This document shows, one piece after another, positions 1-64,000 of a stretch of DNA of 64,000 nt (positions are counted from its first letter, which is position 1; each line of letters starts with the position of its first letter). This DNA is from Desulfobacterales bacterium (GTDB lineage: Bacteria; Desulfobacterota; Desulfobacteria; Desulfobacterales; JAHEIW01): assembly GCA_020348305.1 (NCBI GenBank), contig CP070746.1, positions 622,815 to 686,814 of the forward strand, given 5' to 3'. Both the position numbers and the translations under genes were made by a program. The notes beneath the pieces were generated by a model. The model did not search any database. It was not told the DNA's origin and saw only the letters and a list, made by a program, of their open reading frames with translations.

Positions 1-123
1 ATTCGACAAAACTCTTATTCAGATGCTACACACATTATTGATTCAATTTTTGACACCTTGGACAAATTCATAAGCGGGGTGAAAATAGATGATGACATAA
101 CATCGGTGGTCATAAAAATGTAA
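1..123 (+). CDS. PP2C-type (SpoIIE/RsbU) phosphatase, C-terminal end only
   Basis: The window opens inside a reading frame that ends with TAA at 121-123. The 40 visible residues include the stretch VKIDDDITSVVIKM at the very end. An Asp-Asp-(Ile)-Thr motif followed by a hydrophobic beta strand is the usual end of SpoIIE/RsbU-type PP2C phosphatases, where the acidic residues bind the metal. Such enzymes dephosphorylate anti-sigma antagonists or act as output domains of response regulators. The N-terminal part lies outside the window, so the sensor domain is unknown. The family call rests on this short motif only. Confidence 0.6.
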   Translation: MRQNSYSDATHIIDSIFDTLDKFISGVKIDDDITSVVIKM

Positions 124-368
124 AATTGACCAAGTAAGTTAAAAAAGTCTGATAAATTATTAAAAATTATTACACATATATATGTCTATAGGCGCTAGAG
201 ATTCCAGCTATTAACAAAGGTTTTTTACAATTCTAAAACCTGCAATATCTCATAAGCGATATGCATTCGCCTGATTGTTTAGATCTCTGGAAGAGAAAGA
301 CCGGCAATATTGAGAACCTGCTGGGGAATCAATGACCGGGCGCAACCAGGATGTCTGCCGCGGACCCA

Positions 369-572
369 TTAAACGGGATACTTTTCTCTTAACTCTCTTT
401 TAAGAACTTTTCCATAGGCGCTTTTTGGCAGCGTTTCGAAAAATTCCACCGATTTGGGTTTCTTGTAGCTGGCAACATGCGCTTTACAAAAAGCGATTAT
501 TTCCGACTCACTGGATTTTGTATTTTCCTTCAGGACCACCACGGCTTTGACGGATTCGCCCCATAAAGGATG
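369..572 (-). pseudogene. C-terminal remnant of an acyl-CoA synthetase (AMP-binding family)
   Basis: About 67 residues on the minus strand match the C-terminal subdomain of ANL-superfamily acyl-CoA synthetases. They contain WGESVKAVVVLKE, then HVASYKKPKSVEF, and the A10-type motif LPKSAYGKVLKREL, whose Lys is the catalytic residue in the family. The N-terminal adenylation domain of about 400 residues is absent. The same frame runs upstream to 671 into an unrelated hydrophobic stretch, so the fragment has lost its own start. It is best read as a degraded gene end. A function is unlikely. Confidence 0.75.
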
Positions 573-1081
573 TATGCATTCCCTGCAAAGAAAAAAATGG
601 AAAAGGAGGAGTATAAATAAAACTACGGAAAGATAGGAATTTGTCAACCTTCGCATCGACTGATTTGACATCCCCTTTTCCCTTCAAGTTTTATCGCTTT
701 GAGGAAACAGGGCTGCTCGCCCGATGATCTGAAGATTTGATGAGCCAGCGTTCACGGGAATTGATGATGCGATCACTTTTAAAAAATGTCAAAATTTTGC
801 TTGACAGAAGATATAAATTGAATATTAATGAATTTTTGGGAAGGGCAAAAGCATGTCTATATTTGATGGAAATGAACATGAATGATAACGATCAAAGGGG
901 TAGATCCATTGAGAGAAAATAAAATAATGCGGATTTCACTCATTGGATCTTTGTGTGGTGAGAATACATCTAACGAAGGAGGTGAAAGATAAGAACATCA
1001 ATGAGGAATTATATTTTGGCGAGGAAAAATTACTTAAGAGAGAAACGCGGAAAGAGTAATTTATCTTTCAAGGAGGGGAAA
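573..1081. other. Non-coding stretch upstream of the ABC transporter operon
   Basis: No convincing gene is seen between the synthetase remnant and the binding-protein start. A 61-codon frame at 737-922 has no ribosome binding site and a composition unlike a real protein. The stretch holds one plausible sigma-70 promoter (801-828), which would give a leader of about 250 bases for the operon. Confidence 0.5.
801..828 (+). promoter_or_regulatory. Possible sigma-70 promoter for the ABC transporter operon
   Basis: TTGACA at 801-806 is followed after 16 bases by TATTAA at 823-828, in an AT-rich setting. It points toward the binding-protein gene. A perfect -35 box and a near-consensus -10 box make it plausible, but nothing else supports it. 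Confidence 0.4.
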
Positions 1082-2050
1082 ATGAAAAAGATAATTATTA
1101 TTTTACTATCGTTGTTTTTACTGATGTCCTTTGCTTTTAGTGCGAATGCCAAAAGCCTAAAATTTGCCTTTATGCCGGGAATTGCAGACCCTTTCTACTT
1201 TACCATGGAAAAAGGAGCCAAGGCTAAAGCAAAGGAACTAGGCGTACAACTTATCGTAGGAGAATTTCCCAAGGCCTGGGGGCCGGAATATCAGGTTCCA
1301 ATCCTAAAGGCCTTAGTTGCCCGGGGAGATATCGACTTGCTCTTTACTGCTCCCACCTCAACTGAAGCTTTGATTCCGGTATTGAAAGAAATTCATGATA
1401 GCGGCATCCCGGTTATTACAGTGGACACTTACATAGGAGATGGTGATTATTCCAAGCCGAGCAAATACAGTTTTCCTCTATCTTATATCGGAACCGATAA
1501 TTTCCTAGGCGGCCAAACGGTAGCCGGGGCCCTAGCTATCATGCTGAAGGGGAAAGGGAAAGTATTTCTTGAAAACACGAATCCTGATACGTCCAGTGTT
1601 ATAAACCGAGAAAAGGGATTCCGAGCAGGTCTAAAAATATTTCCTGATATGGAACTGGTCGGCGTAGAATATTGCCTGGATGTTCAGGAAACCGCGGCTG
1701 CTCAAGTAAGCGCAGCACTGCAAAAACATCCTGACCTTGCAGCAGTCTTTGGTGTCAATGTATTTAGTGCTCAAGGTGCATACCAGGCTGTGGCTCGTTC
1801 CGGGCTACAAGGGGCCGTAAAAATAGCGACCTGGGATGCAACCCAGACCCTTATCCAGGCTTTGAAAAAGGGTGAAGTAGACCTTATTTTGGCACAGATG
1901 CCGGCAGAAATGGGCGCTCTATGCGTAGAATGGGGTGTAAAATATCTCAAGGAAGGGGCCAAAATACCGCGAAAAGTTATACCTGGCTTCTTCATTTTCA
2001 CCAAAGACAATGTGAATGATCCTGAGGCACAACAATACATTTACAAGTAA
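1082..2050 (+). CDS. Sugar-type ABC transporter, periplasmic substrate-binding protein
   Basis: A 322-residue secreted protein of the periplasmic binding protein type 1 group (RbsB/LsrB-like, Peripla_BP_4). I chose ATG 1082 because AGGAGGGG lies just upstream (1071-1078) and because it directly begins a signal peptide (MKKIIIILLSLFLL, cleavage near SANA-K). The frame extends upstream to 1001 without such signals. The mature protein begins LKFAFMPGIADPFYFTMEKG, the usual first strand of ribose-type binders. It captures a small solute, probably a sugar or sugar-like signal, and delivers it to the two permeases that follow. A strong hairpin follows the stop. The substrate cannot be named from sequence. 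Confidence 0.88.
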   Translation: MKKIIIILLSLFLLMSFAFSANAKSLKFAFMPGIADPFYFTMEKGAKAKAKELGVQLIVGEFPKAWGPEYQVPILKALVARGDIDLLFTAPTSTEALIPVLKEIHDSGIPVITVDTYIGDGDYSKPSKYSFPLSYIGTDNFLGGQTVAGALAIMLKGKGKVFLENTNPDTSSVINREKGFRAGLKIFPDMELVGVEYCLDVQETAAAQVSAALQKHPDLAAVFGVNVFSAQGAYQAVARSGLQGAVKIATWDATQTLIQALKKGEVDLILAQMPAEMGALCVEWGVKYLKEGAKIPRKVIPGFFIFTKDNVNDPEAQQYIYK

Positions 2051-2086
2051 AAAGTGGCTATAGGGACCAATAGGAACGGTATAGGA

Positions 2087-2122
2087 TTAGACGATAGGGC
2101 GTAGACCCACCCTGTCGTCTAA
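2087..2122 (+). promoter_or_regulatory. Intergenic hairpin between binding protein and permease genes
   Basis: TTAGACGA at 2087 pairs with TCGTCTAA ending at 2122, and an inner AGGG pairs with CCCT, with one mismatch and a loop of about 10 bases. No T-run follows. It therefore looks like an mRNA-stabilising or partly terminating hairpin rather than a full terminator. Such hairpins commonly keep binding-protein mRNA in excess over permease mRNA. Confidence 0.65.
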
Positions 2123-2145
2123 GTAATTTTAAAGCAGAATTTTTT

Positions 2146-3246
2146 ATGAACGCGCCAGACCCTTCTATTTCTCTAAACCTAAACCCAAGCAGGCAAAGCA
2201 AAGTTTTCGGCTTTGTCGGTCGAAATTGGGCTCTGCTCTTTCTCCTCTTTATGATGATCATCTTTAGCTTCTTAGGAAAAAATTTTTTCGGTCTTAAAAA
2301 TTTTACCATTATTGTTTTAGGCGTCACCTCACTCCTCTTACTGGCCAGTGGAGAGACCTTTGTAATCATTAGTGGCGGGATCGACCTTTCTATCGGTTTT
2401 ATAATGGGATTTGTTTGCGTAAGCTCGGCTATAATTATGCGAGATTTGCATGCTGCCGGTTATTCCCAAACTGTCAGCATAATGGCTGGCTCTTTTATTG
2501 GGCTTTTGCTGGGGCTCATTCCCGGATTGATCAACGGGGTTTTGATTGCAAAGCTCAGGGTTCCTCCCTTCATTGCTACACTGGGTATGTGGGGTATTGC
2601 CAATGGTTTGGCCTGGCGGCTCTGCGAGGGCTTCCCCATCGCTTTTTTACCGCCCCGGGTAAGAGAACTCGGTATGGCCTATATTGCATATTTTTCTACT
2701 AAAAAAGGTTTTTCCTTGTTTCAGAAGCCGGTACTCACGGAACGTTCGGATATTTTGAGCCTAGTAAAAATTATCCCTCTGCCTGTGCTCCTAATCACGA
2801 TTATCTTGCTTATCTTTGCCTTCATTTTATCACGGACCAAGTTCGGTCAGCACACTTACTCTATCGGAGGGTCAGTCGATGCATCCATACGTGCCGGAAT
2901 TAATGTACCTATGCATCTCATTAAAGTTTATGTCATTTCCTCATTTTTTGCTTCCTGCGCGGGCGTACTCCTGGTCTTCAAATTAGATATGGGTGTCCAT
3001 ACCCAATATACCTCAAGCTATGAGCTTTTCGCTATTGCAGCGGTGGTTATTGGCGGGGCCAGTTTGATGGGAGGTCAAGGAAGTATCCTGGGCACGGTCA
3101 TCGGGGTACTCCTGATCGGAACCTTAAACAACGGCTTGATGATGATGGGATTACCGATTTTTTACCGCTACATCGCTGTCGGATGTATCCTCATTATTGC
3201 CGTACTTATTGATCAATTCTTCCCAGAGTTGGTGCACAGAGAATGA
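2146..3246 (+). CDS. ABC transporter permease, RbsC/LsrC family (first copy)
   Basis: A 366-residue integral membrane protein of the BPD_transp_2 family that includes RbsC, XylH and LsrC/D. Hydrophobic helices fill the chain from about residue 25. Family hallmarks include TFVIISGGIDLSIGFIMG near residue 67 and the coupling stretch GQHTYSIGGSVDASIRAGI. Its stop overlaps the next start as ATGA, so the two permeases are probably translationally coupled. It shares clear similarity with the next gene, so the transporter probably forms a heterodimeric channel rather than the RbsC homodimer. Confidence 0.87.
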   Translation: MNAPDPSISLNLNPSRQSKVFGFVGRNWALLFLLFMMIIFSFLGKNFFGLKNFTIIVLGVTSLLLLASGETFVIISGGIDLSIGFIMGFVCVSSAIIMRDLHAAGYSQTVSIMAGSFIGLLLGLIPGLINGVLIAKLRVPPFIATLGMWGIANGLAWRLCEGFPIAFLPPRVRELGMAYIAYFSTKKGFSLFQKPVLTERSDILSLVKIIPLPVLLITIILLIFAFILSRTKFGQHTYSIGGSVDASIRAGINVPMHLIKVYVISSFFASCAGVLLVFKLDMGVHTQYTSSYELFAIAAVVIGGASLMGGQGSILGTVIGVLLIGTLNNGLMMMGLPIFYRYIAVGCILIIAVLIDQFFPELVHRE

Positions 3247-4313
3247 TAGGAAATCAAAAAGCAAGACATATATTTCTCAGCCTGATCAGAAGATGGATTT
3301 TCTTTTTTTTTGCCGCTGAGATTGTGTTTTTCAGTATTACGGGGACCAACTATTTCAGTTTGAAAAATTTGCAGAATATTCTCCTTGCTTCCACCACGGT
3401 ACTCCTATTGGCAACCGGGGAGACTTTTGTGATTATTACCGGAGGCATCGATTTATCAGTTGGTTTTGTTGTCGGTTTAAGCTCTGTGGTTTGCGCCAAA
3501 GTTATGGTAGATTTGGAGGCGGCGGGCCTTTCACAGACACTGTCTATTTCTTCCGGCATTATAGCTGCCCTAATCCTCGGTCTTCTCCCGGGATTGGTCA
3601 ATGGCTTACTGGTGGCCAATTTCAGGGTTCCACCCTTCGTGGCGACTTTTGGAATGTATGGTATAGCCTATGGTTCTGCCGAAATTATTTGCAATAATGT
3701 TCCAGTCCATAATCTCCCCACTTCTGTAGCTTCTATGGGTCACGGATATCTTTTCTACTGGCTTCCCGGGAAGGCCTTTACTTTCCTTAGCAAGCCGGAG
3801 AATCTTACACGAATGGAATTGAAAGATTTGATCTCCATTATTCCCAATGTTACGATGATCACATTTTTAGCTATCGGTGTATTCGCCTTTATCCTGGCCA
3901 AGACAAAGTTTGGTCAACATACTTACGCTATCGGGGGCTGCACGACTGCTGCCGAAAGGGCCGGCGTCAACGTAAAAAACCATTTGATCAAAGTCTATAT
4001 GATTTCATCCTTTTTCGCCTCCCTGGCCGGGGTCATGTATGTTCTACGATTCATCACAGGTAGAGCACCGGCCGGCAGTGCACGTTTACTAGATGCGGTT
4101 GTGGCGGTGGTTATCGGTGGTGCCAGCCTATATGGAGGTACAGGAACAATTCTTGGTACTGTCATTGGCGCATTGATTATTGGAGCCCTTGAGATAGGCC
4201 TTGTCAATTTGGCAATTCCGACCTATAATCTGCACATCGCCGTGGGTTGTATCCTTATTCTTGCGGTTCTTGTCGATCAATTTTCTCCAGAACTGGTCCA
4301 TAGAGAGGATTGA
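3243..4313 (+). CDS. ABC transporter permease, RbsC/LsrD family (second copy)
   Basis: A 356-residue paralogue of the preceding permease, starting inside its stop codon (ATGA at 3243-3246). The same landmarks are present: TFVIITGGIDLSVGFVVG and GQHTYAIGGCTTAAERAGV. The pair resembles LsrC/LsrD of the autoinducer-2 importer in having two permeases, but LsrA carries two ABC domains while the ATPase here has one. That resemblance is architectural only and does not identify the substrate. Confidence 0.87.
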   Translation: MIGNQKARHIFLSLIRRWIFFFFAAEIVFFSITGTNYFSLKNLQNILLASTTVLLLATGETFVIITGGIDLSVGFVVGLSSVVCAKVMVDLEAAGLSQTLSISSGIIAALILGLLPGLVNGLLVANFRVPPFVATFGMYGIAYGSAEIICNNVPVHNLPTSVASMGHGYLFYWLPGKAFTFLSKPENLTRMELKDLISIIPNVTMITFLAIGVFAFILAKTKFGQHTYAIGGCTTAAERAGVNVKNHLIKVYMISSFFASLAGVMYVLRFITGRAPAGSARLLDAVVAVVIGGASLYGGTGTILGTVIGALIIGALEIGLVNLAIPTYNLHIAVGCILILAVLVDQFSPELVHRED

Positions 4314-4317
4314 TGAT

Positions 4318-5100
4318 ATGGTGGATAAGAAGGAACCTCTATTGGAAGTCAAGCGCATTACCAAAAAATTTGGCGGATTGACTGCTGTAGACAATATGGA
4401 TATGCAGATTTTTCCCGGCGAAGTTGTGGGGCTTTTGGGTGACAATGGCGCGGGCAAATCTACCTTGATTAAGGTCATCTCCGGCGTTTACCATGCTGAT
4501 GCGGGAGAGATCTTTTTTAAAGGCAAGCCTGTCCGCATAGGTAATCCTATGGAGGCGTTAAAAATAGGGATTGAAACCATTTATCAGGATCTGGCGCTGG
4601 CTGAAAATCTCAATGTCTATTCCAATATTTTTTTAGGCCGAGAAATGTTAAAAAAATTCTTAGGCCTCATCAAAGTGCTGGATCATGAATATATGCTCAA
4701 CGAGTCCAAAAAGGTTCTTGATCAATTAGAGATTGAGGTTCCTTCCTTAAGAAACAAGATTAGGACCTTATCGGGTGGTCAACGGCAAGCCGTTGCCATT
4801 TCTCGTTCTATTTACTGGGATGCAAAATTTTTAATCATGGATGAACCCACCGCAGCCCTGGGAGTCGTGGAACAAAAAAAGGTATTGGATTTGGTAAGGA
4901 AATTAAGTTCACAGGGCGTACCTATCATCATTATTAGTCATCAGCTTCATGATGTTTTTTCCGTGGCCGACCGGTTGGTCATCATGCGGCGGGGCAAAAA
5001 AATAGCTGAAAGAATCACGGCAAAGACAACTCCCGATGAGGTCGTGGGATTGATCGTTGGTACTTTGCCCGGCGATTATGATAATATCAATAATAATTAA
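4318..5100 (+). CDS. ABC transporter ATP-binding protein, single domain (FrcA-like)
   Basis: A 260-residue ATPase. I place the start at ATG 4318, four bases after the permease stop, with GAGAGGA upstream. The frame is open further back but overlaps the permease. Walker A is GDNGAGKST, the signature is LSGGQRQ, Walker B is FLIMDEPTAALG, and the switch His lies in IIISHQ. Only one nucleotide-binding domain is present, as in FrcA-type importers, so two copies would be needed per transporter. It powers uptake through the two preceding permeases. Last gene of the operon. Confidence 0.9.
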   Translation: MVDKKEPLLEVKRITKKFGGLTAVDNMDMQIFPGEVVGLLGDNGAGKSTLIKVISGVYHADAGEIFFKGKPVRIGNPMEALKIGIETIYQDLALAENLNVYSNIFLGREMLKKFLGLIKVLDHEYMLNESKKVLDQLEIEVPSLRNKIRTLSGGQRQAVAISRSIYWDAKFLIMDEPTAALGVVEQKKVLDLVRKLSSQGVPIIIISHQLHDVFSVADRLVIMRRGKKIAERITAKTTPDEVVGLIVGTLPGDYDNINNN

Positions 5101-5126
5101 GGTATAGCTATCTTTTAAATCTACCT

Positions 5127-5369
5127 TCATAACTCTGGGGCCAAAAATTCGTCTAACCGTTTTTCAGCGCCTTCAATGATTTCTTTCTGAAATCCGCTGA
5201 CTGAAACGGGAGGAACGTAAATGCCTGTAAAATAATCAAGTTCTCTTGCCACAAACAAAAGGTGAATTTCGGCCTTAAATTTATTTGCAACCATCAAAGC
5301 ATAAGGGGCGATCTTTGCAGATGATTCCGAAAGATCAACCGGAAACAAAATTTTTTTAAATTCTCTCAT
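5127..5369 (-). CDS. Truncated universal stress protein (UspA family)
   Basis: Eighty residues match only the N-terminal half of a UspA domain (usual length about 140-150): KKILFPVDLSESSAKIAPYALMVAN, then IHLLFVARE. The C-terminal half, with the G-x2-G-x9-G-S/T nucleotide loop, is missing because TGA comes at 5127-5129. Just beyond lies the end of the ABC operon. It sits 15 bases after the CBS-ACT gene and probably shares its transcript, the same CBS-USP order as at 58.0-59.7 kb. It is either a decayed copy or a nucleotide-binding-deficient half domain; decay is more likely. Confidence 0.7.
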   Translation of the reverse strand: MREFKKILFPVDLSESSAKIAPYALMVANKFKAEIHLLFVARELDYFTGIYVPPVSVSGFQKEIIEGAEKRLDEFLAPEL

Positions 5370-5384
5370 CTTAACCCTCCTTTT

Positions 5385-6062
5385 TTAAAACATTTCTCTT
5401 GTCTTATCCATATGATCCGCAATGTAGAGTAAGTTTGCTTTTTCCTTGAGCACTTCTATGAGCCTTAGCAGACTGGGACGATCAATATCATTTATGTGAA
5501 TGTAGACTTTTCGATAACCGTTTCCGGCTCTGCGCTGAGTGGAAAGAAAGTTTGATATGTGAGCCCCATAGTCCCTGATCGTATCGGTAATCTCGTTGAC
5601 GTTCTCTGGTCGGTCTGCAAGCTCCAAAGCAAGCTGAACTCCTTTTTTTCGCGCACCGGCAAGCGTAACAATATATTTGAATATATCTGTTTTCGTTATT
5701 ATCCCAACCATTTTTTCCTGCTCGTCAACCACAGGCACGCCGGAGATCTTATAAACCAGCAGCAACTCGGCAATCTCTTCGATGGTATTATTGTCGGGAA
5801 CTGTAATAGGATTTTTCGACATTACATCTCGGATTCTAGTTGGAGACAGGCCATCCTCAAGATTCGAAAGTTTTGCGGAAGTCGTGTCAGAATCTGTCGC
5901 TTTTATCAAATCACGCTCCGTGACGATACCTACAAGTTGATCCTTATTCATTACCGGCAGCATATGGATTTTGTGGTGATTTATTAATTTTATTGCTTCC
6001 GGGAGGATCGCATCGGCATCGATGGTTATTGCCGGGCTGCTCATCCAATTTTTAGCTAGCAT
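5385..6062 (-). CDS. CBS-pair and ACT domain protein (AcuB-like)
   Basis: 225 residues. Two CBS domains occupy about residues 1-145: MLAKNWMSSPAITIDADA with PVMNKDQLVGIVTERDLI, then DVMSKNPITVPDNNTIEE with GVPVVDEQEKMVGIITKTDI. An ACT-type regulatory domain follows (VQLALELADRPENVNEITDTIRDYGAHISN). This order is that of Bacillus AcuB. CBS pairs bind adenine nucleotides and ACT domains bind small metabolites, so the protein is probably a soluble energy or metabolite sensor with an unknown partner. Two close paralogues lie at 57237-57932 and 59022-59699. No sigma-54 promoter was found for this copy, unlike the 59.7 kb one. Confidence 0.88.
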   Translation of the reverse strand: MLAKNWMSSPAITIDADAILPEAIKLINHHKIHMLPVMNKDQLVGIVTERDLIKATDSDTTSAKLSNLEDGLSPTRIRDVMSKNPITVPDNNTIEEIAELLLVYKISGVPVVDEQEKMVGIITKTDIFKYIVTLAGARKKGVQLALELADRPENVNEITDTIRDYGAHISNFLSTQRRAGNGYRKVYIHINDIDRPSLLRLIEVLKEKANLLYIADHMDKTREMF

Positions 6063-6240
6063 TTTTGTTCCTTTTTTTATTTGAAAAAGTTTTATTCAAA
6101 GGATTGCCTAATTGATGAGGCACTCTTTCCCCACACTTCGGGCAAATACAGTCACCGCCGGGACCTGCGCCAAATCCACCACCACGCCCTCGGCCTCCGT
6201 CTTGCGATCTTCCCATGCCCCTACCTGTTCCGGGACCTCG
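6052..6240 (-). pseudogene. Remnant of a small Gly/Arg-rich protein with a CxxC zinc motif
   Basis: An open minus-strand frame reads GRGRGGGFGAGPGGD, then CICPKCGERVPHQ, ending in a low-complexity Lys/Asn tail that overlaps the CBS-ACT start. It resembles small MG-rich proteins of anaerobes that end in a CVCPxCG-x-PH segment and a second CPxCG pair. Here the second Cys pair is missing, and the frame opens after TAA without a start codon until an internal ATG. I read it as a broken gene. It could still be a 46-residue peptide from that ATG. Confidence 0.5.
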
Positions 6241-6569
6241 GAGATAAATTGTCTGATAGCGTTAATCTTAAGCGGCCCTCTCTAGATGGTTGCCGCATCT
6301 TTGTTTTCTCCCATGAGGGTTTCAATTGAAATTCCTGGGCGCGAAGATAACGATTCGAAACAAAATATTCTAAAATAATTTAAAAGGAGAAGTTTTGAGA
6401 CGACGCTTGAATTTGTTCACCTTTCTCAGATAAGCAAGTTCTGGAAAAGATGATGACAAAGAATATTTTAAAAGCTTAATCTCTAGGCAGAAAAGATGGA
6501 CTGCCCTTCCAACGAAAATGGTCGATCCCATATACGTAAACGTAAACACGAGGCTGATAAAACTCGGTA
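6241..6569. other. Non-coding stretch, nothing recognised
   Basis: No frame, hairpin or promoter on either strand looks meaningful. The setting between two broken genes suggests it is part of the same decaying segment. Confidence 0.5.
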
Positions 6570-6960
6570 TTATTCATGAATTCTCCTATGTTCCCGGTAC
6601 TCATGCATCTCGATTAAATGTGCCAAAGAAGCCATGAAGGAATCAGAGATGAACGGCTTTTCGATGAAACCCTGAACTTTTAACTTCTTCGCTTCAAAAA
6701 CAACCTTGTCATTTCGATAGGCGGTAATGAGAACCTTGATGGCACCCGATTGGGCATTTTGAGTGCGTTTGAGAAATTCCAGACCATCCAATCCCGGTAA
6801 TTTATAATCTACTATGATAAGGTCATAGGTCTAGTCTTTGAATTCAGCCAGGCCCTCTTCAGCCGTCTCAAAGACCATCAATTGACATCCTTCGGCTTCG
6901 AAGAAAATACTCAACGAATCTCTGATCCACTCATCATCATCTATGAGTAGAATTTTCATG
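6570..6960 (-). pseudogene. Response-regulator receiver, broken by a frameshift and a stop
   Basis: Starting at ATG 6960 the minus strand reads MKILLIDDDEWIRDSLSIFF, an ordinary receiver start with the acidic pocket DDD. One extra C then shifts the frame near 6900. In the shifted frame the sequence continues EAEGCQLMVFETAEEG, meets TAG at 6833-6831, and resumes as TYDLIIVDYKLPGLDG with the phospho-acceptor Asp. It then runs KVLITAY to the conserved Lys of EKP. One insertion and one nonsense change are both needed to restore the protein, so it is a pseudogene. Only the part after 6791 still has a start codon. Confidence 0.8.
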
Positions 6961-7210
6961 GTTCTGAGTTTGTCAAATACATCCATTATCAGACTTGCTT
7001 TTGCTTCTTTAAAGGGGACACATTTCTTTTTTATCCGAATGAATAAACCCGTGATGAAAATACTTTCAATCTACACTGATAGCACAAGGTGTGCGAACAC
7101 CATTAAAATAAGTTAATTAACTAAATATCAATTACTTATATAGATTGTGCTCATCAGATCATATCACCAAGCGATGGAATTTAGAAAAATTACGAAACAT
7201 CTTTTCGCAG

Positions 7211-8086
7211 TTATTCAAATCTTATAATTCTTCCAACGCCCACATTGATAAAATCATTACCATATTCATTTTTAAACAACTGCCTGCTCAAATCCCCTGA
7301 GCAATGACATGGGCCGACATGTTTTACGCCTGATCTTCTGAAGTACAAAACGATTTCTTCTAATTCAGGTTTATTCATTCCGGCCAGATGGAATCCGCCC
7401 ATCACCAGCAATATGTCAGCTCCGATCAAATCTCCAGCTGTGTTTATGATTTTTACAATTCCCGGATGGGCACATCCGGTGATGACGATGATTCCTTTGT
7501 CGGTGTTTATAACCACTGATTGCTCTTTGATCCCTGATCCTAATAGCCCGGTTGAATAAACACCTCTACAGATATTTATGGCGTCATGTACCTGTGTCGT
7601 TTTTACGCCGGAGTTTTGGAGTCGGGATTGAAACTCCTGCGGAAAAGAGTGAGGAAAATAAATCCTAACCTTCTTATTTTTTTTAATGCATTCTTCGAGT
7701 CCGCCGGTATGGTCTCTATGAATATGGGACAATACGATAATATCTATTTCTTCAGGATCAATTCCCAACTGTCGCATGTTGGCTATTAATACGGAACCAT
7801 TACCCCCGGAATCAAAAAGGATCGTTTTTTCCGTTCCCCTGATCAGGCATGAAAATCCCCAGGAGGTTAATAATCCCTCCTTATAGGGATTATTATCGTA
7901 AACAATTGTAAGGCTGAGATTTCTAATGCTAATCGGAGACCTATTTCCGAAGTACTTGTTCATAGTGGGCTCTTTTGCGGTCCTTCCTGTTTTTATTAAT
8001 ATATTGCTGTTTAACAATGTACCGGTCATCCCAGCCAATAATAAGACAATTAAAGCGCTAATCGTTTTCATATGAATATTTTTCAA
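7211..8086 (-). CDS. Exported MBL-fold metallo-hydrolase (COG1237 type)
   Basis: 291 residues with an N-terminal signal or membrane anchor (MKTISALIVLLLAGMTGTLL; the second Met, residue 6, may be the start). The metallo-beta-lactamase core follows: FDSGGNGSVL, the metal motif SHIHRDHTGG, then TGCAHPGI, GGFHLAG and a final GPCHCSG. This pattern matches the COG1237 branch that includes proteins named for methanopterin synthesis, whose reactions are poorly known. Export of such an enzyme is uncommon. A sigma-54-type promoter lies about 190 bases upstream. No neighbour suggests a substrate. Confidence 0.8.
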   Translation of the reverse strand: MKNIHMKTISALIVLLLAGMTGTLLNSNILIKTGRTAKEPTMNKYFGNRSPISIRNLSLTIVYDNNPYKEGLLTSWGFSCLIRGTEKTILFDSGGNGSVLIANMRQLGIDPEEIDIIVLSHIHRDHTGGLEECIKKNKKVRIYFPHSFPQEFQSRLQNSGVKTTQVHDAINICRGVYSTGLLGSGIKEQSVVINTDKGIIVITGCAHPGIVKIINTAGDLIGADILLVMGGFHLAGMNKPELEEIVLYFRRSGVKHVGPCHCSGDLSRQLFKNEYGNDFINVGVGRIIRFE

Positions 8087-8512
8087 TCAAAAGCCCATTA
8101 CGAAAACGAAAATGGATTCCTGGAGGTTCCGATCTTGCAGAGCTATATCAGTGTCCTTTTTGGATGCACTATCTATTTAAGTAACCGTCGCCTTTCTCGT
8201 ATTCTGTATACCCCGCTGCTGATCATAAATCTGAAAGTCGTTAAACATCTTCATACCCTCTTATTAACTGGTTAGCATGAAATATGCCACATTATTGGAG
8301 TTTTGATAGTTTTAATAACTTCAAATCTTTAGATTTAAGGTTGTAACAACAACATTCCTGTGGTTAGCCAGGTTTAGAAAAATTTCGAAATTTCATTTCG
8401 TAAATTTTCGAATAGCTGTCTGGGAGAGAAAGTTAAAAAGATTAATAGGAATAATCCAGGCTAAAGGCTTTTGATCGAAAGGAAGATTAAATGTGAAGTG
8501 TTGAGACCGATG
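8087..8512. other. Intergenic region upstream of the MBL hydrolase gene
   Basis: Holds a sigma-54-type promoter (8274-8290) and, further from the gene, AT-rich inverted repeats around 8375-8415 (TTTCGAAATTTC, then GTAAATTTTCGAA) that could bind an activator. They do not match the 26-base element found at seven other promoters. No coding frame is convincing. Confidence 0.5.
8274..8290 (-). promoter_or_regulatory. Sigma-54 promoter candidate for the MBL hydrolase
   Basis: On the minus strand the sequence reads TGGCATATTTCATGC, with GG and GC separated by exactly 10 bases as sigma-54 requires. It lies about 190 bases before the start at 8086. The shared 26-base upstream element is not present, so a different activator would be needed. 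Confidence 0.55.
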
Positions 8513-9403
8513 TTACGCTGCCAGGCGGGCAGGCATTGAGCGAGATTTACGATTTTTCATATTGACATTGATTACCGGCTGCCGAAGCATCCTTTCATAG
8601 GTATTAATGTAATGGTGTAAGTTGAAGGATTGAGTATTATGGATTGATGGACCGCCGGTATTCAATTTGTCGGCCAAAATCTCACTCATTGGTAATTCAG
8701 TGAAGGGGTTCCGATGTTGCTCCTTTTTCATCAGGAAAGCAAAGCCGCCTACAGTGACAACAGGAGCCGCAAATATACCGCTTAAAAGAAAATTGACAGG
8801 ATTTGTCTCCCGTGTTTCTTCATAGTTAGCCGGATATCGATCATAAAACAGATATTGCCAGAACGCCGCTGCATCAATTCCCATATCTTCGACAGAGGCC
8901 AAGAGGCTTTTGGCCGTATCCGGTTTATGGACCGTAAAAAGACATGGAATCTCAAGTTTTTTTGCCGCAGCCGGAATCAAACCGGTCATCCAATCATGAC
9001 AGTGAATTAGATCCGGCTGAACTGTGGGTATGATTTGATGAATAACCTCTCGCTGAAAAGCAATAGAAATTTTGATATTTTCCCATTTATAATTTGAATC
9101 CGTGCAATTGGAATAAAAAAATACCCTGTCTTCCGTAAGATGTATCTGGCCTGCGGGCATCATTTTTGCTTTTTTGTCCTGTATCTCCCGGGAGGTGGCT
9201 GCAAAAATTTGCCGGTAGTCCGGCTGAACCACATGCACATCGACCCCCAGATCATACAAACCGACGATTAAACCCGCCAGATCATCAGCACACTCTTCGC
9301 TATTAATGACCATACAACGGGTCATATGTTCCGAGCGATTCGGAATAAATATAACGTCAGCGGATACAAAAAGAATTCGAGGTTGAGCCGGAGAATTGGA
9401 CAT
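8513..9403 (-). CDS. Glycogen synthase-like N-terminal (GT5) domain protein
   Basis: 296 residues that match only the first Rossmann half of glycogen/starch synthases: ILFVSADV at the start, DLAGLIVGLYDLGVDVHVVQPDY, and LIHCHDWMTGLIP. Full GlgA is about 480 residues; the C-terminal GT-B half with the nucleotide-sugar site is absent. The N-terminal K-x-GG-L loop that contacts ADP-glucose is also not recognisable. A normal synthase is therefore doubtful. A ribosome site (GGAG) precedes ATG 9403. It follows a CBM48 protein by 12 bases, so a glucan-related regulatory or binding role is possible. Confidence 0.7.
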   Translation of the reverse strand: MSNSPAQPRILFVSADVIFIPNRSEHMTRCMVINSEECADDLAGLIVGLYDLGVDVHVVQPDYRQIFAATSREIQDKKAKMMPAGQIHLTEDRVFFYSNCTDSNYKWENIKISIAFQREVIHQIIPTVQPDLIHCHDWMTGLIPAAAKKLEIPCLFTVHKPDTAKSLLASVEDMGIDAAAFWQYLFYDRYPANYEETRETNPVNFLLSGIFAAPVVTVGGFAFLMKKEQHRNPFTELPMSEILADKLNTGGPSIHNTQSFNLHHYINTYERMLRQPVINVNMKNRKSRSMPARLAA

Positions 9404-9415
9404 TTTTATTTTCTC

Positions 9416-9724
9416 CTAAAGGACAATAACTGAATTTTCACTATCCCCGAAGGGAGTGGTCACAAATTTGTCAGCTTCTACATCATTCTCCCAATTCATT
9501 TTATCCAACAAGTACCGAAACTGGTATTCTCTGCCTTGCTCGAGATTTAAAGTCGTCGTAAACGCTCCGGATTTCAGCTTTCTCATCGGTGTCGCCAAGA
9601 AGCTCCAGCCATTAAATTCTCCAACAACGTGAGCGGTTTTGGCCGAATTCCCAATTTCCTCAGAGACTCGAAACGTCACTTTGCATACCGGTTTGGTTTT
9701 AAGGAATTGCTTTTTAATACTCAT
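9416..9724 (-). CDS. Small CBM48 (isoamylase early-set) glycan-binding protein
   Basis: 102 residues made of one CBM48-like domain: VTFRVSEEIGNSAKTAHVVGEFNGW, then TTTLNLEQGREYQFRYLLD and NSVIVL at the end. Free-standing copies of this beta-sandwich resemble the glycogen-binding domain of AMPK. AAGGAGG precedes the start. It is co-transcribed with the half glycogen synthase after it, so the two probably act on or sense the same storage glucan. Confidence 0.82.
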   Translation of the reverse strand: MSIKKQFLKTKPVCKVTFRVSEEIGNSAKTAHVVGEFNGWSFLATPMRKLKSGAFTTTLNLEQGREYQFRYLLDKMNWENDVEADKFVTTPFGDSENSVIVL

Positions 9725-9767
9725 TAAAACCTCCTTTTAATAATAGCCAACGTCAATACATAAAAGG

Positions 9768-9900
9768 TCATTGCGACCTGCCCACTCGTGTTGTTGACGC
9801 TGCAGGCAGGTCGCCAACTGCCCACTTTCGCCCGCCAGAAAAGTCTGCCTGTCATAGCCAGCCCCCTTTGGCGGAAGGCGGGCAGGGATAGCCACATGGT
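9768..9900. repeat. GC-rich intergenic inverted-repeat element
   Basis: GCGACCTGCC at 9773-9782 is exactly inverted as GGCAGGTCGC at 9805-9814, and a second GC-rich pair (CCGCC / GGCGG) lies near 9833-9885. The segment is far more GC-rich than the AT-rich spacers elsewhere and has no good gene. It looks like a dispersed palindromic repeat, though no second copy is visible in this window. Confidence 0.45.
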
Positions 9901-9922
9901 CGAGACGTCGGATGCATTGGAA

Positions 9923-10252
9923 TTAATATTCCGGTTCGAAATATTTGACGCCAATCCCATAAGAGGGAACATTGGCATCTGGTATTTCTCTGCACCATTT
10001 TACATCTGCGAGGGTTACCGAGCGTAATCCCTCGCAATTGCCGCTGTAAGAGCCGTTAAGGTGAAATTTTTTTACCCGAATATAAACGGTTGCTCCGGGT
10101 TGAAGAAAGAAACTTGATTTAAAAAACATACCCCCAGCGCCATGATTAAGGGTCTGAGCTTCAAAGCAATGTTCTTTATTGAAATATGAAAGCGCAATGG
10201 GTGCGAAGTAGTTGCTACGTTTATAAGCTCTTTTTTCTGTATAAGTCTCCAT
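9923..10252 (-). CDS. PilZ-domain protein
   Basis: 109 residues with a PilZ-like beta barrel: KRAYKRSNYFAPIAL at the start, giving the basic R-x3-R-type c-di-GMP contact region, LNHGAGGMFFKS in place of the usual (D/N)-x-S-x-x-G turn, and YGIGVKYFEPEY at the end. The second motif is altered (His-Gly in place of x-Ser), so c-di-GMP binding is uncertain. It is last in a row of small signalling genes that runs from 11264. Confidence 0.7.
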   Translation of the reverse strand: METYTEKRAYKRSNYFAPIALSYFNKEHCFEAQTLNHGAGGMFFKSSFFLQPGATVYIRVKKFHLNGSYSGNCEGLRSVTLADVKWCREIPDANVPSYGIGVKYFEPEY

Positions 10253-10269
10253 TTTTGGACCCTTTGAGA

Positions 10270-10560
10270 TTAAGGTGACATAATTTGATATGCATTCTTA
10301 CCGATGAACTTTACGCAGGCCTGATGGTGTTTTAATTTTGAAAAATGTCGTTTAAATACCTGGCGGCCAAATGGATGAATTGTATTCAAGCTGCTGGTAT
10401 TAATTGAGACGCAATCATTCTTGTTCAAATTTGCCTCTAATGTATTGAGCAGCTCGAAGGCTGAGCTGCCGTCAAAATCTCCCCCCAAACTCAATTGCAG
10501 ATTACCATCGGTGCGATGCCTTAAAATTTTAAAATTGTTGGCCATGTCGGATTCTTTCAC
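10270..10560 (-). CDS. STAS-domain protein (anti-sigma antagonist-like)
   Basis: 96 residues from GTG 10560, or 91 from ATG 10545; neither has a strong ribosome site. The fold signature is LQLSLGGDFDGSSAFELLNTL, then CVSINTSSLNTIHPFGRQVFKRH, as in STAS proteins such as SpoIIAA. The Ser/Thr phosphorylation site normally in the D-x-S-G loop is not clear: NTSSLNTIHPFG has Ser and Thr nearby. It is in a chain of small signalling genes, two bases after the receiver-like gene, and could be a partner in a phosphorylation switch. Confidence 0.68.
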   Translation of the reverse strand: MKESDMANNFKILRHRTDGNLQLSLGGDFDGSSAFELLNTLEANLNKNDCVSINTSSLNTIHPFGRQVFKRHFSKLKHHQACVKFIGKNAYQIMSP

Positions 10561-10562
10561 GT

Positions 10563-10883
10563 CTAAGGTATTTTTATTTTGTCTGACTGAGGAGCCGCTT
10601 TTTGACCTAAGGCATCAGCGATGGCAGCTTTGATTCTATCCATCGCATCAAAACCTTTGGTTTTGAAAACAATAACCTGAAAGTCTCTATATTTCTGCTT
10701 GACTTCAAAATAAAGTTTCATGGTGCTAAATCCATCCGAATCAGAATCGAGAAGCACCAGTTCCGCTTGCGTATTTTCGATTTGCTCCCAAATCAAATCC
10801 ACATCATTCAGACTTACAACCTGATAGCCCTCTTTCGTTAGCACCTCTGAAGTTATCACCCCAACGTAGGAGTTATCATGCAA
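10563..10883 (-). CDS. Receiver-like protein with degenerate active site
   Basis: 106 residues from TTG 10883. Reading slightly upstream in frame gives AKILILHDNSYVGVITSEVL, a receiver-type first strand in which the acidic pair is His-Asp rather than Asp-Asp. The phospho-Asp position is LVLLDSDSDGFSTM. VIVFKTK supplies the last conserved Lys. Because the first codons overlap the previous gene and lack ATG, translational coupling or an old frameshift that fused two frames is possible. Partner unknown. Confidence 0.55.
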   Translation of the reverse strand: MHDNSYVGVITSEVLTKEGYQVVSLNDVDLIWEQIENTQAELVLLDSDSDGFSTMKLYFEVKQKYRDFQVIVFKTKGFDAMDRIKAAIADALGQKAAPQSDKIKIP

Positions 10884-11088
10884 TATTAGTATTTTGGCAT
10901 GATAAGCTCCCGAATTCGTCAGTTATGGAGTTCTCCGATAAGGAGCCAAACGGATAGGATTTAATGTCCTCTTCATCGTGTGTAACCATCCGGATTTCAA
11001 TTTCACATTCGGGGAAAAAGGTATTGAGCAAAGTAATCCAGCTGTATCTGCCACCCGCATGTTCGGACAAAATCACGATCTTTTTCAT
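10876..11088 (-). CDS. Small hypothetical protein, first strand Rossmann-like
   Basis: 70 residues. The start MKKIVILSEHAGGRYSWITLL resembles an alpha/beta nucleotide or receiver fold, then the frame ends early in an uncharacteristic tail (SLSCQNTNIA) that overlaps the next gene by eight bases. It starts in the stop of the small Cys-rich gene as ATGA. It may be a truncated domain. I do not recognise its family. Confidence 0.45.
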   Translation of the reverse strand: MKKIVILSEHAGGRYSWITLLNTFFPECEIEIRMVTHDEEDIKSYPFGSLSENSITDEFGSLSCQNTNIA

Positions 11089-11264
11089 CGGATATCTTCC
11101 TTATTTTCCTCCGCATATTCTTGCTCTTCTTCTAAACAGTAAACACGCCATACACAGTCCAGGTGCTCACAATCTCCTTTCGCCTTGCGGAAGCAATCCG
11201 GATTTCCATCGAGACGCTGCACGCTTCGAATGAGGTGCTTTAAATCAGGTGAATTATCTTGCAA
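11085..11264 (-). CDS. Small Cys-rich hypothetical protein
   Basis: A 59-residue frame from TTG 11264 to TGA 11085-11087 that overlaps the next start as ATGA. Its sequence includes GNPDCFRKAKGDCEHLDC and VWRVYCLEEEQEYAEE: four Cys and an acidic tail, which suggests a small metal-binding or redox protein. No ATG and no strong ribosome site are visible, so expression depends on a TTG start. The tight overlap with the next gene is the main argument that it is real. Confidence 0.45.
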   Translation of the reverse strand: MQDNSPDLKHLIRSVQRLDGNPDCFRKAKGDCEHLDCVWRVYCLEEEQEYAEENKEDIR

Positions 11265-11471
11265 CTCAGATATCTTCTTCTATGTTATGACAACTACCGG
11301 CTTTCAGGCTATTACACCACAAGCTTAATGTAACCTATTGCCTAAATTTATCGGTTTGTCTATAGAGAATGGGCTTCATTTTAATGAGGGAAGCGCCCAT
11401 AGGTAGGAAATTATCCCGGAGCGTTAGGAAAATTACGAATAAAGGACATCCACGGTTGTTGAAGGCGGGGT

Positions 11472-12149
11472 TTATTCTTTCCAAAGATCGATGTTGATAA
11501 GGCCGAGTTTGGCGGCATAGCGAGCAATATCGATCATGCTGTGGAGGTCCAGCTTGCGCATAATGCTGGAGCGGTGGTTCTCAACAGTTTTGGAGCTGAT
11601 AAAAAGCATTTCACCAATTTCATTGGTGGAATGCCCTTCGGCCACCAGTGCCATGATCTCTTGTTCACGGGGGGTCAAGGTGTCATATGCATCATCTGGG
11701 ATTTTTATCTCCTTTTCCTGTAATCCCACTAACTTCTTAACAATTTTTTGGGAGACAGAAGTGTCCATGAAGAAATCGCCTTTTATGACAGTTTTAATCC
11801 CTTGCAGAAGTTTGTCGGAAGCGGATTCCTTAATCACATAGCCAGTGGCTCCGGCGCGGAACGCCCCCACGATATAGTCTATTTTGGAATGCATACTGAC
11901 AATCATGATCCGTGTCGTTGGTGAAAACTTCAGCACATCCCGAGTCAATTCAATGCCGCTTTTATCCGGCAGGGATATATCAATAAGCGCAACATCAGGT
12001 TTGAATTTTTGAACCATTTTCAGGGCTTCACGTCCATTTCCGGCCTCCCCAACCACTTCAAAATTGGCATTACGTTCGATAATCGCTTTAAGTCCATCCC
12101 TGAAAAGACCATGGTCATCAACGATCAATATGGTTTTCTTTTGAACCAT
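11472..12149 (-). CDS. NarL/FixJ-family response regulator
   Basis: 225 residues: a receiver domain (ILIVDDHGLFRDGL, phospho-Asp in VALIDISLPDKSG near residue 57, conserved Lys in VIKESASDKL) and a LuxR-type helix-turn-helix (LTPREQEIMALVAEGHSTNEIGEML, then KTVENHRSSIMRKL). It binds DNA as a dimer when phosphorylated. It overlaps the end of the kinase gene by 32 bases, so the two form one unit. Targets are unknown. Confidence 0.92.
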   Translation of the reverse strand: MVQKKTILIVDDHGLFRDGLKAIIERNANFEVVGEAGNGREALKMVQKFKPDVALIDISLPDKSGIELTRDVLKFSPTTRIMIVSMHSKIDYIVGAFRAGATGYVIKESASDKLLQGIKTVIKGDFFMDTSVSQKIVKKLVGLQEKEIKIPDDAYDTLTPREQEIMALVAEGHSTNEIGEMLFISSKTVENHRSSIMRKLDLHSMIDIARYAAKLGLINIDLWKE

Positions 12150-13812
12150 ACTTTTTCTCCTGATAGGGAAATTTTATAAAGATATGAGTACCCTTCATCG
12201 GCTGCGATTGAATTGTCATTTCACCTTGCATCAGGCTGACCCTCTCGGCCATGCTGCGAAGCCCCATCCGTCTTTGCCTGTCGACGGTGCGCATCCGTTC
12301 CTGCAAATCAAAACCTTTGCCGTTATCTTCAATGCGCAGGATGATATTCGGATATGTTCCCACCAGCTTGACGTTTGCCTGACCGGCATGCGCATGCTTG
12401 CGTATATTATTAAGTCCCTCTTGTACCAGGCGGTAAAGATTCAACTCAGTATCGGAATCCAGGAAAAAGTTACTCATACCGACCGGTTCAAAGTTAACCT
12501 TCACTCCGCTTTTTTCAGCAAATTCATCACAATACATGAAAAGCGCATGGACAAGCCCCATATCATCGAGTCCCGGGGGGTGTAGATCATATGAAAGATC
12601 TCGCACAGATCCAATGGCTTTCTGAAGTATTTGTGAATATTCCAAAACATTTTTTCTGACTTCGGCAGATAAGCACGGTTCTCGATCAACAAGGGTGTCT
12701 ATGCCAATTTTTATACTGGAAAGATCCTGCGTTACACGGTCATGCAGCTCCCGGGAAATCATCTGACGCTCTGATTCTTGGGACTGTATCAGTTGTTGGC
12801 TGAGGGTACGAATCTGTATTTCAGCTTGCTTGCGCTCGGTAATGTCACGAATGTGTTCGATCACCGAGACCACCTTTCCTTCATCATCAAATATCGGAAG
12901 CACGCGTATATCATTGATCTTTCCATCAATCGGATTTGTATGCTCAAGCTGCTTTATTTCACCGGTAGTAAACACCTCCATGGCGTGGCAGGGATTACAG
13001 GGCTTTTTGCGGTTCATAAACACTTCATAGCAATAAGGATGAGCCTGACGATCTTTTTCTGAAATGTCATCATGATCTTTCCAATTCGACATTATAACCC
13101 GTAAATCTTTATCGATGACGACCACCAAGTCTTGGAGAGCGTTAAAAGAATTGGAAAGCAGGTTTTTTGTCTCATGAAAGTCATTCTCCGCTCTTTTGCG
13201 CTCTTCTATTTCTTGTCTTAACTTCTCGTTCGCTTCAACCAGCTCGGCAGAGCGTTTTCCCACCCGTAATTCCAATTCATCTTTGGCTTTGCGGAGTGCT
13301 TCTTCGGCCCGCTTGCGGTCGGTGATATCCAAGGTAAGCTCAGTCGTACCCATAACATGGCCATTATCGTCTTGGACTTGATGGCCTTGTATATACCACC
13401 ACCGCCCGTCCGGGCTCATCTTTTCAACCGCTTGGGGCTGTTTGGTGTCACGCGCTTTTGTTACCGGGCAGTCTTCGCAGGGAGTCTGGCGGTCAGCCCA
13501 TACCTCATGACAGTGGCGGCCCAGGAGGTCTTCTCGCTTCATGTGCACTGATTCGCAGGCTGCTCTATTCGCCCACAGGATTTTCATCTCTCTATCCTGG
13601 AAGACCACGTGCTCCATTAGGCTGTCGAGAATGGCTATCTTCTCTTGTTCGTTTTTTCCCAGGATCTCCTCGACCTCTTTTCGTTTGGTGATGTTTATAC
13701 TTGAAGTCATAAGCCCCTCGACGCGTCCTGTTTCGCTCTTGAGAGGTACTTTTTGTCGTAATTCCTCTAACTCACGAATGAGTTGAGCTTTTGTCTTGTC
13801 TTTGTCTCGCAT
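12118..13812 (-). CDS. Cytosolic PAS histidine kinase, NarX type (HisKA_3)
   Basis: 564 residues with no membrane segment. Two PAS domains (about 70-165 and 225-330) are separated by a long coiled coil. Both contain Cys-rich loops: WADRQTPCEDCPVTKARD and MNRKKPCNPCHAM. The dimerisation domain carries MISRELHDRVTQDLSSI with the phospho-His, and the ATPase has NLYRLVQEGLNNIRKHA, DNGKGFD and MGLRSMAERV. The paired CxxC loops could bind a metal or cofactor and sense redox state; this is inference. It phosphorylates the overlapping regulator. Confidence 0.9.
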   Translation of the reverse strand: MRDKDKTKAQLIRELEELRQKVPLKSETGRVEGLMTSSINITKRKEVEEILGKNEQEKIAILDSLMEHVVFQDREMKILWANRAACESVHMKREDLLGRHCHEVWADRQTPCEDCPVTKARDTKQPQAVEKMSPDGRWWYIQGHQVQDDNGHVMGTTELTLDITDRKRAEEALRKAKDELELRVGKRSAELVEANEKLRQEIEERKRAENDFHETKNLLSNSFNALQDLVVVIDKDLRVIMSNWKDHDDISEKDRQAHPYCYEVFMNRKKPCNPCHAMEVFTTGEIKQLEHTNPIDGKINDIRVLPIFDDEGKVVSVIEHIRDITERKQAEIQIRTLSQQLIQSQESERQMISRELHDRVTQDLSSIKIGIDTLVDREPCLSAEVRKNVLEYSQILQKAIGSVRDLSYDLHPPGLDDMGLVHALFMYCDEFAEKSGVKVNFEPVGMSNFFLDSDTELNLYRLVQEGLNNIRKHAHAGQANVKLVGTYPNIILRIEDNGKGFDLQERMRTVDRQRRMGLRSMAERVSLMQGEMTIQSQPMKGTHIFIKFPYQEKKYGSKENHIDR

Positions 13813-13874
13813 ATGATCCCTCTTTTGAAAATCTAAAGATTGCTATCTTTGGATGACCTGAGAAGCTTTTAGGT

Positions 13875-13924
13875 AAAAACAAAAAGGCCCGCATCTGGAC
13901 AAAATGATGCATCCGGATGAGGGC
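13875..13924 (-). terminator. Rho-independent terminator
   Basis: On the minus strand a GC-rich stem (GCCCTCATCCGGA paired with TCCAGATGCGGGC, two mismatches) is followed by CTTTTTGTTTTTACC. It would end transcripts coming from the receiver-CBS gene and the radical-SAM remnant before the PAS kinase gene. Confidence 0.72.
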
Positions 13925-13954
13925 TTAATTTAAAATTGATTCCGTATCCTCCCC

Positions 13955-14335
13955 TCAACGAATTCGATTAGAGGTAAGGATTTTATGGATGAATTGTTGG
14001 TATTCATTGCGATGCCAGATGGTGTTCAAAGACTCTTGCTGAATATTGCCATAACTTCGGTTTAGCTGAAGGTGCTTTTGACCTTTAAAGTAATGATAAT
14101 TTTCTCCTCGCTCAGGTATCTGCTTCATGACACAGGGAGAAAGGTTTCCATCCGAACCAACGACAACCGCGTGGGTTACATTTTCGCTGCAGCCAAAATT
14201 TGTTTTCACCGGTGAAACCAAATGGAAGTGAACATCCGCACCCAATGCGGCGGATTCATCTCTGACGTGCCATAATCGATGCTTTAGCTCTGAATATTCT
14301 TTTTCTCCGGCAGCAAGGATGGATTCTGCCTCCAT
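13955..14335 (-). pseudogene. C-terminal SPASM-domain remnant of a radical SAM enzyme
   Basis: About 126 residues match the end of SPASM-type radical SAM proteins: NFGCSENVTHAVVVGSDGNLSPCVM, then GNIQQESLNTIWHRNEYQQFI. The Cys residues here normally bind an auxiliary Fe-S cluster. The radical SAM barrel with its CxxxCxxC motif is missing, and an in-frame TAA lies just upstream. The remaining piece is likely inactive, although it still has a start codon. It lies about 100 bases after the receiver-CBS gene. Confidence 0.7.
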
Positions 14336-14435
14336 GAACGACTTTTCTTGATGTACTGACTGGTGATAATTGCTTTAAGAAGCGAAAAATTTAATGGTGA
14401 TTTCACATTGCCAGCTTTTCTCCTGGCACGGTTCT

Positions 14436-15338
14436 TCATTCCTGCATGATCTTTTCAATTTCAAAGAACAAATCCTGCTCGCGGATCACACCGACAATTT
14501 CGCCGGACCATTCAACAGTTAACCGTCTTTGATTAAGTTTAATCATGGTATAAGCAGCCTCCATGAGATTGGCATTGGCGTCAATGCTGGACGGGGCTGG
14601 GGACATGACATCTTTGATGCTTTTAGAGGCCAGGCGTGAGGTCTCTCTTTTAAACATGCCGGACCAGAACATCGGTGAATACTGAATACTATCGGCCATC
14701 GAAGGTTTGGGTGCACTCAGGTAGGCCGGCATTATGGTTTTGAGCAAATCGATGATGGCCAGAATGCCGATTATTTTACCGTTGTCGTCATATACCAGAA
14801 GTGAGCGATGGCCTGTCTCCATGATGTTGTTGGTGGATACCTTGGCGGCAAAAGATTCGCGTAGCTTAAACACCGCTTCCCGGATGGTACTGTTCTGATG
14901 TTGAGTCGTATAGTCTTCTAAAGGAATCATCACCTCTCGGACGGTTTTTTCTTCAAAATCCACCTCCACCTTTGAGTGACGGTAAGCGTCAGTGATCTTC
15001 GATGTTAGCAGGTCTATATCACAGGGTTTTGTGAGATAATCGTATGCCCCCTGGTTAAGCGCTTCCTGAGCAGAAGGAAGGGCGCCGTGCCCCGTAAGCA
15101 TGATCACGGGCAAATCGGGCCGGCGCTTTTTAATTTCTTGCAGGGTGTCGTGTCCGTCCATGCCGGGCATCTTAATGTCAAGAACCACGACCTCAGGCTC
15201 CTCTTTAAGCAGTTCAATCGCCTTTTCTCCGCCGGCAGCCAACAGAGTGTCGAATCCTTTTCGATTCAAAATCTTTTTGGTAGTCAAACGAAATTTTTCT
15301 TCATCATCAACCATCAACACTTTAATTTTTTTAGACAT
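14436..15338 (-). CDS. Response regulator with C-terminal CBS pair
   Basis: 300 residues. The receiver (1-120) has VLMVDDEEKF, VVVLDIKMPGMDG with the phospho-Asp, MLTGHG and TKPCDIDLL. After a linker, two CBS domains follow: VREVMIPLEDYT to LVYDDNGKIIGILAIIDLL, and IKDVMSPAPSSI to VEWSGEIVGVIREQDLF. No DNA-binding domain is present, so output may depend on adenine-nucleotide binding. A close architectural relative lies at 27529-28371. It follows the transporter/YIP1 genes and may adjust transport to energy state. Confidence 0.88.
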   Translation of the reverse strand: MSKKIKVLMVDDEEKFRLTTKKILNRKGFDTLLAAGGEKAIELLKEEPEVVVLDIKMPGMDGHDTLQEIKKRRPDLPVIMLTGHGALPSAQEALNQGAYDYLTKPCDIDLLTSKITDAYRHSKVEVDFEEKTVREVMIPLEDYTTQHQNSTIREAVFKLRESFAAKVSTNNIMETGHRSLLVYDDNGKIIGILAIIDLLKTIMPAYLSAPKPSMADSIQYSPMFWSGMFKRETSRLASKSIKDVMSPAPSSIDANANLMEAAYTMIKLNQRRLTVEWSGEIVGVIREQDLFFEIEKIMQE

Positions 15339-15430
15339 TCTATAGATCTCCTTTTCAGAGACGCGGTGGTCTATCGATTCCTTCCAATTCGTTTATCAAA
15401 ACCTTCAAAGAACAATCTGACGGCTGAGGC

Positions 15431-15961
15431 TTAGCGACCACCGGACAATGGCAGAGACAGGGCCGTCCAGAAAAACAATATCAGAATACCGATCGAAAAG
15501 CCGATTATTAAAAGTGCCTGTGTCCATCTAAATCCCAAACCCTTGGTCATGCCGGTTGCGACAAGCCACCACTTCCAGGGTTCGGCAAATAATGAGAACA
15601 ACGGTATCCACGAAACAAGAAGTGTGACGCCCGTAGAAAACGCATAGAGGCTGAAAAATTTAGTAAAGCTTGCTCGTTTACCCACAGTCAAGACCATTAC
15701 CATGAAGCCAAGGCTTGCTGTAATAACAACCATACCTACCGCATTGATAAATAGGATGGCACCCATCATAAATATATTTTGATGTGCGTTGCAAACCAGG
15801 CTTGCGCCTGTGAAAAAAAGACTGGATATGATTAGAAAACCGAGGGACTGTTTCCATTCCACTTCCCGCGGGTACTCACTAAAAAATTTCCGGGGTTCAC
15901 CCAGTATTCCGGTCAGGGTCTGATAATAAAATCGCAAAGTAAATTGTTTGGCCGCAGACAT
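15431..15961 (-). CDS. YIP1-family multi-pass membrane protein
   Basis: 176 residues with about five hydrophobic helices and a short cytosolic N-terminus containing YYQTLTGILGEPRKFFSEY, typical of bacterial Yip1-domain proteins. These proteins have no agreed function. It lies between the small membrane protein and the receiver-CBS gene on the same strand, probably in the DASS transporter transcript. It could be an accessory membrane factor. Confidence 0.72.
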   Translation of the reverse strand: MSAAKQFTLRFYYQTLTGILGEPRKFFSEYPREVEWKQSLGFLIISSLFFTGASLVCNAHQNIFMMGAILFINAVGMVVITASLGFMVMVLTVGKRASFTKFFSLYAFSTGVTLLVSWIPLFSLFAEPWKWWLVATGMTKGLGFRWTQALLIIGFSIGILILFFWTALSLPLSGGR

Positions 15962-15975
15962 GAGCTCACCTGTAT

Positions 15976-16137
15976 TCAGACGATTCCTAATTTTGCGAGG
16001 GCACCATATAAGAGCATTGCCAGCGTCAGAACAAAAAACAGTTTACGTTCGGCCTTTGCGCTGAAATAAACTTTGCCGTTTTCATATTTCAGCACTCTAC
16101 GGTGCTCAGCTAAGTTTGCATTTTCAGTTTTCGCCAT
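15976..16137 (-). CDS. Small single-pass membrane protein
   Basis: A 53-residue protein with a strong ribosome site (AGGGAGGG) seven bases before ATG 16137. It is polar and basic at first (MAKTENANLAEHRRVLKYEN), then has one hydrophobic helix (LFFVLTLAMLLYGALAKLGIV) at the end. Placed between the DASS transporter and the YIP1 protein with short spacers, it is probably a small accessory subunit of one of them. I do not recognise a family. Confidence 0.7.
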   Translation of the reverse strand: MAKTENANLAEHRRVLKYENGKVYFSAKAERKLFFVLTLAMLLYGALAKLGIV

Positions 16138-16247
16138 GCGCCCTCCCTTAAATCAGTCATTAAGATGATAGATCTGATTTTACACGTCCGCTCGGCCTTA
16201 CTCGTCTGAAATCTGCAGATAGATACAGTATATTTGTCCTATTTTAC

Positions 16248-18101
16248 CTAAAAGCCCGGCAATCCGCCAAATCCCCTCAAAGACCAGTAGATTCCTGTAA
16301 GAAAAAGCACAGCGATATTTGCGATGACAAAAATAGGAATTCCAACCCTGAGGTAATCTTTCGGCTCAAGATAGCCGCTGGCGTATACAATGGCATTTGG
16401 CGGTGTTCCAATGATTAAACAATATGCAAAAGATGATGCCATGGCAGTGGACATGGCCATAAAGGGTAAATAGGTCGTGCCCGGATGAACTAAACCGGCT
16501 ATGTTCAGTGTAATGGGACCTACCGCAGCGGCTGAGGGACCGTCTGCCATGAGATTGGTGATGACTGCGGTTATTCCGTTGGAGATTCCCATTAGTGGGA
16601 GCCCTGAGTCCATACCCAAGGGAGAGAGAAACTCCAGCACCGTTCTGGCCAGCCAATAGGCAGCCCCTGTGCTGTCTAACGTTCGGCCGAAGATAATAGC
16701 ACCGGCGTACAGCCAGACCACACCCCAGTCCACTCTTTCCTGGTAATCTCTCCAGTTGGTAACACCGGCGAACAGATAGGCCACGGCACCGGCGATTGCA
16801 ATCACACCGATACCGAGGCGGACCGGATAAATTCCCAATTCATAAAATGTTTTTTCAGTAAACCAGCCAAATATCATTACAATGAAGATAATGACCGCCC
16901 AGATTTGTTTACGGTTCCAGCCGCCCATTTTGTCGATTTCATTTTTTAGCTGGCTCATGGCCGGCGCCAGGGATGTGATCCGGGGCTTAAATCGCCAGTT
17001 GACGGAAACCCAGGTGATAGGAATCATAATCAAAAGAAACGGGAAGCAATAGGTTACCCACTGAAAATAACCGATGTCCAAACCGAACATATCATTCAGA
17101 TACGTCATCATAATGACATTGCGCGCCCCCCCTGACGGTGCGCCCGGGCCGCCGATGTTGCAGGCCATGGCGATGGTAATCATCAGCAACTTGCCCAGCT
17201 CGGGATCTTCCGGGACCTCCCGTGTCAGGCTGTTCTGATACAGCAGCATGCCGATGGGGAGAAACATGGCAGCCAGAGCATGATCTGAAATAAATGCCGC
17301 CAAGGGGGTGATGATAATAAAGAAAATCAGCGTAATCCATCGTGCACTCGGAATGGCTATCTTTCGGAAGATCATCAGGCAGACGCGCTTGTCCACTCCG
17401 GTTTTTATAAAGGCTGCTGCAAACATCAGGCTGCCCATGATAAACCAGCAGGCATCATCCCAGTAAAGCATGGCCACACTTTTGCGCGAAACAACACCGC
17501 TAAAAACCAACAGCAGTCCAATACAAAATGCAACTCCCGGCAGAGGTATGCATTCCGTTAGAAAACAGAGCACCACAAACACCACCATGGCAATGGAAAC
17601 TTTAATATGCCAGGCACCTTGATCCGCAGTCTTTTTATCTTTAGCAGATAATTCCTCGTATTTGAGCCCATGCTTGCGAAGATCCAGAGACCTTTTCATA
17701 ATATCCAAGTAAGCTTCATCGCTGACCTTTTCTTTTATATGCGCGACGGCTTTTTTGAAGTTTTTTTGATCCAGCGGTATATTGTATTTTTTTGCCCACA
17801 TTAAATCTCTTTTTAAAAAGCCTTTTTTGTGCAATGCCCCCATGCGCATGTTACGCTCCATCATCTGAGCAGTTATAAGCTGCCATTGTTCGACGTCTGA
17901 GCTTGGTTTATTGTACAGCGTCCGAGTGAGATAATTTACGACGGCTTTTGGACCAACTTTGTATTCCGTTCCTACATCCTTCATGCCGTAAGGAGTGGGC
18001 ATCATCAAGATGCCAAAAAGTAGGACAACCGGTAAAATGAATATTTTCCATTCCACATATTTGTCGTATCCGGTAGCTTTTTGCTTCTTTTCGACAGCCA
18101 T
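16248..18101 (-). CDS. DASS-family (SLC13) anion:sodium symporter with large N-terminal insert
   Basis: 617 residues, longer than the usual 450-550. TM1 (about 17-37) is followed by a soluble, Lys-rich helical insert (about 40-165) and then the normal DASS body. Landmarks are FISDHALAAMFLPIGMLL, the SNT-like motifs in IAMACNIGGPGAPSGGARNVIMM and ITNLMADGPSAAAVGP, and IGTPPNAIVYASGYL near the end. The family moves sulfate, dicarboxylates or related anions with sodium. Sulfate or a C4-acid is likely in this organism, but residues do not decide it. The insert is unexplained. Confidence 0.86.
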   Translation of the reverse strand: MAVEKKQKATGYDKYVEWKIFILPVVLLFGILMMPTPYGMKDVGTEYKVGPKAVVNYLTRTLYNKPSSDVEQWQLITAQMMERNMRMGALHKKGFLKRDLMWAKKYNIPLDQKNFKKAVAHIKEKVSDEAYLDIMKRSLDLRKHGLKYEELSAKDKKTADQGAWHIKVSIAMVVFVVLCFLTECIPLPGVAFCIGLLLVFSGVVSRKSVAMLYWDDACWFIMGSLMFAAAFIKTGVDKRVCLMIFRKIAIPSARWITLIFFIIITPLAAFISDHALAAMFLPIGMLLYQNSLTREVPEDPELGKLLMITIAMACNIGGPGAPSGGARNVIMMTYLNDMFGLDIGYFQWVTYCFPFLLIMIPITWVSVNWRFKPRITSLAPAMSQLKNEIDKMGGWNRKQIWAVIIFIVMIFGWFTEKTFYELGIYPVRLGIGVIAIAGAVAYLFAGVTNWRDYQERVDWGVVWLYAGAIIFGRTLDSTGAAYWLARTVLEFLSPLGMDSGLPLMGISNGITAVITNLMADGPSAAAVGPITLNIAGLVHPGTTYLPFMAMSTAMASSFAYCLIIGTPPNAIVYASGYLEPKDYLRVGIPIFVIANIAVLFLTGIYWSLRGFGGLPGF

Positions 18102-18223
18102 TTTCCATTTTTCCTTGAGTTAGCCGTAAAGCGTAAGTTTAAAAGATCATGCTGCATTCTAGTGCTTGATGATTCATTGCCAGATCTTATTTAAGAACAG
18201 ACCGGTCAAGCCTACGTATAAAA

Positions 18224-18679
18224 TCAGGAAGTGCTTTGGTCCCGGATAATTTCCCTCGGAGATTTCATGAACTTGCGGCCTTGGGCCAATCGAATTTTTT
18301 CTTCCAGCCGCTGGCGTTTCTCAAATGCCTCTTCGGCTTTTTGAAGAAGATCATCGACTTCCGTGGGTTTCATTAAATAATCAGTCGCGCCGGACTTCAG
18401 TCCCTCGATTGCGGATTCCACCGTAGCGTGACCTGTCAGCATGATGACTTCTACCAGGGGAAATTGTTTTTTAATTTCTTTCAAGGTAGCGATGCCGTCC
18501 ATACCGGGCATTTTGACATCTAATATGACGATGTGGATGTTCCTTTGCTTCAAAATTTCAAGCGCTTCTGCACCGCTGGCTGCAGTCAATGTCTCATAAC
18601 CTTTCTTTATAAGTAATTTTTTTGTAGTGGAAAGAAACCGTTCTTCATCATCCACCAACATAATCTTCATTTTTTCCAT
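18224..18679 (-). CDS. Response regulator, receiver with short tail
   Basis: 151 residues. The receiver has IMLVDDEERFLSTTKKLL, IVILDVKMPGMDGIATL with the phospho-Asp, MLTGHATVES and MKPTEVDDLLQKA. The tail is a short basic helix (RQRLEEKIRLAQGRKF) and not a known output domain. It lies 49 bases after the Cache kinase gene and is certainly its partner, under the sigma-54 promoter at 20535. It may act on another regulator or through protein contacts. Confidence 0.9.
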   Translation of the reverse strand: MEKMKIMLVDDEERFLSTTKKLLIKKGYETLTAASGAEALEILKQRNIHIVILDVKMPGMDGIATLKEIKKQFPLVEVIMLTGHATVESAIEGLKSGATDYLMKPTEVDDLLQKAEEAFEKRQRLEEKIRLAQGRKFMKSPREIIRDQSTS

Positions 18680-18728
18680 CGTTAACTCCTCTGGTTCGCT
18701 TATTAAACCGCAAAAATGCTGCTAAGCC

Positions 18729-20414
18729 TTATACGGCAGTCGGTATCCGTATGGTGAAGGTTGTTCCAACGTTCTCTTGACTGTCAACCGACATCTCTCC
18801 GCCTATTTTATGGATAATGCCGAAACATACCGAAAGGCCCAAGCCTGTACCTTTTCCTAAAGGCTTGGTTGTAAAAAACGGTGTAAAAACTTTCGGCAGA
18901 TTCTCTGAACGAATACCGATGCCGTTGTCACTGATCCGGATATCAACATGATTGTTTTCGGAGGGCAAGGCCTCGACGATCAGTTCGCCCCCCGAGAAGC
19001 CGTGTCTGGCCACAATTGCGTCGATCGCATTATTTAAGAGATTTATCATTACCTGCTGAAGTTGACTGGGATCGCCGTGAATGGGAGGCAGGCTATCGGA
19101 TATATTTTGTTTCACGCCAATTCCGTGTACACTTGCTTTTTTTGCCACCATGCCGATGATCTCAGGGATAAATGTGCATAGAACAACGTCTTCGGGAACC
19201 GGCTCACTCTTCCTGCCAAATTTAAGAATGGCCTGGGTAATTTCTGCGCAGCGATCCACCTGGTGTTTGATTTGACTGACGGAATCTTCCAGATCGGCTA
19301 CGTCTTCTGATTCTATCAGTTCTCCTTTTGCTTTCAGGTCCGCAAGGATCATGCTGATCAGGGTATGCTCACTCTTCATGATTTGAAGGGGATTGTTGAT
19401 TTCGTGGGCAAATCCGGCAGCCATTTCACCGATTTCTGCCAGCCGGCCGGCGTGGATGAGTTGTTCTCCGAGTTGATTTTTTTCCGCATCCATTCGCTCC
19501 ATGCGCCAGATGATTCTGCCCGTCAAATAAAATGCCACACCGATGATTACCGCACCGCCCGCCAAGCTGATCAAAACGATCAGGTACGAAGCTTTTTGAA
19601 GGGATTTAAAAGCATCCGCTTTTTTCTGGCGAACCACCAGCAACCAGCTCTTATCTTTTAGCCAGGTGGTGGCATAAAGATATTGTTCTCCTTTTGTATC
19701 GGTTCCAAGAAATGTCTTAATGCCGTCATGGGCAGGCCCGTATTTGCGATAATCCGGATCCTTTTGCGTCAAGGAACCGCCGGAACGTCTCTCTGTCTGA
19801 AAAACACCCCCAGCATCCAGCAGGTAAGCTTCGCCGGTTTTGCCGATACTTACGCCTTCTACCAGTTCGTTGAATATCTGAGTGTCAATGGTTGCACGAA
19901 TCACCCACCTTTGCTCGGTATCGCTTTTGGCAATGGCAATAATAAAATGCGGTATCTGGCGGTAACCCAAAAACACATCACTGATGTAATACCCTTCCTT
20001 CATTACTTCACGGAACCAGGATGTGTTTTGGTAATTTCTACCGCTTAGCTGAAAGGGTCCAATATAGGCTACATGTAATCCGTTTTCATTGAAAATACCC
20101 AGATCCACAAATGCATTGGAAACTTTTCGCAAGTGCTCAAACACATTTCGCAGATTTTCAGCCTGACCGAGATAATCAAACGATTCGGAATTCAGAATGT
20201 AATTTAAATCCGCGGTACGCTCGCGAAGAAACGATTCAATCATCTGCCGATGATCTTCCACGATGCGCTTCATGGCGAAGATAGTGCTGGTTTCAAGGGA
20301 AATGGTAAAATAATAGTAACCGATCCCCAGAACCAGAATAAACGGAATGAACGGCACCAGGATCATGCAGGTCAGAATCGTTTTCTTCAACGCGCCATAT
20401 GGGTTTGGTTTCAT
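18729..20414 (-). CDS. Cache-domain sensor histidine kinase
   Basis: 561 residues. TM1 (about 15-37), a periplasmic Cache sensor (38-280; hallmark NGLHVAYIGPFQLSGRNYQNTSWF and PHFIIAIAKSD) and TM2 (about 283-305). The kinase core has [15 protein letters not shown] with the phospho-His, [32 protein letters not shown]. It senses a small periplasmic ligand and phosphorylates the next regulator. It starts a transcript with a sigma-54 promoter and the shared 26-base element. Two relatives lie at 21324 and 25812. Confidence 0.93.
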   Translation of the reverse strand: MKPNPYGALKKTILTCMILVPFIPFILVLGIGYYYFTISLETSTIFAMKRIVEDHRQMIESFLRERTADLNYILNSESFDYLGQAENLRNVFEHLRKVSNAFVDLGIFNENGLHVAYIGPFQLSGRNYQNTSWFREVMKEGYYISDVFLGYRQIPHFIIAIAKSDTEQRWVIRATIDTQIFNELVEGVSIGKTGEAYLLDAGGVFQTERRSGGSLTQKDPDYRKYGPAHDGIKTFLGTDTKGEQYLYATTWLKDKSWLLVVRQKKADAFKSLQKASYLIVLISLAGGAVIIGVAFYLTGRIIWRMERMDAEKNQLGEQLIHAGRLAEIGEMAAGFAHEINNPLQIMKSEHTLISMILADLKAKGELIESEDVADLEDSVSQIKHQVDRCAEITQAILKFGRKSEPVPEDVVLCTFIPEIIGMVAKKASVHGIGVKQNISDSLPPIHGDPSQLQQVMINLLNNAIDAIVARHGFSGGELIVEALPSENNHVDIRISDNGIGIRSENLPKVFTPFFTTKPLGKGTGLGLSVCFGIIHKIGGEMSVDSQENVGTTFTIRIPTAV

Positions 20415-20534
20415 AATTTAGGAATTCAAATTACGTCTTCGATATAATCTGTGTCTTGCCGGTTTTCGGCGACATTATTTTTGCGATAAAGATAACGCTC
20501 CAGTGCTCGTGTTGACATTTCGTAGTCCTAGATA

Positions 20535-20551
20535 CGCAAGCTATATGCCAA
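20535..20551 (-). promoter_or_regulatory. Sigma-54 promoter of Cache kinase/regulator operon
   Basis: Minus strand TTGGCATATAGCTTGC: GG and GC are separated by 10 bases and both boxes match the sigma-54 consensus. It lies about 120 bases before the start at 20414. Confidence 0.82.
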
Positions 20552-20646
20552 CCCACAAGCAACGCGAGTGTTTCTATAAGCGATTTATTTCATTGAGTTT
20601 ATTGAAAAGGCCGTCTTTACGGCTTTACAACAGCGGACATGATAGA

Positions 20647-20672
20647 TGTCGATATTTTTTACAGTTTGTAAA
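20647..20672. promoter_or_regulatory. Shared 26-base upstream element (copy 1)
   Basis: TGTC at 20647, then 10 bases rich in T, ACA, three bases and TGTAAA ending at 20672. The core is the palindrome TTTACA-N3-TGTAAA. Its centre lies about 116 bases upstream of the -24 GG, the usual distance for an enhancer site bound by a sigma-54 activator. Confidence 0.72.
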
Positions 20673-20831
20673 TACGCAATCGCTATGCCCGGATAGAACC
20701 GATCTGCGGCGTTATTACGCTTGCTTCTTCCTGCGGCAAGACGAGGATGGCGCCGCTGTCGGTTTGCGCTGTGATAAAACCTCACGCCTTTACCGCAATC
20801 GCCGATGGCGTTGTGTGCGTGATATCCGGCG

Positions 20832-21290
20832 TCATTTTTTTTGCGGAAACAAGTCGAAAACATCGTGAGGAGATTCCACCACCTTCTGAATCTTTTCGTG
20901 CATGTCTTTTTTTACTTCGCCGTCCTTTTTCTGCCAGGCGCTTTCAATCTTGGCGACGAGTTCGTCGATTTCGCAAGGCTTGGTTAAATAGTCGTATGCC
21001 CCCAGCTTTATCGCCTCCAGTGCCGTATCAATGGAGCCGTGTCCGGTCAAGATCAACGTCTCCGTGAAAAGACCGAGCTTTTTGATTTCTTTCAATGTTG
21101 TGATACCGTCCATGCCGGGCATTTTGAGGTCTAACACTACAACATCGAAATCTTTTTCTTCCAGGGCTCGAATAGCACTATCACCGCTGTTAACCTCCGT
21201 GACAATATATCCTCGATTGGTCAAAAGTTTTGCCATATTTTTGGTAAATACGACTTCATCATCGACCAATAAAATTTTAGAGCCTATCAT
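20832..21290 (-). CDS. Response regulator, receiver with short tail
   Basis: 152 residues. ILLVDDEVVFTKNMAKLL, VVVLDLKMPGMDGITTL with the phospho-Asp, ILTGHGSIDTALEA and TKPCEIDELVAKIESAW make a full receiver. The tail KKDGEVKKDMHEKIQKVVESP has no known output fold. It follows the Cache kinase at 21324 by 33 bases and is its cognate partner. It resembles the regulator at 18224, so the two kinase/regulator sets are probably duplicates. Confidence 0.9.
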   Translation of the reverse strand: MIGSKILLVDDEVVFTKNMAKLLTNRGYIVTEVNSGDSAIRALEEKDFDVVVLDLKMPGMDGITTLKEIKKLGLFTETLILTGHGSIDTALEAIKLGAYDYLTKPCEIDELVAKIESAWQKKDGEVKKDMHEKIQKVVESPHDVFDLFPQKK

Positions 21291-21323
21291 GGTATTCCTC
21301 CTTTTGTATGAATTTGAAGAAAA

Positions 21324-23111
21324 TTAAGAAGCTTCATGCATAGCCATGTCTTTTTCCAATTCCATGGGAGGTCGATTTGGAATAAACAGCACAAATTCTG
21401 TACCTGTGTCTAATTCACTGCGAACCGAAATATTTCCTCCCAGCTGTTTCATAATGCTGTAGCAAATCGATAAGCCTAAACCGGTCCCCTTGCCCACCGA
21501 TTTAGTGGTGAAAAACGGATCAAATATTTTTACCAAATTTTCCGGGGCAATACCCGAACCGCTATCCTCGAATGTAATCGTCACGCCATCGTGGGCTTGA
21601 TCGACTTGGGTTTTGATCCGGATGGAACCATAGGGTTTTGCATCGTGCGCATCGATGGCATTGGTAATAATGTTGAGAAACACCTGCTGGAGCTGGGAGG
21701 GATCCGAAATTAACGCTGGAAGCGCCTGATCCAACTCAACAAAAAATTTAATCCCGCTGGCGCGAGCCTCACGCTCCATAAGCTCAATGATTTCTTTGAT
21801 AAACTGATTAATATCCACCGTTTCGAGAACCGATTCAGTACGACGGGAAAATCTGAGCAAATTTTGGGTGATCCGTTTGCAGCGCTGTACCTGAACATCG
21901 ATTTGGTTCATGGAATCTTTAAATTGTTTTTCAAATTCAGAGCATTGAATCGGATGCCGGGCCGCGGCGTCCAGCAGCAGTTGTCTTTCGGTAAGAACAA
22001 TGGCCAAAGGGTTGTTGATCTCGTGGGCAACACCGGCCGATAATTGTCCGATGGCCGCCAGTTTGCCTGCCTGCATCAGCTGCTTGCCTAACTGATCGGA
22101 CTCATGATCGCGCTTTTTGATCGCAGAAATCATATGCCTCGTACTAAGAATAGCGACCAACAAAATTGTCAGAGCGCTGAGATGAAGAAATATTAATGTG
22201 GCATAATTGGCATGATTGACATCGTTGAAGGCTTCCGAATAATTTTGCTTCACAACCAGCAGCCACTTCGGGTTTTCAAGCCACGTTTCACAGGTGATTT
22301 GACGCGGTCTGCGTTCGTTGGGAAATCCATTCTTTTTTTTCAGGATTTTGACTCGCATCCCTTTGTAGATAGCTTCAATGGGATAGGACGCTGCTTGCAT
22401 GATGTTGCCCTGGAAACGAGGGGTGGTTTGGAAGATGCCCTGACGGTTGAGCAGGTAGACTTCGCCGGTTTTCCCGATGCGAACATTTTCGACCAGAGAG
22501 CGAAACACTTCCGTATTGATGGTCGCTCTCAAAATCCATTTCGAGCCGTTTTCCAGGCGAGATACCGCAATGACAAAATGGGGGTCTTTGCGAAATCCCA
22601 TAAACATGTCACTGATGTAGAGGTCCTTTTCCATAACCTCTTTGAACCAGAAGGCCTGGGAATAATTTTTGCTCATTAAATCATAAGGTCCGATGTAGGC
22701 CAGATGGCGGCCGTCGGCATCGATGATTCCCAGGTCCGTAATGGCCCAATAATCGCGGTTGATCATCTCAAAGATGTCATTCAGATTCGCAATTTGAGTT
22801 AAGTACCCCTTCGAATGGGAATGCGCGATGAGGTGCAGCTTCGAGCTGTGTTCGGCTAAAAACAGCTCAATGATTCTTTTGTGATGTTCTACTTCGGTTC
22901 GCAGGGAATTCATCATACGGTCTTTTGCAAAGCCGGTGTAATAGACGCTAATTCCCCAGCCCACCAGTAACAGGGGGACCAGCGAACACAGAACGGTTAA
23001 CAGCACAAATTTGCGAAACAGGTGTGAATAATACTTCTTTTGCCGTTCTGCCAAACTGGTTTCGTTGGAATCTTTATTGATGGTTTTTTGTGATTCCATT
23101 TTTGTCCTCAT
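21324..23111 (-). CDS. Cache-domain sensor histidine kinase (second of three)
   Basis: 595 residues. TM1 (about 33-55), Cache sensor (about 56-310; [36 protein letters not shown]), TM2 (about 312-332), then the kinase: [15 protein letters not shown] with the phospho-His, [18 protein letters not shown] and [14 protein letters not shown]. It is close to the kinase at 18729 in both sensor and core. It is transcribed after the GNAT-deacetylase gene, 243 bases away, and before its regulator. Own promoter not identified. Confidence 0.93.
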
Positions 23112-23354
23112 ACAGCCGACAGGATTGCAGCGGTAAAGTTTGCTAATGCCTGCTGCCTGCTCATCTCAAACGTTCGATATTCTTGGTTTCAATAAACATG
23201 CCAGAAATAATGGAATAAACGTCGGCGTAAAATACAATATAATCAATAGGTTTTTCATCACATTGATTGGGTTTGTCAGAACCGGAAGCGTCGGTGTAAA
23301 CTGGAAGGTTACAGTGGTTGTATATTCGAGAGTTACATATATTTGAAAACGGAT

Positions 23355-25790
23355 TTAAGTTAGAGAAGGCCAATACTTCTTATGGATTTCGATCGCCTTT
23401 CTCAATGCCGCCAGTTTCGGAACGGGATTGGCAATAATTTGATTTAACTTTTTACGGTTCAGCGATGATATATTGCAGAGCTCCCGGATGAGATGGAGGC
23501 TACATGCTTGAATTCCTTTGATGCTGTATCCGCCTTCTAAGGCAAATACGATACGACCGTCACAGATCTGTTCCGCAATGTCCACCAGCAACGAGCTCAT
23601 CGATGCATAGCCTTCCGGGGTGGCGCGCATGCCTCCCAGGCGATCATGCAGGTAGAGATCGAATCCGCAGGACACCAGGACCATGCCGGGTTTAAAGTGG
23701 CAGGCCAAAGGCTGTACCAGATAATGAATGATTTCGACAAAGTCCCTGTCGACGTGGCCGTTGGCGAGGGGAACATTGACCGTGAAGCCCTCGCCCTTGC
23801 CGCAGCCGACTTCACTAAAATTTCCGGTTCCCGGAAATCCTGGAAAACGATGCAGGGAGACATACAGGACCTCATCGGTATCGTAAAAAGCAGATTGGGT
23901 GCCGTTGCCATGATGGGCATCGATATCGACGATCATCACCCGTTGCAAACCATAACGATGTTGCAAATAGCGGGCGCCCAGGGCGACATTGTTAAACAGG
24001 CAAAACCCCATAGCCTTGCCCGCTTCGGCATGGTGCCCCGGGGGACGGATGCACGCGAAGCCTCGTTTGGCGCTGCCGGCCCAAATGGCATCTATCAGAC
24101 TGAATACCGACCCGACAGCCATGCGAGCCACCTCATAAGATTTTTCACTGGTTTGCGTGTCCAGATCCAAGGTGCTCAGGGGTTTGCCCGCCGTCTGAGC
24201 GATGCGCTCGATGTGTTCGAAAGTATGAACCCAGGAGAGCTCATCCACCGTAGCCAACCGTGGTTCTATCGGCAGCCATTTTCCTTCCAGCGACGGGTGA
24301 TGAAGTACGGATTGAATGGCTTGGATACGTTTGGCATTTTCCAAATGAAAAATATTTTCCAAGTGACGGGCAAAATCCTCGCTGTAACTTACCAGCAGTG
24401 GCTGAAAACTTGGTTGCGGCGCCTGATACAATCGTACCCATCCCGACGCTGCGGCCAGTTCCAGCAGTTTTCTGGCCTCGGGTAATTTGTCTCGGTGTTT
24501 GAACAGATATTTAAGCGCCGCATCGGCCAGCGTCGGGTGCGTTCGGGATTGCACGCTTAGTTTCAAAAAGGCGAATATTATCTTGCGATGGGCTCTGGTG
24601 GCTTTGGTGCGCGGGTGTTTGCTCAGCCATTTCATCTGTTGCGCAATCAACTTATTGACCGCTTCGAGCAGTTCGGTGCTCGGCTTCCGGCAGTTATTGA
24701 CCATCACCAGAATGCTGCGCAGAAGAAATCCCCTGGGTTGCTTCAAGACATATTCGTAAGGCCTGCGAGGCTGGAAACCGATGGAGCGATAGAAGCGCAA
24801 CGCCCCGATTTCAGCATTGAGGACAACCTCTCCGACTTCCGGGAAATCGCTTTTCCAGAGCAACCATGTTCCGGCCACCAAGAAGGTGCCTACCCCTTTT
24901 ACTTTTTGAGGTCTAAGCGCCTCCGGGATTTGTTCCAGGCCGCCGACGGTCGCCAGATATTTTATTTCCAGGCTTTTTTTTAGATAATGCCGTTTTAGCT
25001 CGAGGAAGATCAATCCGAGAATTTTTCCTTGCACCACACACGCGAACAGCAGATTTTTGGATCGTTGAATTAAACACGTCAATAGAAAGCGGACATGGAA
25101 AAATTCGAGATTCATGGATGCCACCTGCAGCAGGGCATCCATGCAAAAAGGAAAAGGGATAAAGCGTGCCGGTGTGACATATTCGACGACACCTTCAAAT
25201 TGAGTCCTCGGGACGTCCGGCCCATGGTCTTCATGCAGGTACGTCAGCAACGGCCGGTCATCTCGTTTCATGCTTTCCAGAAGAGAGACAAGATCAACAA
25301 GCACCTGAACTCGTCCTCGGTGCTTGGATATCGGTGCAGCTCCTGTTTGTCTGTCGCGTTTCAGGCCGGCACCTTTGCCGTTCCTGGTTTCCAAACGCTT
25401 AAGGTCCTTGCGTACCCGAGCGATGGCATAATCGATCTCATGGCCGACCATCAATCTCAGACCGGCCTGGTGAATTTGGCCGGCGGCCCCGCGGTAATCG
25501 ACGGGATCGGAGCCGTTCTGCAGTTCCTGCTTTTTGAACAGCTCCCCGTATTTGATGAGCAGCTGCTGTTCGAGCGCGACGGTACCTTCCTGGAAATACA
25601 GATATTTTTTGAAAAAAACGGGTTGACCCTTGAAAAGAAAAAAAAGATCGTCGACCCCATCCCCGGTATCGGTTTTTTCCGACACACCGATCTCGCCCGC
25701 CCCGAGCATGGTATCCAGGGAATACCCGATTGCGGGATCGCGTTTTGCAATTTCTTCGATGGCTTGTTTGAGGTTTTCCCGTTTTATCAT
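23355..25790 (-). CDS. Fusion of GNAT acetyltransferase-like domain and HDAC-type deacetylase
   Basis: 811 residues. A mixed N-terminal region (1-225) is followed by a GNAT-like domain (about 225-350): GKILGLIFLELKR, KVKGVGTFLVAGTWLLW in the position of the acetyl-CoA loop (x-x-G-x-G), and NAEIGALRFYRSIGFQPRRP, a classic GNAT end. After a helical linker comes an HDAC/AcuC-type deacetylase (about 519-775). It has RPPGHHAEAG with the His pair near 586-587, VDIDAHHGNGT with two zinc ligands, SCGFD with the third, and EGGY with the catalytic Tyr, so it looks active. It lies between two Cache kinase genes, 21 bases after the first. It probably adds and removes acetyl groups on the same target. The GNAT call is the less certain part. 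Confidence 0.8.
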   Translation of the reverse strand: MIKRENLKQAIEEIAKRDPAIGYSLDTMLGAGEIGVSEKTDTGDGVDDLFFLFKGQPVFFKKYLYFQEGTVALEQQLLIKYGELFKKQELQNGSDPVDYRGAAGQIHQAGLRLMVGHEIDYAIARVRKDLKRLETRNGKGAGLKRDRQTGAAPISKHRGRVQVLVDLVSLLESMKRDDRPLLTYLHEDHGPDVPRTQFEGVVEYVTPARFIPFPFCMDALLQVASMNLEFFHVRFLLTCLIQRSKNLLFACVVQGKILGLIFLELKRHYLKKSLEIKYLATVGGLEQIPEALRPQKVKGVGTFLVAGTWLLWKSDFPEVGEVVLNAEIGALRFYRSIGFQPRRPYEYVLKQPRGFLLRSILVMVNNCRKPSTELLEAVNKLIAQQMKWLSKHPRTKATRAHRKIIFAFLKLSVQSRTHPTLADAALKYLFKHRDKLPEARKLLELAAASGWVRLYQAPQPSFQPLLVSYSEDFARHLENIFHLENAKRIQAIQSVLHHPSLEGKWLPIEPRLATVDELSWVHTFEHIERIAQTAGKPLSTLDLDTQTSEKSYEVARMAVGSVFSLIDAIWAGSAKRGFACIRPPGHHAEAGKAMGFCLFNNVALGARYLQHRYGLQRVMIVDIDAHHGNGTQSAFYDTDEVLYVSLHRFPGFPGTGNFSEVGCGKGEGFTVNVPLANGHVDRDFVEIIHYLVQPLACHFKPGMVLVSCGFDLYLHDRLGGMRATPEGYASMSSLLVDIAEQICDGRIVFALEGGYSIKGIQACSLHLIRELCNISSLNRKKLNQIIANPVPKLAALRKAIEIHKKYWPSLT

Positions 25791-25811
25791 GGGCGCAGTA
25801 TCGGCCGGATA

Positions 25812-27485
25812 TTATGTGCCGCTCTCAGCCGGACGGTTGAATTGAAGCGGGAGTTTGACGACAAAGCTGGCGCCCCCTTCCGGCAGATTGTGTGCGGCAA
25901 TCCGCGCGCCTAACCTTTCCAGGATGTCGGCGCAGATCGGCAACCCCAAACCCGTTCCACCGGGTTTGGTGGTAAAAAGGGGATCGAAGATTTTGTCAAA
26001 ATGGGCTGCGGCAATCCCCGGGCCGGTATCGGCGACCGCAGCCACCACGCCGTCGGATTCTCGCCGAGTCGTCAACGTGATCTCGCCGTTGGTCTGAATG
26101 GCGGCCACGGCATTCAGAATCAGATTTTGAAAGACCTGGCGCAGTTCGGAAGGATCGCTGCGAATGGCGGGCAGGGAATCTTCATAGTTGCGCACCACCC
26201 GAATGTTGTTGAAGCGCAGTTCTTTGTCCATAAATTCGATCAAATCATCGAGCACTTCGGTGACATTCAGCGCTTTGATGATCGGCTCGGTGCTGCGGGT
26301 GAACCGCAGGAATTTGTCGATGGACGTGCGGCTGCGGGCCGCTTCCGATCGAAGCTGCGAGAGGCTCTCGGAAATCCTCTCCACTGGATTGCTGCGACAT
26401 AGGTCCTGGATGCTCATTGCAGCCGCATCGATATTTGTCAGGGCGTCTTTGATTTCCCGAAAAAATCCAAGGGCCAATTCCATGGCCGACGCCAGCCGAT
26501 TGGACTGGCGCAGCTGGCGGTCCAGAAACCGAATGCTGCGGCGTTTGACTTCCAGGCGGGACACTAGATGGTTGGTGGTCAGCAGCACGGTCATCACGAT
26601 CAGGATGGCTGCCAGTACGAAGACCCAGATGCCGATCATACGAATGCGCCGCAGCTCGGCGAAGGCATTTTTGCGATCCATCTGGACGGCACAGAGCCAG
26701 GGGACGTTTTCAAGCCAGACGGTCATCAAAAGATGATCGTCTTGTTCTTGAAACGTTACCCCTTCAAACGGTTTGAGATTCGTAAACCGGGACGGTTCCA
26801 TTAACTGCCCGGCCGAACGGGGTCTGCTCTGGTAGACACCTCGGCGATTTACAAAATAGGCGTCGGCGTTGCTTTTTTCGGCGATGGCGGAGATCATGCG
26901 GTGAAAATAATTCGTGTCGATGGTGGCGCGCAGAAACCAAACGCCTTCGCTGCTTGCTGTTTTGACGGCGATGACGAAGTGCGGGGTATTGCGGTGTCCC
27001 AAAAAGACATCGCTGATGTATACGCCGCGGGCCATCACGGTTTCAAACCAGGCGGCTTCCCTGTAATTTTTCTTTAAAAGATCGTAGGGCCCCACATAAG
27101 CCAAGTGACGGCCCTGATCATCGATGACGCCCAGGTCCGTATAGCAGGGCAATTGCTGCTGCAGGGAATGAAAGACGTTTTGCAGGGTCTGCGAATCGCG
27201 CAAGCCGGGCAACCCGATATTTTTGGATATCAACTTCAGATCCATGGTCCGTTCAGCGAGAAATTGATCGACCGCGTTCTTGAGATCGAGCGCATCCACC
27301 CGCAGAGTTGCAACGGTCTTTTGTTTGATAACCGAGGTCAGATAGGAATACATTCCGCCGCCGATGATGATCAGCGGCACAAATGCCGCGGCCAGCAGCG
27401 TTACGACCACCGTATTCCATGTCCGGCGGAAATAGGGAAAATCTCCGGAACGGCCCTGGGCCGTCGTATTTAGGATTTCATCCAT
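25812..27485 (-). CDS. Cache-domain kinase homologue lacking the phospho-His
   Basis: 557 residues with the same layout as the other two: TM1 (about 24-48), Cache (QGRHLAYVGPYDLLKKNYREAAWF, PHFVIAVKTAS), TM2 (about 282-303). The H-box reads ELALGFFREIKDALT, with Arg near residue 343 where its relatives have His ([16 protein letters not shown]). The ATPase boxes are intact: RQVFQNLILNAVAA, ADTGPGI, GGTGLGL. It cannot autophosphorylate in the normal way, so it may act as a ligand-sensing partner in a heterodimer. The gene follows the receiver-CBS gene by 43 bases and precedes the fusion gene. Confidence 0.88.
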   Translation of the reverse strand: MDEILNTTAQGRSGDFPYFRRTWNTVVVTLLAAAFVPLIIIGGGMYSYLTSVIKQKTVATLRVDALDLKNAVDQFLAERTMDLKLISKNIGLPGLRDSQTLQNVFHSLQQQLPCYTDLGVIDDQGRHLAYVGPYDLLKKNYREAAWFETVMARGVYISDVFLGHRNTPHFVIAVKTASSEGVWFLRATIDTNYFHRMISAIAEKSNADAYFVNRRGVYQSRPRSAGQLMEPSRFTNLKPFEGVTFQEQDDHLLMTVWLENVPWLCAVQMDRKNAFAELRRIRMIGIWVFVLAAILIVMTVLLTTNHLVSRLEVKRRSIRFLDRQLRQSNRLASAMELALGFFREIKDALTNIDAAAMSIQDLCRSNPVERISESLSQLRSEAARSRTSIDKFLRFTRSTEPIIKALNVTEVLDDLIEFMDKELRFNNIRVVRNYEDSLPAIRSDPSELRQVFQNLILNAVAAIQTNGEITLTTRRESDGVVAAVADTGPGIAAAHFDKIFDPLFTTKPGGTGLGLPICADILERLGARIAAHNLPEGGASFVVKLPLQFNRPAESGT

Positions 27486-27528
27486 GACCTACCCGCCTTC
27501 CTGCAAATTATTTTGCAGCAATTCTAAT

Positions 27529-28371
27529 CTATTCGATTTCATGCTCCAGGTGTAGAAAGATATCCTGTAACCTGACAACCCCAACTACCTTTCCCTGATC
27601 GATAACCGGCATGGTTCGAAACTTGTTCGTGATCATCTGGTGGGCGACATCCGAGAGGAGTTCATCCGATCGGCAATAAAGAATCCGGCTGTGCATTACG
27701 TGCCGCAATCTTTTGGGAGGAAGCCAATCGGGATTTTCACGCAATGCCGTCCAGGTTAACGAAAATTCCGGGCATGTTTCCCGGGCGGCCTCAATCAAAT
27801 CTCGCTTGGTGATGAATCCCAGCAGCCTGTCTTCACTGTCCAGGATATACGCCGTTTCTGCCGCCCGCGCACCGTTTTCCTGTTTCAAAACATCCAGTGC
27901 ATCTGCCAGCCGACCATCCGGATCCAACCGCTCAAAGGTGTAGCAGATGAGTTCTTCGACTTTGTTCCGCGGCCACAGCACCGGATGCCGCTTGATCGTT
28001 TCAACAGCATAGGCTTCTTGAATCTTTGCGGTCAAATCTTCAATGTCGCAGGGTTTCATGAGATAATCGAAAGCGCCCTCCCGGATGGCCTGAATCCCGG
28101 ATTTTAATGTCGCATGACCGGTCAGCATAATCACCTCGGTTGCCGGTGCGAGTTGCTTGATTCTCTTCAATGCATTTATTCCGTCCATGCCGGGCATTTT
28201 CACATCCATTACGATCACATCAAAGCCTTCCGTATTTTGAACGGCATCCACGGCCTGAAAGCCGTCGAAGGCCGTGCTCATCTTGAATCCCCTGCTTTCT
28301 AAAAGTTTGCCCAGATTCAGGACAAATTGCTCCTCGTCATCGACCAGCAGGACATGGATGATTGCGCTCAA
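27529..28371 (-). CDS. Response regulator with C-terminal CBS pair
   Basis: 280 residues. The receiver (VLLVDDEEQFVLNLGKLL, VIVMDVKMPGMDGINAL with the phospho-Asp, MKPCDIEDL) is followed by two CBS domains: VEELICYTFERLDPDG to DSEDRLLGFITKRDLI, and LRHVMHSRILYCRSDE to VIDQGKVVGVVRLQDIF. It lacks DNA-binding output and resembles the regulator at 14436. It is the first gene of the cluster with the degenerate kinase and the GNAT-deacetylase, which links phosphorylation, adenylate sensing and acetylation. Confidence 0.88.
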   Translation of the reverse strand: MSAIIHVLLVDDEEQFVLNLGKLLESRGFKMSTAFDGFQAVDAVQNTEGFDVIVMDVKMPGMDGINALKRIKQLAPATEVIMLTGHATLKSGIQAIREGAFDYLMKPCDIEDLTAKIQEAYAVETIKRHPVLWPRNKVEELICYTFERLDPDGRLADALDVLKQENGARAAETAYILDSEDRLLGFITKRDLIEAARETCPEFSLTWTALRENPDWLPPKRLRHVMHSRILYCRSDELLSDVAHQMITNKFRTMPVIDQGKVVGVVRLQDIFLHLEHEIE

Positions 28372-28514
28372 TGTCGATCACTCCTTGTCGTTAAGTTCCA
28401 AGCGGAGTTCAGGGCCTCACTTTGCGCCTGAAACGGTGGTTGCATGTTGCCGTTTTGTGCCTTGCGTTTATCAAGCGCCCGAATTTTATCCGAATTCTTA
28501 ATCAAACTGTAGCA

Positions 28515-29708
28515 CTATAAGTGAACAAATTCAATCGAATGCGCGGGCTTTTGTCCCCGTAAAAACACGATGCAGATCAAACTTACAAGCCCCAATAATC
28601 CCACCAGGATGAAGGCCCAATCAAGGCCCATGGTTTGGCCGATAAATCCCATGGCAAGAGGGCCGACCATTTCGCCCACTTCCTTGTAAGAACCTGCTAT
28701 TCCGAGATTGATGGCGAGATCATCCGGATCACTTACATCGCCTACAAAGGCATCACCCAACGGAGAAACCCAGCCGATACCGACGGCCAGCGTGCCGCTA
28801 AAAATGAGATAAAACGGATGGCTGAAAAAGGTGATCAGCATGATGCTAAGAGTCGCGGTGCTCAAGCCCAAGGCCATCAGTTTTTTCCTGCCAAAGGTAT
28901 CCGATAGCCTGCCTGCGAATGGCTGAATGGAAAGATAAACCATTGCATTGCCTGCCAGAACGATGCCGGCCTCCAGAGAATCCAGTCCCTTGCCGGAAAG
29001 GAAAACCGGCATAAAACCGAAAAAGGCCGCCATGAAAATCATGTTAAAAAACATAATTAAAAAGATGGGGAGCGTCTGCCGGTTTTTTAGGGAATTGAAG
29101 AGATCTCTTGGACCAGCGCTTTTCTTCCATTTATTGCCGGGGATCAACTGTCCGGAAGGATAAAGTCTTGGGCGAACCAGATAGCTGAGGATGATCACCA
29201 GAAGGCCGACGCCCAAACATATGACAAAAACGGATCGAAAACCGGACCGATAAACTAAGATCCCCCCGATGGTCGGGGCCAGAACATATCCGGCATTCTT
29301 GACGGCACCATATATACCGAGGGCCGCGCCTTTTTTATCCGTAAAATACCGGATAAGAAGGGTTATCGACATGACCGAAAAAAAGGCGGCACCGGCTCCC
29401 TGCGCCAGACGAACCACTATCAGCCACTGCGGGGGAAAGATGAGATAGATTCCCGAGGCCAGCGCAAACAGCATCAGGCCTATCCGCAAAATCGACCATT
29501 CGCCCCAGCGTCTTGACAGCAAGGCGCCTATGGGTTTGACCAGAATCTCGGCAACGTCATAGAGTGCGATTAAAATTCCGATCACAATCAGTCCTGCACC
29601 GGTTTCCCGGGAATAGGCTGGAAGATTGGCGGCCACGATATAGGAACCAAAGGAGGTCACAAATCCTGTAAGGCTTAGGAACACCAGCAAAAAAAAGTTT
29701 CTTTTCAT
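28515..29708 (-). CDS. MFS transporter (drug or metabolite exporter type)
   Basis: 397 residues with about 12 hydrophobic helices. Motif-A-like loops are YDVAEILVKPIGALLSRRWGEW after TM2 and FAGRLSDTFGRKKLM in the second half. Length and loops fit the 12-helix major facilitator group near multidrug exporters. The substrate is not evident, and neither neighbour suggests one. Opposite-strand genes do not overlap; the promoter is not visible. Confidence 0.85.
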   Translation of the reverse strand: MKRNFFLLVFLSLTGFVTSFGSYIVAANLPAYSRETGAGLIVIGILIALYDVAEILVKPIGALLSRRWGEWSILRIGLMLFALASGIYLIFPPQWLIVVRLAQGAGAAFFSVMSITLLIRYFTDKKGAALGIYGAVKNAGYVLAPTIGGILVYRSGFRSVFVICLGVGLLVIILSYLVRPRLYPSGQLIPGNKWKKSAGPRDLFNSLKNRQTLPIFLIMFFNMIFMAAFFGFMPVFLSGKGLDSLEAGIVLAGNAMVYLSIQPFAGRLSDTFGRKKLMALGLSTATLSIMLITFFSHPFYLIFSGTLAVGIGWVSPLGDAFVGDVSDPDDLAINLGIAGSYKEVGEMVGPLAMGFIGQTMGLDWAFILVGLLGLVSLICIVFLRGQKPAHSIEFVHL

Positions 29709-29830
29709 TTCAATTTATCACCCCGCATGTTTGTCCCCGGCCGCCAATGTTTTCCGTTCGGCAGATATCGTAGACATCAGCGCGCATCGTTGCAAAAACA
29801 GGTCTAAAATTTTTTGAATACCTTATGCTA

Positions 29831-30364
29831 TCAATAGGACGCGTAAAAAACAATGAAGGTAAATATCACCGAAATCATCCAGACCACATGGCCGACAGTG
29901 CCTTTCTTAACCGCATGAAAGTGTGCCTCAGCCTGCTTGTGGCCTTCGCCGCATAGATAGCGGCGTATTCGTTTACTGTTCTTTCTGCGGGTCAACGTTA
30001 TGCGACCGACCGGCTCACCGCAGACATAACCTCGAGTATCGATTTTGCTGCAGGTCAGGCGTTTCCCGCGCAAGAAACTGGCTAGATTGTAGATCCAGTT
30101 CCAGGTTAAAGATAATAGCGTTAGAAACACAACGATGATCATAATATGCGCTTTGGAGACGCCCAAAGCTGCAAGATGTTCTCCCAATTGCGAAGGGTTC
30201 AGGGGCCCGTCGACCCGGCCGAATAAACCCAGGTAATACAAAAAGAAAGAGATCCCCATGACAATCATGGTAAGGCCGAAATGCCATAACCGCTGTTGAC
30301 CGTAACTGTGACGATACAGCTCCACCCCGGATTTCGGCGGCGCAGGCGTGTGGTGAAATTTCAT
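29831..30364 (-). CDS. Hypothetical membrane protein with Cys-rich loop
   Basis: 177 residues, three hydrophobic helices (about 28-48, 73-95, 155-175) and a cytosolic loop with three Cys: LTCSKIDTRGYVCGEPVGR and RRYLCGEGHKQAEAHFHA. The Cys/His pattern could bind a metal. AAGGAGG precedes ATG 30364. It follows the TSUP gene by about 110 bases on the same strand and may be an accessory subunit. I do not recognise the family. Confidence 0.65.
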   Translation of the reverse strand: MKFHHTPAPPKSGVELYRHSYGQQRLWHFGLTMIVMGISFFLYYLGLFGRVDGPLNPSQLGEHLAALGVSKAHIMIIVVFLTLLSLTWNWIYNLASFLRGKRLTCSKIDTRGYVCGEPVGRITLTRRKNSKRIRRYLCGEGHKQAEAHFHAVKKGTVGHVVWMISVIFTFIVFYASY

Positions 30365-30475
30365 AACCTACCTCCTTAATTTGCGGCTGTTTCCGTATCG
30401 GACGAGAGCGGGGCCACCTGTCATCGGGAGCCCCGGCCGGAAAGCCATGCCCGGCGACCTTAGCACGATCGCTTA

Positions 30476-31516
30476 TCAGCCACTCAGTTTCGCGATGATG
30501 TCGGGTATGACCTTGTAAAAGGTATAGCCGGCGAGAATACAGCAGTAAACCGGAACGATAAACTTCCAGGCCTTTTCGGGAAAAACCCGGGTCGTGTAGG
30601 GTGCGGCCACGGCAGTGAACATGGTCGCCAGCATCATCGATGGCAGCAGCAGGTAGTCGATGGTCACCCCGCCGGTCAGCAGTGCCAGCCAGACCAGAAC
30701 CGAAAAGGTGCTGACGGTGCCCTCCGAGATGGCCGTGACGGCCAGCATGCTTTTGACCGGCACGCCGGAAATCAGGCCGCCGACGGTCACCACCGGGCCG
30801 TAGCCGCCGCCTCCCACGCCTTTGTTAAAGCCTGCCAGGGCCGCAAAGCCGAACATCATCTTGGGTTTGTAGGGGCGATCTTTTCTGGATTGGTAAAGCG
30901 ATACCAGACCCATCATCACCAGCAGAACGGCCACATAGAGCTTGATCCAAATCTTGGCCACTTTGAACACGGCATAGATGGCGGTAATGGAAAAAGCTAC
31001 CGCCGCACAGCCGGTTACGGCGATGATCAGCCACAGCTTTATGGTTTCCGACATGGGTTTGAACTTCCATTCAACGTTTTCAAACTCACGGTGCAGAAAG
31101 GCTCCCACAAGACCCGCCACGCCTTGTTGGATCATTACCACCGGCACAATTTGCTTGGGGTTAAATCCCATCAGCAGCAGCAGCGGAGTGATGGCCGTTC
31201 CAAATCCCATCCCGGCCGAAGCATCCATGAACTCGAAAAACATGGCGGACAATACCACGCTCCAGATGATACTCCATTCATTGGTTCCCACCCAGCCTCT
31301 GGCTTCGACAAACGGCGAAGCAATCCGCTTGGTGGCCTCAAACGGGTTGCCGGCCAGCCAGCACCCCAGCAAAAATACCGCGAAAAGGGCTAAAAATCCC
31401 CATGCTGCCGCGACTAGCTGTCTTTTTTCCGGGAGAAACCGTGCCCACATGGAGGATTTCTTCACCTCCAGTTCCCGGGCCACCTCCCAACCTTTGGTTC
31501 TAGCGTCGTCTGACAT
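30476..31516 (-). CDS. TSUP-family anion exporter (TauE/SafE)
   Basis: 346 residues from ATG 31516, chosen because AAGGAGG lies 9 bases upstream; the frame also opens earlier to 31576. TSUP hallmarks are FEFMDASAGMGFGTAITPLLLL and GFNKGVGGGGYGPVVTVGGLISG, the two paired repeats of the family, with about eight helices. TSUP proteins export or import sulfite, sulfoacetate and similar anions. The next gene is the Cys-loop membrane protein. A near-match sigma-54 site lies about 110 bases upstream. Confidence 0.86.
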   Translation of the reverse strand: MSDDARTKGWEVARELEVKKSSMWARFLPEKRQLVAAAWGFLALFAVFLLGCWLAGNPFEATKRIASPFVEARGWVGTNEWSIIWSVVLSAMFFEFMDASAGMGFGTAITPLLLLMGFNPKQIVPVVMIQQGVAGLVGAFLHREFENVEWKFKPMSETIKLWLIIAVTGCAAVAFSITAIYAVFKVAKIWIKLYVAVLLVMMGLVSLYQSRKDRPYKPKMMFGFAALAGFNKGVGGGGYGPVVTVGGLISGVPVKSMLAVTAISEGTVSTFSVLVWLALLTGGVTIDYLLLPSMMLATMFTAVAAPYTTRVFPEKAWKFIVPVYCCILAGYTFYKVIPDIIAKLSG

Positions 31517-32303
31517 AATAGGTGCCTCCTTAATTGAATTAAATGGTTTGCATGCTGCGATAGTATGTATATTCAAAAGCGAATCCGGTCCGGAATATCG
31601 ACTGGCCGTTTATGCCCAATTCCTTAATCAAGATATATGCCAACCAGACAAATGCGGATAAGGTACTGGCGTGAAAAATCATAACCTGCCGAAACGACGA
31701 TAAATTCTATGTGAGTTGGTCTTCTTCTTCATCGGCAAAAAAGGAACATGCGACAAATCAGAGCAAAACCTGTCCACAGACAAGTGACAGCCCCATGAAA
31801 CACTGAAATTTTTAGAGGACACATTTTGGTGTAACGACAACTATGGGGAGGGGGACGACGACCAGAAACGGTGCCTTTCGAATATCCGGCAGCTTCAGAC
31901 TATCGGGTTGCTGCTGAAAACCATCGGGAACGTGCGTAAAATCACTCAATCTAAAATTGCGTAATATTTCAGAAGATAAGATAAACATTCGATATGAATT
32001 CTAGAGTCCTGAAGCTAGTGAACCGATTTTTGTTAGATCCGATTTGAGGATGGTTATCAATATTTCTTTATTTCTGGCATACACCTTGCTTTAACTCGAG
32101 GTAAAGGTTGGCAAGGAGCGGCGGCTGAAACTGACATATTTTTTTTACTGACATATTTGTCGGATATCTGGCTTACCTGATCGCGAAATCTTAGTACCTG
32201 AATCTTGCATGAAAATTGATGAAAAGGTTTACTTTACGTGTACACAGCGGGTTTATCTAAAATAACAGAACGATATTAGTTTACCTATAGGGTATATCGG
32301 ACG
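31517..32303. other. Long non-coding region between TSUP and CBS genes
   Basis: No gene is visible. It contains a near-match sigma-54 site at 31628-31644 (GG-N10-GA) and, at about 32130-32165, two direct copies of CTGACATATTT that could be an operator. No typical sigma-70 promoter or terminator stands out. Confidence 0.5.
31628..31644 (-). promoter_or_regulatory. Near-match sigma-54 promoter for the TSUP gene
   Basis: Minus strand TTGGCATATATCTTGA has a perfect -24 box, but the -12 box is GA rather than GC. It closely resembles the promoter at 20535 (TTGGCATATAGCTTGC). It may be weak or decayed. No 26-base element was found upstream. Confidence 0.35.
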
Positions 32304-32522
32304 ATGAAAACACGCAAGGTGATCACCATCATTCATCCTTATCCGCGTGGATTGCCGCTGAATCCATCAGTGACAACCGAAGACAGAATCACTTATGCGA
32401 TTGAGCTGATGGTCAAAAATAATGTTCGATGTATTGCAGTCGTTCGAAACCACGTACCTATCGGAATGATTCGTCTCGAAGATGCCTTTAAAGAGCTGGG
32501 GTTGCAGCTCTGCGAACGATAA
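32304..32522 (+). CDS. Small protein with a single CBS-like motif
   Basis: 72 residues. The latter part, RITYAIELMVKNNVRCIAVVRNHVPIGMIRLEDAFKELG, matches one CBS domain; these normally occur in pairs, so it would need to dimerise. The first 20 residues (MKTRKVITIIHPYPRGLP) are unlike a CBS start. No strong ribosome site precedes ATG 32304. It is the only plus-strand gene in the area and may be a fragment of a larger CBS protein. Confidence 0.5.
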   Translation: MKTRKVITIIHPYPRGLPLNPSVTTEDRITYAIELMVKNNVRCIAVVRNHVPIGMIRLEDAFKELGLQLCER

Positions 32523-32651
32523 GCCTGACCACGACAATAATCGATTCGAAATGACTTGCATCGGCAGAGATGTGATCTCATGAGACTTGGCAACCGAAAT
32601 TCTTGAAGGATGGAAAGCCAAACAAAACCCGGCGAAACAAGAAATGCTTGA

Positions 32652-34058
32652 TTAAGTCGAGCCGTTGGCTTTGAAATCATCGGCTCTGATACCGGCTTCT
32701 TTCATGATACGATGCAGATATTGTCTTTGAATACCGGCCGCCTCGGCTGCTCTACTGATGTTTCCGGCACTTCTGGAAAGAAGTGATTGGATATAAAGAC
32801 GATGAAAAATCTGAGTCATCTTTTCTTTCGCTTCCTTAAAGCACAATTGCGTGATGTCTTCATGAAATTCGGGATAAATCGGATATTCTTCGTTATCCAA
32901 ATGAAGATCTCTGACTTCTAAGGTATTTGTTCTGCAGAAAATGACACCTCGCTCAATAATATTTTCCAACTCTCTGACGTTGCCGGGAAATTCCTGGGAT
33001 ATAAGAATTTGCATGGCTTCCGGTGAGATATGCTCAATGCTTTTTTGATTTAAACGTGCATATTTTTCTAAGAAATGGTAGCTCAACAAGGGAATATCCT
33101 GCTTTCGTTCTTTGAGAGAAGGCACATCAAATCGGATGACGTTCAGACGGTAATAGAGATCTTCGCGGAAACGATCTTCCTTGATATCGCTTTTCAAATC
33201 ATGATTGGTGGCGGCGATGAAACGGAGATCGGCATATTTGGTGGTTACCCCGCCGACCGGCTTATATTCGCCTTCCTGCAGAAGCCGCAGCAGTTTGGTT
33301 TGCATCTGAAAGCTAAGATCGCCGATCTCATCTAAAAAAAGGGTGCCGCCATCGGCTTCATCAACCAATCCCTTTTTGTCCTGCCAAGCTCCGGTGAAGG
33401 CTCCTTTCACATGACCGAAAAGCTCGCTTTCCAGCACCTGTTCCGGAATTGCCGTGCAGTTTACGGTAATTAATTTTTCGGAATGCCGCAAACTGTGTTG
33501 ATGAATGGCCTTGGCGACCAATTCTTTGCCGGTACCGCTGGGGCCGGTGATTAAAACCGTTCCCATGGTGGGAGCAACCTGGCGGATCCGATCGAAGACA
33601 TCCTGCATCACCGGAGTTGACCCCACCAGGGACGCAAAACCGTTTCTTTCCGCCAGTGCTTGACGCAAGCAGCGGTTCTCATTGACAATCGCTTGCCACT
33701 TCATGGCTTTATCCAGTGTCAATAGAACGCGTTCCCGGCGGAATGGTTTGGTAATGTAATCTTGGGCGCCTTTTTGAATGGCTTCCACCGCATTTTCGAT
33801 GGTAGCATAGGCGGTTAAGATAATTACTGAAATTTCCGGTCTGATTTTTTTACACTCCTCCAGAAGTTGGATGCCATCCATTTTTGGCATTTTTAAATCG
33901 GTGATCACAACATCAAAATGGCGCTGCTTTACTAATTCGAGAGCCTCTTGAGGATCGCTCTCGGCAACCAATTTGTGCTGTGTTTCTTCAGAGATAATGC
34001 GTTTCAATAGAACCAGCATATCTTCTTGGTCATCGACAATTAAAATTTTGCCGCTCAT
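32652..34058 (-). CDS. NtrC-type sigma-54 activator (receiver-AAA+-Fis)
   Basis: 468 residues. Receiver: ILIVDDQEDMLVLLK, VVITDLKMPKMDG with the phospho-Asp. AAA+ domain (about 143-375): Walker A GPSGTGKE, the sigma-54-contacting GAFTGA in KGAFTGAWQDKKG, Walker B GGTLFLDEIGD, then RELENIIERGVIF. A Fis-type helix-turn-helix closes the chain (GNISRAAEAAGIQRQYLHRIM). It is the last gene of an operon with a binding protein, a receiver and a kinase, whose promoter carries sigma-54 boxes and the shared 26-base element. It is therefore my leading candidate for the factor that binds that element. Confidence 0.95.
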   Translation of the reverse strand: MSGKILIVDDQEDMLVLLKRIISEETQHKLVAESDPQEALELVKQRHFDVVITDLKMPKMDGIQLLEECKKIRPEISVIILTAYATIENAVEAIQKGAQDYITKPFRRERVLLTLDKAMKWQAIVNENRCLRQALAERNGFASLVGSTPVMQDVFDRIRQVAPTMGTVLITGPSGTGKELVAKAIHQHSLRHSEKLITVNCTAIPEQVLESELFGHVKGAFTGAWQDKKGLVDEADGGTLFLDEIGDLSFQMQTKLLRLLQEGEYKPVGGVTTKYADLRFIAATNHDLKSDIKEDRFREDLYYRLNVIRFDVPSLKERKQDIPLLSYHFLEKYARLNQKSIEHISPEAMQILISQEFPGNVRELENIIERGVIFCRTNTLEVRDLHLDNEEYPIYPEFHEDITQLCFKEAKEKMTQIFHRLYIQSLLSRSAGNISRAAEAAGIQRQYLHRIMKEAGIRADDFKANGST

Positions 34059-34069
34059 CCGTTGCTCCC

Positions 34070-36202
34070 CTATACCGTGACAAGTTTTACCGTAAACGTC
34101 GTACCGGACGGTTTGCCTGGATTATCGCCACACTGACTGAAGCAGTCGATGGTACCTCCATACTTGGCAATAATTCCATAGCTAACGAATAACCCCAAAC
34201 CGGTTCCTTCTCCCTCCGGTTTGGTCGTAAAGAATGGTTCAAAGATGTGATCGATATCTTCCGGTTTTATGCCGATGCCGGTGTCCCGAAATTGAACGAT
34301 GGTTTTTCGGTGTTTTTTTTTGAAATAGGTACGAATGATCAAGGCCCCGCCCTCTTTCATCGCCGCCACCGCATTGGTGATCAGGTTTAAGAACACTTGC
34401 TGGAGCTGGCGTGAATCCCCTTCAACCATTGGCAATCCTGGAGTTAACTGCATCACGAGGTTAATGTGGTTCATTTCCAAAACATGTCTGACAATCTTGA
34501 TGGTTTCTTCCAGAGACGTATTTACATCGGCATATTGGTGGCTGTCTTCTTCAACGCGGGTAAAGCTCAAAAGATTTTCGATCACCTCCTTGCAATGAAG
34601 TCCCTGCCGTTCAATGGCTTTTAGATCTTCATAATCTTGAGAACCCGTTTCGGTTTTGCGGAGTAAAATATCGGTAAATCCAAGAATAACTCCCAGCGGA
34701 TTGTTGACTTCATGGGCTACACCGGCTGCCAGGGTGCCCAGAGAGGCCAGCTTTTCGGCATTTACCAACTGTCTTTCCAGGTTCTTGTTCTCGGTAATGT
34801 CCCTGGCGATACATAAAACAGAACTGACTTCTCCGCGATCATTTTTTATGGGCATAAAATTTACGCTGATCCAAATGGGATGCTCTTCAAACTGGATTTT
34901 AAATTCTTCACGGACGCTTTTCCCATGATGATACACCAGATCCGTGAGCTGATGTTGTCGTCGGGCCAGTGGTTCCGAGAATAAACTCGAAAGATGTTTG
35001 CCGATGAAGTCCTGCGGATGTCCTCCGAAGAAATTTGCCGTAAAGCTGTTCATGGATTGAAATTGGCCTTGACTGTCAACTGTAAAAATAAAGTCTTCAG
35101 CACTTTCCACCAACGATCGGTATTTTTCTTCTGATTTTTTGAGCTCCTCAGTGCGTTGCTGTACCTTTTTTTCCAGGAGGCGAGACCATCGTATTTCAAA
35201 AACCAGTATCGTCGCGCTACCGAAAAGAATGAATACAATTACCAGTCCCTGTAATAGAAATAATTTCAAAGAGCCTTTGCGCAGCGCACCTTCGATTTCC
35301 GATACAGGAGCCACTACCGCCACGGACCAACTTTGCGGCGGTTCCTCGGAGACGACTACCGGGCAATAAGCAATCAACTTCTTTATTTGACCGGTAATCC
35401 CCCGGTGCCAGCCCGAGTAATACCAGCCCGTGCCTTGTTGGCCTTTGAGCATCCTTTCCCTTTGAATGAAGTTGATCTTCGCAAACGGCACATCCGGGAA
35501 TTTTTCTTCCCGCGCGGTAAAGGCATTTTTGCCGATGAAGTTGGCGTCCGGGTGAAAGAGGAAGTAGCCGTTTTGCTCGATCATCCAGACATAACCGCTA
35601 CTGCCTGAACGGATTTCTTTTAAGAATGGCGCCAGAAACCAGGAGGCGTTGATATGGAAAATTAGATATTTGAATTTCTCATCCGGCAGCGGAGCCGCCA
35701 GATAAAAGGCAAAGCCCCATGTTTTGATTTGCGGTGGAGACACCCAAACCGATTCATTCTCCGGAATTGTTGGCAGCTGAGTGGGATAAGGACTGCCCTC
35801 TAAAATCGGTTTTACGGACCAGCGCCGATGGGGCATGAACGTATGGAGCCTGCGGTTGGAAATATCAACACTTTCAATTTTCCAAACCCCGCTTTCCAAA
35901 ACCCGAAAAAAACTTTGCTGGATACGTTCATTTTGGTCTTCCAAATCCAGAGGCCTTGCGGAAATATCCTCCGCCAATAAAGCAAATTCTCTTTTTAATA
36001 ATTTGATCTCCCTTTCGATGCGCTGTTTAACCATGCGGGCGATGACCAGCTGTTCCTGATTAAACTGGTCTGCAACGATCTTTTTCATCTCCTTTATTGC
36101 CGACAATCCAAGCACCGCGCCGGCCAACAAAAAAAAGACAGCTATAAATATGATGAACATAACGACGGGTTTTTCAATTTTCGGTCTGATGGTATCCTTC
36201 AT
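34070..36202 (-). CDS. Membrane Cache-PAS sensor histidine kinase
   Basis: 710 residues. TM1 (about 14-34), a long periplasmic Cache region (35-310; LIFHINASWFLAPFLKEIRSGSSGYVWMIEQNGYF), TM2 (about 318-338), a PAS domain (about 360-480; IKNDRGEVSSVLCIARDITE), and the kinase: AAGVAHEVNNPLGVI with the phospho-His, FLNLITNAVAAM, DTGIGI, FTTKPEGEGTGLGL. It starts 12 bases before the activator gene and is its likely partner. The receiver at 36213 is also beside it, so a phosphorelay is possible. The periplasmic domain may contact the secreted binding protein encoded first in the operon. Confidence 0.93.
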   Translation of the reverse strand: MKDTIRPKIEKPVVMFIIFIAVFFLLAGAVLGLSAIKEMKKIVADQFNQEQLVIARMVKQRIEREIKLLKREFALLAEDISARPLDLEDQNERIQQSFFRVLESGVWKIESVDISNRRLHTFMPHRRWSVKPILEGSPYPTQLPTIPENESVWVSPPQIKTWGFAFYLAAPLPDEKFKYLIFHINASWFLAPFLKEIRSGSSGYVWMIEQNGYFLFHPDANFIGKNAFTAREEKFPDVPFAKINFIQRERMLKGQQGTGWYYSGWHRGITGQIKKLIAYCPVVVSEEPPQSWSVAVVAPVSEIEGALRKGSLKLFLLQGLVIVFILFGSATILVFEIRWSRLLEKKVQQRTEELKKSEEKYRSLVESAEDFIFTVDSQGQFQSMNSFTANFFGGHPQDFIGKHLSSLFSEPLARRQHQLTDLVYHHGKSVREEFKIQFEEHPIWISVNFMPIKNDRGEVSSVLCIARDITENKNLERQLVNAEKLASLGTLAAGVAHEVNNPLGVILGFTDILLRKTETGSQDYEDLKAIERQGLHCKEVIENLLSFTRVEEDSHQYADVNTSLEETIKIVRHVLEMNHINLVMQLTPGLPMVEGDSRQLQQVFLNLITNAVAAMKEGGALIIRTYFKKKHRKTIVQFRDTGIGIKPEDIDHIFEPFFTTKPEGEGTGLGLFVSYGIIAKYGGTIDCFSQCGDNPGKPSGTTFTVKLVTV

Positions 36203-36212
36203 GTTGAAATAA

Positions 36213-36593
36213 TCATTTTGATTTTTTCCTAGCTAAAATCTCAGCGACAAGCAGTTTTAAGCATTCTATGCTTTTTCCTCCTTTTTCCACGAAAACAGCG
36301 TCAGTTGTTAATAACCAATGAAATTCATTATCTGACCGAAAAGCGTGGATAATAATCGGCAGCGATGGGATACGATCCTGGAGTCGTTTCAGCAAAATGT
36401 TCTCGTCTGAATCGGGTAGATCAGGGTCCAGAATTATGAGGTCGAGCGGATCAGGGTGGAATACCCCTTTTAAGACTTGCTTTCCGTTTTCTGCCAGCCG
36501 AACCTGATAGCCCTCAGCCGTTAACTCACGTTTTAAAAATCCACGCACATGGGCATTCCGATCTGCAATTAATATGGTAGGTTGATCTCCCAT
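36213..36593 (-). CDS. Stand-alone receiver with atypical active site
   Basis: 126 residues. ILIADRNAHVRGFLKREL has a single Asp (ADRN) where receivers normally have two acidic residues. The phospho-Asp stretch is LIILDPDLPDSDENIL. Later motifs are weak (IIHAFRS, VEKGGKS with the Lys kept). It has no output domain. In the operon it lies between the binding protein and the kinase, 11 bases from the kinase. It may be a phosphate sink or an adaptor that changes signal flow to the activator. Confidence 0.8.
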   Translation of the reverse strand: MGDQPTILIADRNAHVRGFLKRELTAEGYQVRLAENGKQVLKGVFHPDPLDLIILDPDLPDSDENILLKRLQDRIPSLPIIIHAFRSDNEFHWLLTTDAVFVEKGGKSIECLKLLVAEILARKKSK

Positions 36594-36644
36594 CCCTTTG
36601 CCTTAACTTCATTGTTGAAATGGTTCATAAATGGTTTAAATCCG

Positions 36645-37451
36645 TTATCTTGGAAGCGGTGCCATACCATTTTTCCTCATAATTGCTTTTCCTTTCTCGG
36701 AGAACGCGAAATCGATGAGTTTTTTGGCAGCGTCACCGAGCTCTCCTTTTGTTACAAAAGAGAATGTCTGATGATAAGGATAATTTTTATCGCTTGGTTT
36801 CAGATCGTCTATTTTGATCACCTTGATCGCTGCATTAATGGTATGAGCTCCCTGGGAGATGAAGGAAATGCTCCAGGGAATACGGTGCACCAATTTAACG
36901 ACATCTGCCGACCGATAGGCCATATAGTCGTATTTGACATTGGAGCGTTTCAATGCCAGTTTCCTGAAGTTCTTGAATGCGCCCGTATGTTTTCCAGGTA
37001 CAACCACGACGATTGACATTTCCGGTCCGCCTAACTCCTTCCAATTGGTAATCATACCACTGAAAACTCCTCTGAGCTGGGAGCTGGAGATATTTCTAAC
37101 CGGTGTTTCTGCATTGGTGATCACTATTAGAGGTGCCTTGCAAAATGGTATCTCCCTATAACCGTACTGTTGGTGCCGGCCATGAAGTCTTTCAACCGTG
37201 CTAGCAATATCGCTGAAACCATTCATCAGTCTGTGAACTGCAGAAGAAGATGAACCAACATACAGATCGACTTCTATTCCGGTTGCCTCGGTAAAGGCAT
37301 TTAACCCCTCCATTCCAAAAGCTTCACGAACCTGGGCCGAGCTGCTATATCTCAATGTTTTTTTAGCACTTGCAATTGAGCCAGAAATCATGCTGCAGAG
37401 AAATAAGAGCGAGACAACAGCAGTCAGTGGTAAAGCTGATTTCCTTAACAT
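36645..37451 (-). CDS. PstS-like periplasmic binding protein (first copy)
   Basis: 268 residues with a signal peptide (MLRKSALPLTAVVSLLFLCSMISGSIA). The mature part reads TLRYSSSAQVREAF, YVGSSSSAVHRLMNGFSDIAST, then LRGVFSGMITNWKELGGPEMSIVVVVPGKHTG, typical of phosphate-like binding proteins (PBP2). No permease or ATPase is nearby. Its operon instead has a receiver, a Cache kinase and an activator, so it probably delivers a ligand signal to the kinase rather than feeding a transporter. A close paralogue lies at 37797. Confidence 0.87.
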   Translation of the reverse strand: MLRKSALPLTAVVSLLFLCSMISGSIASAKKTLRYSSSAQVREAFGMEGLNAFTEATGIEVDLYVGSSSSAVHRLMNGFSDIASTVERLHGRHQQYGYREIPFCKAPLIVITNAETPVRNISSSQLRGVFSGMITNWKELGGPEMSIVVVVPGKHTGAFKNFRKLALKRSNVKYDYMAYRSADVVKLVHRIPWSISFISQGAHTINAAIKVIKIDDLKPSDKNYPYHQTFSFVTKGELGDAAKKLIDFAFSEKGKAIMRKNGMAPLPR

Positions 37452-37536
37452 AATATTAGCCTCCCACCGGGAGTGTTTTTACACGTATGTTATGCATCTA
37501 AATGTAAACTAAATTGGGTGACTTACAATTTACTTT

Positions 37537-37553
37537 AGCAAGGTATGTGCCAA
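37537..37553 (-). promoter_or_regulatory. Sigma-54 promoter of the PstS-like/kinase/activator operon
   Basis: Minus strand TTGGCACATACCTTGC is almost the exact sigma-54 consensus (TGGCAC, TTGC, GG-N10-GC). It lies about 87 bases before ATG 37451. It implies the activator gene is in a sigma-54-dependent operon, that is, autoregulated. Confidence 0.88.
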
Positions 37554-37642
37554 AATATGGTGCATGGTTCTTGCTTTAATGTCTCTAAAACAAAAGAAAT
37601 ATTTTGTTGAAGCGAAAAATTCCTCAGAAATTAAAGAATCGG

Positions 37643-37668
37643 TGTCAGTTTTTTTTGCATTCTGTAAA
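37643..37668. promoter_or_regulatory. Shared 26-base upstream element (copy 2)
   Basis: TGTC at 37643, a T-run, GCA, three bases and TGTAAA ending at 37668. The centre lies about 110 bases from the -24 GG. The core has G in place of A in the first half (TTTGCA). Confidence 0.7.
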
Positions 37669-37796
37669 TATTGAGATAGATCTTGGCGGGATAATATATC
37701 GAGAAGCAACCGCAAAGCTAAAGTCGAGAGACGTCAAAATGGATAGAGCTACCTGTACTAAAGTAGCCCCCGATGCCAAAAAAGTAGCTCGATATG

Positions 37797-38606
37797 TTAT
37801 CTGGAAAGAGGTAACATACCATTTTTTCTGATAATTTGTCGCCCCTCTTCCGAGAATGTGAAATCGATAAATTTTTTCACCATACCAGAAGATTCTCCCT
37901 TGGTAATGTAGTAGAAAATCTGGTAATAAGCATAATCTTTATCCATAGGTAAAAGGCCGTTTATCTTAAGAGTTTTAATTTCTTTGTATTTAGTAGTAGT
38001 TCCCTGAGATATAAAGGATATAGTTCCACATGGAAAATATTTTACTGCTTCAAGGACCATCGTAGAATCGTATGTCTCGAAATGATATTGAATCTCTTTA
38101 TGCTTCATGATCTGACGTCTGAAATTCTTGTTTGCCGCTGTATCCTTATCGGGTACAATGACTGTTATCGGAAGATCGCGGCCTCCAAGTTCTTTCCAAT
38201 TTGTGATCTCTCCACTGAAGATATCCTGCAGCTGCTGCTCTGATAAATTATCAACTTCGCAACCCTTTTTAGCGATTACAGCTAAAGGGTCTTTACAAAT
38301 CGGTATTTGCGCGAAGCCGTAATCGGCATGTCGACGATACAACGCTCTGGCCGTGCTAGCGATATCGCTATAGCCGTGCATTAAACGATAAACACAAGAA
38401 GGAGATGAAGCCGTATAGACTTGTACGTTAATTCCGGTTTTTTGGGTAAAGGCTTCTATTTTTTCCTTCTCAAATGCGTGGTACGCTTGATTTGAACAGG
38501 CATATTTCAGTTCTTCTTGCGCTGTGACAGGTGAAGCAGTTATCATGGCGCAAAACAAAATAAAGACGGCGCCTATTATTAGCGCTAAACTCAATTTGCT
38601 TCTCAT
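37797..38606 (-). CDS. PstS-like periplasmic binding protein (second copy)
   Basis: 269 residues with a signal peptide (LALIIGAVFILFCAMITASPVTA). The mature part reads LKYACSNQAYHAFEKEKIEAF, ASSPSCVYRLMHGYSDIASTARALYRRH, then LQDIFSGEITNWKELGGRDLPITVIVPDKD. It is clearly a paralogue of the protein at 36645, with extra Cys residues. It is a single-gene unit with its own sigma-54 promoter and 26-base element, so both binding proteins respond to the same signal. It probably supplies a second ligand specificity. Confidence 0.87.
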   Translation of the reverse strand: MRSKLSLALIIGAVFILFCAMITASPVTAQEELKYACSNQAYHAFEKEKIEAFTQKTGINVQVYTASSPSCVYRLMHGYSDIASTARALYRRHADYGFAQIPICKDPLAVIAKKGCEVDNLSEQQLQDIFSGEITNWKELGGRDLPITVIVPDKDTAANKNFRRQIMKHKEIQYHFETYDSTMVLEAVKYFPCGTISFISQGTTTKYKEIKTLKINGLLPMDKDYAYYQIFYYITKGESSGMVKKFIDFTFSEEGRQIIRKNGMLPLSR

Positions 38607-38701
38607 GATGATACCTCCTTATTTGACCAGGTTTTGTTTTGGTGTTGCTTTTATTTTTACTCCTATGTTTTTTCAGTTTTAGGCTTTTAACGACCTTGAT
38701 C

Positions 38702-38718
38702 AGCAAAGTCCATGCCAA
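38702..38718 (-). promoter_or_regulatory. Sigma-54 promoter of the second PstS-like gene
   Basis: Minus strand TTGGCATGGACTTTGC, GG-N10-GC, about 100 bases before ATG 38606. Both boxes match consensus well. Confidence 0.85.
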
Positions 38719-38812
38719 TAATCAAGACGAATGTGATATCCTTTAACTTGCCGGAAAATAAATAAATTATTTAAATGAGAGTGGAACATCCAAACGGTGT
38801 CATTGGAGCGGA

Positions 38813-38838
38813 TGTCGATTTTCTTTACAGGATGTAAA
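38813..38838. promoter_or_regulatory. Shared 26-base upstream element (copy 3)
   Basis: TGTC at 38813, 10 bases, ACA, three bases and TGTAAA ending at 38838; the core TTTACA-N3-TGTAAA is perfect. Outside the core, TCGATTTT at 38815 is matched by AAAATCGA ending near 38844, giving a longer inverted repeat. The centre is 115 bases from the -24 GG. Confidence 0.75.
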
Positions 38839-39051
38839 AATCGATCCGACGCCTTTACTGCCCTGGACGCACCCGAAGGTAAAAAATCGAAGGCCAGAAC
38901 CATACCGAAGTGTTCAACAATAAATCATTGCCACTGCAAAACCTCTTTTTGAAGCAGAACCGTCGGATCCATATAGGCATCATTCGGAAGCCGACATTCA
39001 TACTTCTGAAGAAGACTTTTTTCGGACTCCTCTTCTTATGATGAATATCGA

Positions 39052-40002
39052 TCAATTTACAATCCACAAGGCCGGTTGATAGGCAAACTGCAAAATTTTT
39101 TTACTGACTCGTCCGATCTGAAAATCTCCAACCGTCGAAAATCCACGTCTTCCCAGTACGACGGTGTCATAATAACCGGTCCTGGCCGCTTTGGCGATGG
39201 CGGCCGCTCTGCTCTGCGCATAGGTCAAGATTTCGCTGGATATATGATCTTCTGAGAAACCTGCATCCATCAAGCGTTTTTTGGCTTCCATGATAGCGGG
39301 GACTATTTTTCGTTTATTGAATTCAATCCAATCCTTTTCATGTTTTTGAATGAAAAACTCCTTAGCGCTCAGCTGTTGAATACTTAAAGGCCTAATGACG
39401 TGGCATAACATGATTTCGCAAACGGCCTGGTCTAGAAGAGTGCCAGCACACTTCACCGCTTTCATTGATCCTTTCGATCCGTCTAACGCAATAAGGATTT
39501 TATTGGATTCAGGTTTTTCACCGACGACTATAAGGGGAATGTGACTTACAACTTCAACCAATTTAGCAGCAACACTTCCCATCGTGATCTCCACAATTTT
39601 GCTGACTCCGGTACGTCCGATCACTAGTGCCGTATAATCCTGATATGATTCATTGATAATATCTCTGGCAATGCCGGCTGTTATTGTTTTTGTCTTAACG
39701 GCCACAGCATCCTGCGCCATGCCAGAATCAACTAATATTTCACGAGCCTTGGTTATAAATTCATTTACGATTTCTTTCTGATGAACTTTCCAAACATGTA
39801 GTGGGTATTCCACTTTACTGGCCGATGGGTCAATATTCATATCTCGAAATGCCTCCGGTGCCTCACCCATGACACGAAATAAAACCATCTGCGCCTGTTT
39901 TGAAATGACTCGGCCAATATAGCGCACAGTGATAAGGGATTGCTCAGACCCATCAATGGCCATCAAAATTTTTAGATGTTCTTTGATTATCGTGTTTTTC
40001 AT
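39052..40002 (-). CDS. Tandem universal stress protein
   Basis: 316 residues with two UspA domains. The first (about 8-155) has ILMAIDGSEQSLITVRYIG and LVIGRTGVSKIVEITMGSVAAKL. The second (about 163-316) has ILIALDGSKGSMKAVKCAG and VVLGRRGFSTVGDFQIGRVSKKIL, the G-x2-G-x9-G-S/T ATP loop. It overlaps the preceding kinase-like gene (stop near 39999), so the two are coupled. Such proteins bind ATP or a second messenger and act in starvation and redox stress. It has a relative at 58013. Confidence 0.9.
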   Translation of the reverse strand: MKNTIIKEHLKILMAIDGSEQSLITVRYIGRVISKQAQMVLFRVMGEAPEAFRDMNIDPSASKVEYPLHVWKVHQKEIVNEFITKAREILVDSGMAQDAVAVKTKTITAGIARDIINESYQDYTALVIGRTGVSKIVEITMGSVAAKLVEVVSHIPLIVVGEKPESNKILIALDGSKGSMKAVKCAGTLLDQAVCEIMLCHVIRPLSIQQLSAKEFFIQKHEKDWIEFNKRKIVPAIMEAKKRLMDAGFSEDHISSEILTYAQSRAAAIAKAARTGYYDTVVLGRRGFSTVGDFQIGRVSKKILQFAYQPALWIVN

Positions 40003-40766
40003 TTTTCAGATATAAACTTTTCTTCATATGCCCGAGCCACAATCTCCGCAGCGCCATGGGGATCAGTGATATAATCACAGTTGATGACCATATCAAATTC
40101 GTACGGTGAGGCTTCCTTTTCGCCGAATGCCTTTTTAAAAAAATCGTGTTGTTCCTTGTCGAATTTACCGAGGAGTTTTGTGGCTTCTTTTTCCCCCAGG
40201 TCAAGAAATTTTGCCAAACGCTGTATCCGATGTTCTTCAGAACAGATAAATCGCACAGCCAGAACCCGATCCCTCGGCAAGACAAGGTGGGTTCCGCGGC
40301 CAACAAAAATTGTGGATTCCATATCTGCTAATGTAAATACCGTACTGATAAAGCTCCTGATATAATCACTCATGATAAACGATTTTTCGCCGAAAAGCAT
40401 GGCCGACAACTCAATCATTTTCCCGGGGTAGCGCTCATCAAAAAAAGAGACTGTTTCCTTACTCAGTTTGGCGTCTTTGGCCATATAATCTATGATTTCC
40501 CGGTCCACTACTTGAAAATTGATTTTATCCGCCAGAATATCTGCGACCTCCAAGGCACCGACACCGATTTTTCGTGAAAAGCAAATAGCAGGGAAAATCT
40601 CGGACGGGAAGGGTTCTTTTGCTTTCGCTTTGAGACGCTTGTTTTCCCATTCGCGTATATACTGACCGGCCAATTGAGCAGAATCCGGACGCTTTTTGGC
40701 ATACGTACCCGGAACATAATCTGTTTTCCTTATTTTTATAGCCATATGTCTTTTTTTAACCCCCAT
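39999..40766 (-). CDS. Cytidylate kinase-like family protein
   Basis: 255 residues from ATG 40766; the frame opens from GTG 40823 but those codons overlap the insertion-sequence remnant. The core resembles the cytidylate_kin2 family: ICFSRKIGVGALEVADILADKINFQVVDREIIDYM, then IFVGRGTHLVLPRDRVLAVRFICSEEHRIQRLA. The P-loop is altered (SRKIGVGALE rather than SREPGSGG), so a normal CMP kinase reaction is uncertain. It overlaps the tandem USP gene and probably makes one unit with it. Partner genes suggest a nucleotide-linked stress role. Confidence 0.75.
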   Translation of the reverse strand: MGVKKRHMAIKIRKTDYVPGTYAKKRPDSAQLAGQYIREWENKRLKAKAKEPFPSEIFPAICFSRKIGVGALEVADILADKINFQVVDREIIDYMAKDAKLSKETVSFFDERYPGKMIELSAMLFGEKSFIMSDYIRSFISTVFTLADMESTIFVGRGTHLVLPRDRVLAVRFICSEEHRIQRLAKFLDLGEKEATKLLGKFDKEQHDFFKKAFGEKEASPYEFDMVINCDYITDPHGAAEIVARAYEEKFISEK

Positions 40767-40805
40767 GTTCTCAGAACGCTGAGATTTTTTCGACCGTTCC
40801 CTTAA

Positions 40806-41366
40806 GTTTCTCGTTTTATGCACGTTTAACTTTCAACGGTGCGGGGTCTTTCGGGTCGTTGCTCTCGGGCCGTACTTGTTTATATCAGCCGGCATTGGAC
40901 AGCACCCGCTGTTTAATTTCTTTGACCTTGCGCATACGAACACCAAGGATATAGGCAATCTGATTGTCTGGCGATTCCAGCATGCACACGGTTGCGGAAC
41001 TAATCATGCCGCGGTCGGCAACAATGCAAATGCGCTCAATCTTATATCGTATCGCTTTTGCAGTTTCTCAACGATGGGCAGCAGCTTTTGAATTGCAGCC
41101 TGTATGCCGGTTTGTTGCCAAAGACGCTCGAAGATCAAAGTCGGTCCTATTTTGCTCGCATCGACCGACACATCGCTATTTCCGGAGATGATCAACAGCG
41201 CCTGTTTGGAAAATCGGGAAAGCGAACGGATCAGCCTTTCCACCCGTCCCTTTACCTGAAGCTGGTCCATACGGCCGATGGTGGCCACCACACGCTGTTT
41301 TACTTTACCTTTTTCTTTGCGGTTTTCGACGATTTGAAGGTACTGATATTTGTTGGCACTACCTTT
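40806..41366 (-). pseudogene. IS1634-family transposase remnant
   Basis: Three pieces can be read on the minus strand. From about 41366: NKYQYLQIVENRKEKGKVKQ, then VVATIGRMDQL to PTLIFERLWQQTGIQAAI, the IS1634 N-terminus. After a frameshift and a deletion of the first part of the catalytic region, IERICIVADRGMISSATVCM and NQIAYILGVRMRKVKEIKQR follow. TGA then replaces an Arg codon before YKQVRPESNDPKDPAPLKVKRA. The gene is dead. No terminal inverted repeats were identified, so the element boundaries are unknown. It may have cut the promoter of the kinase-like gene. Confidence 0.8.
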
Positions 41367-41687
41367 TGGAGCTCAGATCCAAGTTGGGTTCTGTAATTTC
41401 AGTTAGTTATGAGATTTGAAGTGTAATTTTCTATGGTCAAGTGTCAAACTTAAGCTAAAAGTTCTATTCCATTCGACGACGACCCCAAAAGTTATTTCAT
41501 TGCAGAAGAATTCCTCCGGCTTTTCGAAGAGCGGGTTGCTTGTCCAATTGCCAAGGGTCTGTCTAGATGTAAAGCAAGGTTTGTGCCAAGTAATTTCTCA
41601 TTCCGAACGCAAGAGTTATCTAATATGAATTATGATCTAAACCGCTTTGAGACCGGCTTGGCCGGCAGGGGACGGATGCAACCGGGA

Positions 41688-41713
41688 CGGCAGGCTTTTT
41701 TTCAGATTGTAAA
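41688..41713. promoter_or_regulatory. Shared 26-base upstream element (variant copy)
   Basis: CGGC in place of TGTC at 41688, then a T-run, TCA in place of ACA, three bases and TGTAAA ending at 41713. Spacing is identical to the other copies. The centre lies about 180 bases from the -24 GG, the same larger spacing as the copy at 63312. Confidence 0.5.
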
Positions 41714-41882
41714 AGGCTTCCTGATGTCGGAATTCCATTCCCCATCATCACTTGCCTTTACCCCTTTACAAGGTGGAAAAAAATCTGACACATGATTTTA
41801 CTTCTCCGGTCGCCGTCGGGTGGAATCCTGAAAAAAATATTCATGATATTAGTAAGTTATTATTTTCATCGTCGGTGTATCG

Positions 41883-41900
41883 GTTGGCATGGAGGTTGCT
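41883..41900 (+). promoter_or_regulatory. Sigma-54 promoter of the hydrogenase/formate dehydrogenase operon
   Basis: Plus strand TTGGCATGGAGGTTGC, GG-N10-GC, matching both boxes. It lies about 210 bases before the first gene at 42111. Confidence 0.86.
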
Positions 41901-42110
41901 CCCAAGAATATCAAACCACAATGGTTTATTACTAGTTCTAGCCACACAAGAGCATTTCTTAGTTTGCGGTCAACGGTCAAGAGGGAAGTGGTGAATATCT
42001 AACTGTGATTTCAGCGGTCAGCCGTTCACCCATTAAAATGATAGCAGGATAGAGATTTCTGCCGTCTTACCAACAATAAACAGCTGATCTAACAAAAGAG
42101 GGAGATTACG

Positions 42111-42626
42111 ATGGCACACAACAGCATACCGGCATGCGAAAAAACGGAAAGTCAATTGGAACCCACCAAGGCGGAAATGTCCGCTGTGGAAGCTATCATT
42201 TCACGTTTTGCCGGCAAACCGGGCGCTCTTATTCCGGTTCTGGAAGAAATTCAGGAAGCGATTGGATACATTCCGAAAGCGGCCCAAAAAATGGTTGCCA
42301 GTGGTCTGAGACTTCCAGCGGGCGACGTATACGGAGTCGTCACTTTCTACTCGTTTTTTTCGAGGGTTCCAAAGGGCAAACACACCGCCCGCTGTTGCCT
42401 GGGTACCGCTTGCTATGTAAGGGGCAGTAAAAAAAACATGGAAAAGCTGGTGGAGATCTTGAAGATCAACCCTGGAAGCACCACCCCCGACAGACGCTTT
42501 TCCCTGGAAATCGTAAGATGCTTGGGGGCTTGCGGATTGGCGCCGATCATTATGGTGGATGACGATACGCATCGACAGGTGAAGCCACCCAGGATACCCG
42601 AGATTTTAGCCGGTTATGACAAATAA
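42111..42626 (+). CDS. hoxE: NuoE/HoxE-type 2Fe-2S subunit
   Basis: 171 residues of the thioredoxin-like [2Fe-2S] family. Cluster ligands are in CCLGTACYVRG and CLGACGLAP, the family C-x4-5-C ... C-x3-C pattern. AGGGAG precedes ATG 42111. It is the first gene of a nine-gene operon and feeds or receives electrons at the HoxF diaphorase. In HoxEFUYH enzymes this subunit sits next to the FMN site. Confidence 0.9.
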   Translation: MAHNSIPACEKTESQLEPTKAEMSAVEAIISRFAGKPGALIPVLEEIQEAIGYIPKAAQKMVASGLRLPAGDVYGVVTFYSFFSRVPKGKHTARCCLGTACYVRGSKKNMEKLVEILKINPGSTTPDRRFSLEIVRCLGACGLAPIIMVDDDTHRQVKPPRIPEILAGYDK

Positions 42627-42638
42627 AGGAGTGTCGCT

Positions 42639-44882
42639 ATGTCACAGCTAAGGATTGAGGATTTGAACCGAATTAAGGCGGAGGTTCTGCATTCGTGGCA
42701 GTTGGATAAGCGCCGGCAGAGAGTGCGCATCACCGTGCACATGGGGACCTGTGGAATTTCATCCGGCGCAGATAAGGTTCTAAATGTCCTGCAAGCGGAA
42801 ATCGAGGCGTGCAGAAGAAAAGATATTGCCTTCACCACCTCCGGCTGTGCCGGCATCTGCAACCGGGAACCGTTGGTCACGATCGAAATTGCCGGGCAAG
42901 AGCCCGTCAAATATTGTGAAGTAGACGGCGAGAAGGCCCGGCGGATTTTTGAGCAGCATGTGATCGGCGGTCAGCCGGTTGCAGAATGGGTGTTTGCCAG
43001 AGGCTGGGAGCAAACTGAAAAGGATTTTGAAGGACCGTCATCGCCGATTGCCGATGTCAGCCGCCATGTGCGCGATATCCCCTTTTTCGGCTTGCAGAAG
43101 CCTTGGGTGATGCGAAACCGGGGGCTCATTCAGGCCGATAAAATCGAAGAATACATTGCCCGCGACGGGTACGCCGCTGCTGCCAAAGCGCTTTTTCAGA
43201 TGACCCCCGACGACATTATTGGTGAAGTCAAGACGTCGGGAATCCGCGGCCGCGGCGGGGCCGGTTTTCCGACCGGTCTGAAATGGGAGTTTGCCGCGCG
43301 ATCCGCCGGCGATGTTAAGTATGTGCTGTGCAATGCCGATGAGGGCGATCCGGGAGCCTTTATGGATCGCTGTGTGTTGGAATCCGATCCGCACGCCGTC
43401 CTGGAAGGAATGATCATTGCCGCAAGGGCCATCGGCTCCCACCAGGGGTATATTTATTGCCGCGCTGAATATCCGTTGGCGGTTCGCACCTTAAACACGG
43501 CCATTGACCAGGCCCGCAAGATGGGACTGCTGGGTCAAGATATTCTGGGATCGGGGTTCGGCTTCGATGTCGAAGTATACCGCGGTGCGGGTGCTTTCGT
43601 TTGCGGGGAAGAAACGGCGCTGATGACCTCGATCGAAGGCAAACGAGGCACGCCTCGACCGCGACCCCCGTTTCCGGCGGTTCAAGGACTCTGGAAGAAG
43701 CCGACGATTTTGAACAATGTGGAGACGCTGGCCAATATTGCCCAGATCATTTTAAACGGTGGTCAATGGTATGCCGGTGTCGGGACCCTGCGCAGCAAAG
43801 GCACCAAGGTTTTTGCGATTACCGGAGATGTGAACAACGTCGGTCTGGTCGAAGTACCCATGGGCATCCCGTTGCAACAGATCATTTATGACATTGGCGG
43901 AGGAATTTCCGAGGGCAGACAATTTAAGGCGGTTCAGCTGGGAGGTCCGTCAGGCGGCTGTGTTCCCGCTCAACACCTGGACGTGCCGGTTGATTATGAA
44001 TCCATTACTCAGCTGGGGGCGATCGTGGGCTCGGGCGGCATGATCGTGATGGACGAGGACAAGTGTATGGTAGACGTGGCAAGATTTTTTATGGACTTTT
44101 GCACGGATGAATCTTGCGGGAAGTGCGCCCCCTGCCGCGCCGGAACCACCAAGATGCTCAAAATTTTAAACCGCGCCTGCGAGGGTAATGGAAAGGCGGA
44201 CGACATTCAAACCCTCGAAAAATGGGCGACTATTATTCAGGATACGGCGTTATGCGGCCTGGGGCAAACCGCACCGAACCCGGTGCTTTCCACCCTGCGC
44301 TATTTCCGCCACGAGTATGAATCCCATATCCTCGCCAAGCGCTGCCCCACCGGGGTATGTCGCCCCCTGGTTATTTATCATGCCCTCGAGGATCAATGTC
44401 TGCCGTGCCTCCAGACCGTGGCCGGCTATGATGCCGGCGGCTATGAAGTGCTGAAGAGCTTTTTGCCCGAACTGGTTCCCGAGCGTCTTATGACCAAAAT
44501 AGAGAATTCAGGCTGTGCTGTGGATTTGGCGCGCTTTTCGATGATGGCCCCGATCCAGAACAATTCCTGCACGAAATGTGTCACCTGCCGCCTGGGTGGC
44601 GCCCAGGTGATGGGCATCCTGGAAGACATCGCCAGCGGGCGGGGCAAACCGCAAATGCTCGATATGCTCACCGAACTGACAGACACGATGCGGGTTGCAT
44701 CCGAATGCCCGGTGGGCAAGACGGCGGGAGATATCGTTCTTTTGATGTTGGAGCACTTCGGCGATCAATTTGAAACCCATATCCGTGACGGCGCCTGCCC
44801 CGGCGGTATTTGCCGCGTCGAGCCCGTCTATCACACCATCTGCCCGCTGAGGGCACCAGAAACGGATGAGAGGAGGAGGTAA
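42639..44882 (+). CDS. hoxF: NuoF/HoxF NAD(H)-FMN diaphorase subunit with duplicated 4Fe-4S domain
   Basis: 747 residues, far longer than a typical NuoF (430-600). Order: a 2Fe-2S thioredoxin-like N-terminus (HMGTCGISSGAD, TTSGCAGIC), the NADH/FMN core (RGRGGAGFPTGLKWEFA near residue 203, CNADEGDPGAFMDRC), an SLBB part, and the first 4Fe-4S domain (ESCGKCAPCRAGTTKML near 491). The extra C-terminal section repeats that domain: NSCTKCVTCRLGGAQVM near 641, ending GACPGGICR. The repeat suggests one more cluster as an exit point to a second partner. Stop at 44880, five bases before FdhA. Confidence 0.92.
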   Translation: MSQLRIEDLNRIKAEVLHSWQLDKRRQRVRITVHMGTCGISSGADKVLNVLQAEIEACRRKDIAFTTSGCAGICNREPLVTIEIAGQEPVKYCEVDGEKARRIFEQHVIGGQPVAEWVFARGWEQTEKDFEGPSSPIADVSRHVRDIPFFGLQKPWVMRNRGLIQADKIEEYIARDGYAAAAKALFQMTPDDIIGEVKTSGIRGRGGAGFPTGLKWEFAARSAGDVKYVLCNADEGDPGAFMDRCVLESDPHAVLEGMIIAARAIGSHQGYIYCRAEYPLAVRTLNTAIDQARKMGLLGQDILGSGFGFDVEVYRGAGAFVCGEETALMTSIEGKRGTPRPRPPFPAVQGLWKKPTILNNVETLANIAQIILNGGQWYAGVGTLRSKGTKVFAITGDVNNVGLVEVPMGIPLQQIIYDIGGGISEGRQFKAVQLGGPSGGCVPAQHLDVPVDYESITQLGAIVGSGGMIVMDEDKCMVDVARFFMDFCTDESCGKCAPCRAGTTKMLKILNRACEGNGKADDIQTLEKWATIIQDTALCGLGQTAPNPVLSTLRYFRHEYESHILAKRCPTGVCRPLVIYHALEDQCLPCLQTVAGYDAGGYEVLKSFLPELVPERLMTKIENSGCAVDLARFSMMAPIQNNSCTKCVTCRLGGAQVMGILEDIASGRGKPQMLDMLTELTDTMRVASECPVGKTAGDIVLLMLEHFGDQFETHIRDGACPGGICRVEPVYHTICPLRAPETDERRR

Positions 44883-44887
44883 CCAGA

Positions 44888-47617
44888 ATGGCTCGCATTA
44901 AAATGGTCATCGACGGAATTGAGATAGAAGCAAGAGAAGAGGCCACCGTTTTGGAAGCGGCCCGGGAAGCGGGTATCTATATCCCGAATCTTTGCGCCGA
45001 CCCCGACCTGGAACCTTTTGGGGCCTGCCGGCTTTGTCTGGTTGAGGTCGATGGCGAGGATGGCTTGCCTACCGCCTGCACGTTGCCGGTGGCAGCGGGT
45101 ATGGTGGTGCGCACGGAGACAGACCGGATCAACGCGATTCGCCGGCGGATTATCCAACTGCTCATGTCCGATCATCCGTCCGATTGTTTGCTGTGCCCCA
45201 AAAATCAGCGCTGTGAATTGCAGAAGGTCGCGGCTTATCTCGGTGTTGGAGATCAGCCTTACCGCCGGCTGGAAAGAGCATCTGTCATCGATTCCAGCAA
45301 TCCTTTCTTTGTTCGTGATTCCAGCCTGTGCATCCTTTGCGGCAAATGTGTGCGGGTTTGTGCCGAGGTGCAAGGTCGGCGTGCCTTGGAGATTCAACAT
45401 GAAGGCCGGTTCTCGAAAATCATCCCGACGGGAGGCGACAAACCGATTGCCGATTCTATTTGCGAATCCTGCGGTCAATGTGTGGTCAAATGCCCGACCG
45501 GGGCGATCGTTCCCAAAAAGTTCGACTTTCCATCCAAAGCGGTCAAGAGCATATGCCCATACTGTGGTGTGGGCTGCGGCATCGTGCTTGAGGTACGGGG
45601 AGACAACCTCATCGGCGCCCGGGGTGATGCGGATAACCGGGTCAATAATGGCAGCCTGTGCGTGAAAGGGCGATTTGGGCTCGATTATGTTAACCATGCT
45701 CAACGGCTGACGACACCCTTGATCCGCCGAGACGGGAAACTGGAGCCGGCAACCTGGGACGAGGCCCTGGATCTGGTGACCGGCAAGTTCGCCCGGTACC
45801 GGGGAAAGGAAATCGGCGTGCTGGCCTCGGCCAAATGTAGCAATGAAGAAAATTATCTTATTCAGAAATTTGGGCGGGCTGTTCTGGGTACCCAGCATAT
45901 CGACCACTGCGCGCGATTGTGCCACGCCTCCACGGTTGCGGGGCTGGGTCTGAGTTTTGGTAGCGGGGCCATGACCAACTCGATTGAAGAAATCAGGGGT
46001 GCCGACTGTATTCTGGCCATTGGAACCGACACCACCGCCACCCATCCGGTGATCGGGCTGGAGGTCAGACGGGCGGTGAGGGAAGGAACCCAACTGATTG
46101 TAGCCAATCCAAGAGAGATTGACCTGTGCGGCATCGCTCAGACTTGGATTCGGCACCGTCCCGGCAGTGATGTGGCGCTATTGATGGGCATGATGCGGGT
46201 GATTGTCGACGAAGGTCTGGCGGATACGGCCTTTATCAAGAGACGGTGTGAAAATTTCGAAGCCTTCAAGCGCTCTCTGAAATTCTTTGATTTGGATTTC
46301 GTAGAGCGCACCACCGGCGTGCCGCGGTCTATGCTCAGCGAGGCCGCCCGGCTATATGCTACCCGCAAACCCGGGTCTATTCTTTATGCTATGGGCATCA
46401 CTCAGCACAGTCACGGTACCGACAATGTTCTGGCGATCGCAAATTTGGCAATGCTGACCGGCAACGTCGGCAAACCCTCGAGCGGCGTAAATGCCTTGAG
46501 AGGTCAAAACAACGTTCAGGGCGCCTGCGACATGGGGGCCTTGCCCAACGTTTATCCGGGGTACCAGCGAGTGGATGATCCCAAGATCAGAAAAAAATTC
46601 GAGCAGGCCTGGAATCGGTCCTTGCCCGCCCGACCGGGCTTGACGCTTACCGAAATTTTTCAAGCCGCTGCCGAGAAAGAAATCAAAGCGCTTTACCTGG
46701 TCGGCGAGAACCCGATGCTCAGTGATCCGGATATCCACCATGTCGCCGAAGCCCTCCGGCAGCTGGAGTTTTTCGTGGTCCAGGATATTTTTCTCACCGA
46801 AACGGCGCGATTGGCCCATGTGGTGCTGCCCTCGGTGACTTTTGCGGAAAAGGAGGGCACCTTTACCAACACCGAGCGCCGGGTGCAGCGGATTCACCAG
46901 GCAATCGAGCCTGTCGGTGACGCCCGGCCGGACTGGTGGATTACCTGCCAGATCGCCCGACGAATGAACGGCCGCGGTTTTGATTTTGATCATCCCCGCC
47001 AGATCATGGCCGAGATTGCCAAACTGACACCCAGCTACGGGGGTATTACCTATGCCCGTCTGGAAAAAGGTGGATTACAGTGGCCATGTCCGACCAAAAA
47101 TCATCCGGGAACGCCGATCCTGCACACCCAACAATTTGCGCGGGGCAAAGGCAAGTTCATTCCCCTGACCTATCAAGCACCGGCCGAGCTGCCGGATGAG
47201 GAATATCCGTTGATTCTGACGACCGCACGCAATCTTTACCAATATCACACCGGCACCATGAGCCGCAAGGTGCAAGGAATCAATGTGCTTCACGGTGAAG
47301 AACGGGTGGAGGTCAATCCCCAGGACGCCAAAGCCCACGGCATTCAAGATGGTGAGATGATCCGCCTGGTTTCCCGCCGCGGCGATTTGGCGGTCAAGGC
47401 AAAGGTGACGCCGGTCTCACCGCCCGGGGTTGTCTCCATGAGTTTTCATTTCAGCGAAACGCCGGCAAATGTTTTGACCAATTCGGCCCTCGACCCGGTG
47501 GCCAAAATACCGGAGCTGAAATTTTGTGCGGTCAGAAAGGAAGTGCTTGTTGCGGGCCAAAAAAAGAAGAAAGGCGTCCGAGGCGCCGCCCGCAAAAAAC
47601 AGACGGTGGCAAAATGA
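44888..47617 (+). CDS. fdhA: Formate dehydrogenase alpha subunit, Cys type
   Basis: 909 residues. N-terminal 2Fe-2S domain (GACRLCLVEVDGEDGLPTAC), NuoG-type His-Cys cluster region (DCLLCPKNQRCELQ), two 4Fe-4S motifs (CILCGKCVRVC, CESCGQCVVKCP), then the molybdopterin enzyme (about 220-890) with CPYCGVGCG and GSLCVKGRFG. The metal-ligand position reads HCARLCHASTVAG, with Cys near residue 345 where many enzymes have selenocysteine. QHSHGTDNVLAIANLAMLTG and GQNNVQGACDMG are typical FdhA stretches. It oxidises formate (or reduces CO2) and passes electrons to HoxF and the hydrogenase. AGGAGGAGG precedes the start. Confidence 0.92.
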   Translation: MARIKMVIDGIEIEAREEATVLEAAREAGIYIPNLCADPDLEPFGACRLCLVEVDGEDGLPTACTLPVAAGMVVRTETDRINAIRRRIIQLLMSDHPSDCLLCPKNQRCELQKVAAYLGVGDQPYRRLERASVIDSSNPFFVRDSSLCILCGKCVRVCAEVQGRRALEIQHEGRFSKIIPTGGDKPIADSICESCGQCVVKCPTGAIVPKKFDFPSKAVKSICPYCGVGCGIVLEVRGDNLIGARGDADNRVNNGSLCVKGRFGLDYVNHAQRLTTPLIRRDGKLEPATWDEALDLVTGKFARYRGKEIGVLASAKCSNEENYLIQKFGRAVLGTQHIDHCARLCHASTVAGLGLSFGSGAMTNSIEEIRGADCILAIGTDTTATHPVIGLEVRRAVREGTQLIVANPREIDLCGIAQTWIRHRPGSDVALLMGMMRVIVDEGLADTAFIKRRCENFEAFKRSLKFFDLDFVERTTGVPRSMLSEAARLYATRKPGSILYAMGITQHSHGTDNVLAIANLAMLTGNVGKPSSGVNALRGQNNVQGACDMGALPNVYPGYQRVDDPKIRKKFEQAWNRSLPARPGLTLTEIFQAAAEKEIKALYLVGENPMLSDPDIHHVAEALRQLEFFVVQDIFLTETARLAHVVLPSVTFAEKEGTFTNTERRVQRIHQAIEPVGDARPDWWITCQIARRMNGRGFDFDHPRQIMAEIAKLTPSYGGITYARLEKGGLQWPCPTKNHPGTPILHTQQFARGKGKFIPLTYQAPAELPDEEYPLILTTARNLYQYHTGTMSRKVQGINVLHGEERVEVNPQDAKAHGIQDGEMIRLVSRRGDLAVKAKVTPVSPPGVVSMSFHFSETPANVLTNSALDPVAKIPELKFCAVRKEVLVAGQKKKKGVRGAARKKQTVAK

Positions 47618-47654
47618 TGCTATCCGAACACCAACCATGCGATGAGGAAATCCG

Positions 47655-49739
47655 ATGGAACCGAAATCAAAAATCAGGCTGACGATCGATGGAAATGAGG
47701 TCACGGCCGACGAGGGCATGACCATATTGGAAGTAGCGCAACAGGCCGGAATCCATATTCCGACGCTTTGCCATCAGCCGGCGCTTTCCAACTGGGGAGG
47801 ATGCCGGATGTGCGTGGTGGCGGTGCAAGGGCTTCCCCGGCTGGTTGCCAGCTGTGTCATGCCGGTTCGCGAGGGGATGGCGGTGGTTACCACCAACGAG
47901 CGAATCATCAAGAGCCGACGAACGGTTTTGGAATTTATTTTCGCCGAAAGAAATCACAACTGTATGTTTTGCCCCAAAAGCGGTGATTGTGAACTGCAAC
48001 AGCTGGCTTACGATCTGCAAATGGATCATATGACGGTGCCCCAGTCGTTTATCCCGTTTTCGGTGGATGTGACCAACGATTACATGGGGATCGATCACAA
48101 TCGATGCATTCTTTGCGGAAGATGCGTGCGGGCATGCGCGGAACTGGCGGGAAACCATGTGCTGGCCTTTCAAAATCGGGGCCCCCGCAGCCTGGTCGGC
48201 TTCGATTTGAATGAAACCCTGAAGAGCTCCACCTGTTATGGTTGCGGAGTCTGTCTGCAGGTATGTCCGACCGGGGCCATCTTCAGTCGCCAGCACACGC
48301 ATTACGCCGTCAAGGGACACGCCAAGGCCTGGCATGCAATCGACTCGCATTGCCCGCTGTGCGGACTGTTATGCCCGACGACGATGGTCGTCACAGACAA
48401 CACCCTGCTGAAAGTTGAAGGCCGCCTGATGGCGGCCGGCAACCGGCCGGATCGCGGCCAACTTTGCGCCAGGGGACGTTTTGAAGTTCTCAACGACGCC
48501 GGCGAACGCCTGCGACATCCTCTGGTCCGAACCGCAAACGGCCGATGGACCGAAGCGAGCTGGGAAAATGCCCTGGACCGCGTGGCCGAAAAAATGAATG
48601 TCCTGCGGGATACACTCGGCGGCCAGGTCCTGTTCGGAATTGCCTCCTGCGAGGTATCCAATGAAGTTTTGATTTCATTCCGGGATCTTTTGGTCAAAGG
48701 CTGGTCGGCCGGCACCATCGATACATTTGACGGCAGCCATTATCGAACGGTTTTAGCAGCAAGCCGGGATCTCGGTCATCCGCTCAAGGAAGCTTCCTGG
48801 AAACAACTTCCCGAATCGGATTTTGTCATTGTCTGCGGCACGGACCTGTCGGAGCGCCAGCCGCTGCTGATGTCCCTGCTGCGCCGCAATGTTCTTGAAA
48901 CCGGTACCCGCGTGGCCGTTATCGGCCCGGCCGATATTATGGCATCATTTCGATCGTTTTATTTTGCCACCGGCGATGATGATCTTCCAGCGTGGGTCGA
49001 TATCCTCTGGAACATGGCGGCTCAGGCATCGGAGGGTGCGCTGAACGCGGGGGTGAAGCCCAAAAGAACCGGGCTGCCGGAAAGAAAACGGTATCTCAGG
49101 GATCTTCAAAAAGAGGTCGGGATGCAGGCCCAGACACGCAAAGCCCTGGCCGCTATGGTCAGCCAATATCTGGCCTCGAAACAGCCCCTGCTGATTGCCG
49201 GCGAGGCCCTGTCAAGTGCGCAACAACCATCCGCCTTGAACAATCTGGCCAAACTGGCCCGCTTAAAGGATCTGGATTCCGGCGGCCGGCTGATGATTTT
49301 AAAACGCGATGGTAACAGCGCCGGCGCCTGGAAACTGGGCATCGCCGCGGAAAACAAACCCGGCCCTAAAAAACGGCTGAAAGCCGGGCTGATGCTGTTG
49401 GACGGGGAATCGGCGGCCGATATCGCGGCCTGGACCGGACGTTCCTCCCCCGAGTTTTTAGCCGTCATCAGCCCTTATCTGCATACGAACTTGCTTGACA
49501 AAGCCCAGGTTCTCGTTCCCAGGCCTTGCTGGCTGGAGGAAGAGGGAACCTACACGGCTTCAGACGGCAATGAGACGGCGCATGTACAAAAAGTATTGGC
49601 GGCGCCCGGAGACATTCGCAACACATGGCAGACATTGCTGGCCCTGGCGGAGCGGACCGGCGGTGCCGCCGCATTGAAAACCCTGGAGCAGCTAACCCAA
49701 AAGGCGGCGGCCGAATTGAATCTGGGCATTGAGACATAG
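47655..49739 (+). CDS. NuoG/HoxU-like electron-transfer subunit with degenerate molybdopterin domain
   Basis: 694 residues. The first 240 match HoxU/NuoG: GGCRMCVVAVQG with the 2Fe-2S ligands, CMFCPKSGDCELQ, CILCGRCVRAC and CYGCGVCLQVCP. Beyond, a molybdopterin-type part keeps one cluster motif (HCPLCGLLCPTTM, QLCARGRF) and the overall fold (PRPCWLEEEGTYTASDG), but it lacks recognisable cofactor motifs, as in NuoG. It should be a wiring subunit that links the formate dehydrogenase, the diaphorase and HoxY. Classical HoxU ends at about 240 residues, so the longer form is closer to complex I. Confidence 0.86.
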   Translation: MEPKSKIRLTIDGNEVTADEGMTILEVAQQAGIHIPTLCHQPALSNWGGCRMCVVAVQGLPRLVASCVMPVREGMAVVTTNERIIKSRRTVLEFIFAERNHNCMFCPKSGDCELQQLAYDLQMDHMTVPQSFIPFSVDVTNDYMGIDHNRCILCGRCVRACAELAGNHVLAFQNRGPRSLVGFDLNETLKSSTCYGCGVCLQVCPTGAIFSRQHTHYAVKGHAKAWHAIDSHCPLCGLLCPTTMVVTDNTLLKVEGRLMAAGNRPDRGQLCARGRFEVLNDAGERLRHPLVRTANGRWTEASWENALDRVAEKMNVLRDTLGGQVLFGIASCEVSNEVLISFRDLLVKGWSAGTIDTFDGSHYRTVLAASRDLGHPLKEASWKQLPESDFVIVCGTDLSERQPLLMSLLRRNVLETGTRVAVIGPADIMASFRSFYFATGDDDLPAWVDILWNMAAQASEGALNAGVKPKRTGLPERKRYLRDLQKEVGMQAQTRKALAAMVSQYLASKQPLLIAGEALSSAQQPSALNNLAKLARLKDLDSGGRLMILKRDGNSAGAWKLGIAAENKPGPKKRLKAGLMLLDGESAADIAAWTGRSSPEFLAVISPYLHTNLLDKAQVLVPRPCWLEEEGTYTASDGNETAHVQKVLAAPGDIRNTWQTLLALAERTGGAAALKTLEQLTQKAAAELNLGIET

Positions 49740-49772
49740 GATATCATTATCGGATCAAGGGGAGGATCACCC

Positions 49773-50315
49773 ATGACTAAACCGAAAATCGCAACGGTAT
49801 GGTTTGAAGCCTGTTCAGGATGTCATATGTCATTTCTGGATCTGGATGAGACCCTGGTGGATATACTATCCAAGGTCCAGTTGACGGTTTCACCCATTAC
49901 CGACTTCAAGGACTATGACTTTCCTGAAGTTGATGTCGGCATCGTGGAAGGCGGTATCGGCAACACCGAGCATAAGGAAATTGCCGAAAAACTCAGAAAG
50001 CACTGCCGCATTTTAGTGGCCTGGGGGGACTGTGCCGTGTTCGGCGGAATCAATACGCTGCGCAACGGGATCCCCAAAGAGGAGGTGCTCCGGTATGGTT
50101 TTATCGAAACCGAAAGCACGATCAACGGCGTGATGCCGATCCACAAGGAGCTGCCGGCACTGCTGGATAAAGTTTTACCGCTTCACGAGGTGGTGCCGGT
50201 AGATGTGTACCTGCCCGGTTGTCCGCCTTCGCCGGAAGTTATTGCCTACGGCTTGACCGAAATTCTGGAAGGACGCATTCCGGTTCTTCCGGCCGACATG
50301 ATCCATTTTGATTGA
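49773..50315 (+). CDS. hoxY: [NiFe] hydrogenase small subunit, HoxY type
   Basis: 180 residues. Ligands of the proximal 4Fe-4S cluster are WFEACSGCHMSFLD, then VAWGDCAVFGGI and VYLPGCPPSPEV. Its shortness and lack of a Tat signal show a cytoplasmic group 3 enzyme. It starts after GGGGAGG and ends 12 bases before HoxH, its partner. Confidence 0.94.
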   Translation: MTKPKIATVWFEACSGCHMSFLDLDETLVDILSKVQLTVSPITDFKDYDFPEVDVGIVEGGIGNTEHKEIAEKLRKHCRILVAWGDCAVFGGINTLRNGIPKEEVLRYGFIETESTINGVMPIHKELPALLDKVLPLHEVVPVDVYLPGCPPSPEVIAYGLTEILEGRIPVLPADMIHFD

Positions 50316-50327
50316 GGAGATGCAGCG

Positions 50328-51758
50328 ATGACCACCACCCAAAAAATTACATTGAATCCCATAAGTCGCTTGGAAGGCCATGGAAAAGTTACCATCCACC
50401 TGGATGCGGCGGGTGAAGTTCAGGAGGCCCGATTTCACATTACCCAGTTTCGGGGATACGAGCGCTTTTGTTACGGACGCCCGTTTGAAGAAATGCCGAT
50501 CATCACCCAGCGAATTTGCGGCATCTGCCCGGTCAGCCACCAGCTGGCTTCGGCCAAAGCCTGCGATGCGATTTTAGGCGTGGAGATTCCGCCCGCCGCA
50601 AAAGCGCTGCGGGTATTGGAACACATGGGACAGTACATCCAATCGCATGCCCTGCACTTCTTTTATCTGGCCAGTCCCGACTTGTTGCTCGGATGGGATG
50701 CCGATCCGGCGGAACGCAATGTGGTGGGCGTTATCGGCAAGTACCCGGAGCTGGCCATGAAGGGAATCCGGATGCGAAAGCTCGGCCAGGAGATCATCCG
50801 CGCGCTGGGCGGCAAGAAAATTCACCCGGCCTTTGCGGTCGCGGGCGGCGTCACCAATTCGCTATCCGAAACCGATCGCGCCAGCCTGCTGGCGGGTTTT
50901 CCGGACGCTTACACGACATGCCACGCCGGCATCGAATTGATCAGAGGCTGGCTGCAGGATCATTGGGAGGAAGTGAAGCGCTTTGCCAATTTCTCATCCC
51001 ATTATGCCGGGCTGGTCGATTCAAACGGATGCCCCGATATGTATGACGGGAAGCTTCGCATAACCCGCCACGACCATCAGATTATCGAGGAATTCGATCC
51101 CGCCGACTATCTAACCTTCATCGCTGAGCACGTGGAGCCCTGGTCTTACCTGAAATTCCCGTTCTTCAAGCCCGAGGGATATCCCGAGGGGTGTTATCGG
51201 GTCGGGCCGCTGGCCAGGCTGAACATCGCCGACGCCATGAGCACCCCTCAGGCCGACGAGGAATTACAGCATTTCCGCAAGTTATCTGAAAACGGTTTGA
51301 ACGGTTGCACCCTGCTGTACCATTATGCGCGGTTGATTGAGGCGCTGAACTGCCTGGAAAGGGCAGAGCAACTCTTAAGCGATGATCGCATTTGCAGCCG
51401 TGATGTTCGCTACACCGGGCAGCCGGTCAATGAAGAAGGCGTCGGCGTTGTGGAAGCTCCCCGGGGTACCCTGATTCACCATTACCAGGTGGACGACTAC
51501 GGTGCGATCCGCAAAGTCAATCTGATCGTGGCGACGGGTCATAACAATATTGCCATGAATCGCTCGGTTCAGCTTGTAGCCCAGGAATACATCCACAACG
51601 GGCAGGTGCAAGAAGGCCTTTTAAATCGCGTGGAAGGGGCCATCCGCTGTTACGATCCATGCCTGTCCTGTTCAACCCATGCCTTCGGCCAGATGCTGCT
51701 CAGCATTCAAATTTATGGGGCGGACGGCGAACTTCTGGCTGAGATCCGACGGGAGTAA
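50328..51758 (+). CDS. hoxH: [NiFe] hydrogenase large subunit, HoxH type
   Basis: 476 residues. The N-terminal active-site motif is RICGICPVSH (C64 and C67) and the C-terminal one is DPCLSCSTHAFG (C445 and C448, His 451). About 25 residues follow the His and would be removed on maturation. The start NPISRLEGHGKVTIHLD is typical of group 3 enzymes. It splits or forms H2 in the cytoplasm. With HoxE, HoxF and FdhA it predicts a soluble complex that connects formate, NAD(P) and H2. Confidence 0.95.
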   Translation: MTTTQKITLNPISRLEGHGKVTIHLDAAGEVQEARFHITQFRGYERFCYGRPFEEMPIITQRICGICPVSHQLASAKACDAILGVEIPPAAKALRVLEHMGQYIQSHALHFFYLASPDLLLGWDADPAERNVVGVIGKYPELAMKGIRMRKLGQEIIRALGGKKIHPAFAVAGGVTNSLSETDRASLLAGFPDAYTTCHAGIELIRGWLQDHWEEVKRFANFSSHYAGLVDSNGCPDMYDGKLRITRHDHQIIEEFDPADYLTFIAEHVEPWSYLKFPFFKPEGYPEGCYRVGPLARLNIADAMSTPQADEELQHFRKLSENGLNGCTLLYHYARLIEALNCLERAEQLLSDDRICSRDVRYTGQPVNEEGVGVVEAPRGTLIHHYQVDDYGAIRKVNLIVATGHNNIAMNRSVQLVAQEYIHNGQVQEGLLNRVEGAIRCYDPCLSCSTHAFGQMLLSIQIYGADGELLAEIRRE

Positions 51759-51761
51759 TGT

Positions 51762-52265
51762 GTGTCGGTGCCGATTGATCCATCATGGGACCTTTACATC
51801 GTTGGCTTCGGCAATCCGCAACGCCGGGACGACGGGATCGGATCTTACATCGTCCGTCAGCTGAAGTCCGCCCTGACTGCGTATGACAAAATCGGGTTTC
51901 TTAGCGTCCGCCATCCCGAACCCTCGATAGTTGACGAGTTACACGGCGCGGAACAAATTTTATTCGTCGATGCGACCATCGAGGTGCTGACCAACGGCTG
52001 GCAATTGCATCGGATTCAGCCCGAACTGGAAATGCTGCCATACACGACCCACCACTTTACGCCGATGGTTATTTTAGGTATGATCAAGATGATTTACGGG
52101 CAATCCCCTCCGACATGGGTGCTTACGGTAGAGGGCTGTGATTTCGGATTCGGCCGCAGGCTGACATCTACGGCCAAAAAACGAGCAAGGTCGGCGATTT
52201 CAGCAACTATCGGATTTGTAAGGGCAAATCTACAAACCCCGCTGATTTGGGGACAAACTTTTTGA
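51762..52265 (+). CDS. Hydrogenase maturation endopeptidase
   Basis: 167 residues from GTG 51762, four bases after the HoxH stop. LYIVGFGNPQRRDDGIGSYI is the G-x-GN ... DDG-x-G nickel-binding signature, and Asp and His residues needed for nickel recognition follow (FVDATIE, THHFTPM). It removes the C-terminal tail of HoxH after nickel insertion. No other maturation genes (hypABCDEF) are in the window. Confidence 0.88.
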   Translation: MSVPIDPSWDLYIVGFGNPQRRDDGIGSYIVRQLKSALTAYDKIGFLSVRHPEPSIVDELHGAEQILFVDATIEVLTNGWQLHRIQPELEMLPYTTHHFTPMVILGMIKMIYGQSPPTWVLTVEGCDFGFGRRLTSTAKKRARSAISATIGFVRANLQTPLIWGQTF

Positions 52266-52283
52266 GAGGCACAGGAGTTTAAA

Positions 52284-52700
52284 ATGAGCACACCGGCAGA
52301 TATTCTGATTATCGATGACGACAGGGATCTTGTCAATTCGATCGAGATTATTTTGCAGACTAAAGACTACCAGGTGCGAAGTGCGTTTGACGGGAAAGAC
52401 GGCTATGCTGAAATCGAAAAAAAGATTCCAGACCTCATTCTTCTGGATGTGATGATGGCCACCGATACAGAAGGCTTTGACCTGGCCTACAAACTCAAAG
52501 AAAATCCGAAGTATCGCGATATCCCGATCGTCATGATTACCTCCTTCACGCAAAAGATGGCTGAACAGGGACCTGATCGCTTTCAGCACATCCTGGGGGA
52601 AGCCTGGCCGGTATCGTCCTTTCTGGAAAAACCGATCGCTCCCGAAGTGTTGTTGTCCACCGTTGAAAAGGTACTGTCGGAGGCACCTGCGAAAGCGTAA
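52284..52700 (+). CDS. Stand-alone receiver at the end of the hydrogenase operon
   Basis: 138 residues. ILIIDDDRDLVNSIEIIL, then LILLDVMMATDTEGFDLAYKLKENP with the phospho-Asp and an insert after the usual P-G, then VMITSFTQ and FLEKPIAPEVL. No output domain. Its nearest relative is the receiver at 56611, which has the same TDTEGFDLAY insert. It lies 37 bases before the kinase at 52737 and is probably its partner. Confidence 0.88.
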   Translation: MSTPADILIIDDDRDLVNSIEIILQTKDYQVRSAFDGKDGYAEIEKKIPDLILLDVMMATDTEGFDLAYKLKENPKYRDIPIVMITSFTQKMAEQGPDRFQHILGEAWPVSSFLEKPIAPEVLLSTVEKVLSEAPAKA

Positions 52701-52736
52701 GCGAATTGGGACGGCCGCTGTAAGGAGACGCCTGCG

Positions 52737-54584
52737 ATGGATCTGGGATACGAGTTAGTCAAGGAACAATTATTTTTCCGCAAAGAAATGATGGAGCGGG
52801 TCTCCTGGATGATCCGTCTGAGATGGATGGCGGTCGCTGCCGGGTTTAGCGGATGCTTGATCGGCTATGTTGCAGATTGGCCACTGCCTTTTGTTCCCAT
52901 CAATCTGATCTTTGCCTTTATCGCCTTTTACAACGTTTTATTTTTTTTTATCGGACACCGGCTCCCGTCGATTAAACCCCAGGCCGTCCAAGCATTTACC
53001 ATTTTTGCGCATGCCCAGATCGCGCTTGACCTTTTTGCACTTTATGCGATTTTCTATTTTACTGGTGGGATCCATAGTCCTTTTTTGGTATTTGTCCTTT
53101 TTCACATTATTTTAGCCGGCATTCTGCTTTCGCCCCTCAGCTGTTTTATCTATAGTATTCTCGTGCTGTTGGCGGCCGCCGGTCTGTTTCTCATCCAAAA
53201 ATACGCTATTTTACCACCCCAGCCGATCTTGTTTGAGAGTCATCTATTTTTTCATGCCCTGGAGCTTCGGGACATTGTCCTTTCAACCATCGTCTTTGCT
53301 GCGATGGTTTTTATCACCGCTTTTCTGATTACGTCCATCAAGCTCAGTCTGCGGGCCAAAGGCCGGGAACTTCTGAGGGTATCCAAGGAAATTGATACCG
53401 GCAACGCCAAACTGAAGGCGCTCTATCAAATGGTGAAAGAAATGGGGCTGTGCCAGGAGCTTCAAGCAATGATGGACTCCGCCACCCTCAATGCGGCAAC
53501 CATCATGGGAGTTAAGGCTTGCTCCATAAAGCTTCTGGATGAACAACGCCGCCAATTGCGCTTCAGCTCTACTTACGGACTCAGCGAGAATTATGTCGGC
53601 CGCGGAAGCATCGATCTTGAAAAAAGCCCCATCAATCGCAGCATTATCGAAGGGTCTTACTATGCCATCGGCAAGATTGATCAGAATGACTACTTTCAAT
53701 ATCCTGAAGATATTCGCAAAGAAGGAATCGCTTCGATGTTGTGTCTTCCCTTGCGGGTGGAAAAAATGGTGCTGGGAGTCTTTTGTGTATACAGTGATGT
53801 AACCCACGACTTTAATGATGAAGATGTCGATTTTTTTTTATTAATGGCAGATCTGACCGCGCTGGCCATCGAGAAGTTAAGTAGCGAATTGAACAAAACC
53901 TGGTTTCTCGAAAAAGCCGCTCACCAGCTTCGATCCCCGTTAAATGCCATCGACACGATGCTTAAAACGTTGCGCCAAGGGTATTTGGGACCGACTCAGA
54001 CCGAGCAGGCAAAATTGATCGCACGGTGTGAGCAGCGCATCGAAAATCTCTGCCAGGTGATTGCCGATTTACTGGATCTCGGTGTGAAACGCACGGATCT
54101 AAGTAAAATTAAAATGCATCCGGTGAACATCGGCGATGTGGTAAAGACCCTTGTCCATTTGTATCAGAGCCAGGCGGCGGCCAAGAATTTGGATTTCAGC
54201 TGCCACATCGAGGAAGGCCTTCCGAATATCCTGGCGCAGGAAAAGCTCATGGACGAACTGTTGAACAACCTGATATCCAATGCGATCAAGTACACGCCTT
54301 CCGGCGGTAAGGTTCGCATTCGCGTCGCCCGGGAATCTTCCGACAGGCTTCTTTGCGAGGTAGCCGATACCGGAATCGGAATTCCCGCAGATGACATTTC
54401 ACGCCTATTTAGCGAATTTTTCCGCAGCGCAAATGCCAAAGAGTGGACCGAAGAGGGTACGGGGTTAGGGCTGGTGATTGTCAAAGAAATCTTGGATCGC
54501 TTACACGGTACCATCGCCGTAAACAGCAAGCTGGACGAAGGCACATGTTTTACTTGTTTTTTTCCAGTTATCGATGGCCGCTAA
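52737..54584 (+). CDS. Membrane GAF sensor histidine kinase
   Basis: 615 residues. Six hydrophobic helices (about 30-200; PFVPINLIFAFIAFYNVLFFF, SPFLVFVLFHIILAGILLS), a coiled coil, a GAF domain (about 240-385; VKACSIKLLDEQRRQLRFSSTYGLS, MLCLPLRVEKMVLGVFCVYSD), and the kinase: KAAHQLRSPLNAID with the phospho-His, LNNLISNAIKYTP, DTGIGI, GTGLGLVIV. It ends the hydrogenase operon, so the sensor may report hydrogenase, redox or membrane state to the receiver before it. A paralogue is coded convergently at 54672. Confidence 0.92.
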   Translation: MDLGYELVKEQLFFRKEMMERVSWMIRLRWMAVAAGFSGCLIGYVADWPLPFVPINLIFAFIAFYNVLFFFIGHRLPSIKPQAVQAFTIFAHAQIALDLFALYAIFYFTGGIHSPFLVFVLFHIILAGILLSPLSCFIYSILVLLAAAGLFLIQKYAILPPQPILFESHLFFHALELRDIVLSTIVFAAMVFITAFLITSIKLSLRAKGRELLRVSKEIDTGNAKLKALYQMVKEMGLCQELQAMMDSATLNAATIMGVKACSIKLLDEQRRQLRFSSTYGLSENYVGRGSIDLEKSPINRSIIEGSYYAIGKIDQNDYFQYPEDIRKEGIASMLCLPLRVEKMVLGVFCVYSDVTHDFNDEDVDFFLLMADLTALAIEKLSSELNKTWFLEKAAHQLRSPLNAIDTMLKTLRQGYLGPTQTEQAKLIARCEQRIENLCQVIADLLDLGVKRTDLSKIKMHPVNIGDVVKTLVHLYQSQAAAKNLDFSCHIEEGLPNILAQEKLMDELLNNLISNAIKYTPSGGKVRIRVARESSDRLLCEVADTGIGIPADDISRLFSEFFRSANAKEWTEEGTGLGLVIVKEILDRLHGTIAVNSKLDEGTCFTCFFPVIDGR

Positions 54585-54671
54585 TGCAAATGCAAATAGA
54601 ACTGCGCAATCGGATTTTTTTCGATTTCATGGTCGATAATTTAGAGCCACATTTCTTCCAGCTAGGTCAAG

Positions 54672-56585
54672 TCAAGGGTTTCCGGCTCTGTCATGCTGAC
54701 TTCCTTTTTGATTTTTTGCTACGGGCAGATCGACAACGAAGATGGTTCCCATGCGCTCCTCGCTTTCCACCAGAATCCGGCCTCCGAGTTTGTCAACAAA
54801 CTCTTTTACAATGGCCAGCCCCAAACCGGTGCCGTTTTTTTCGATGGCGCGCGCATTTTCGGCGCGAAAAAATTCTGAAAACAATCTGGATCTGTCGGAT
54901 TTTGGAATTCCGATACCTGTATCGCTGACCTCCATTCGAATCATCGTGGCGGCCGGTGAAAATTTAACTTCTACCTTTCCATCGGGAAGGGTGTATTTGA
55001 TGGCGTTGGAAACAAGATTTTCTAAAATTTGCTCGACCATTTCCAAATCTCCCCGAATTGCCGGTAGATCTTCAGGGACTGTCACATTGAAAGAAATATT
55101 CTTTTCTCCCGCTCTTTCCTGAAAGGTTCTACGGATTCGTTGTGCCACGAGTTCAGGCTCCACGGATCTGGTCTGGTCTGTTGGCTGTGCTTCCCTGCTT
55201 TTTGCCAATGTCATCAGTTCGTTGACCATCATGAGCATCGTGCGGGAACGACGGTCCAAACGGCGCAAGTATTCCTGCTGTTCCGCGTTTAAGCTACCGA
55301 GATATTCCCCTCTAACAACATCCAAAATGCTCAGCATGCCTGCCAGAGGAGCGCGCAGATTATGAGCGACTCTGAGCATGTACCAGGATCTTTCCTTCAC
55401 AAGTTTCTCAACCGCTTCGTAAGCCCGAGCATTTTCCAAAGCAATCGCGACCAGCTCAGCAACCAGACGGAAAAAATCCACGTCTTCATCTGTAAACCGA
55501 TCCGGAAGCAGGCAGTAGGCGCCCAAGATGCCAATAACTTTGCCTTCAAGGCGAAGCGGTAAAAAAAGCACCGATTTAATTTGGGCTTCGGCCAGAACCT
55601 CTCCAAACTGAAACATTTCCGTAGTCGTCACATTTCCGGTAACAAATGATTCGCCTTCGATGATTCGCTTGTTCAACGGACTTTTTTTAACCTCCACCGC
55701 TTTTTCTCGGACAAAGTCTTCCGGCAGTCCATAAGCGGCGGCATACCGAAGATATTTGGCGTCTTCACTGAGAAGCTTGATGGAAATGCCTTTGACATTC
55801 ATCACCACAGCGGCTTCGGAACTCACAACATCTAATAGTTGTTCGAGATTTTGCGCCGAACCGATGTTCTGAATCATTGAAAACAATCTCCAGAATTTTC
55901 GGTTGAGCTTCGTCACCGATTCAAACAGATCTTCAAGCGCTTTGGTTTTATCTTTTTTTACTTTAGACCGCGTCGTCGCAAGAAACGTGGCGGTTGTTAA
56001 AAGCAGATACAGAACCAAAAGGCTAAAAAGAAGCTGTTGCAGATTCGGCGGTGAGAAAATTTCTTTCTGCCGGAAGATAGGGGATTGATGCGGCAGCCAA
56101 CCTAGCTGTTCAACAATTGTCAATAGAGTTATGCCGGCTAAAACAAATGCCGTAAAACCATAGGTCGAGCGTGCAGACAAAATGGTCGAAACAGGGATCA
56201 TTGGGAGAACAAAAAGGAAACACACCGGACTGATAGTTCCCCCGGTAAAGTAGGTAAGCAACAATAAGGCACTGCAATCCACTGCTGCTTGCCAGATTAC
56301 GAAATGATGCAGCCTATGTTGCGTTGCTACAGGTTCAGCTTCAAGTCTCCGACTCCACCGATAAAAAAGTGTATTGTAACCCATCACATAGGCGACGACA
56401 AGAAAAAGCTTCGCCAATCCTTCATCGAACCCGGCTAAAACACCCATTCCGGCGATTGCCGTAATGAGTATCGGAGCCCACCAGCGGATGCTTATCAGCC
56501 ACTGGATGCACTCCACTTCCTCTCGAACGGAATTGCGGCCAAGCTGGATACCTTCTTCAGATAAAAAATCGCGCGGCGCTTTCAT
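54672..56585 (-). CDS. Membrane GAF sensor histidine kinase (paralogue)
   Basis: 637 residues with the same plan as the kinase at 52737: about six helices (30-205), coiled coil, GAF (about 245-385; VKGISIKLLSEDAKYLRYAAAYGLP, VLFLPLRLEGKVIGILGAYC) and kinase (RVAHNLRAPLAGML with the phospho-His, LENLVSNAIKYTL, DTGIGI, GTGLGLAIV). It follows its receiver by 25 bases in a transcript with a sigma-54 promoter and the 26-base element. The two kinase genes point at each other, with only about 87 bases between. Confidence 0.92.
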   Translation of the reverse strand: MKAPRDFLSEEGIQLGRNSVREEVECIQWLISIRWWAPILITAIAGMGVLAGFDEGLAKLFLVVAYVMGYNTLFYRWSRRLEAEPVATQHRLHHFVIWQAAVDCSALLLLTYFTGGTISPVCFLFVLPMIPVSTILSARSTYGFTAFVLAGITLLTIVEQLGWLPHQSPIFRQKEIFSPPNLQQLLFSLLVLYLLLTTATFLATTRSKVKKDKTKALEDLFESVTKLNRKFWRLFSMIQNIGSAQNLEQLLDVVSSEAAVVMNVKGISIKLLSEDAKYLRYAAAYGLPEDFVREKAVEVKKSPLNKRIIEGESFVTGNVTTTEMFQFGEVLAEAQIKSVLFLPLRLEGKVIGILGAYCLLPDRFTDEDVDFFRLVAELVAIALENARAYEAVEKLVKERSWYMLRVAHNLRAPLAGMLSILDVVRGEYLGSLNAEQQEYLRRLDRRSRTMLMMVNELMTLAKSREAQPTDQTRSVEPELVAQRIRRTFQERAGEKNISFNVTVPEDLPAIRGDLEMVEQILENLVSNAIKYTLPDGKVEVKFSPAATMIRMEVSDTGIGIPKSDRSRLFSEFFRAENARAIEKNGTGLGLAIVKEFVDKLGGRILVESEERMGTIFVVDLPVAKNQKGSQHDRAGNP

Positions 56586-56610
56586 TCGTTTCTGGCTCCG
56601 GGTGTTAAGG

Positions 56611-57018
56611 TTATGGGCTTTCGTTTAAAATATCGTCGATTTTATCCAGAAGCCTATTTGTATCCAGAGGTTTTTCAAACAACCAATGGGCCGGCCATTG
56701 TTCACCCAGAATATATGCGAAATTCCCGGGGCCCTCCTCGCGAACCTTCTCGAGAAAGCTGGTCAACATGATGATCGGAAGGTTCTTGAATTTAGGATTC
56801 TCCTTGAGGTCATAGGCTAAATCGAATCCTTCGGTATCGGTCGCCATCATGATGTCAAGAATCATGAGATCCGGTATTTGATCCTCAAGTGCTTCGATTG
56901 CTTCTTTGCCGTTTGAAGCTGTGCGGACAGTGAAATCGTGACTCTCCAGGATGATTTTCAAAGAGTCGGTGATATCCGGATCGTCATCCACTACCAAAAT
57001 TTCGGCTTTTTTTTTCAT
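56611..57018 (-). CDS. Stand-alone receiver (paralogue of 52284)
   Basis: 135 residues. ILVVDDDPDITDSLKIIL, MILDIMMATDTEGFDLAYDLKENP with the phospho-Asp, MLTSFLEK and FEKPLDTNRLL. It shares the unusual TDTEGFDLAY insert and the LGE-x-WP segment with the receiver at 52284. It lies just before the kinase at 54672 and is its partner. It is the first gene of that unit, with its sigma-54 promoter about 50 bases upstream. Confidence 0.9.
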   Translation of the reverse strand: MKKKAEILVVDDDPDITDSLKIILESHDFTVRTASNGKEAIEALEDQIPDLMILDIMMATDTEGFDLAYDLKENPKFKNLPIIMLTSFLEKVREEGPGNFAYILGEQWPAHWLFEKPLDTNRLLDKIDDILNESP

Positions 57019-57067
57019 GTTAAGCCCTCCGGAGCGTTGATCTGCCTTGCATTTTACATTTTAGAGC

Positions 57068-57085
57068 TCGCAAGTTTTATGCCAT
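57068..57085 (-). promoter_or_regulatory. Sigma-54 promoter of the receiver/GAF kinase unit
   Basis: Minus strand TGGCATAAAACTTGC, GG-N10-GC, about 50 bases before ATG 57018. Confidence 0.82.
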
Positions 57086-57180
57086 GCTAAAATCGGTGGT
57101 CTGATTCCCTAATAGTTTAAAATTATTAAATTATTTAAGTTTTTCGGAACTGATTCAAAGCCACCTATCGATCTTATTTC

Positions 57181-57206
57181 TTGCCAAGTTGCAAAAAAAA
57201 CTGACA
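57181..57206. promoter_or_regulatory. Shared 26-base upstream element (reverse-strand copy)
   Basis: On the minus strand, TGTC starts at 57206, a run of T, GCA, three bases, then TGGCAA to 57181. The left part is nearly identical to the copy at 37643. The centre lies about 105 bases from the -24 GG. The right half is weaker (TGGCAA for TGTAAA). Confidence 0.6.
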
Positions 57207-57236
57207 TATCAGGCTGCTTGAAATGGATAAGACTGG

Positions 57237-57932
57237 CTATTTCGTACCTGCTGGTTGATGCATTTCCCGTTTATTTTCTTCAAAATCCACTAAATAAAAT
57301 AATGGGTCTTTGTCCCTGATTATTTCTGTAATCCTATGTCGACTCGGCAAATCCAAACCGTAGGCCCGGACATAAACATTAAAATAGCCTTCTTCTGCCC
57401 TATCGCAGGTGCTGAGTATGCTGGCTATTCGACCGCCATAGTCACGAATGATATCGGTTACTTCTTTGATAGCGCCGGGCTGGTCTTTTAGCCTGATGGC
57501 AAATTGAATGCCTCTCTTATTTATTCCGGTCAGCGAAATAAATGCCCGGAAAAGGTCGTTTTTTGTAAACACACCGACTAATTTGCCCTCCGGATTTATC
57601 ACAGGAACCCCGGATATGTTGTGTGCGAACAGTAATATTGCAGTTTCTTCTAAGGTGTGATTATACGGAACGGTGATGGGTCTTTTATTCATGATGGCTT
57701 TAATTTTAATTCGTGATATTGACTTAACCAGGTCATGATTTTCCAAAGCAACCATGTCAGAGGTCGACGCCTGTTTTATATCACGGTCGGTTACGACGCC
57801 CATGATTTGATCGTTTTCGACAACCGGCAACATGTGTATATCGTGTTTTTTTAATAATTGTATTGCATCCTGCAACGTCGCATTGACATCGACCGTAATA
57901 GGTGGCTTGCTCATCCAATTTATGACTAGCAT
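57237..57932 (-). CDS. CBS-pair and ACT domain protein (AcuB-like)
   Basis: 231 residues. Two CBS domains (MLVINWMSKPPITVDVNA to VVENDQIMGVVTDRDIK; IMNKRPITVPYNHTLEET to VINPEGKLVGVFTKNDLF) and an ACT domain (IQFAIRLKDQPGAIKEVTDIIRDYGG). It is close to the proteins at 5385 and 59022. It is the last gene of a CBS-USP-CBS cluster and lies about 80 bases after the tandem USP gene. Probably an adenine-nucleotide or metabolite sensor. Confidence 0.88.
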   Translation of the reverse strand: MLVINWMSKPPITVDVNATLQDAIQLLKKHDIHMLPVVENDQIMGVVTDRDIKQASTSDMVALENHDLVKSISRIKIKAIMNKRPITVPYNHTLEETAILLFAHNISGVPVINPEGKLVGVFTKNDLFRAFISLTGINKRGIQFAIRLKDQPGAIKEVTDIIRDYGGRIASILSTCDRAEEGYFNVYVRAYGLDLPSRHRITEIIRDKDPLFYLVDFEENKREMHQPAGTK

Positions 57933-58012
57933 AACTTCCCCCTGATTTAATAAGATCTGAGATCCAGGTTATTTGGTTATAATTCGTTATCCAGATGACA
58001 TTCTCATCCAAT

Positions 58013-58951
58013 TTATCTCACCACCCACACACTTCTATCTCTAGCCAGATGAATAACTTTGTTTGTTACTCGACCGATGAAAAACTCCTGGAGACGCGAC
58101 AATCCTCTTCTTCCGAGCACGATGGTTCCATAACCTCCCTGTCTGGCTTCCTGGGCAATAGCACCCGCACGGCTGAACGCTCCGGTGATAATTCTGTAAG
58201 AAACGTTATGGGGTTTGAATCCGGATTCAATCAGCTTTGCTTTAGCCTTCTCAATTGCATGCTCAATAGCTTTTTTGGTGGCTTGCGTATGTTCTTTTGG
58301 TGCGTAATTGGTTTGTTGGATCCTTCGCTTGTTTTCTTTGCCACGGATGACATGCAGCAGGCGTACCTTATAATTATGGCCTCCCAGGAGGGAACCCACA
58401 AAATCAACTGCACGCGTGGCATTATCCGAACCATCAAAAGCCAGCAGGAGCTTATCGCCCGGTGGCTTATTACCGATCATCATCATCGGAATAAATGCCA
58501 GCTTTTCAAGCAGCTTTGCAGCGACACCTCCGAGTATAATTCCTCTGAGGCCTGCCGAGCCTCTTCTGCGAACCACCACCGCCTCATAGCCGTTGAGGGC
58601 TTCTTGGATGATGTCTCTGGCGATACCCTCATTTCTTTTCTGGATCCTGACCTCTATGGAGTTCGAAGGAAAGCCGGCTTTTACTAAAAATTGATTGATC
58701 TGCTGTATGAATTGTCGGATATACTTTTCTTGTTGAATTTCCCAACTTCTGATTTTTCTCACCGTCTGCGAGCCTATGGGGTCTTTTTCCAGGTCCCAGT
58801 AACTATCGGGTACCGAGCTAAAGACGTGAAATAAAACGACGTGCATCTTATGAAAGGGTTCAACCTTTGCAATGTATCTGACCATGTTTAACGCTCGATC
58901 GGATCCGTCGACCGCTAACAGAATTTTCCGCTGATTCGTGTCTATATTCAT
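58013..58951 (-). CDS. Tandem universal stress protein
   Basis: 312 residues. ATG 58951 has an AGGAAC site just upstream; an earlier ATG at 59047 would overlap the CBS-ACT gene by 26 bases. Two UspA domains: ILLAVDGSDRALNMVRYIA to VVVRRRGSAGLRGIILGGVAAKLL, and LLLAFDGSDNATRAVDFVG to IVLGRRGLSRLQEFFIGRVTNKVI. The second keeps the full ATP loop; the first has Arg-Arg-Arg where Gly-Arg-x-Gly is usual. It resembles the protein at 39052. It is in the middle of the CBS-USP-CBS cluster. Confidence 0.88.
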   Translation of the reverse strand: MNIDTNQRKILLAVDGSDRALNMVRYIAKVEPFHKMHVVLFHVFSSVPDSYWDLEKDPIGSQTVRKIRSWEIQQEKYIRQFIQQINQFLVKAGFPSNSIEVRIQKRNEGIARDIIQEALNGYEAVVVRRRGSAGLRGIILGGVAAKLLEKLAFIPMMMIGNKPPGDKLLLAFDGSDNATRAVDFVGSLLGGHNYKVRLLHVIRGKENKRRIQQTNYAPKEHTQATKKAIEHAIEKAKAKLIESGFKPHNVSYRIITGAFSRAGAIAQEARQGGYGTIVLGRRGLSRLQEFFIGRVTNKVIHLARDRSVWVVR

Positions 58952-59021
58952 CGCAGTTCCTTTCTGACCGGAAAAATTTGAGTCCAGCAGCAGCTTTTTC
59001 CGGATTCCCGTTTTTCTCAAA

Positions 59022-59699
59022 TTAGTATATTTCTCTTTTGTCTTCACGATGGTCTACCGTATACAGCAGGGTAGCGGTTTTGCTGATCTCGTCGCTAAGT
59101 TCCGGGAGTTTGAGGCGGTCAATGCTGCGTGCGCGGATATATACGTTGCGATATCCTTCGGGAACCCCGTCGTAAGAAGTGAGAATGCTTACCATGCTTC
59201 CACCAAATGCTCGAATAATATCGGCCACTTCTTTGATTGAACCCGGTTTGTCATCGATTTGAACAGCAATCTGGATTCCCCGTTTCCCCACCCCGGTTAG
59301 CGAAATCAGAACCCGGAACAAATCAGTTTGGGTAATTGTGCCAACAATATTGCCGCCGTGGTCGACCACCGGCACCCCGGATATTCTGTTATTCAGAAGA
59401 ACTTCGGCAGTTTCCTCAACCGTGAAATCAAGAGGCACAGTGATCGGGTCTTTGGTCATAATATCCTTCACCTTGATCTTCGATATGAGGTAAAGGAGTT
59501 CATGGATATCCAATGAGGTGGCATCTGATGCCGAGGCTCGCTTGAGATCGCGATCTGTAACGATTCCCACAAGTATGCCATTCTTCAGAACCGGAAGCAT
59601 TCGGATCTTATGCTCTTTCAAAAGCTTGATGGCATCCTGCATCGAATCGTCGACATCAATGGTGATGATATTTTTACTCATCCAATTTTTAACTAACAT
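59022..59699 (-). CDS. CBS-pair and ACT domain protein (AcuB-like)
   Basis: 225 residues. CBS pair (MLVKNWMSKNIITIDVDD to VLKNGILVGIVTDRDLK; IMTKDPITVPLDFTVEET to VVDHGGNIVGTITQTDLF) and an ACT domain (IQIAVQIDDKPGSIKEVADIIRAFGGS). It is first in the cluster and has a perfect sigma-54 promoter with the 26-base element upstream. With the proteins at 5385 and 57237 it makes three AcuB-like paralogues in the window. Confidence 0.9.
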   Translation of the reverse strand: MLVKNWMSKNIITIDVDDSMQDAIKLLKEHKIRMLPVLKNGILVGIVTDRDLKRASASDATSLDIHELLYLISKIKVKDIMTKDPITVPLDFTVEETAEVLLNNRISGVPVVDHGGNIVGTITQTDLFRVLISLTGVGKRGIQIAVQIDDKPGSIKEVADIIRAFGGSMVSILTSYDGVPEGYRNVYIRARSIDRLKLPELSDEISKTATLLYTVDHREDKREIY

Positions 59700-59796
59700 A
59701 TTCTTCCTCCATGCTTTTATAAGTATATATTCTGATTTTCTATTTTGAATTTCCTCTGAAAATTACGAAAATTTTCCCTCAGCCATGCACCAATAG

Positions 59797-59813
59797 AGCA
59801 AAGGATATGCCAG
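59797..59813 (-). promoter_or_regulatory. Sigma-54 promoter of the CBS-USP-CBS cluster
   Basis: Minus strand TGGCATATCCTTTGC, GG-N10-GC, about 100 bases before ATG 59699. Confidence 0.85.
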
Positions 59814-59907
59814 AGGATAAATTGGGAATAGATCTAGATAAGGACCTGAAATATAATCAAATTATGATATAAGCCTTAACCTGTGCTGTTTGCTGGTAAA
59901 AAAATAG

Positions 59908-59933
59908 TGTCCACAATTTTTACATAATGTAAA
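59908..59933. promoter_or_regulatory. Shared 26-base upstream element (copy 5)
   Basis: TGTC at 59908, 10 bases, ACA, three bases and TGTAAA ending at 59933; core TTTACA-N3-TGTAAA perfect. The centre is 115 bases from the -24 GG. Confidence 0.74.
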
Positions 59934-60076
59934 ATCAACAAAAAAAACATCTTATCAAACCCGCAGGGTGACAGATTTTCAGGACAAAAATCAGCTGCCA
60001 AGGCAGGCTTTCCGGATCCGGTTTAATAAATTTTCGGGATGTCTATTAAATTCTGGCAGGAGAGATTTGGCTGGTC

Positions 60077-61504
60077 TTATTCGTTAACGGTTGTTTTAAG
60101 CTTGAGCCCGTATTTTTCAATTTTGGAATGTAGCGTAGGGCGAGAAAGACCGAGAAGTTTGGCGGCGCGAGAGCGGTTTCCTTCCGTCAAGTTTAGCGCT
60201 TCACCAATCATAATGCTGGCAAAATGATCCATGATCGTATCAAATTTATTTTTTTCGGTGCCTGCTGCAATCGTTTGGCGCACCCACTGACGAATGATTT
60301 GATTTGCGGATTTGCCGTTTGTCACGGTCACAGAGCTTTCGCTGCTTATGGCCTGAACAATATCTTCAGGATGGATAGGTGTTCCCCGGTTAAATATCAA
60401 GGCCTTCTGAATGGTATTCGCCAGCTCTCGCACATTGCCTGGCCACCGGTGACTGCTGAGGGTCGCAATGGCTTCTTTCGTAATTCCGGGATTGCTCATA
60501 TCCAGTTCTTCAGCGTAGCGCGATAAGAAGTATTCAATCAGCAGGAGTATATCATCTTGCCGTTCTCGCAAGGGTGGAAGGGAGATTGTCACGACTTTCA
60601 GTCGGTAATAGAGATCTTCACGAAAGCGACCTTCAGCAAGGGCGGTTTCCAGGTCCCGATTGGTAGCTGCGATGATACGCACATCAACCGGTATGGTTTC
60701 ACGGCCGCCAAGTCGTTCAATACTTTTTTCCTGCAGCAATCGCAAAATCTTTGCCTGGATACTGAAGGGCATATCCCCAATTTCATCGAGAAAAACCGTT
60801 CCGCCGTTGGCTTGTTCGATCTTTCCCATGCGGCGGTGGGATGCCCCGGTAAATGCGCCTTTTTCGTAACCGAAGAGCTCGCTTTCCAGCAGATTTTCAG
60901 GGATGGCCACACAGTTGATCACCAAAAAGGGTTTTTGGGCTCGAAGACTGTGTTGGTAAATCGCGCGGGCGACCAATTCTTTGCCGGTACCGGACTCACC
61001 ACGAATAAGTACGGTGGCATCGGCCGATGATACCCTACCGATGGCCTTGTAAACATCCTGCATGGGTTTGCTGCGGCCAATTATAGCTTCCCGGGAAGCG
61101 TCATCCGGCATGACGTCCATTTCTATCGGTGAACGCATAAAACGGCCTGCTTCCAAGGCCTGTTTTATAACCGACAGCATATCAGGGATTTCGAAAGGTT
61201 TGAGAATATAGTCAAAGGCTCCCATTTTGGTGGCTTCGATGGCTGTTTCGGTTGTGCCGAAAGCTGTCATTATGATCACCGGAAGTTTGGGCTCTATATC
61301 GTGGATAGCCTGAAAAGTTTCCAGTCCGTTCATTCCCGGCAAGCGCACATCCAGTATAACCAAATCCGGAACTTTAATTTGGATTTTTTCCAAACCCGCT
61401 TCACCGGAAGCTGCGCTTTCTGCATTGTAGCCTTCTTCGGTCAACAGCTTATGAAAGCTTTTGCGCAACTGATCGTCATCATCGATGACCAAAATATTAC
61501 TCAT
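60077..61504 (-). CDS. NtrC-type sigma-54 activator (second)
   Basis: 475 residues. Receiver (ILVIDDDDQLRKSFHKLL, LVILDVRLPGMNG with the phospho-Asp), AAA+ domain (Walker A GESGTGKE, GAFTGASHRR, GGTVFLDEIGDMP, RELANTIQKALIF) and a Fis helix-turn-helix (GNRSRAAKLLGLSRPTLHSKI). It overlaps the end of the HAMP kinase gene by eight bases, so the two are a pair. Its sequence outside the AAA+ part is unlike the activator at 32652. It is beside two copies of the 26-base element, so it is the alternative candidate for their binding factor. Confidence 0.94.
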   Translation of the reverse strand: MSNILVIDDDDQLRKSFHKLLTEEGYNAESAASGEAGLEKIQIKVPDLVILDVRLPGMNGLETFQAIHDIEPKLPVIIMTAFGTTETAIEATKMGAFDYILKPFEIPDMLSVIKQALEAGRFMRSPIEMDVMPDDASREAIIGRSKPMQDVYKAIGRVSSADATVLIRGESGTGKELVARAIYQHSLRAQKPFLVINCVAIPENLLESELFGYEKGAFTGASHRRMGKIEQANGGTVFLDEIGDMPFSIQAKILRLLQEKSIERLGGRETIPVDVRIIAATNRDLETALAEGRFREDLYYRLKVVTISLPPLRERQDDILLLIEYFLSRYAEELDMSNPGITKEAIATLSSHRWPGNVRELANTIQKALIFNRGTPIHPEDIVQAISSESSVTVTNGKSANQIIRQWVRQTIAAGTEKNKFDTIMDHFASIMIGEALNLTEGNRSRAAKLLGLSRPTLHSKIEKYGLKLKTTVNE

Positions 61505-62972
61505 CGGGTAACTCCTTTATCGGCAGGGCAATGATGAAGGTGGCTCCTTGACCTTCCTTTGATTCGATATCGATTCGTCCGTGATGTTCCTCGATAGTGC
61601 GGCCGGCAATACTCAATCCCAAACCGGTACCCTCTTCTTTGGTTGTAAAAAAAGGTTGTATCACTTTTTCCTGAAGTGATTCAGGGATTCCCGGACCCGT
61701 ATCGCTTACTCGGATGACAGCCTCTCTCTGATTTAAACGGTTTCGCGCTTCTTCTTCCTGAATTACGATGGAGCCGCCTTTTGGCATGGCCTCACAAGCA
61801 TTCACGATGAGATTGACGATGACTTCCTTAAGCTGTTCTGGATCGGCTTCGATTTTCGGAAGCAGTCCCTGACGTTCAACCTTCACGCTAACATCATAGG
61901 CTCTTAAACGATGTTCCAACAATTGAATCGCTTGGTCAACAATAATCGAAGGCCTGATGGGTTGCATTTTGAGTTTCGGGGGTCTTGAAAATTCCAAGAA
62001 ATTTTGAACAATCGTATCAATATGACGAATTTCTTCTGAAATAACATCAAAATCCTCTTTCTGGGTCTCAGACAATTCAAGGGATCGGCTCAGGGAAAAT
62101 AAACGCATCTTGACGGAAGTAAAGGGGTTACGGATGCTGTGGGCCATTCCGGCGGCAAGCTTTCCGACGAGCGCAAGCTTTTCTGCCTGCAAAAGGGATT
62201 CGCGGCTTTTTACGAGCTCAGACTGTGTTTGGTCGACATCTTCAATTAATCCACGGACTCTGCGGCTGAGAGCTTTTACTTCATTCTCGGATATGTTTTC
62301 CTCTTCTTCTCTGCCCGCTTCAGCACTTATGCGACGCACCGGTCCCAGAATTTGATTTACCAGGACAAAGGCTAAAAGTACAGCTAACAAAAAACTGATA
62401 ATCATTGCCACCCCGGCCATGATTCTAAGTTTTATAGCCTGGGAATGACTTTGGGCTTCCGCCGTTAAAATGCGTTGCTGGTGAAACTTTTTATAATCCT
62501 CACAATGCTCCAAGACCCTGAAAAAATGATTACGCGCCTCATGATGAAGTTCTGCCCCGCCTTTGCGTTCTCCGGCTTCGTAAAGCTCAATAACACGGTC
62601 TTTTTTGGTGATATATTTTTGATACTCAGCGTCAATTTCTTTTATAGCCCTGCGCTCGCGTTCGCCTTCTGCGTGGAGACTGGCTTCCTCAAGCCTTGCT
62701 TTGAAAATCTGACGGTATTCCCCAAGTTGTCTGAGCCAGTCCGGGTCTCCATCAATAAAATAATACGACACAAAACCCTTTTGATTAACCAGAGCAGTCT
62801 CCAGGGCTTCGGCTGCCTGAAAGCCGGCCAGATTCTTTTCTGTAATGGAAGCCAACAGTCCTTCCATCTGATAGGTATACCAGACCAAAACCAGACCGCC
62901 CAACAAGGTGATCAACACCAAAGCAACTAAAATCATATAAATACGGACTCTCAGACTTAACCTGTGCCACAT
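61497..62972 (-). CDS. HAMP-type sensor histidine kinase
   Basis: 491 residues. TM1 (about 10-32), an all-helical periplasmic domain (35-185; LAGFQAAEALETALVNQKGFVSYYF, EYRQIFKARLEEA), TM2 (about 186-208), HAMP, and the kinase: AAGMAHSIRNPFTSVKMR with the phospho-His, [32 protein letters not shown]. The helical sensor resembles four-helix-bundle domains of chemoreceptors. It overlaps the activator gene and should control it. The ligand is unknown. Confidence 0.92.
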   Translation of the reverse strand: MWHRLSLRVRIYMILVALVLITLLGGLVLVWYTYQMEGLLASITEKNLAGFQAAEALETALVNQKGFVSYYFIDGDPDWLRQLGEYRQIFKARLEEASLHAEGERERRAIKEIDAEYQKYITKKDRVIELYEAGERKGGAELHHEARNHFFRVLEHCEDYKKFHQQRILTAEAQSHSQAIKLRIMAGVAMIISFLLAVLLAFVLVNQILGPVRRISAEAGREEEENISENEVKALSRRVRGLIEDVDQTQSELVKSRESLLQAEKLALVGKLAAGMAHSIRNPFTSVKMRLFSLSRSLELSETQKEDFDVISEEIRHIDTIVQNFLEFSRPPKLKMQPIRPSIIVDQAIQLLEHRLRAYDVSVKVERQGLLPKIEADPEQLKEVIVNLIVNACEAMPKGGSIVIQEEEARNRLNQREAVIRVSDTGPGIPESLQEKVIQPFFTTKEEGTGLGLSIAGRTIEEHHGRIDIESKEGQGATFIIALPIKELPDE

Positions 62973-63311
62973 TTTCCGAGCTTCCTTTTATTCTTCATTG
63001 GGTGTCTGGGGCCATGTTTTGTTCCCTTACCCGAATTTTTCCAACGATAGAAAATGATAGATGATAAATATCTGTTAAATAAAAACAAAAAACTGACTGT
63101 TTTTACCCTAACTCCGAGTTTTTTTGCAACTATTTTCCGCAACGTTAAAGGCAAACTTTGTCGCACCCATAATCAAAGTTAGATTTTCACTCCGACATAA
63201 AAAAAGGGGGCGTTTTTATTATTCAATTTTTTGCACCATATGACCTGAGCCCGGCATCCCTCGTAGACTTCATGGGCAAGGCTGTCAAGCGGGCGGCTGT
63301 GACTCATTTTG

Positions 63312-63337
63312 TGTCAGGATTCTTTACAGAATGTAAA
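63312..63337. promoter_or_regulatory. Shared 26-base upstream element (copy 6)
   Basis: TGTC at 63312, 10 bases, ACA, three bases and TGTAAA ending at 63337; core TTTACA-N3-TGTAAA perfect. The centre is about 185 bases from the -24 GG, as at 41688. Confidence 0.74.
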
Positions 63338-63512
63338 AGAAATAGGAGATAACAGTGGTTGGCAATGCCATCCAGACATCGGGTGCTTTTTTCAGATTCA
63401 ATCTGTGTGCTAACCACCCGGGCAACCCAAATTAAGCCAGTACGAGGGCGCAGGCTGTTTTTTTTCACTTATAATAAAGTTCTCGTTTATTGAAATATTT
63501 AGATAAACGATT

Positions 63513-63530
63513 TTGGCATAATTCCTGCGT
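63513..63530 (+). promoter_or_regulatory. Sigma-54 promoter of the last gene
   Basis: Plus strand TTGGCATAATTCCTGC, GG-N10-GC; the -12 box is CTGC rather than TTGC. It lies about 110 bases before ATG 63640. Confidence 0.75.
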
Positions 63531-63639
63531 ATTAATTCATTAAATGGAGAGATGCAATATTTTCCAATGCAGTATTTATCCTCCAGAAAAAGTATGGGAT
63601 TTAAAAAGAATGAGAGGCATGATTGCAAAAGGAGAAATA

Positions 63640-64000
63640 ATGAAAAACAAATTTTTGATCATTTTAGCCCTTTTTGTCCTATTTGCAGGCAAGACGGACT
63701 TCAACCTGGACGCTGCAGAAGATAGGATGTATCGGACTTACCTTGTTAACAGATCACATCATTATGTTGAATATACGATAGAAAGCATTGAATATGGCAT
63801 GATAAGCCATGCGGGTGTATTGCCTCCTGAAAAAGATTGCGAGAACGAATTGAACGTATCTCTAAAAAAGGGCGTTTCGGAAAGCACCAATCTCCCCTGG
63901 GTATTAAAGTTGGACATCCCTTTGGGTGAATACAAAATCTGTTTGAGATTTCCTCAGAAGGATGAGAAATGCCACACGAAAATTCTAAGAAAATCTGATT
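63640..64000 (+). CDS. Secreted protein of unknown function, 3' end outside the window
   Basis: The frame from ATG 63640 stays open to the end of the window (120 residues). AAGGAG lies 10 bases upstream. The start is a signal peptide (KNKFLIILALFVLFAGKTDF). The mature part (YRTYLVNRSHHYVEYTIESIEYG, LPWVLKLDIPLGEYKICLRF) looks like a beta-rich periplasmic or surface domain, and has Cys at three places. I do not recognise a family. Its sigma-54 promoter and 26-base element make it a member of the proposed regulon. Confidence 0.65.
   Translation, partial: MKNKFLIILALFVLFAGKTDFNLDAAEDRMYRTYLVNRSHHYVEYTIESIEYGMISHAGVLPPEKDCENELNVSLKKGVSESTNLPWVLKLDIPLGEYKICLRFPQKDEKCHTKILRKSD

Follow-up and report, generated by a model that had tools for sequence, protein, structure and literature searches.

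The acuABC genes of Bacillus encode a GNAT acetyltransferase (AcuA), a CBS-ACT protein (AcuB) and a zinc deacetylase of the HDAC family (AcuC). AcuB binds and inhibits AcuC, and it also binds adenine nucleotides or Ap4A (PMC13039410, PMC13121692); its contact with AcuC is made through the ACT domain (PMC13039410). AcuC itself belongs to the class I cluster (cluster 2) of HDACs (PMC11532494). Our analysis of a 64,000-nucleotide stretch of a Desulfobacterales genome (the window) has shown a gene cluster that likewise encodes a GNAT domain, a CBS protein and a zinc deacetylase together. In contrast to acuABC, the GNAT and HDAC domains are fused or encoded by directly adjacent genes, the CBS pair is carried by a receiver protein that has no ACT domain, sensor kinases are part of the cluster, and the HDAC, judged by its best PDB matches, is nearest to HDAC6-type sequences.

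Three other described groups resemble parts of this locus. Class II bacterial zinc deacylases (HdaH-like, cluster 1 of PMC11532494) have a similarly complete HDAC active site; however, the members discussed there are single-domain proteins, whereas here the deacetylase is preceded by an N-terminal half of about 470 residues that contains the GNAT domain. Pat-type acetyltransferases (Streptomyces lividans Pat, E. coli PatZ and the ACT-GNAT protein AAPatA) also embed a GNAT domain in a larger, regulated protein, and their folds are similar by VIA (4nxy, Z 12.9; 9isq, Z 11.8), but the partner domain here is a deacetylase and not a ligand-binding or pseudo-synthetase domain. RocA (PMC7028121) and a ChrS variant (PMC9491836) are kinase-like sensors without a working phospho-acceptor site, as is one sensor of this cluster, and they act on other kinases or signalling systems. 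A search of the open-access literature with narrow phrases returned no prior report of a GNAT-HDAC fusion. The fusion protein is organized as follows:

23355-25790, minus strand: GNAT-HDAC fusion protein, an open reading frame of 811 amino acids
25371-25790, minus strand: N-terminal domain (residues 1-140), conserved among family members
24738-25217, minus strand: GNAT domain (residues 192-351), with motif A G299-x-G301, FYxxxGF at 333-339 and E275
24441-24737, minus strand: helical stretch joining GNAT and HDAC (residues 352-450), from the predicted structure
23358-24383, minus strand: zinc deacetylase (HDAC) domain (residues 470-811), from Pfam and conserved active-site residues

The 811-residue frame is real and aligns from end to end with its fused homologues at 41-61% identity. 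The preliminary description, which had noted a chain of this length with a GNAT-like domain and an HDAC domain, is borne out, and both domains have conserved catalytic motifs. That description had missed two segments, the N-terminal domain (about 1-140) and the helical stretch (about 352-450). The former matched no known domain, although a known fold there is possible. The model of the full-length protein has a pTM of only 0.57, so the placement of the two halves relative to each other is uncertain.

The HDAC half is the more easily recognized. Pfam Hist_deacetyl (PF00850) matches residues 482-770 with an E-value of 1.1e-91, and the zinc and catalytic residues H586/H587, D624, H626, D711 and Y755, said from the outset to be complete, are indeed present in the window protein and in all homologues with sequence at these positions. 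Its best PDB sequence matches are HDAC6, HDAH and relatives, with HDAC6 the closest. By family and residues, this domain is thus predicted to be a classical zinc-dependent deacetylase of class II type. A gatekeeper leucine goes with lysine deacetylases and a glutamate with HDAC10. The corresponding position (718, assigned by motif) is leucine in all 24 covering rows, and the HDAC10-like glutamate is absent from them.

In contrast to the HDAC half, the GNAT domain is only weakly indicated by sequence. The Pfam GNAT match in the window protein is below threshold (residues 297-341, E 0.049), and among 26 homologues PF13673 is matched by 13 (best E 1.3e-4) and PF13508 by nine. Nevertheless, G299, G301, A306, W312, E327, A330, Y334, G338 and F339 are invariant in all 26, the two glycines constituting the motif A signature (x-x-G-x-G/A) that follows beta4. 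In 24 of the 26, the strand preceding motif A retains E275, which is presumably the equivalent of the Gcn5 general base. An AlphaFold2 model built from a 26-row alignment (pLDDT 87.1, pTM 0.85) shows the GNAT order of strands and helices from residue 198 to 349. The alignments used for structure prediction left out L134/L008 (one contig, in which the first part of the N-terminal half lies in another frame and bases are unread) and L132 (unread bases). By VIA, residues 192-369 align to RimJ (Z 13.1) and residues 192-351 to the GNAT domain of S. lividans Pat (4nxy, Z 12.9); Foldseek matches had modest E-values, the best being 3.6e-4. The model therefore places a GNAT fold upstream of the HDAC at residues 192-369, a slightly longer range than the 225-350 first suggested. 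A comparison of the predicted structure with GNAT folds had been proposed in the preliminary description, with the lack of an acetyl-CoA pocket to count against an acetyltransferase. The model has GNAT topology, with Z of about 13 to both RimJ and Pat, and its fold and motif A give no sign of such a lack.

The relatives that bear names are Desulfobacteraceae and Desulfobacterales. In a sample of 291 genomes of the order, 29 had a match to the N-terminal half of the fusion protein (the first 456 residues), a count that includes a 35-residue fragment (G174), and a profile search across the phylum found it in three of 395 sampled genomes, the window's own among them. In the fetched regions, the two halves are fused at 21 loci, namely the window and 20 others (contig ends truncate L131 and L137, and the reading frame of L134 is broken). 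At six further loci (L120, L122, L126, L130, L132 and L133) they are neighbouring genes, separated by 3 nt in L120 and overlapping by 4 nt in L126. The N-terminal half of L133 is itself in two frames. On the tree of N-terminal halves, two changes are needed to account for the six split forms, and a single origin for them is possible. The occurrence of the same halves as one protein or as adjacent genes is a Rosetta-stone link between GNAT and HDAC. In an HDAC tree that included 35 stand-alone enzymes, the fused and split HDACs form one set apart from these with support of 100/100, and no homologue of the N-terminal half was found at E 1e-3 in the stand-alone HDAC loci (L010-L087). Long N-terminal frames in four other loci (L045, L056, L061 and L069) were considered as further HDAC fusions, but by eye they give the impression of non-coding stop-to-stop frames. 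One genome (G021) carries two copies of the N-terminal half, one beside an HDAC (L133) and one without an HDAC in the 20 kb fetched (L119); at the latter, the upstream kinase is present only as short pieces.

The fusion gene lies in a cluster of signalling genes:

20832-21290, minus strand: single-domain response regulator (Pfam)
21324-23111, minus strand: downstream dCache histidine kinase, HEINNP box intact
25812-27485, minus strand: upstream dCache histidine-kinase homologue without the phospho-acceptor His (pseudokinase), ending 21 nt before the fusion gene
27529-28371, minus strand: receiver-CBS protein (RR-CBS), receiver Asp kept
29831-30364, minus strand: p177, a small protein without clear family that serves as a cluster marker
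30476-31576, minus strand: TauE/SafE-family transporter, conserved in the cluster
32652-36202, minus strand: sigma-54 response regulator (32652-34058) and PAS/dCache kinase (34070-36202)

The recurring order among relatives is TauE/SafE transporter, p177, RR-CBS, dCache histidine kinase, GNAT-HDAC, dCache histidine kinase and single-domain response regulator. Pairs similar to the sigma-54 regulator and PAS/dCache kinase are found near the cluster in many relatives. Among the 291 genomes sampled, 26 of the 29 that have the N-terminal half also have p177, as against none of the 262 that lack it (Fisher p 4e-34, with genomes treated as independent, which they are not); in the three exceptions, either the contig that carries the gene is short or the gene stands at its end. 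Orthologues of the single-domain regulator are 68-83% identical, generally the highest values in the cluster. Some members vary: no RR-CBS was found in L127-L129, and no upstream kinase in L144. In L126 the downstream kinase and regulator are on the opposite strand and so may be a separate unit. The receiver Asp of RR-CBS is kept in the aligned rows. The proposal that this kinase cluster links acetylation to two-component signalling thus stands as far as the genes are concerned, the cluster being real, kept across relatives and stably linked to the fusion gene; functional coupling would be a further step.

The window also encodes a second receiver-CBS protein (14436-15338) that can be aligned with the one in the cluster. 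At 16248-20414 are a DASS/SLC13 anion symporter, a further receiver and a third dCache kinase, whose His box is intact. Two PstS-like periplasmic binding proteins lie upstream of the cluster (36645-38606), and three open reading frames at 42639-49739 have NuoF-like and molybdopterin-oxidoreductase domains.

The two dCache kinases flanking the fusion gene share one architecture but differ at the phospho-acceptor. In the window's upstream protein the His-box position reads GFFREIKDAL, with Arg in place of His, and in all 25 upstream-class rows this residue is R, Q, L, S or E. Since two contigs were each fetched twice (L008/L134 and L009/L138), these represent 23 distinct loci, or 24 with the window, and the His in the DHp helix is present in none of the 24 distinct clear orthologues. 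In contrast, downstream-class kinases, a class that also holds some other kinases of the regions, have it in 36 of 36 alignable rows. Two upstream genes scored too low for their class: L139, with Ala, and L125, a degenerate copy that keeps the His but has lost the ATP-binding motifs. L124, L127 and L128 likewise have changes in these motifs. In contrast to RocA and the ChrS variant, the absence of His here is a lasting feature shared by orthologues that go with an acetylation gene.

We tentatively favor, at somewhat below an even chance, a reversible-acetylation module wired to two-component genes, in which a two-sided enzyme has its output set by its neighbours. The GNAT domain would acetylate protein lysines from acetyl-CoA and the zinc deacetylase would reverse this, whether the halves are fused or come from two adjacent genes. 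The net output would be set by products of the neighbouring genes. The dCache sensor, a membrane protein of histidine-kinase ancestry that lacks the phospho-acceptor His, may relay a periplasmic signal by protein contact; physical coupling to the fusion protein is the simplest guess, because the genes are directly adjacent and in several loci (L124, L137, L139, L140 and L143) overlap by 4 nt. RR-CBS may contribute inputs from phosphorylation and from adenine nucleotides, in a way comparable to the restraint of AcuC by AcuB in Bacillus. As Pfam finds only a receiver and CBS in RR-CBS and no ACT domain, the AcuB parallel is loose and concerns possible working rather than membership. By analogy, our best reading is that the cluster may work like AcuA/AcuB/AcuC without being that family. 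Writer-like and eraser-like domains do occur in one chain, as first described; the "self-contained" part of the proposed switch did not hold up equally well, since the fusion is kept beside a His-less kinase and usually RR-CBS, and one of the domains could be regulatory.

The possibility of a regulatory domain leads to an alternative that we regard as rather unlikely, in which the HDAC is the sole enzyme and the GNAT-like domain senses acetyl-CoA, or another acyl-CoA, and acts allosterically on the deacetylase. If both halves of a chain acted on the same substrate, writing and erasing would form a futile cycle in the absence of regulation, a point that counts against a two-sided enzyme; moreover, the GNAT sequence is divergent enough to fall below the Pfam cut-off while all covering rows have an intact HDAC site. 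Nevertheless, CoA binding alone would not obviously need E275, which nearly all homologues retain. The substrate might also be a small acetylated amine (a polyamine or similar amide) interconverted by the fusion protein, and not protein lysine. Leu718 in place of the HDAC10 Glu, HDAC6 as the closest solved sequence and protein acetyltransferases among the near matches of the GNAT model (a fold does not fix the substrate) all make this quite improbable, even though the cluster contains a transporter and both superfamilies have small-molecule members such as polyamine deacetylases (PMC11532494).

A different role can be envisioned for the pseudokinase, namely that it tunes the downstream kinase through mixed dimers, with the acetylation enzyme as a separate output that perhaps acts on receivers. 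The common dCache-kinase architecture would suit mixed dimers, and pseudo-histidine-kinases that modulate other kinases or systems have been described (RocA, PMC7028121; ChrS variant, PMC9491836). However, it is the fusion gene that the pseudokinase gene directly precedes, with the overlaps noted above, and the downstream kinase can sit on the opposite strand (L126); we consider mixed dimers unlikely.

With regard to acetyl-CoA synthetases, proposed early on as possible targets, no gene for one was found among the neighbours scanned with Pfam (part of the window's open reading frames). A partial AMP-binding_C match occurs at window positions 408-572, in a 104-residue frame near the window edge. 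The genome as a whole has 37 AMP-binding_C matches, and SIR2 matches occur at three sites, which makes further control of acetylation likely. Two additional HDAC genes in the genome (L003, 4089899-4090699, and L004, 5882218-5882790, of G000:C1) are about 2 kb or less from AMP-binding_C matches and thus near acyl-CoA synthetase-like genes.

The balance between lysine acetylation and deacetylation in bacteria is only now being worked out, as in the AcuB papers of 2026. It is conceivable, though doubtful, that in these bacteria a membrane sensor of histidine-kinase descent has given up phosphotransfer and drives the fused acetyltransferase-deacetylase, external signals thereby being recorded as protein acetylation. 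A conserved cluster whose writer and eraser share a chain, and whose sensor kinases include a conserved pseudokinase, would allow control of acetylation by a signal to be tested directly.
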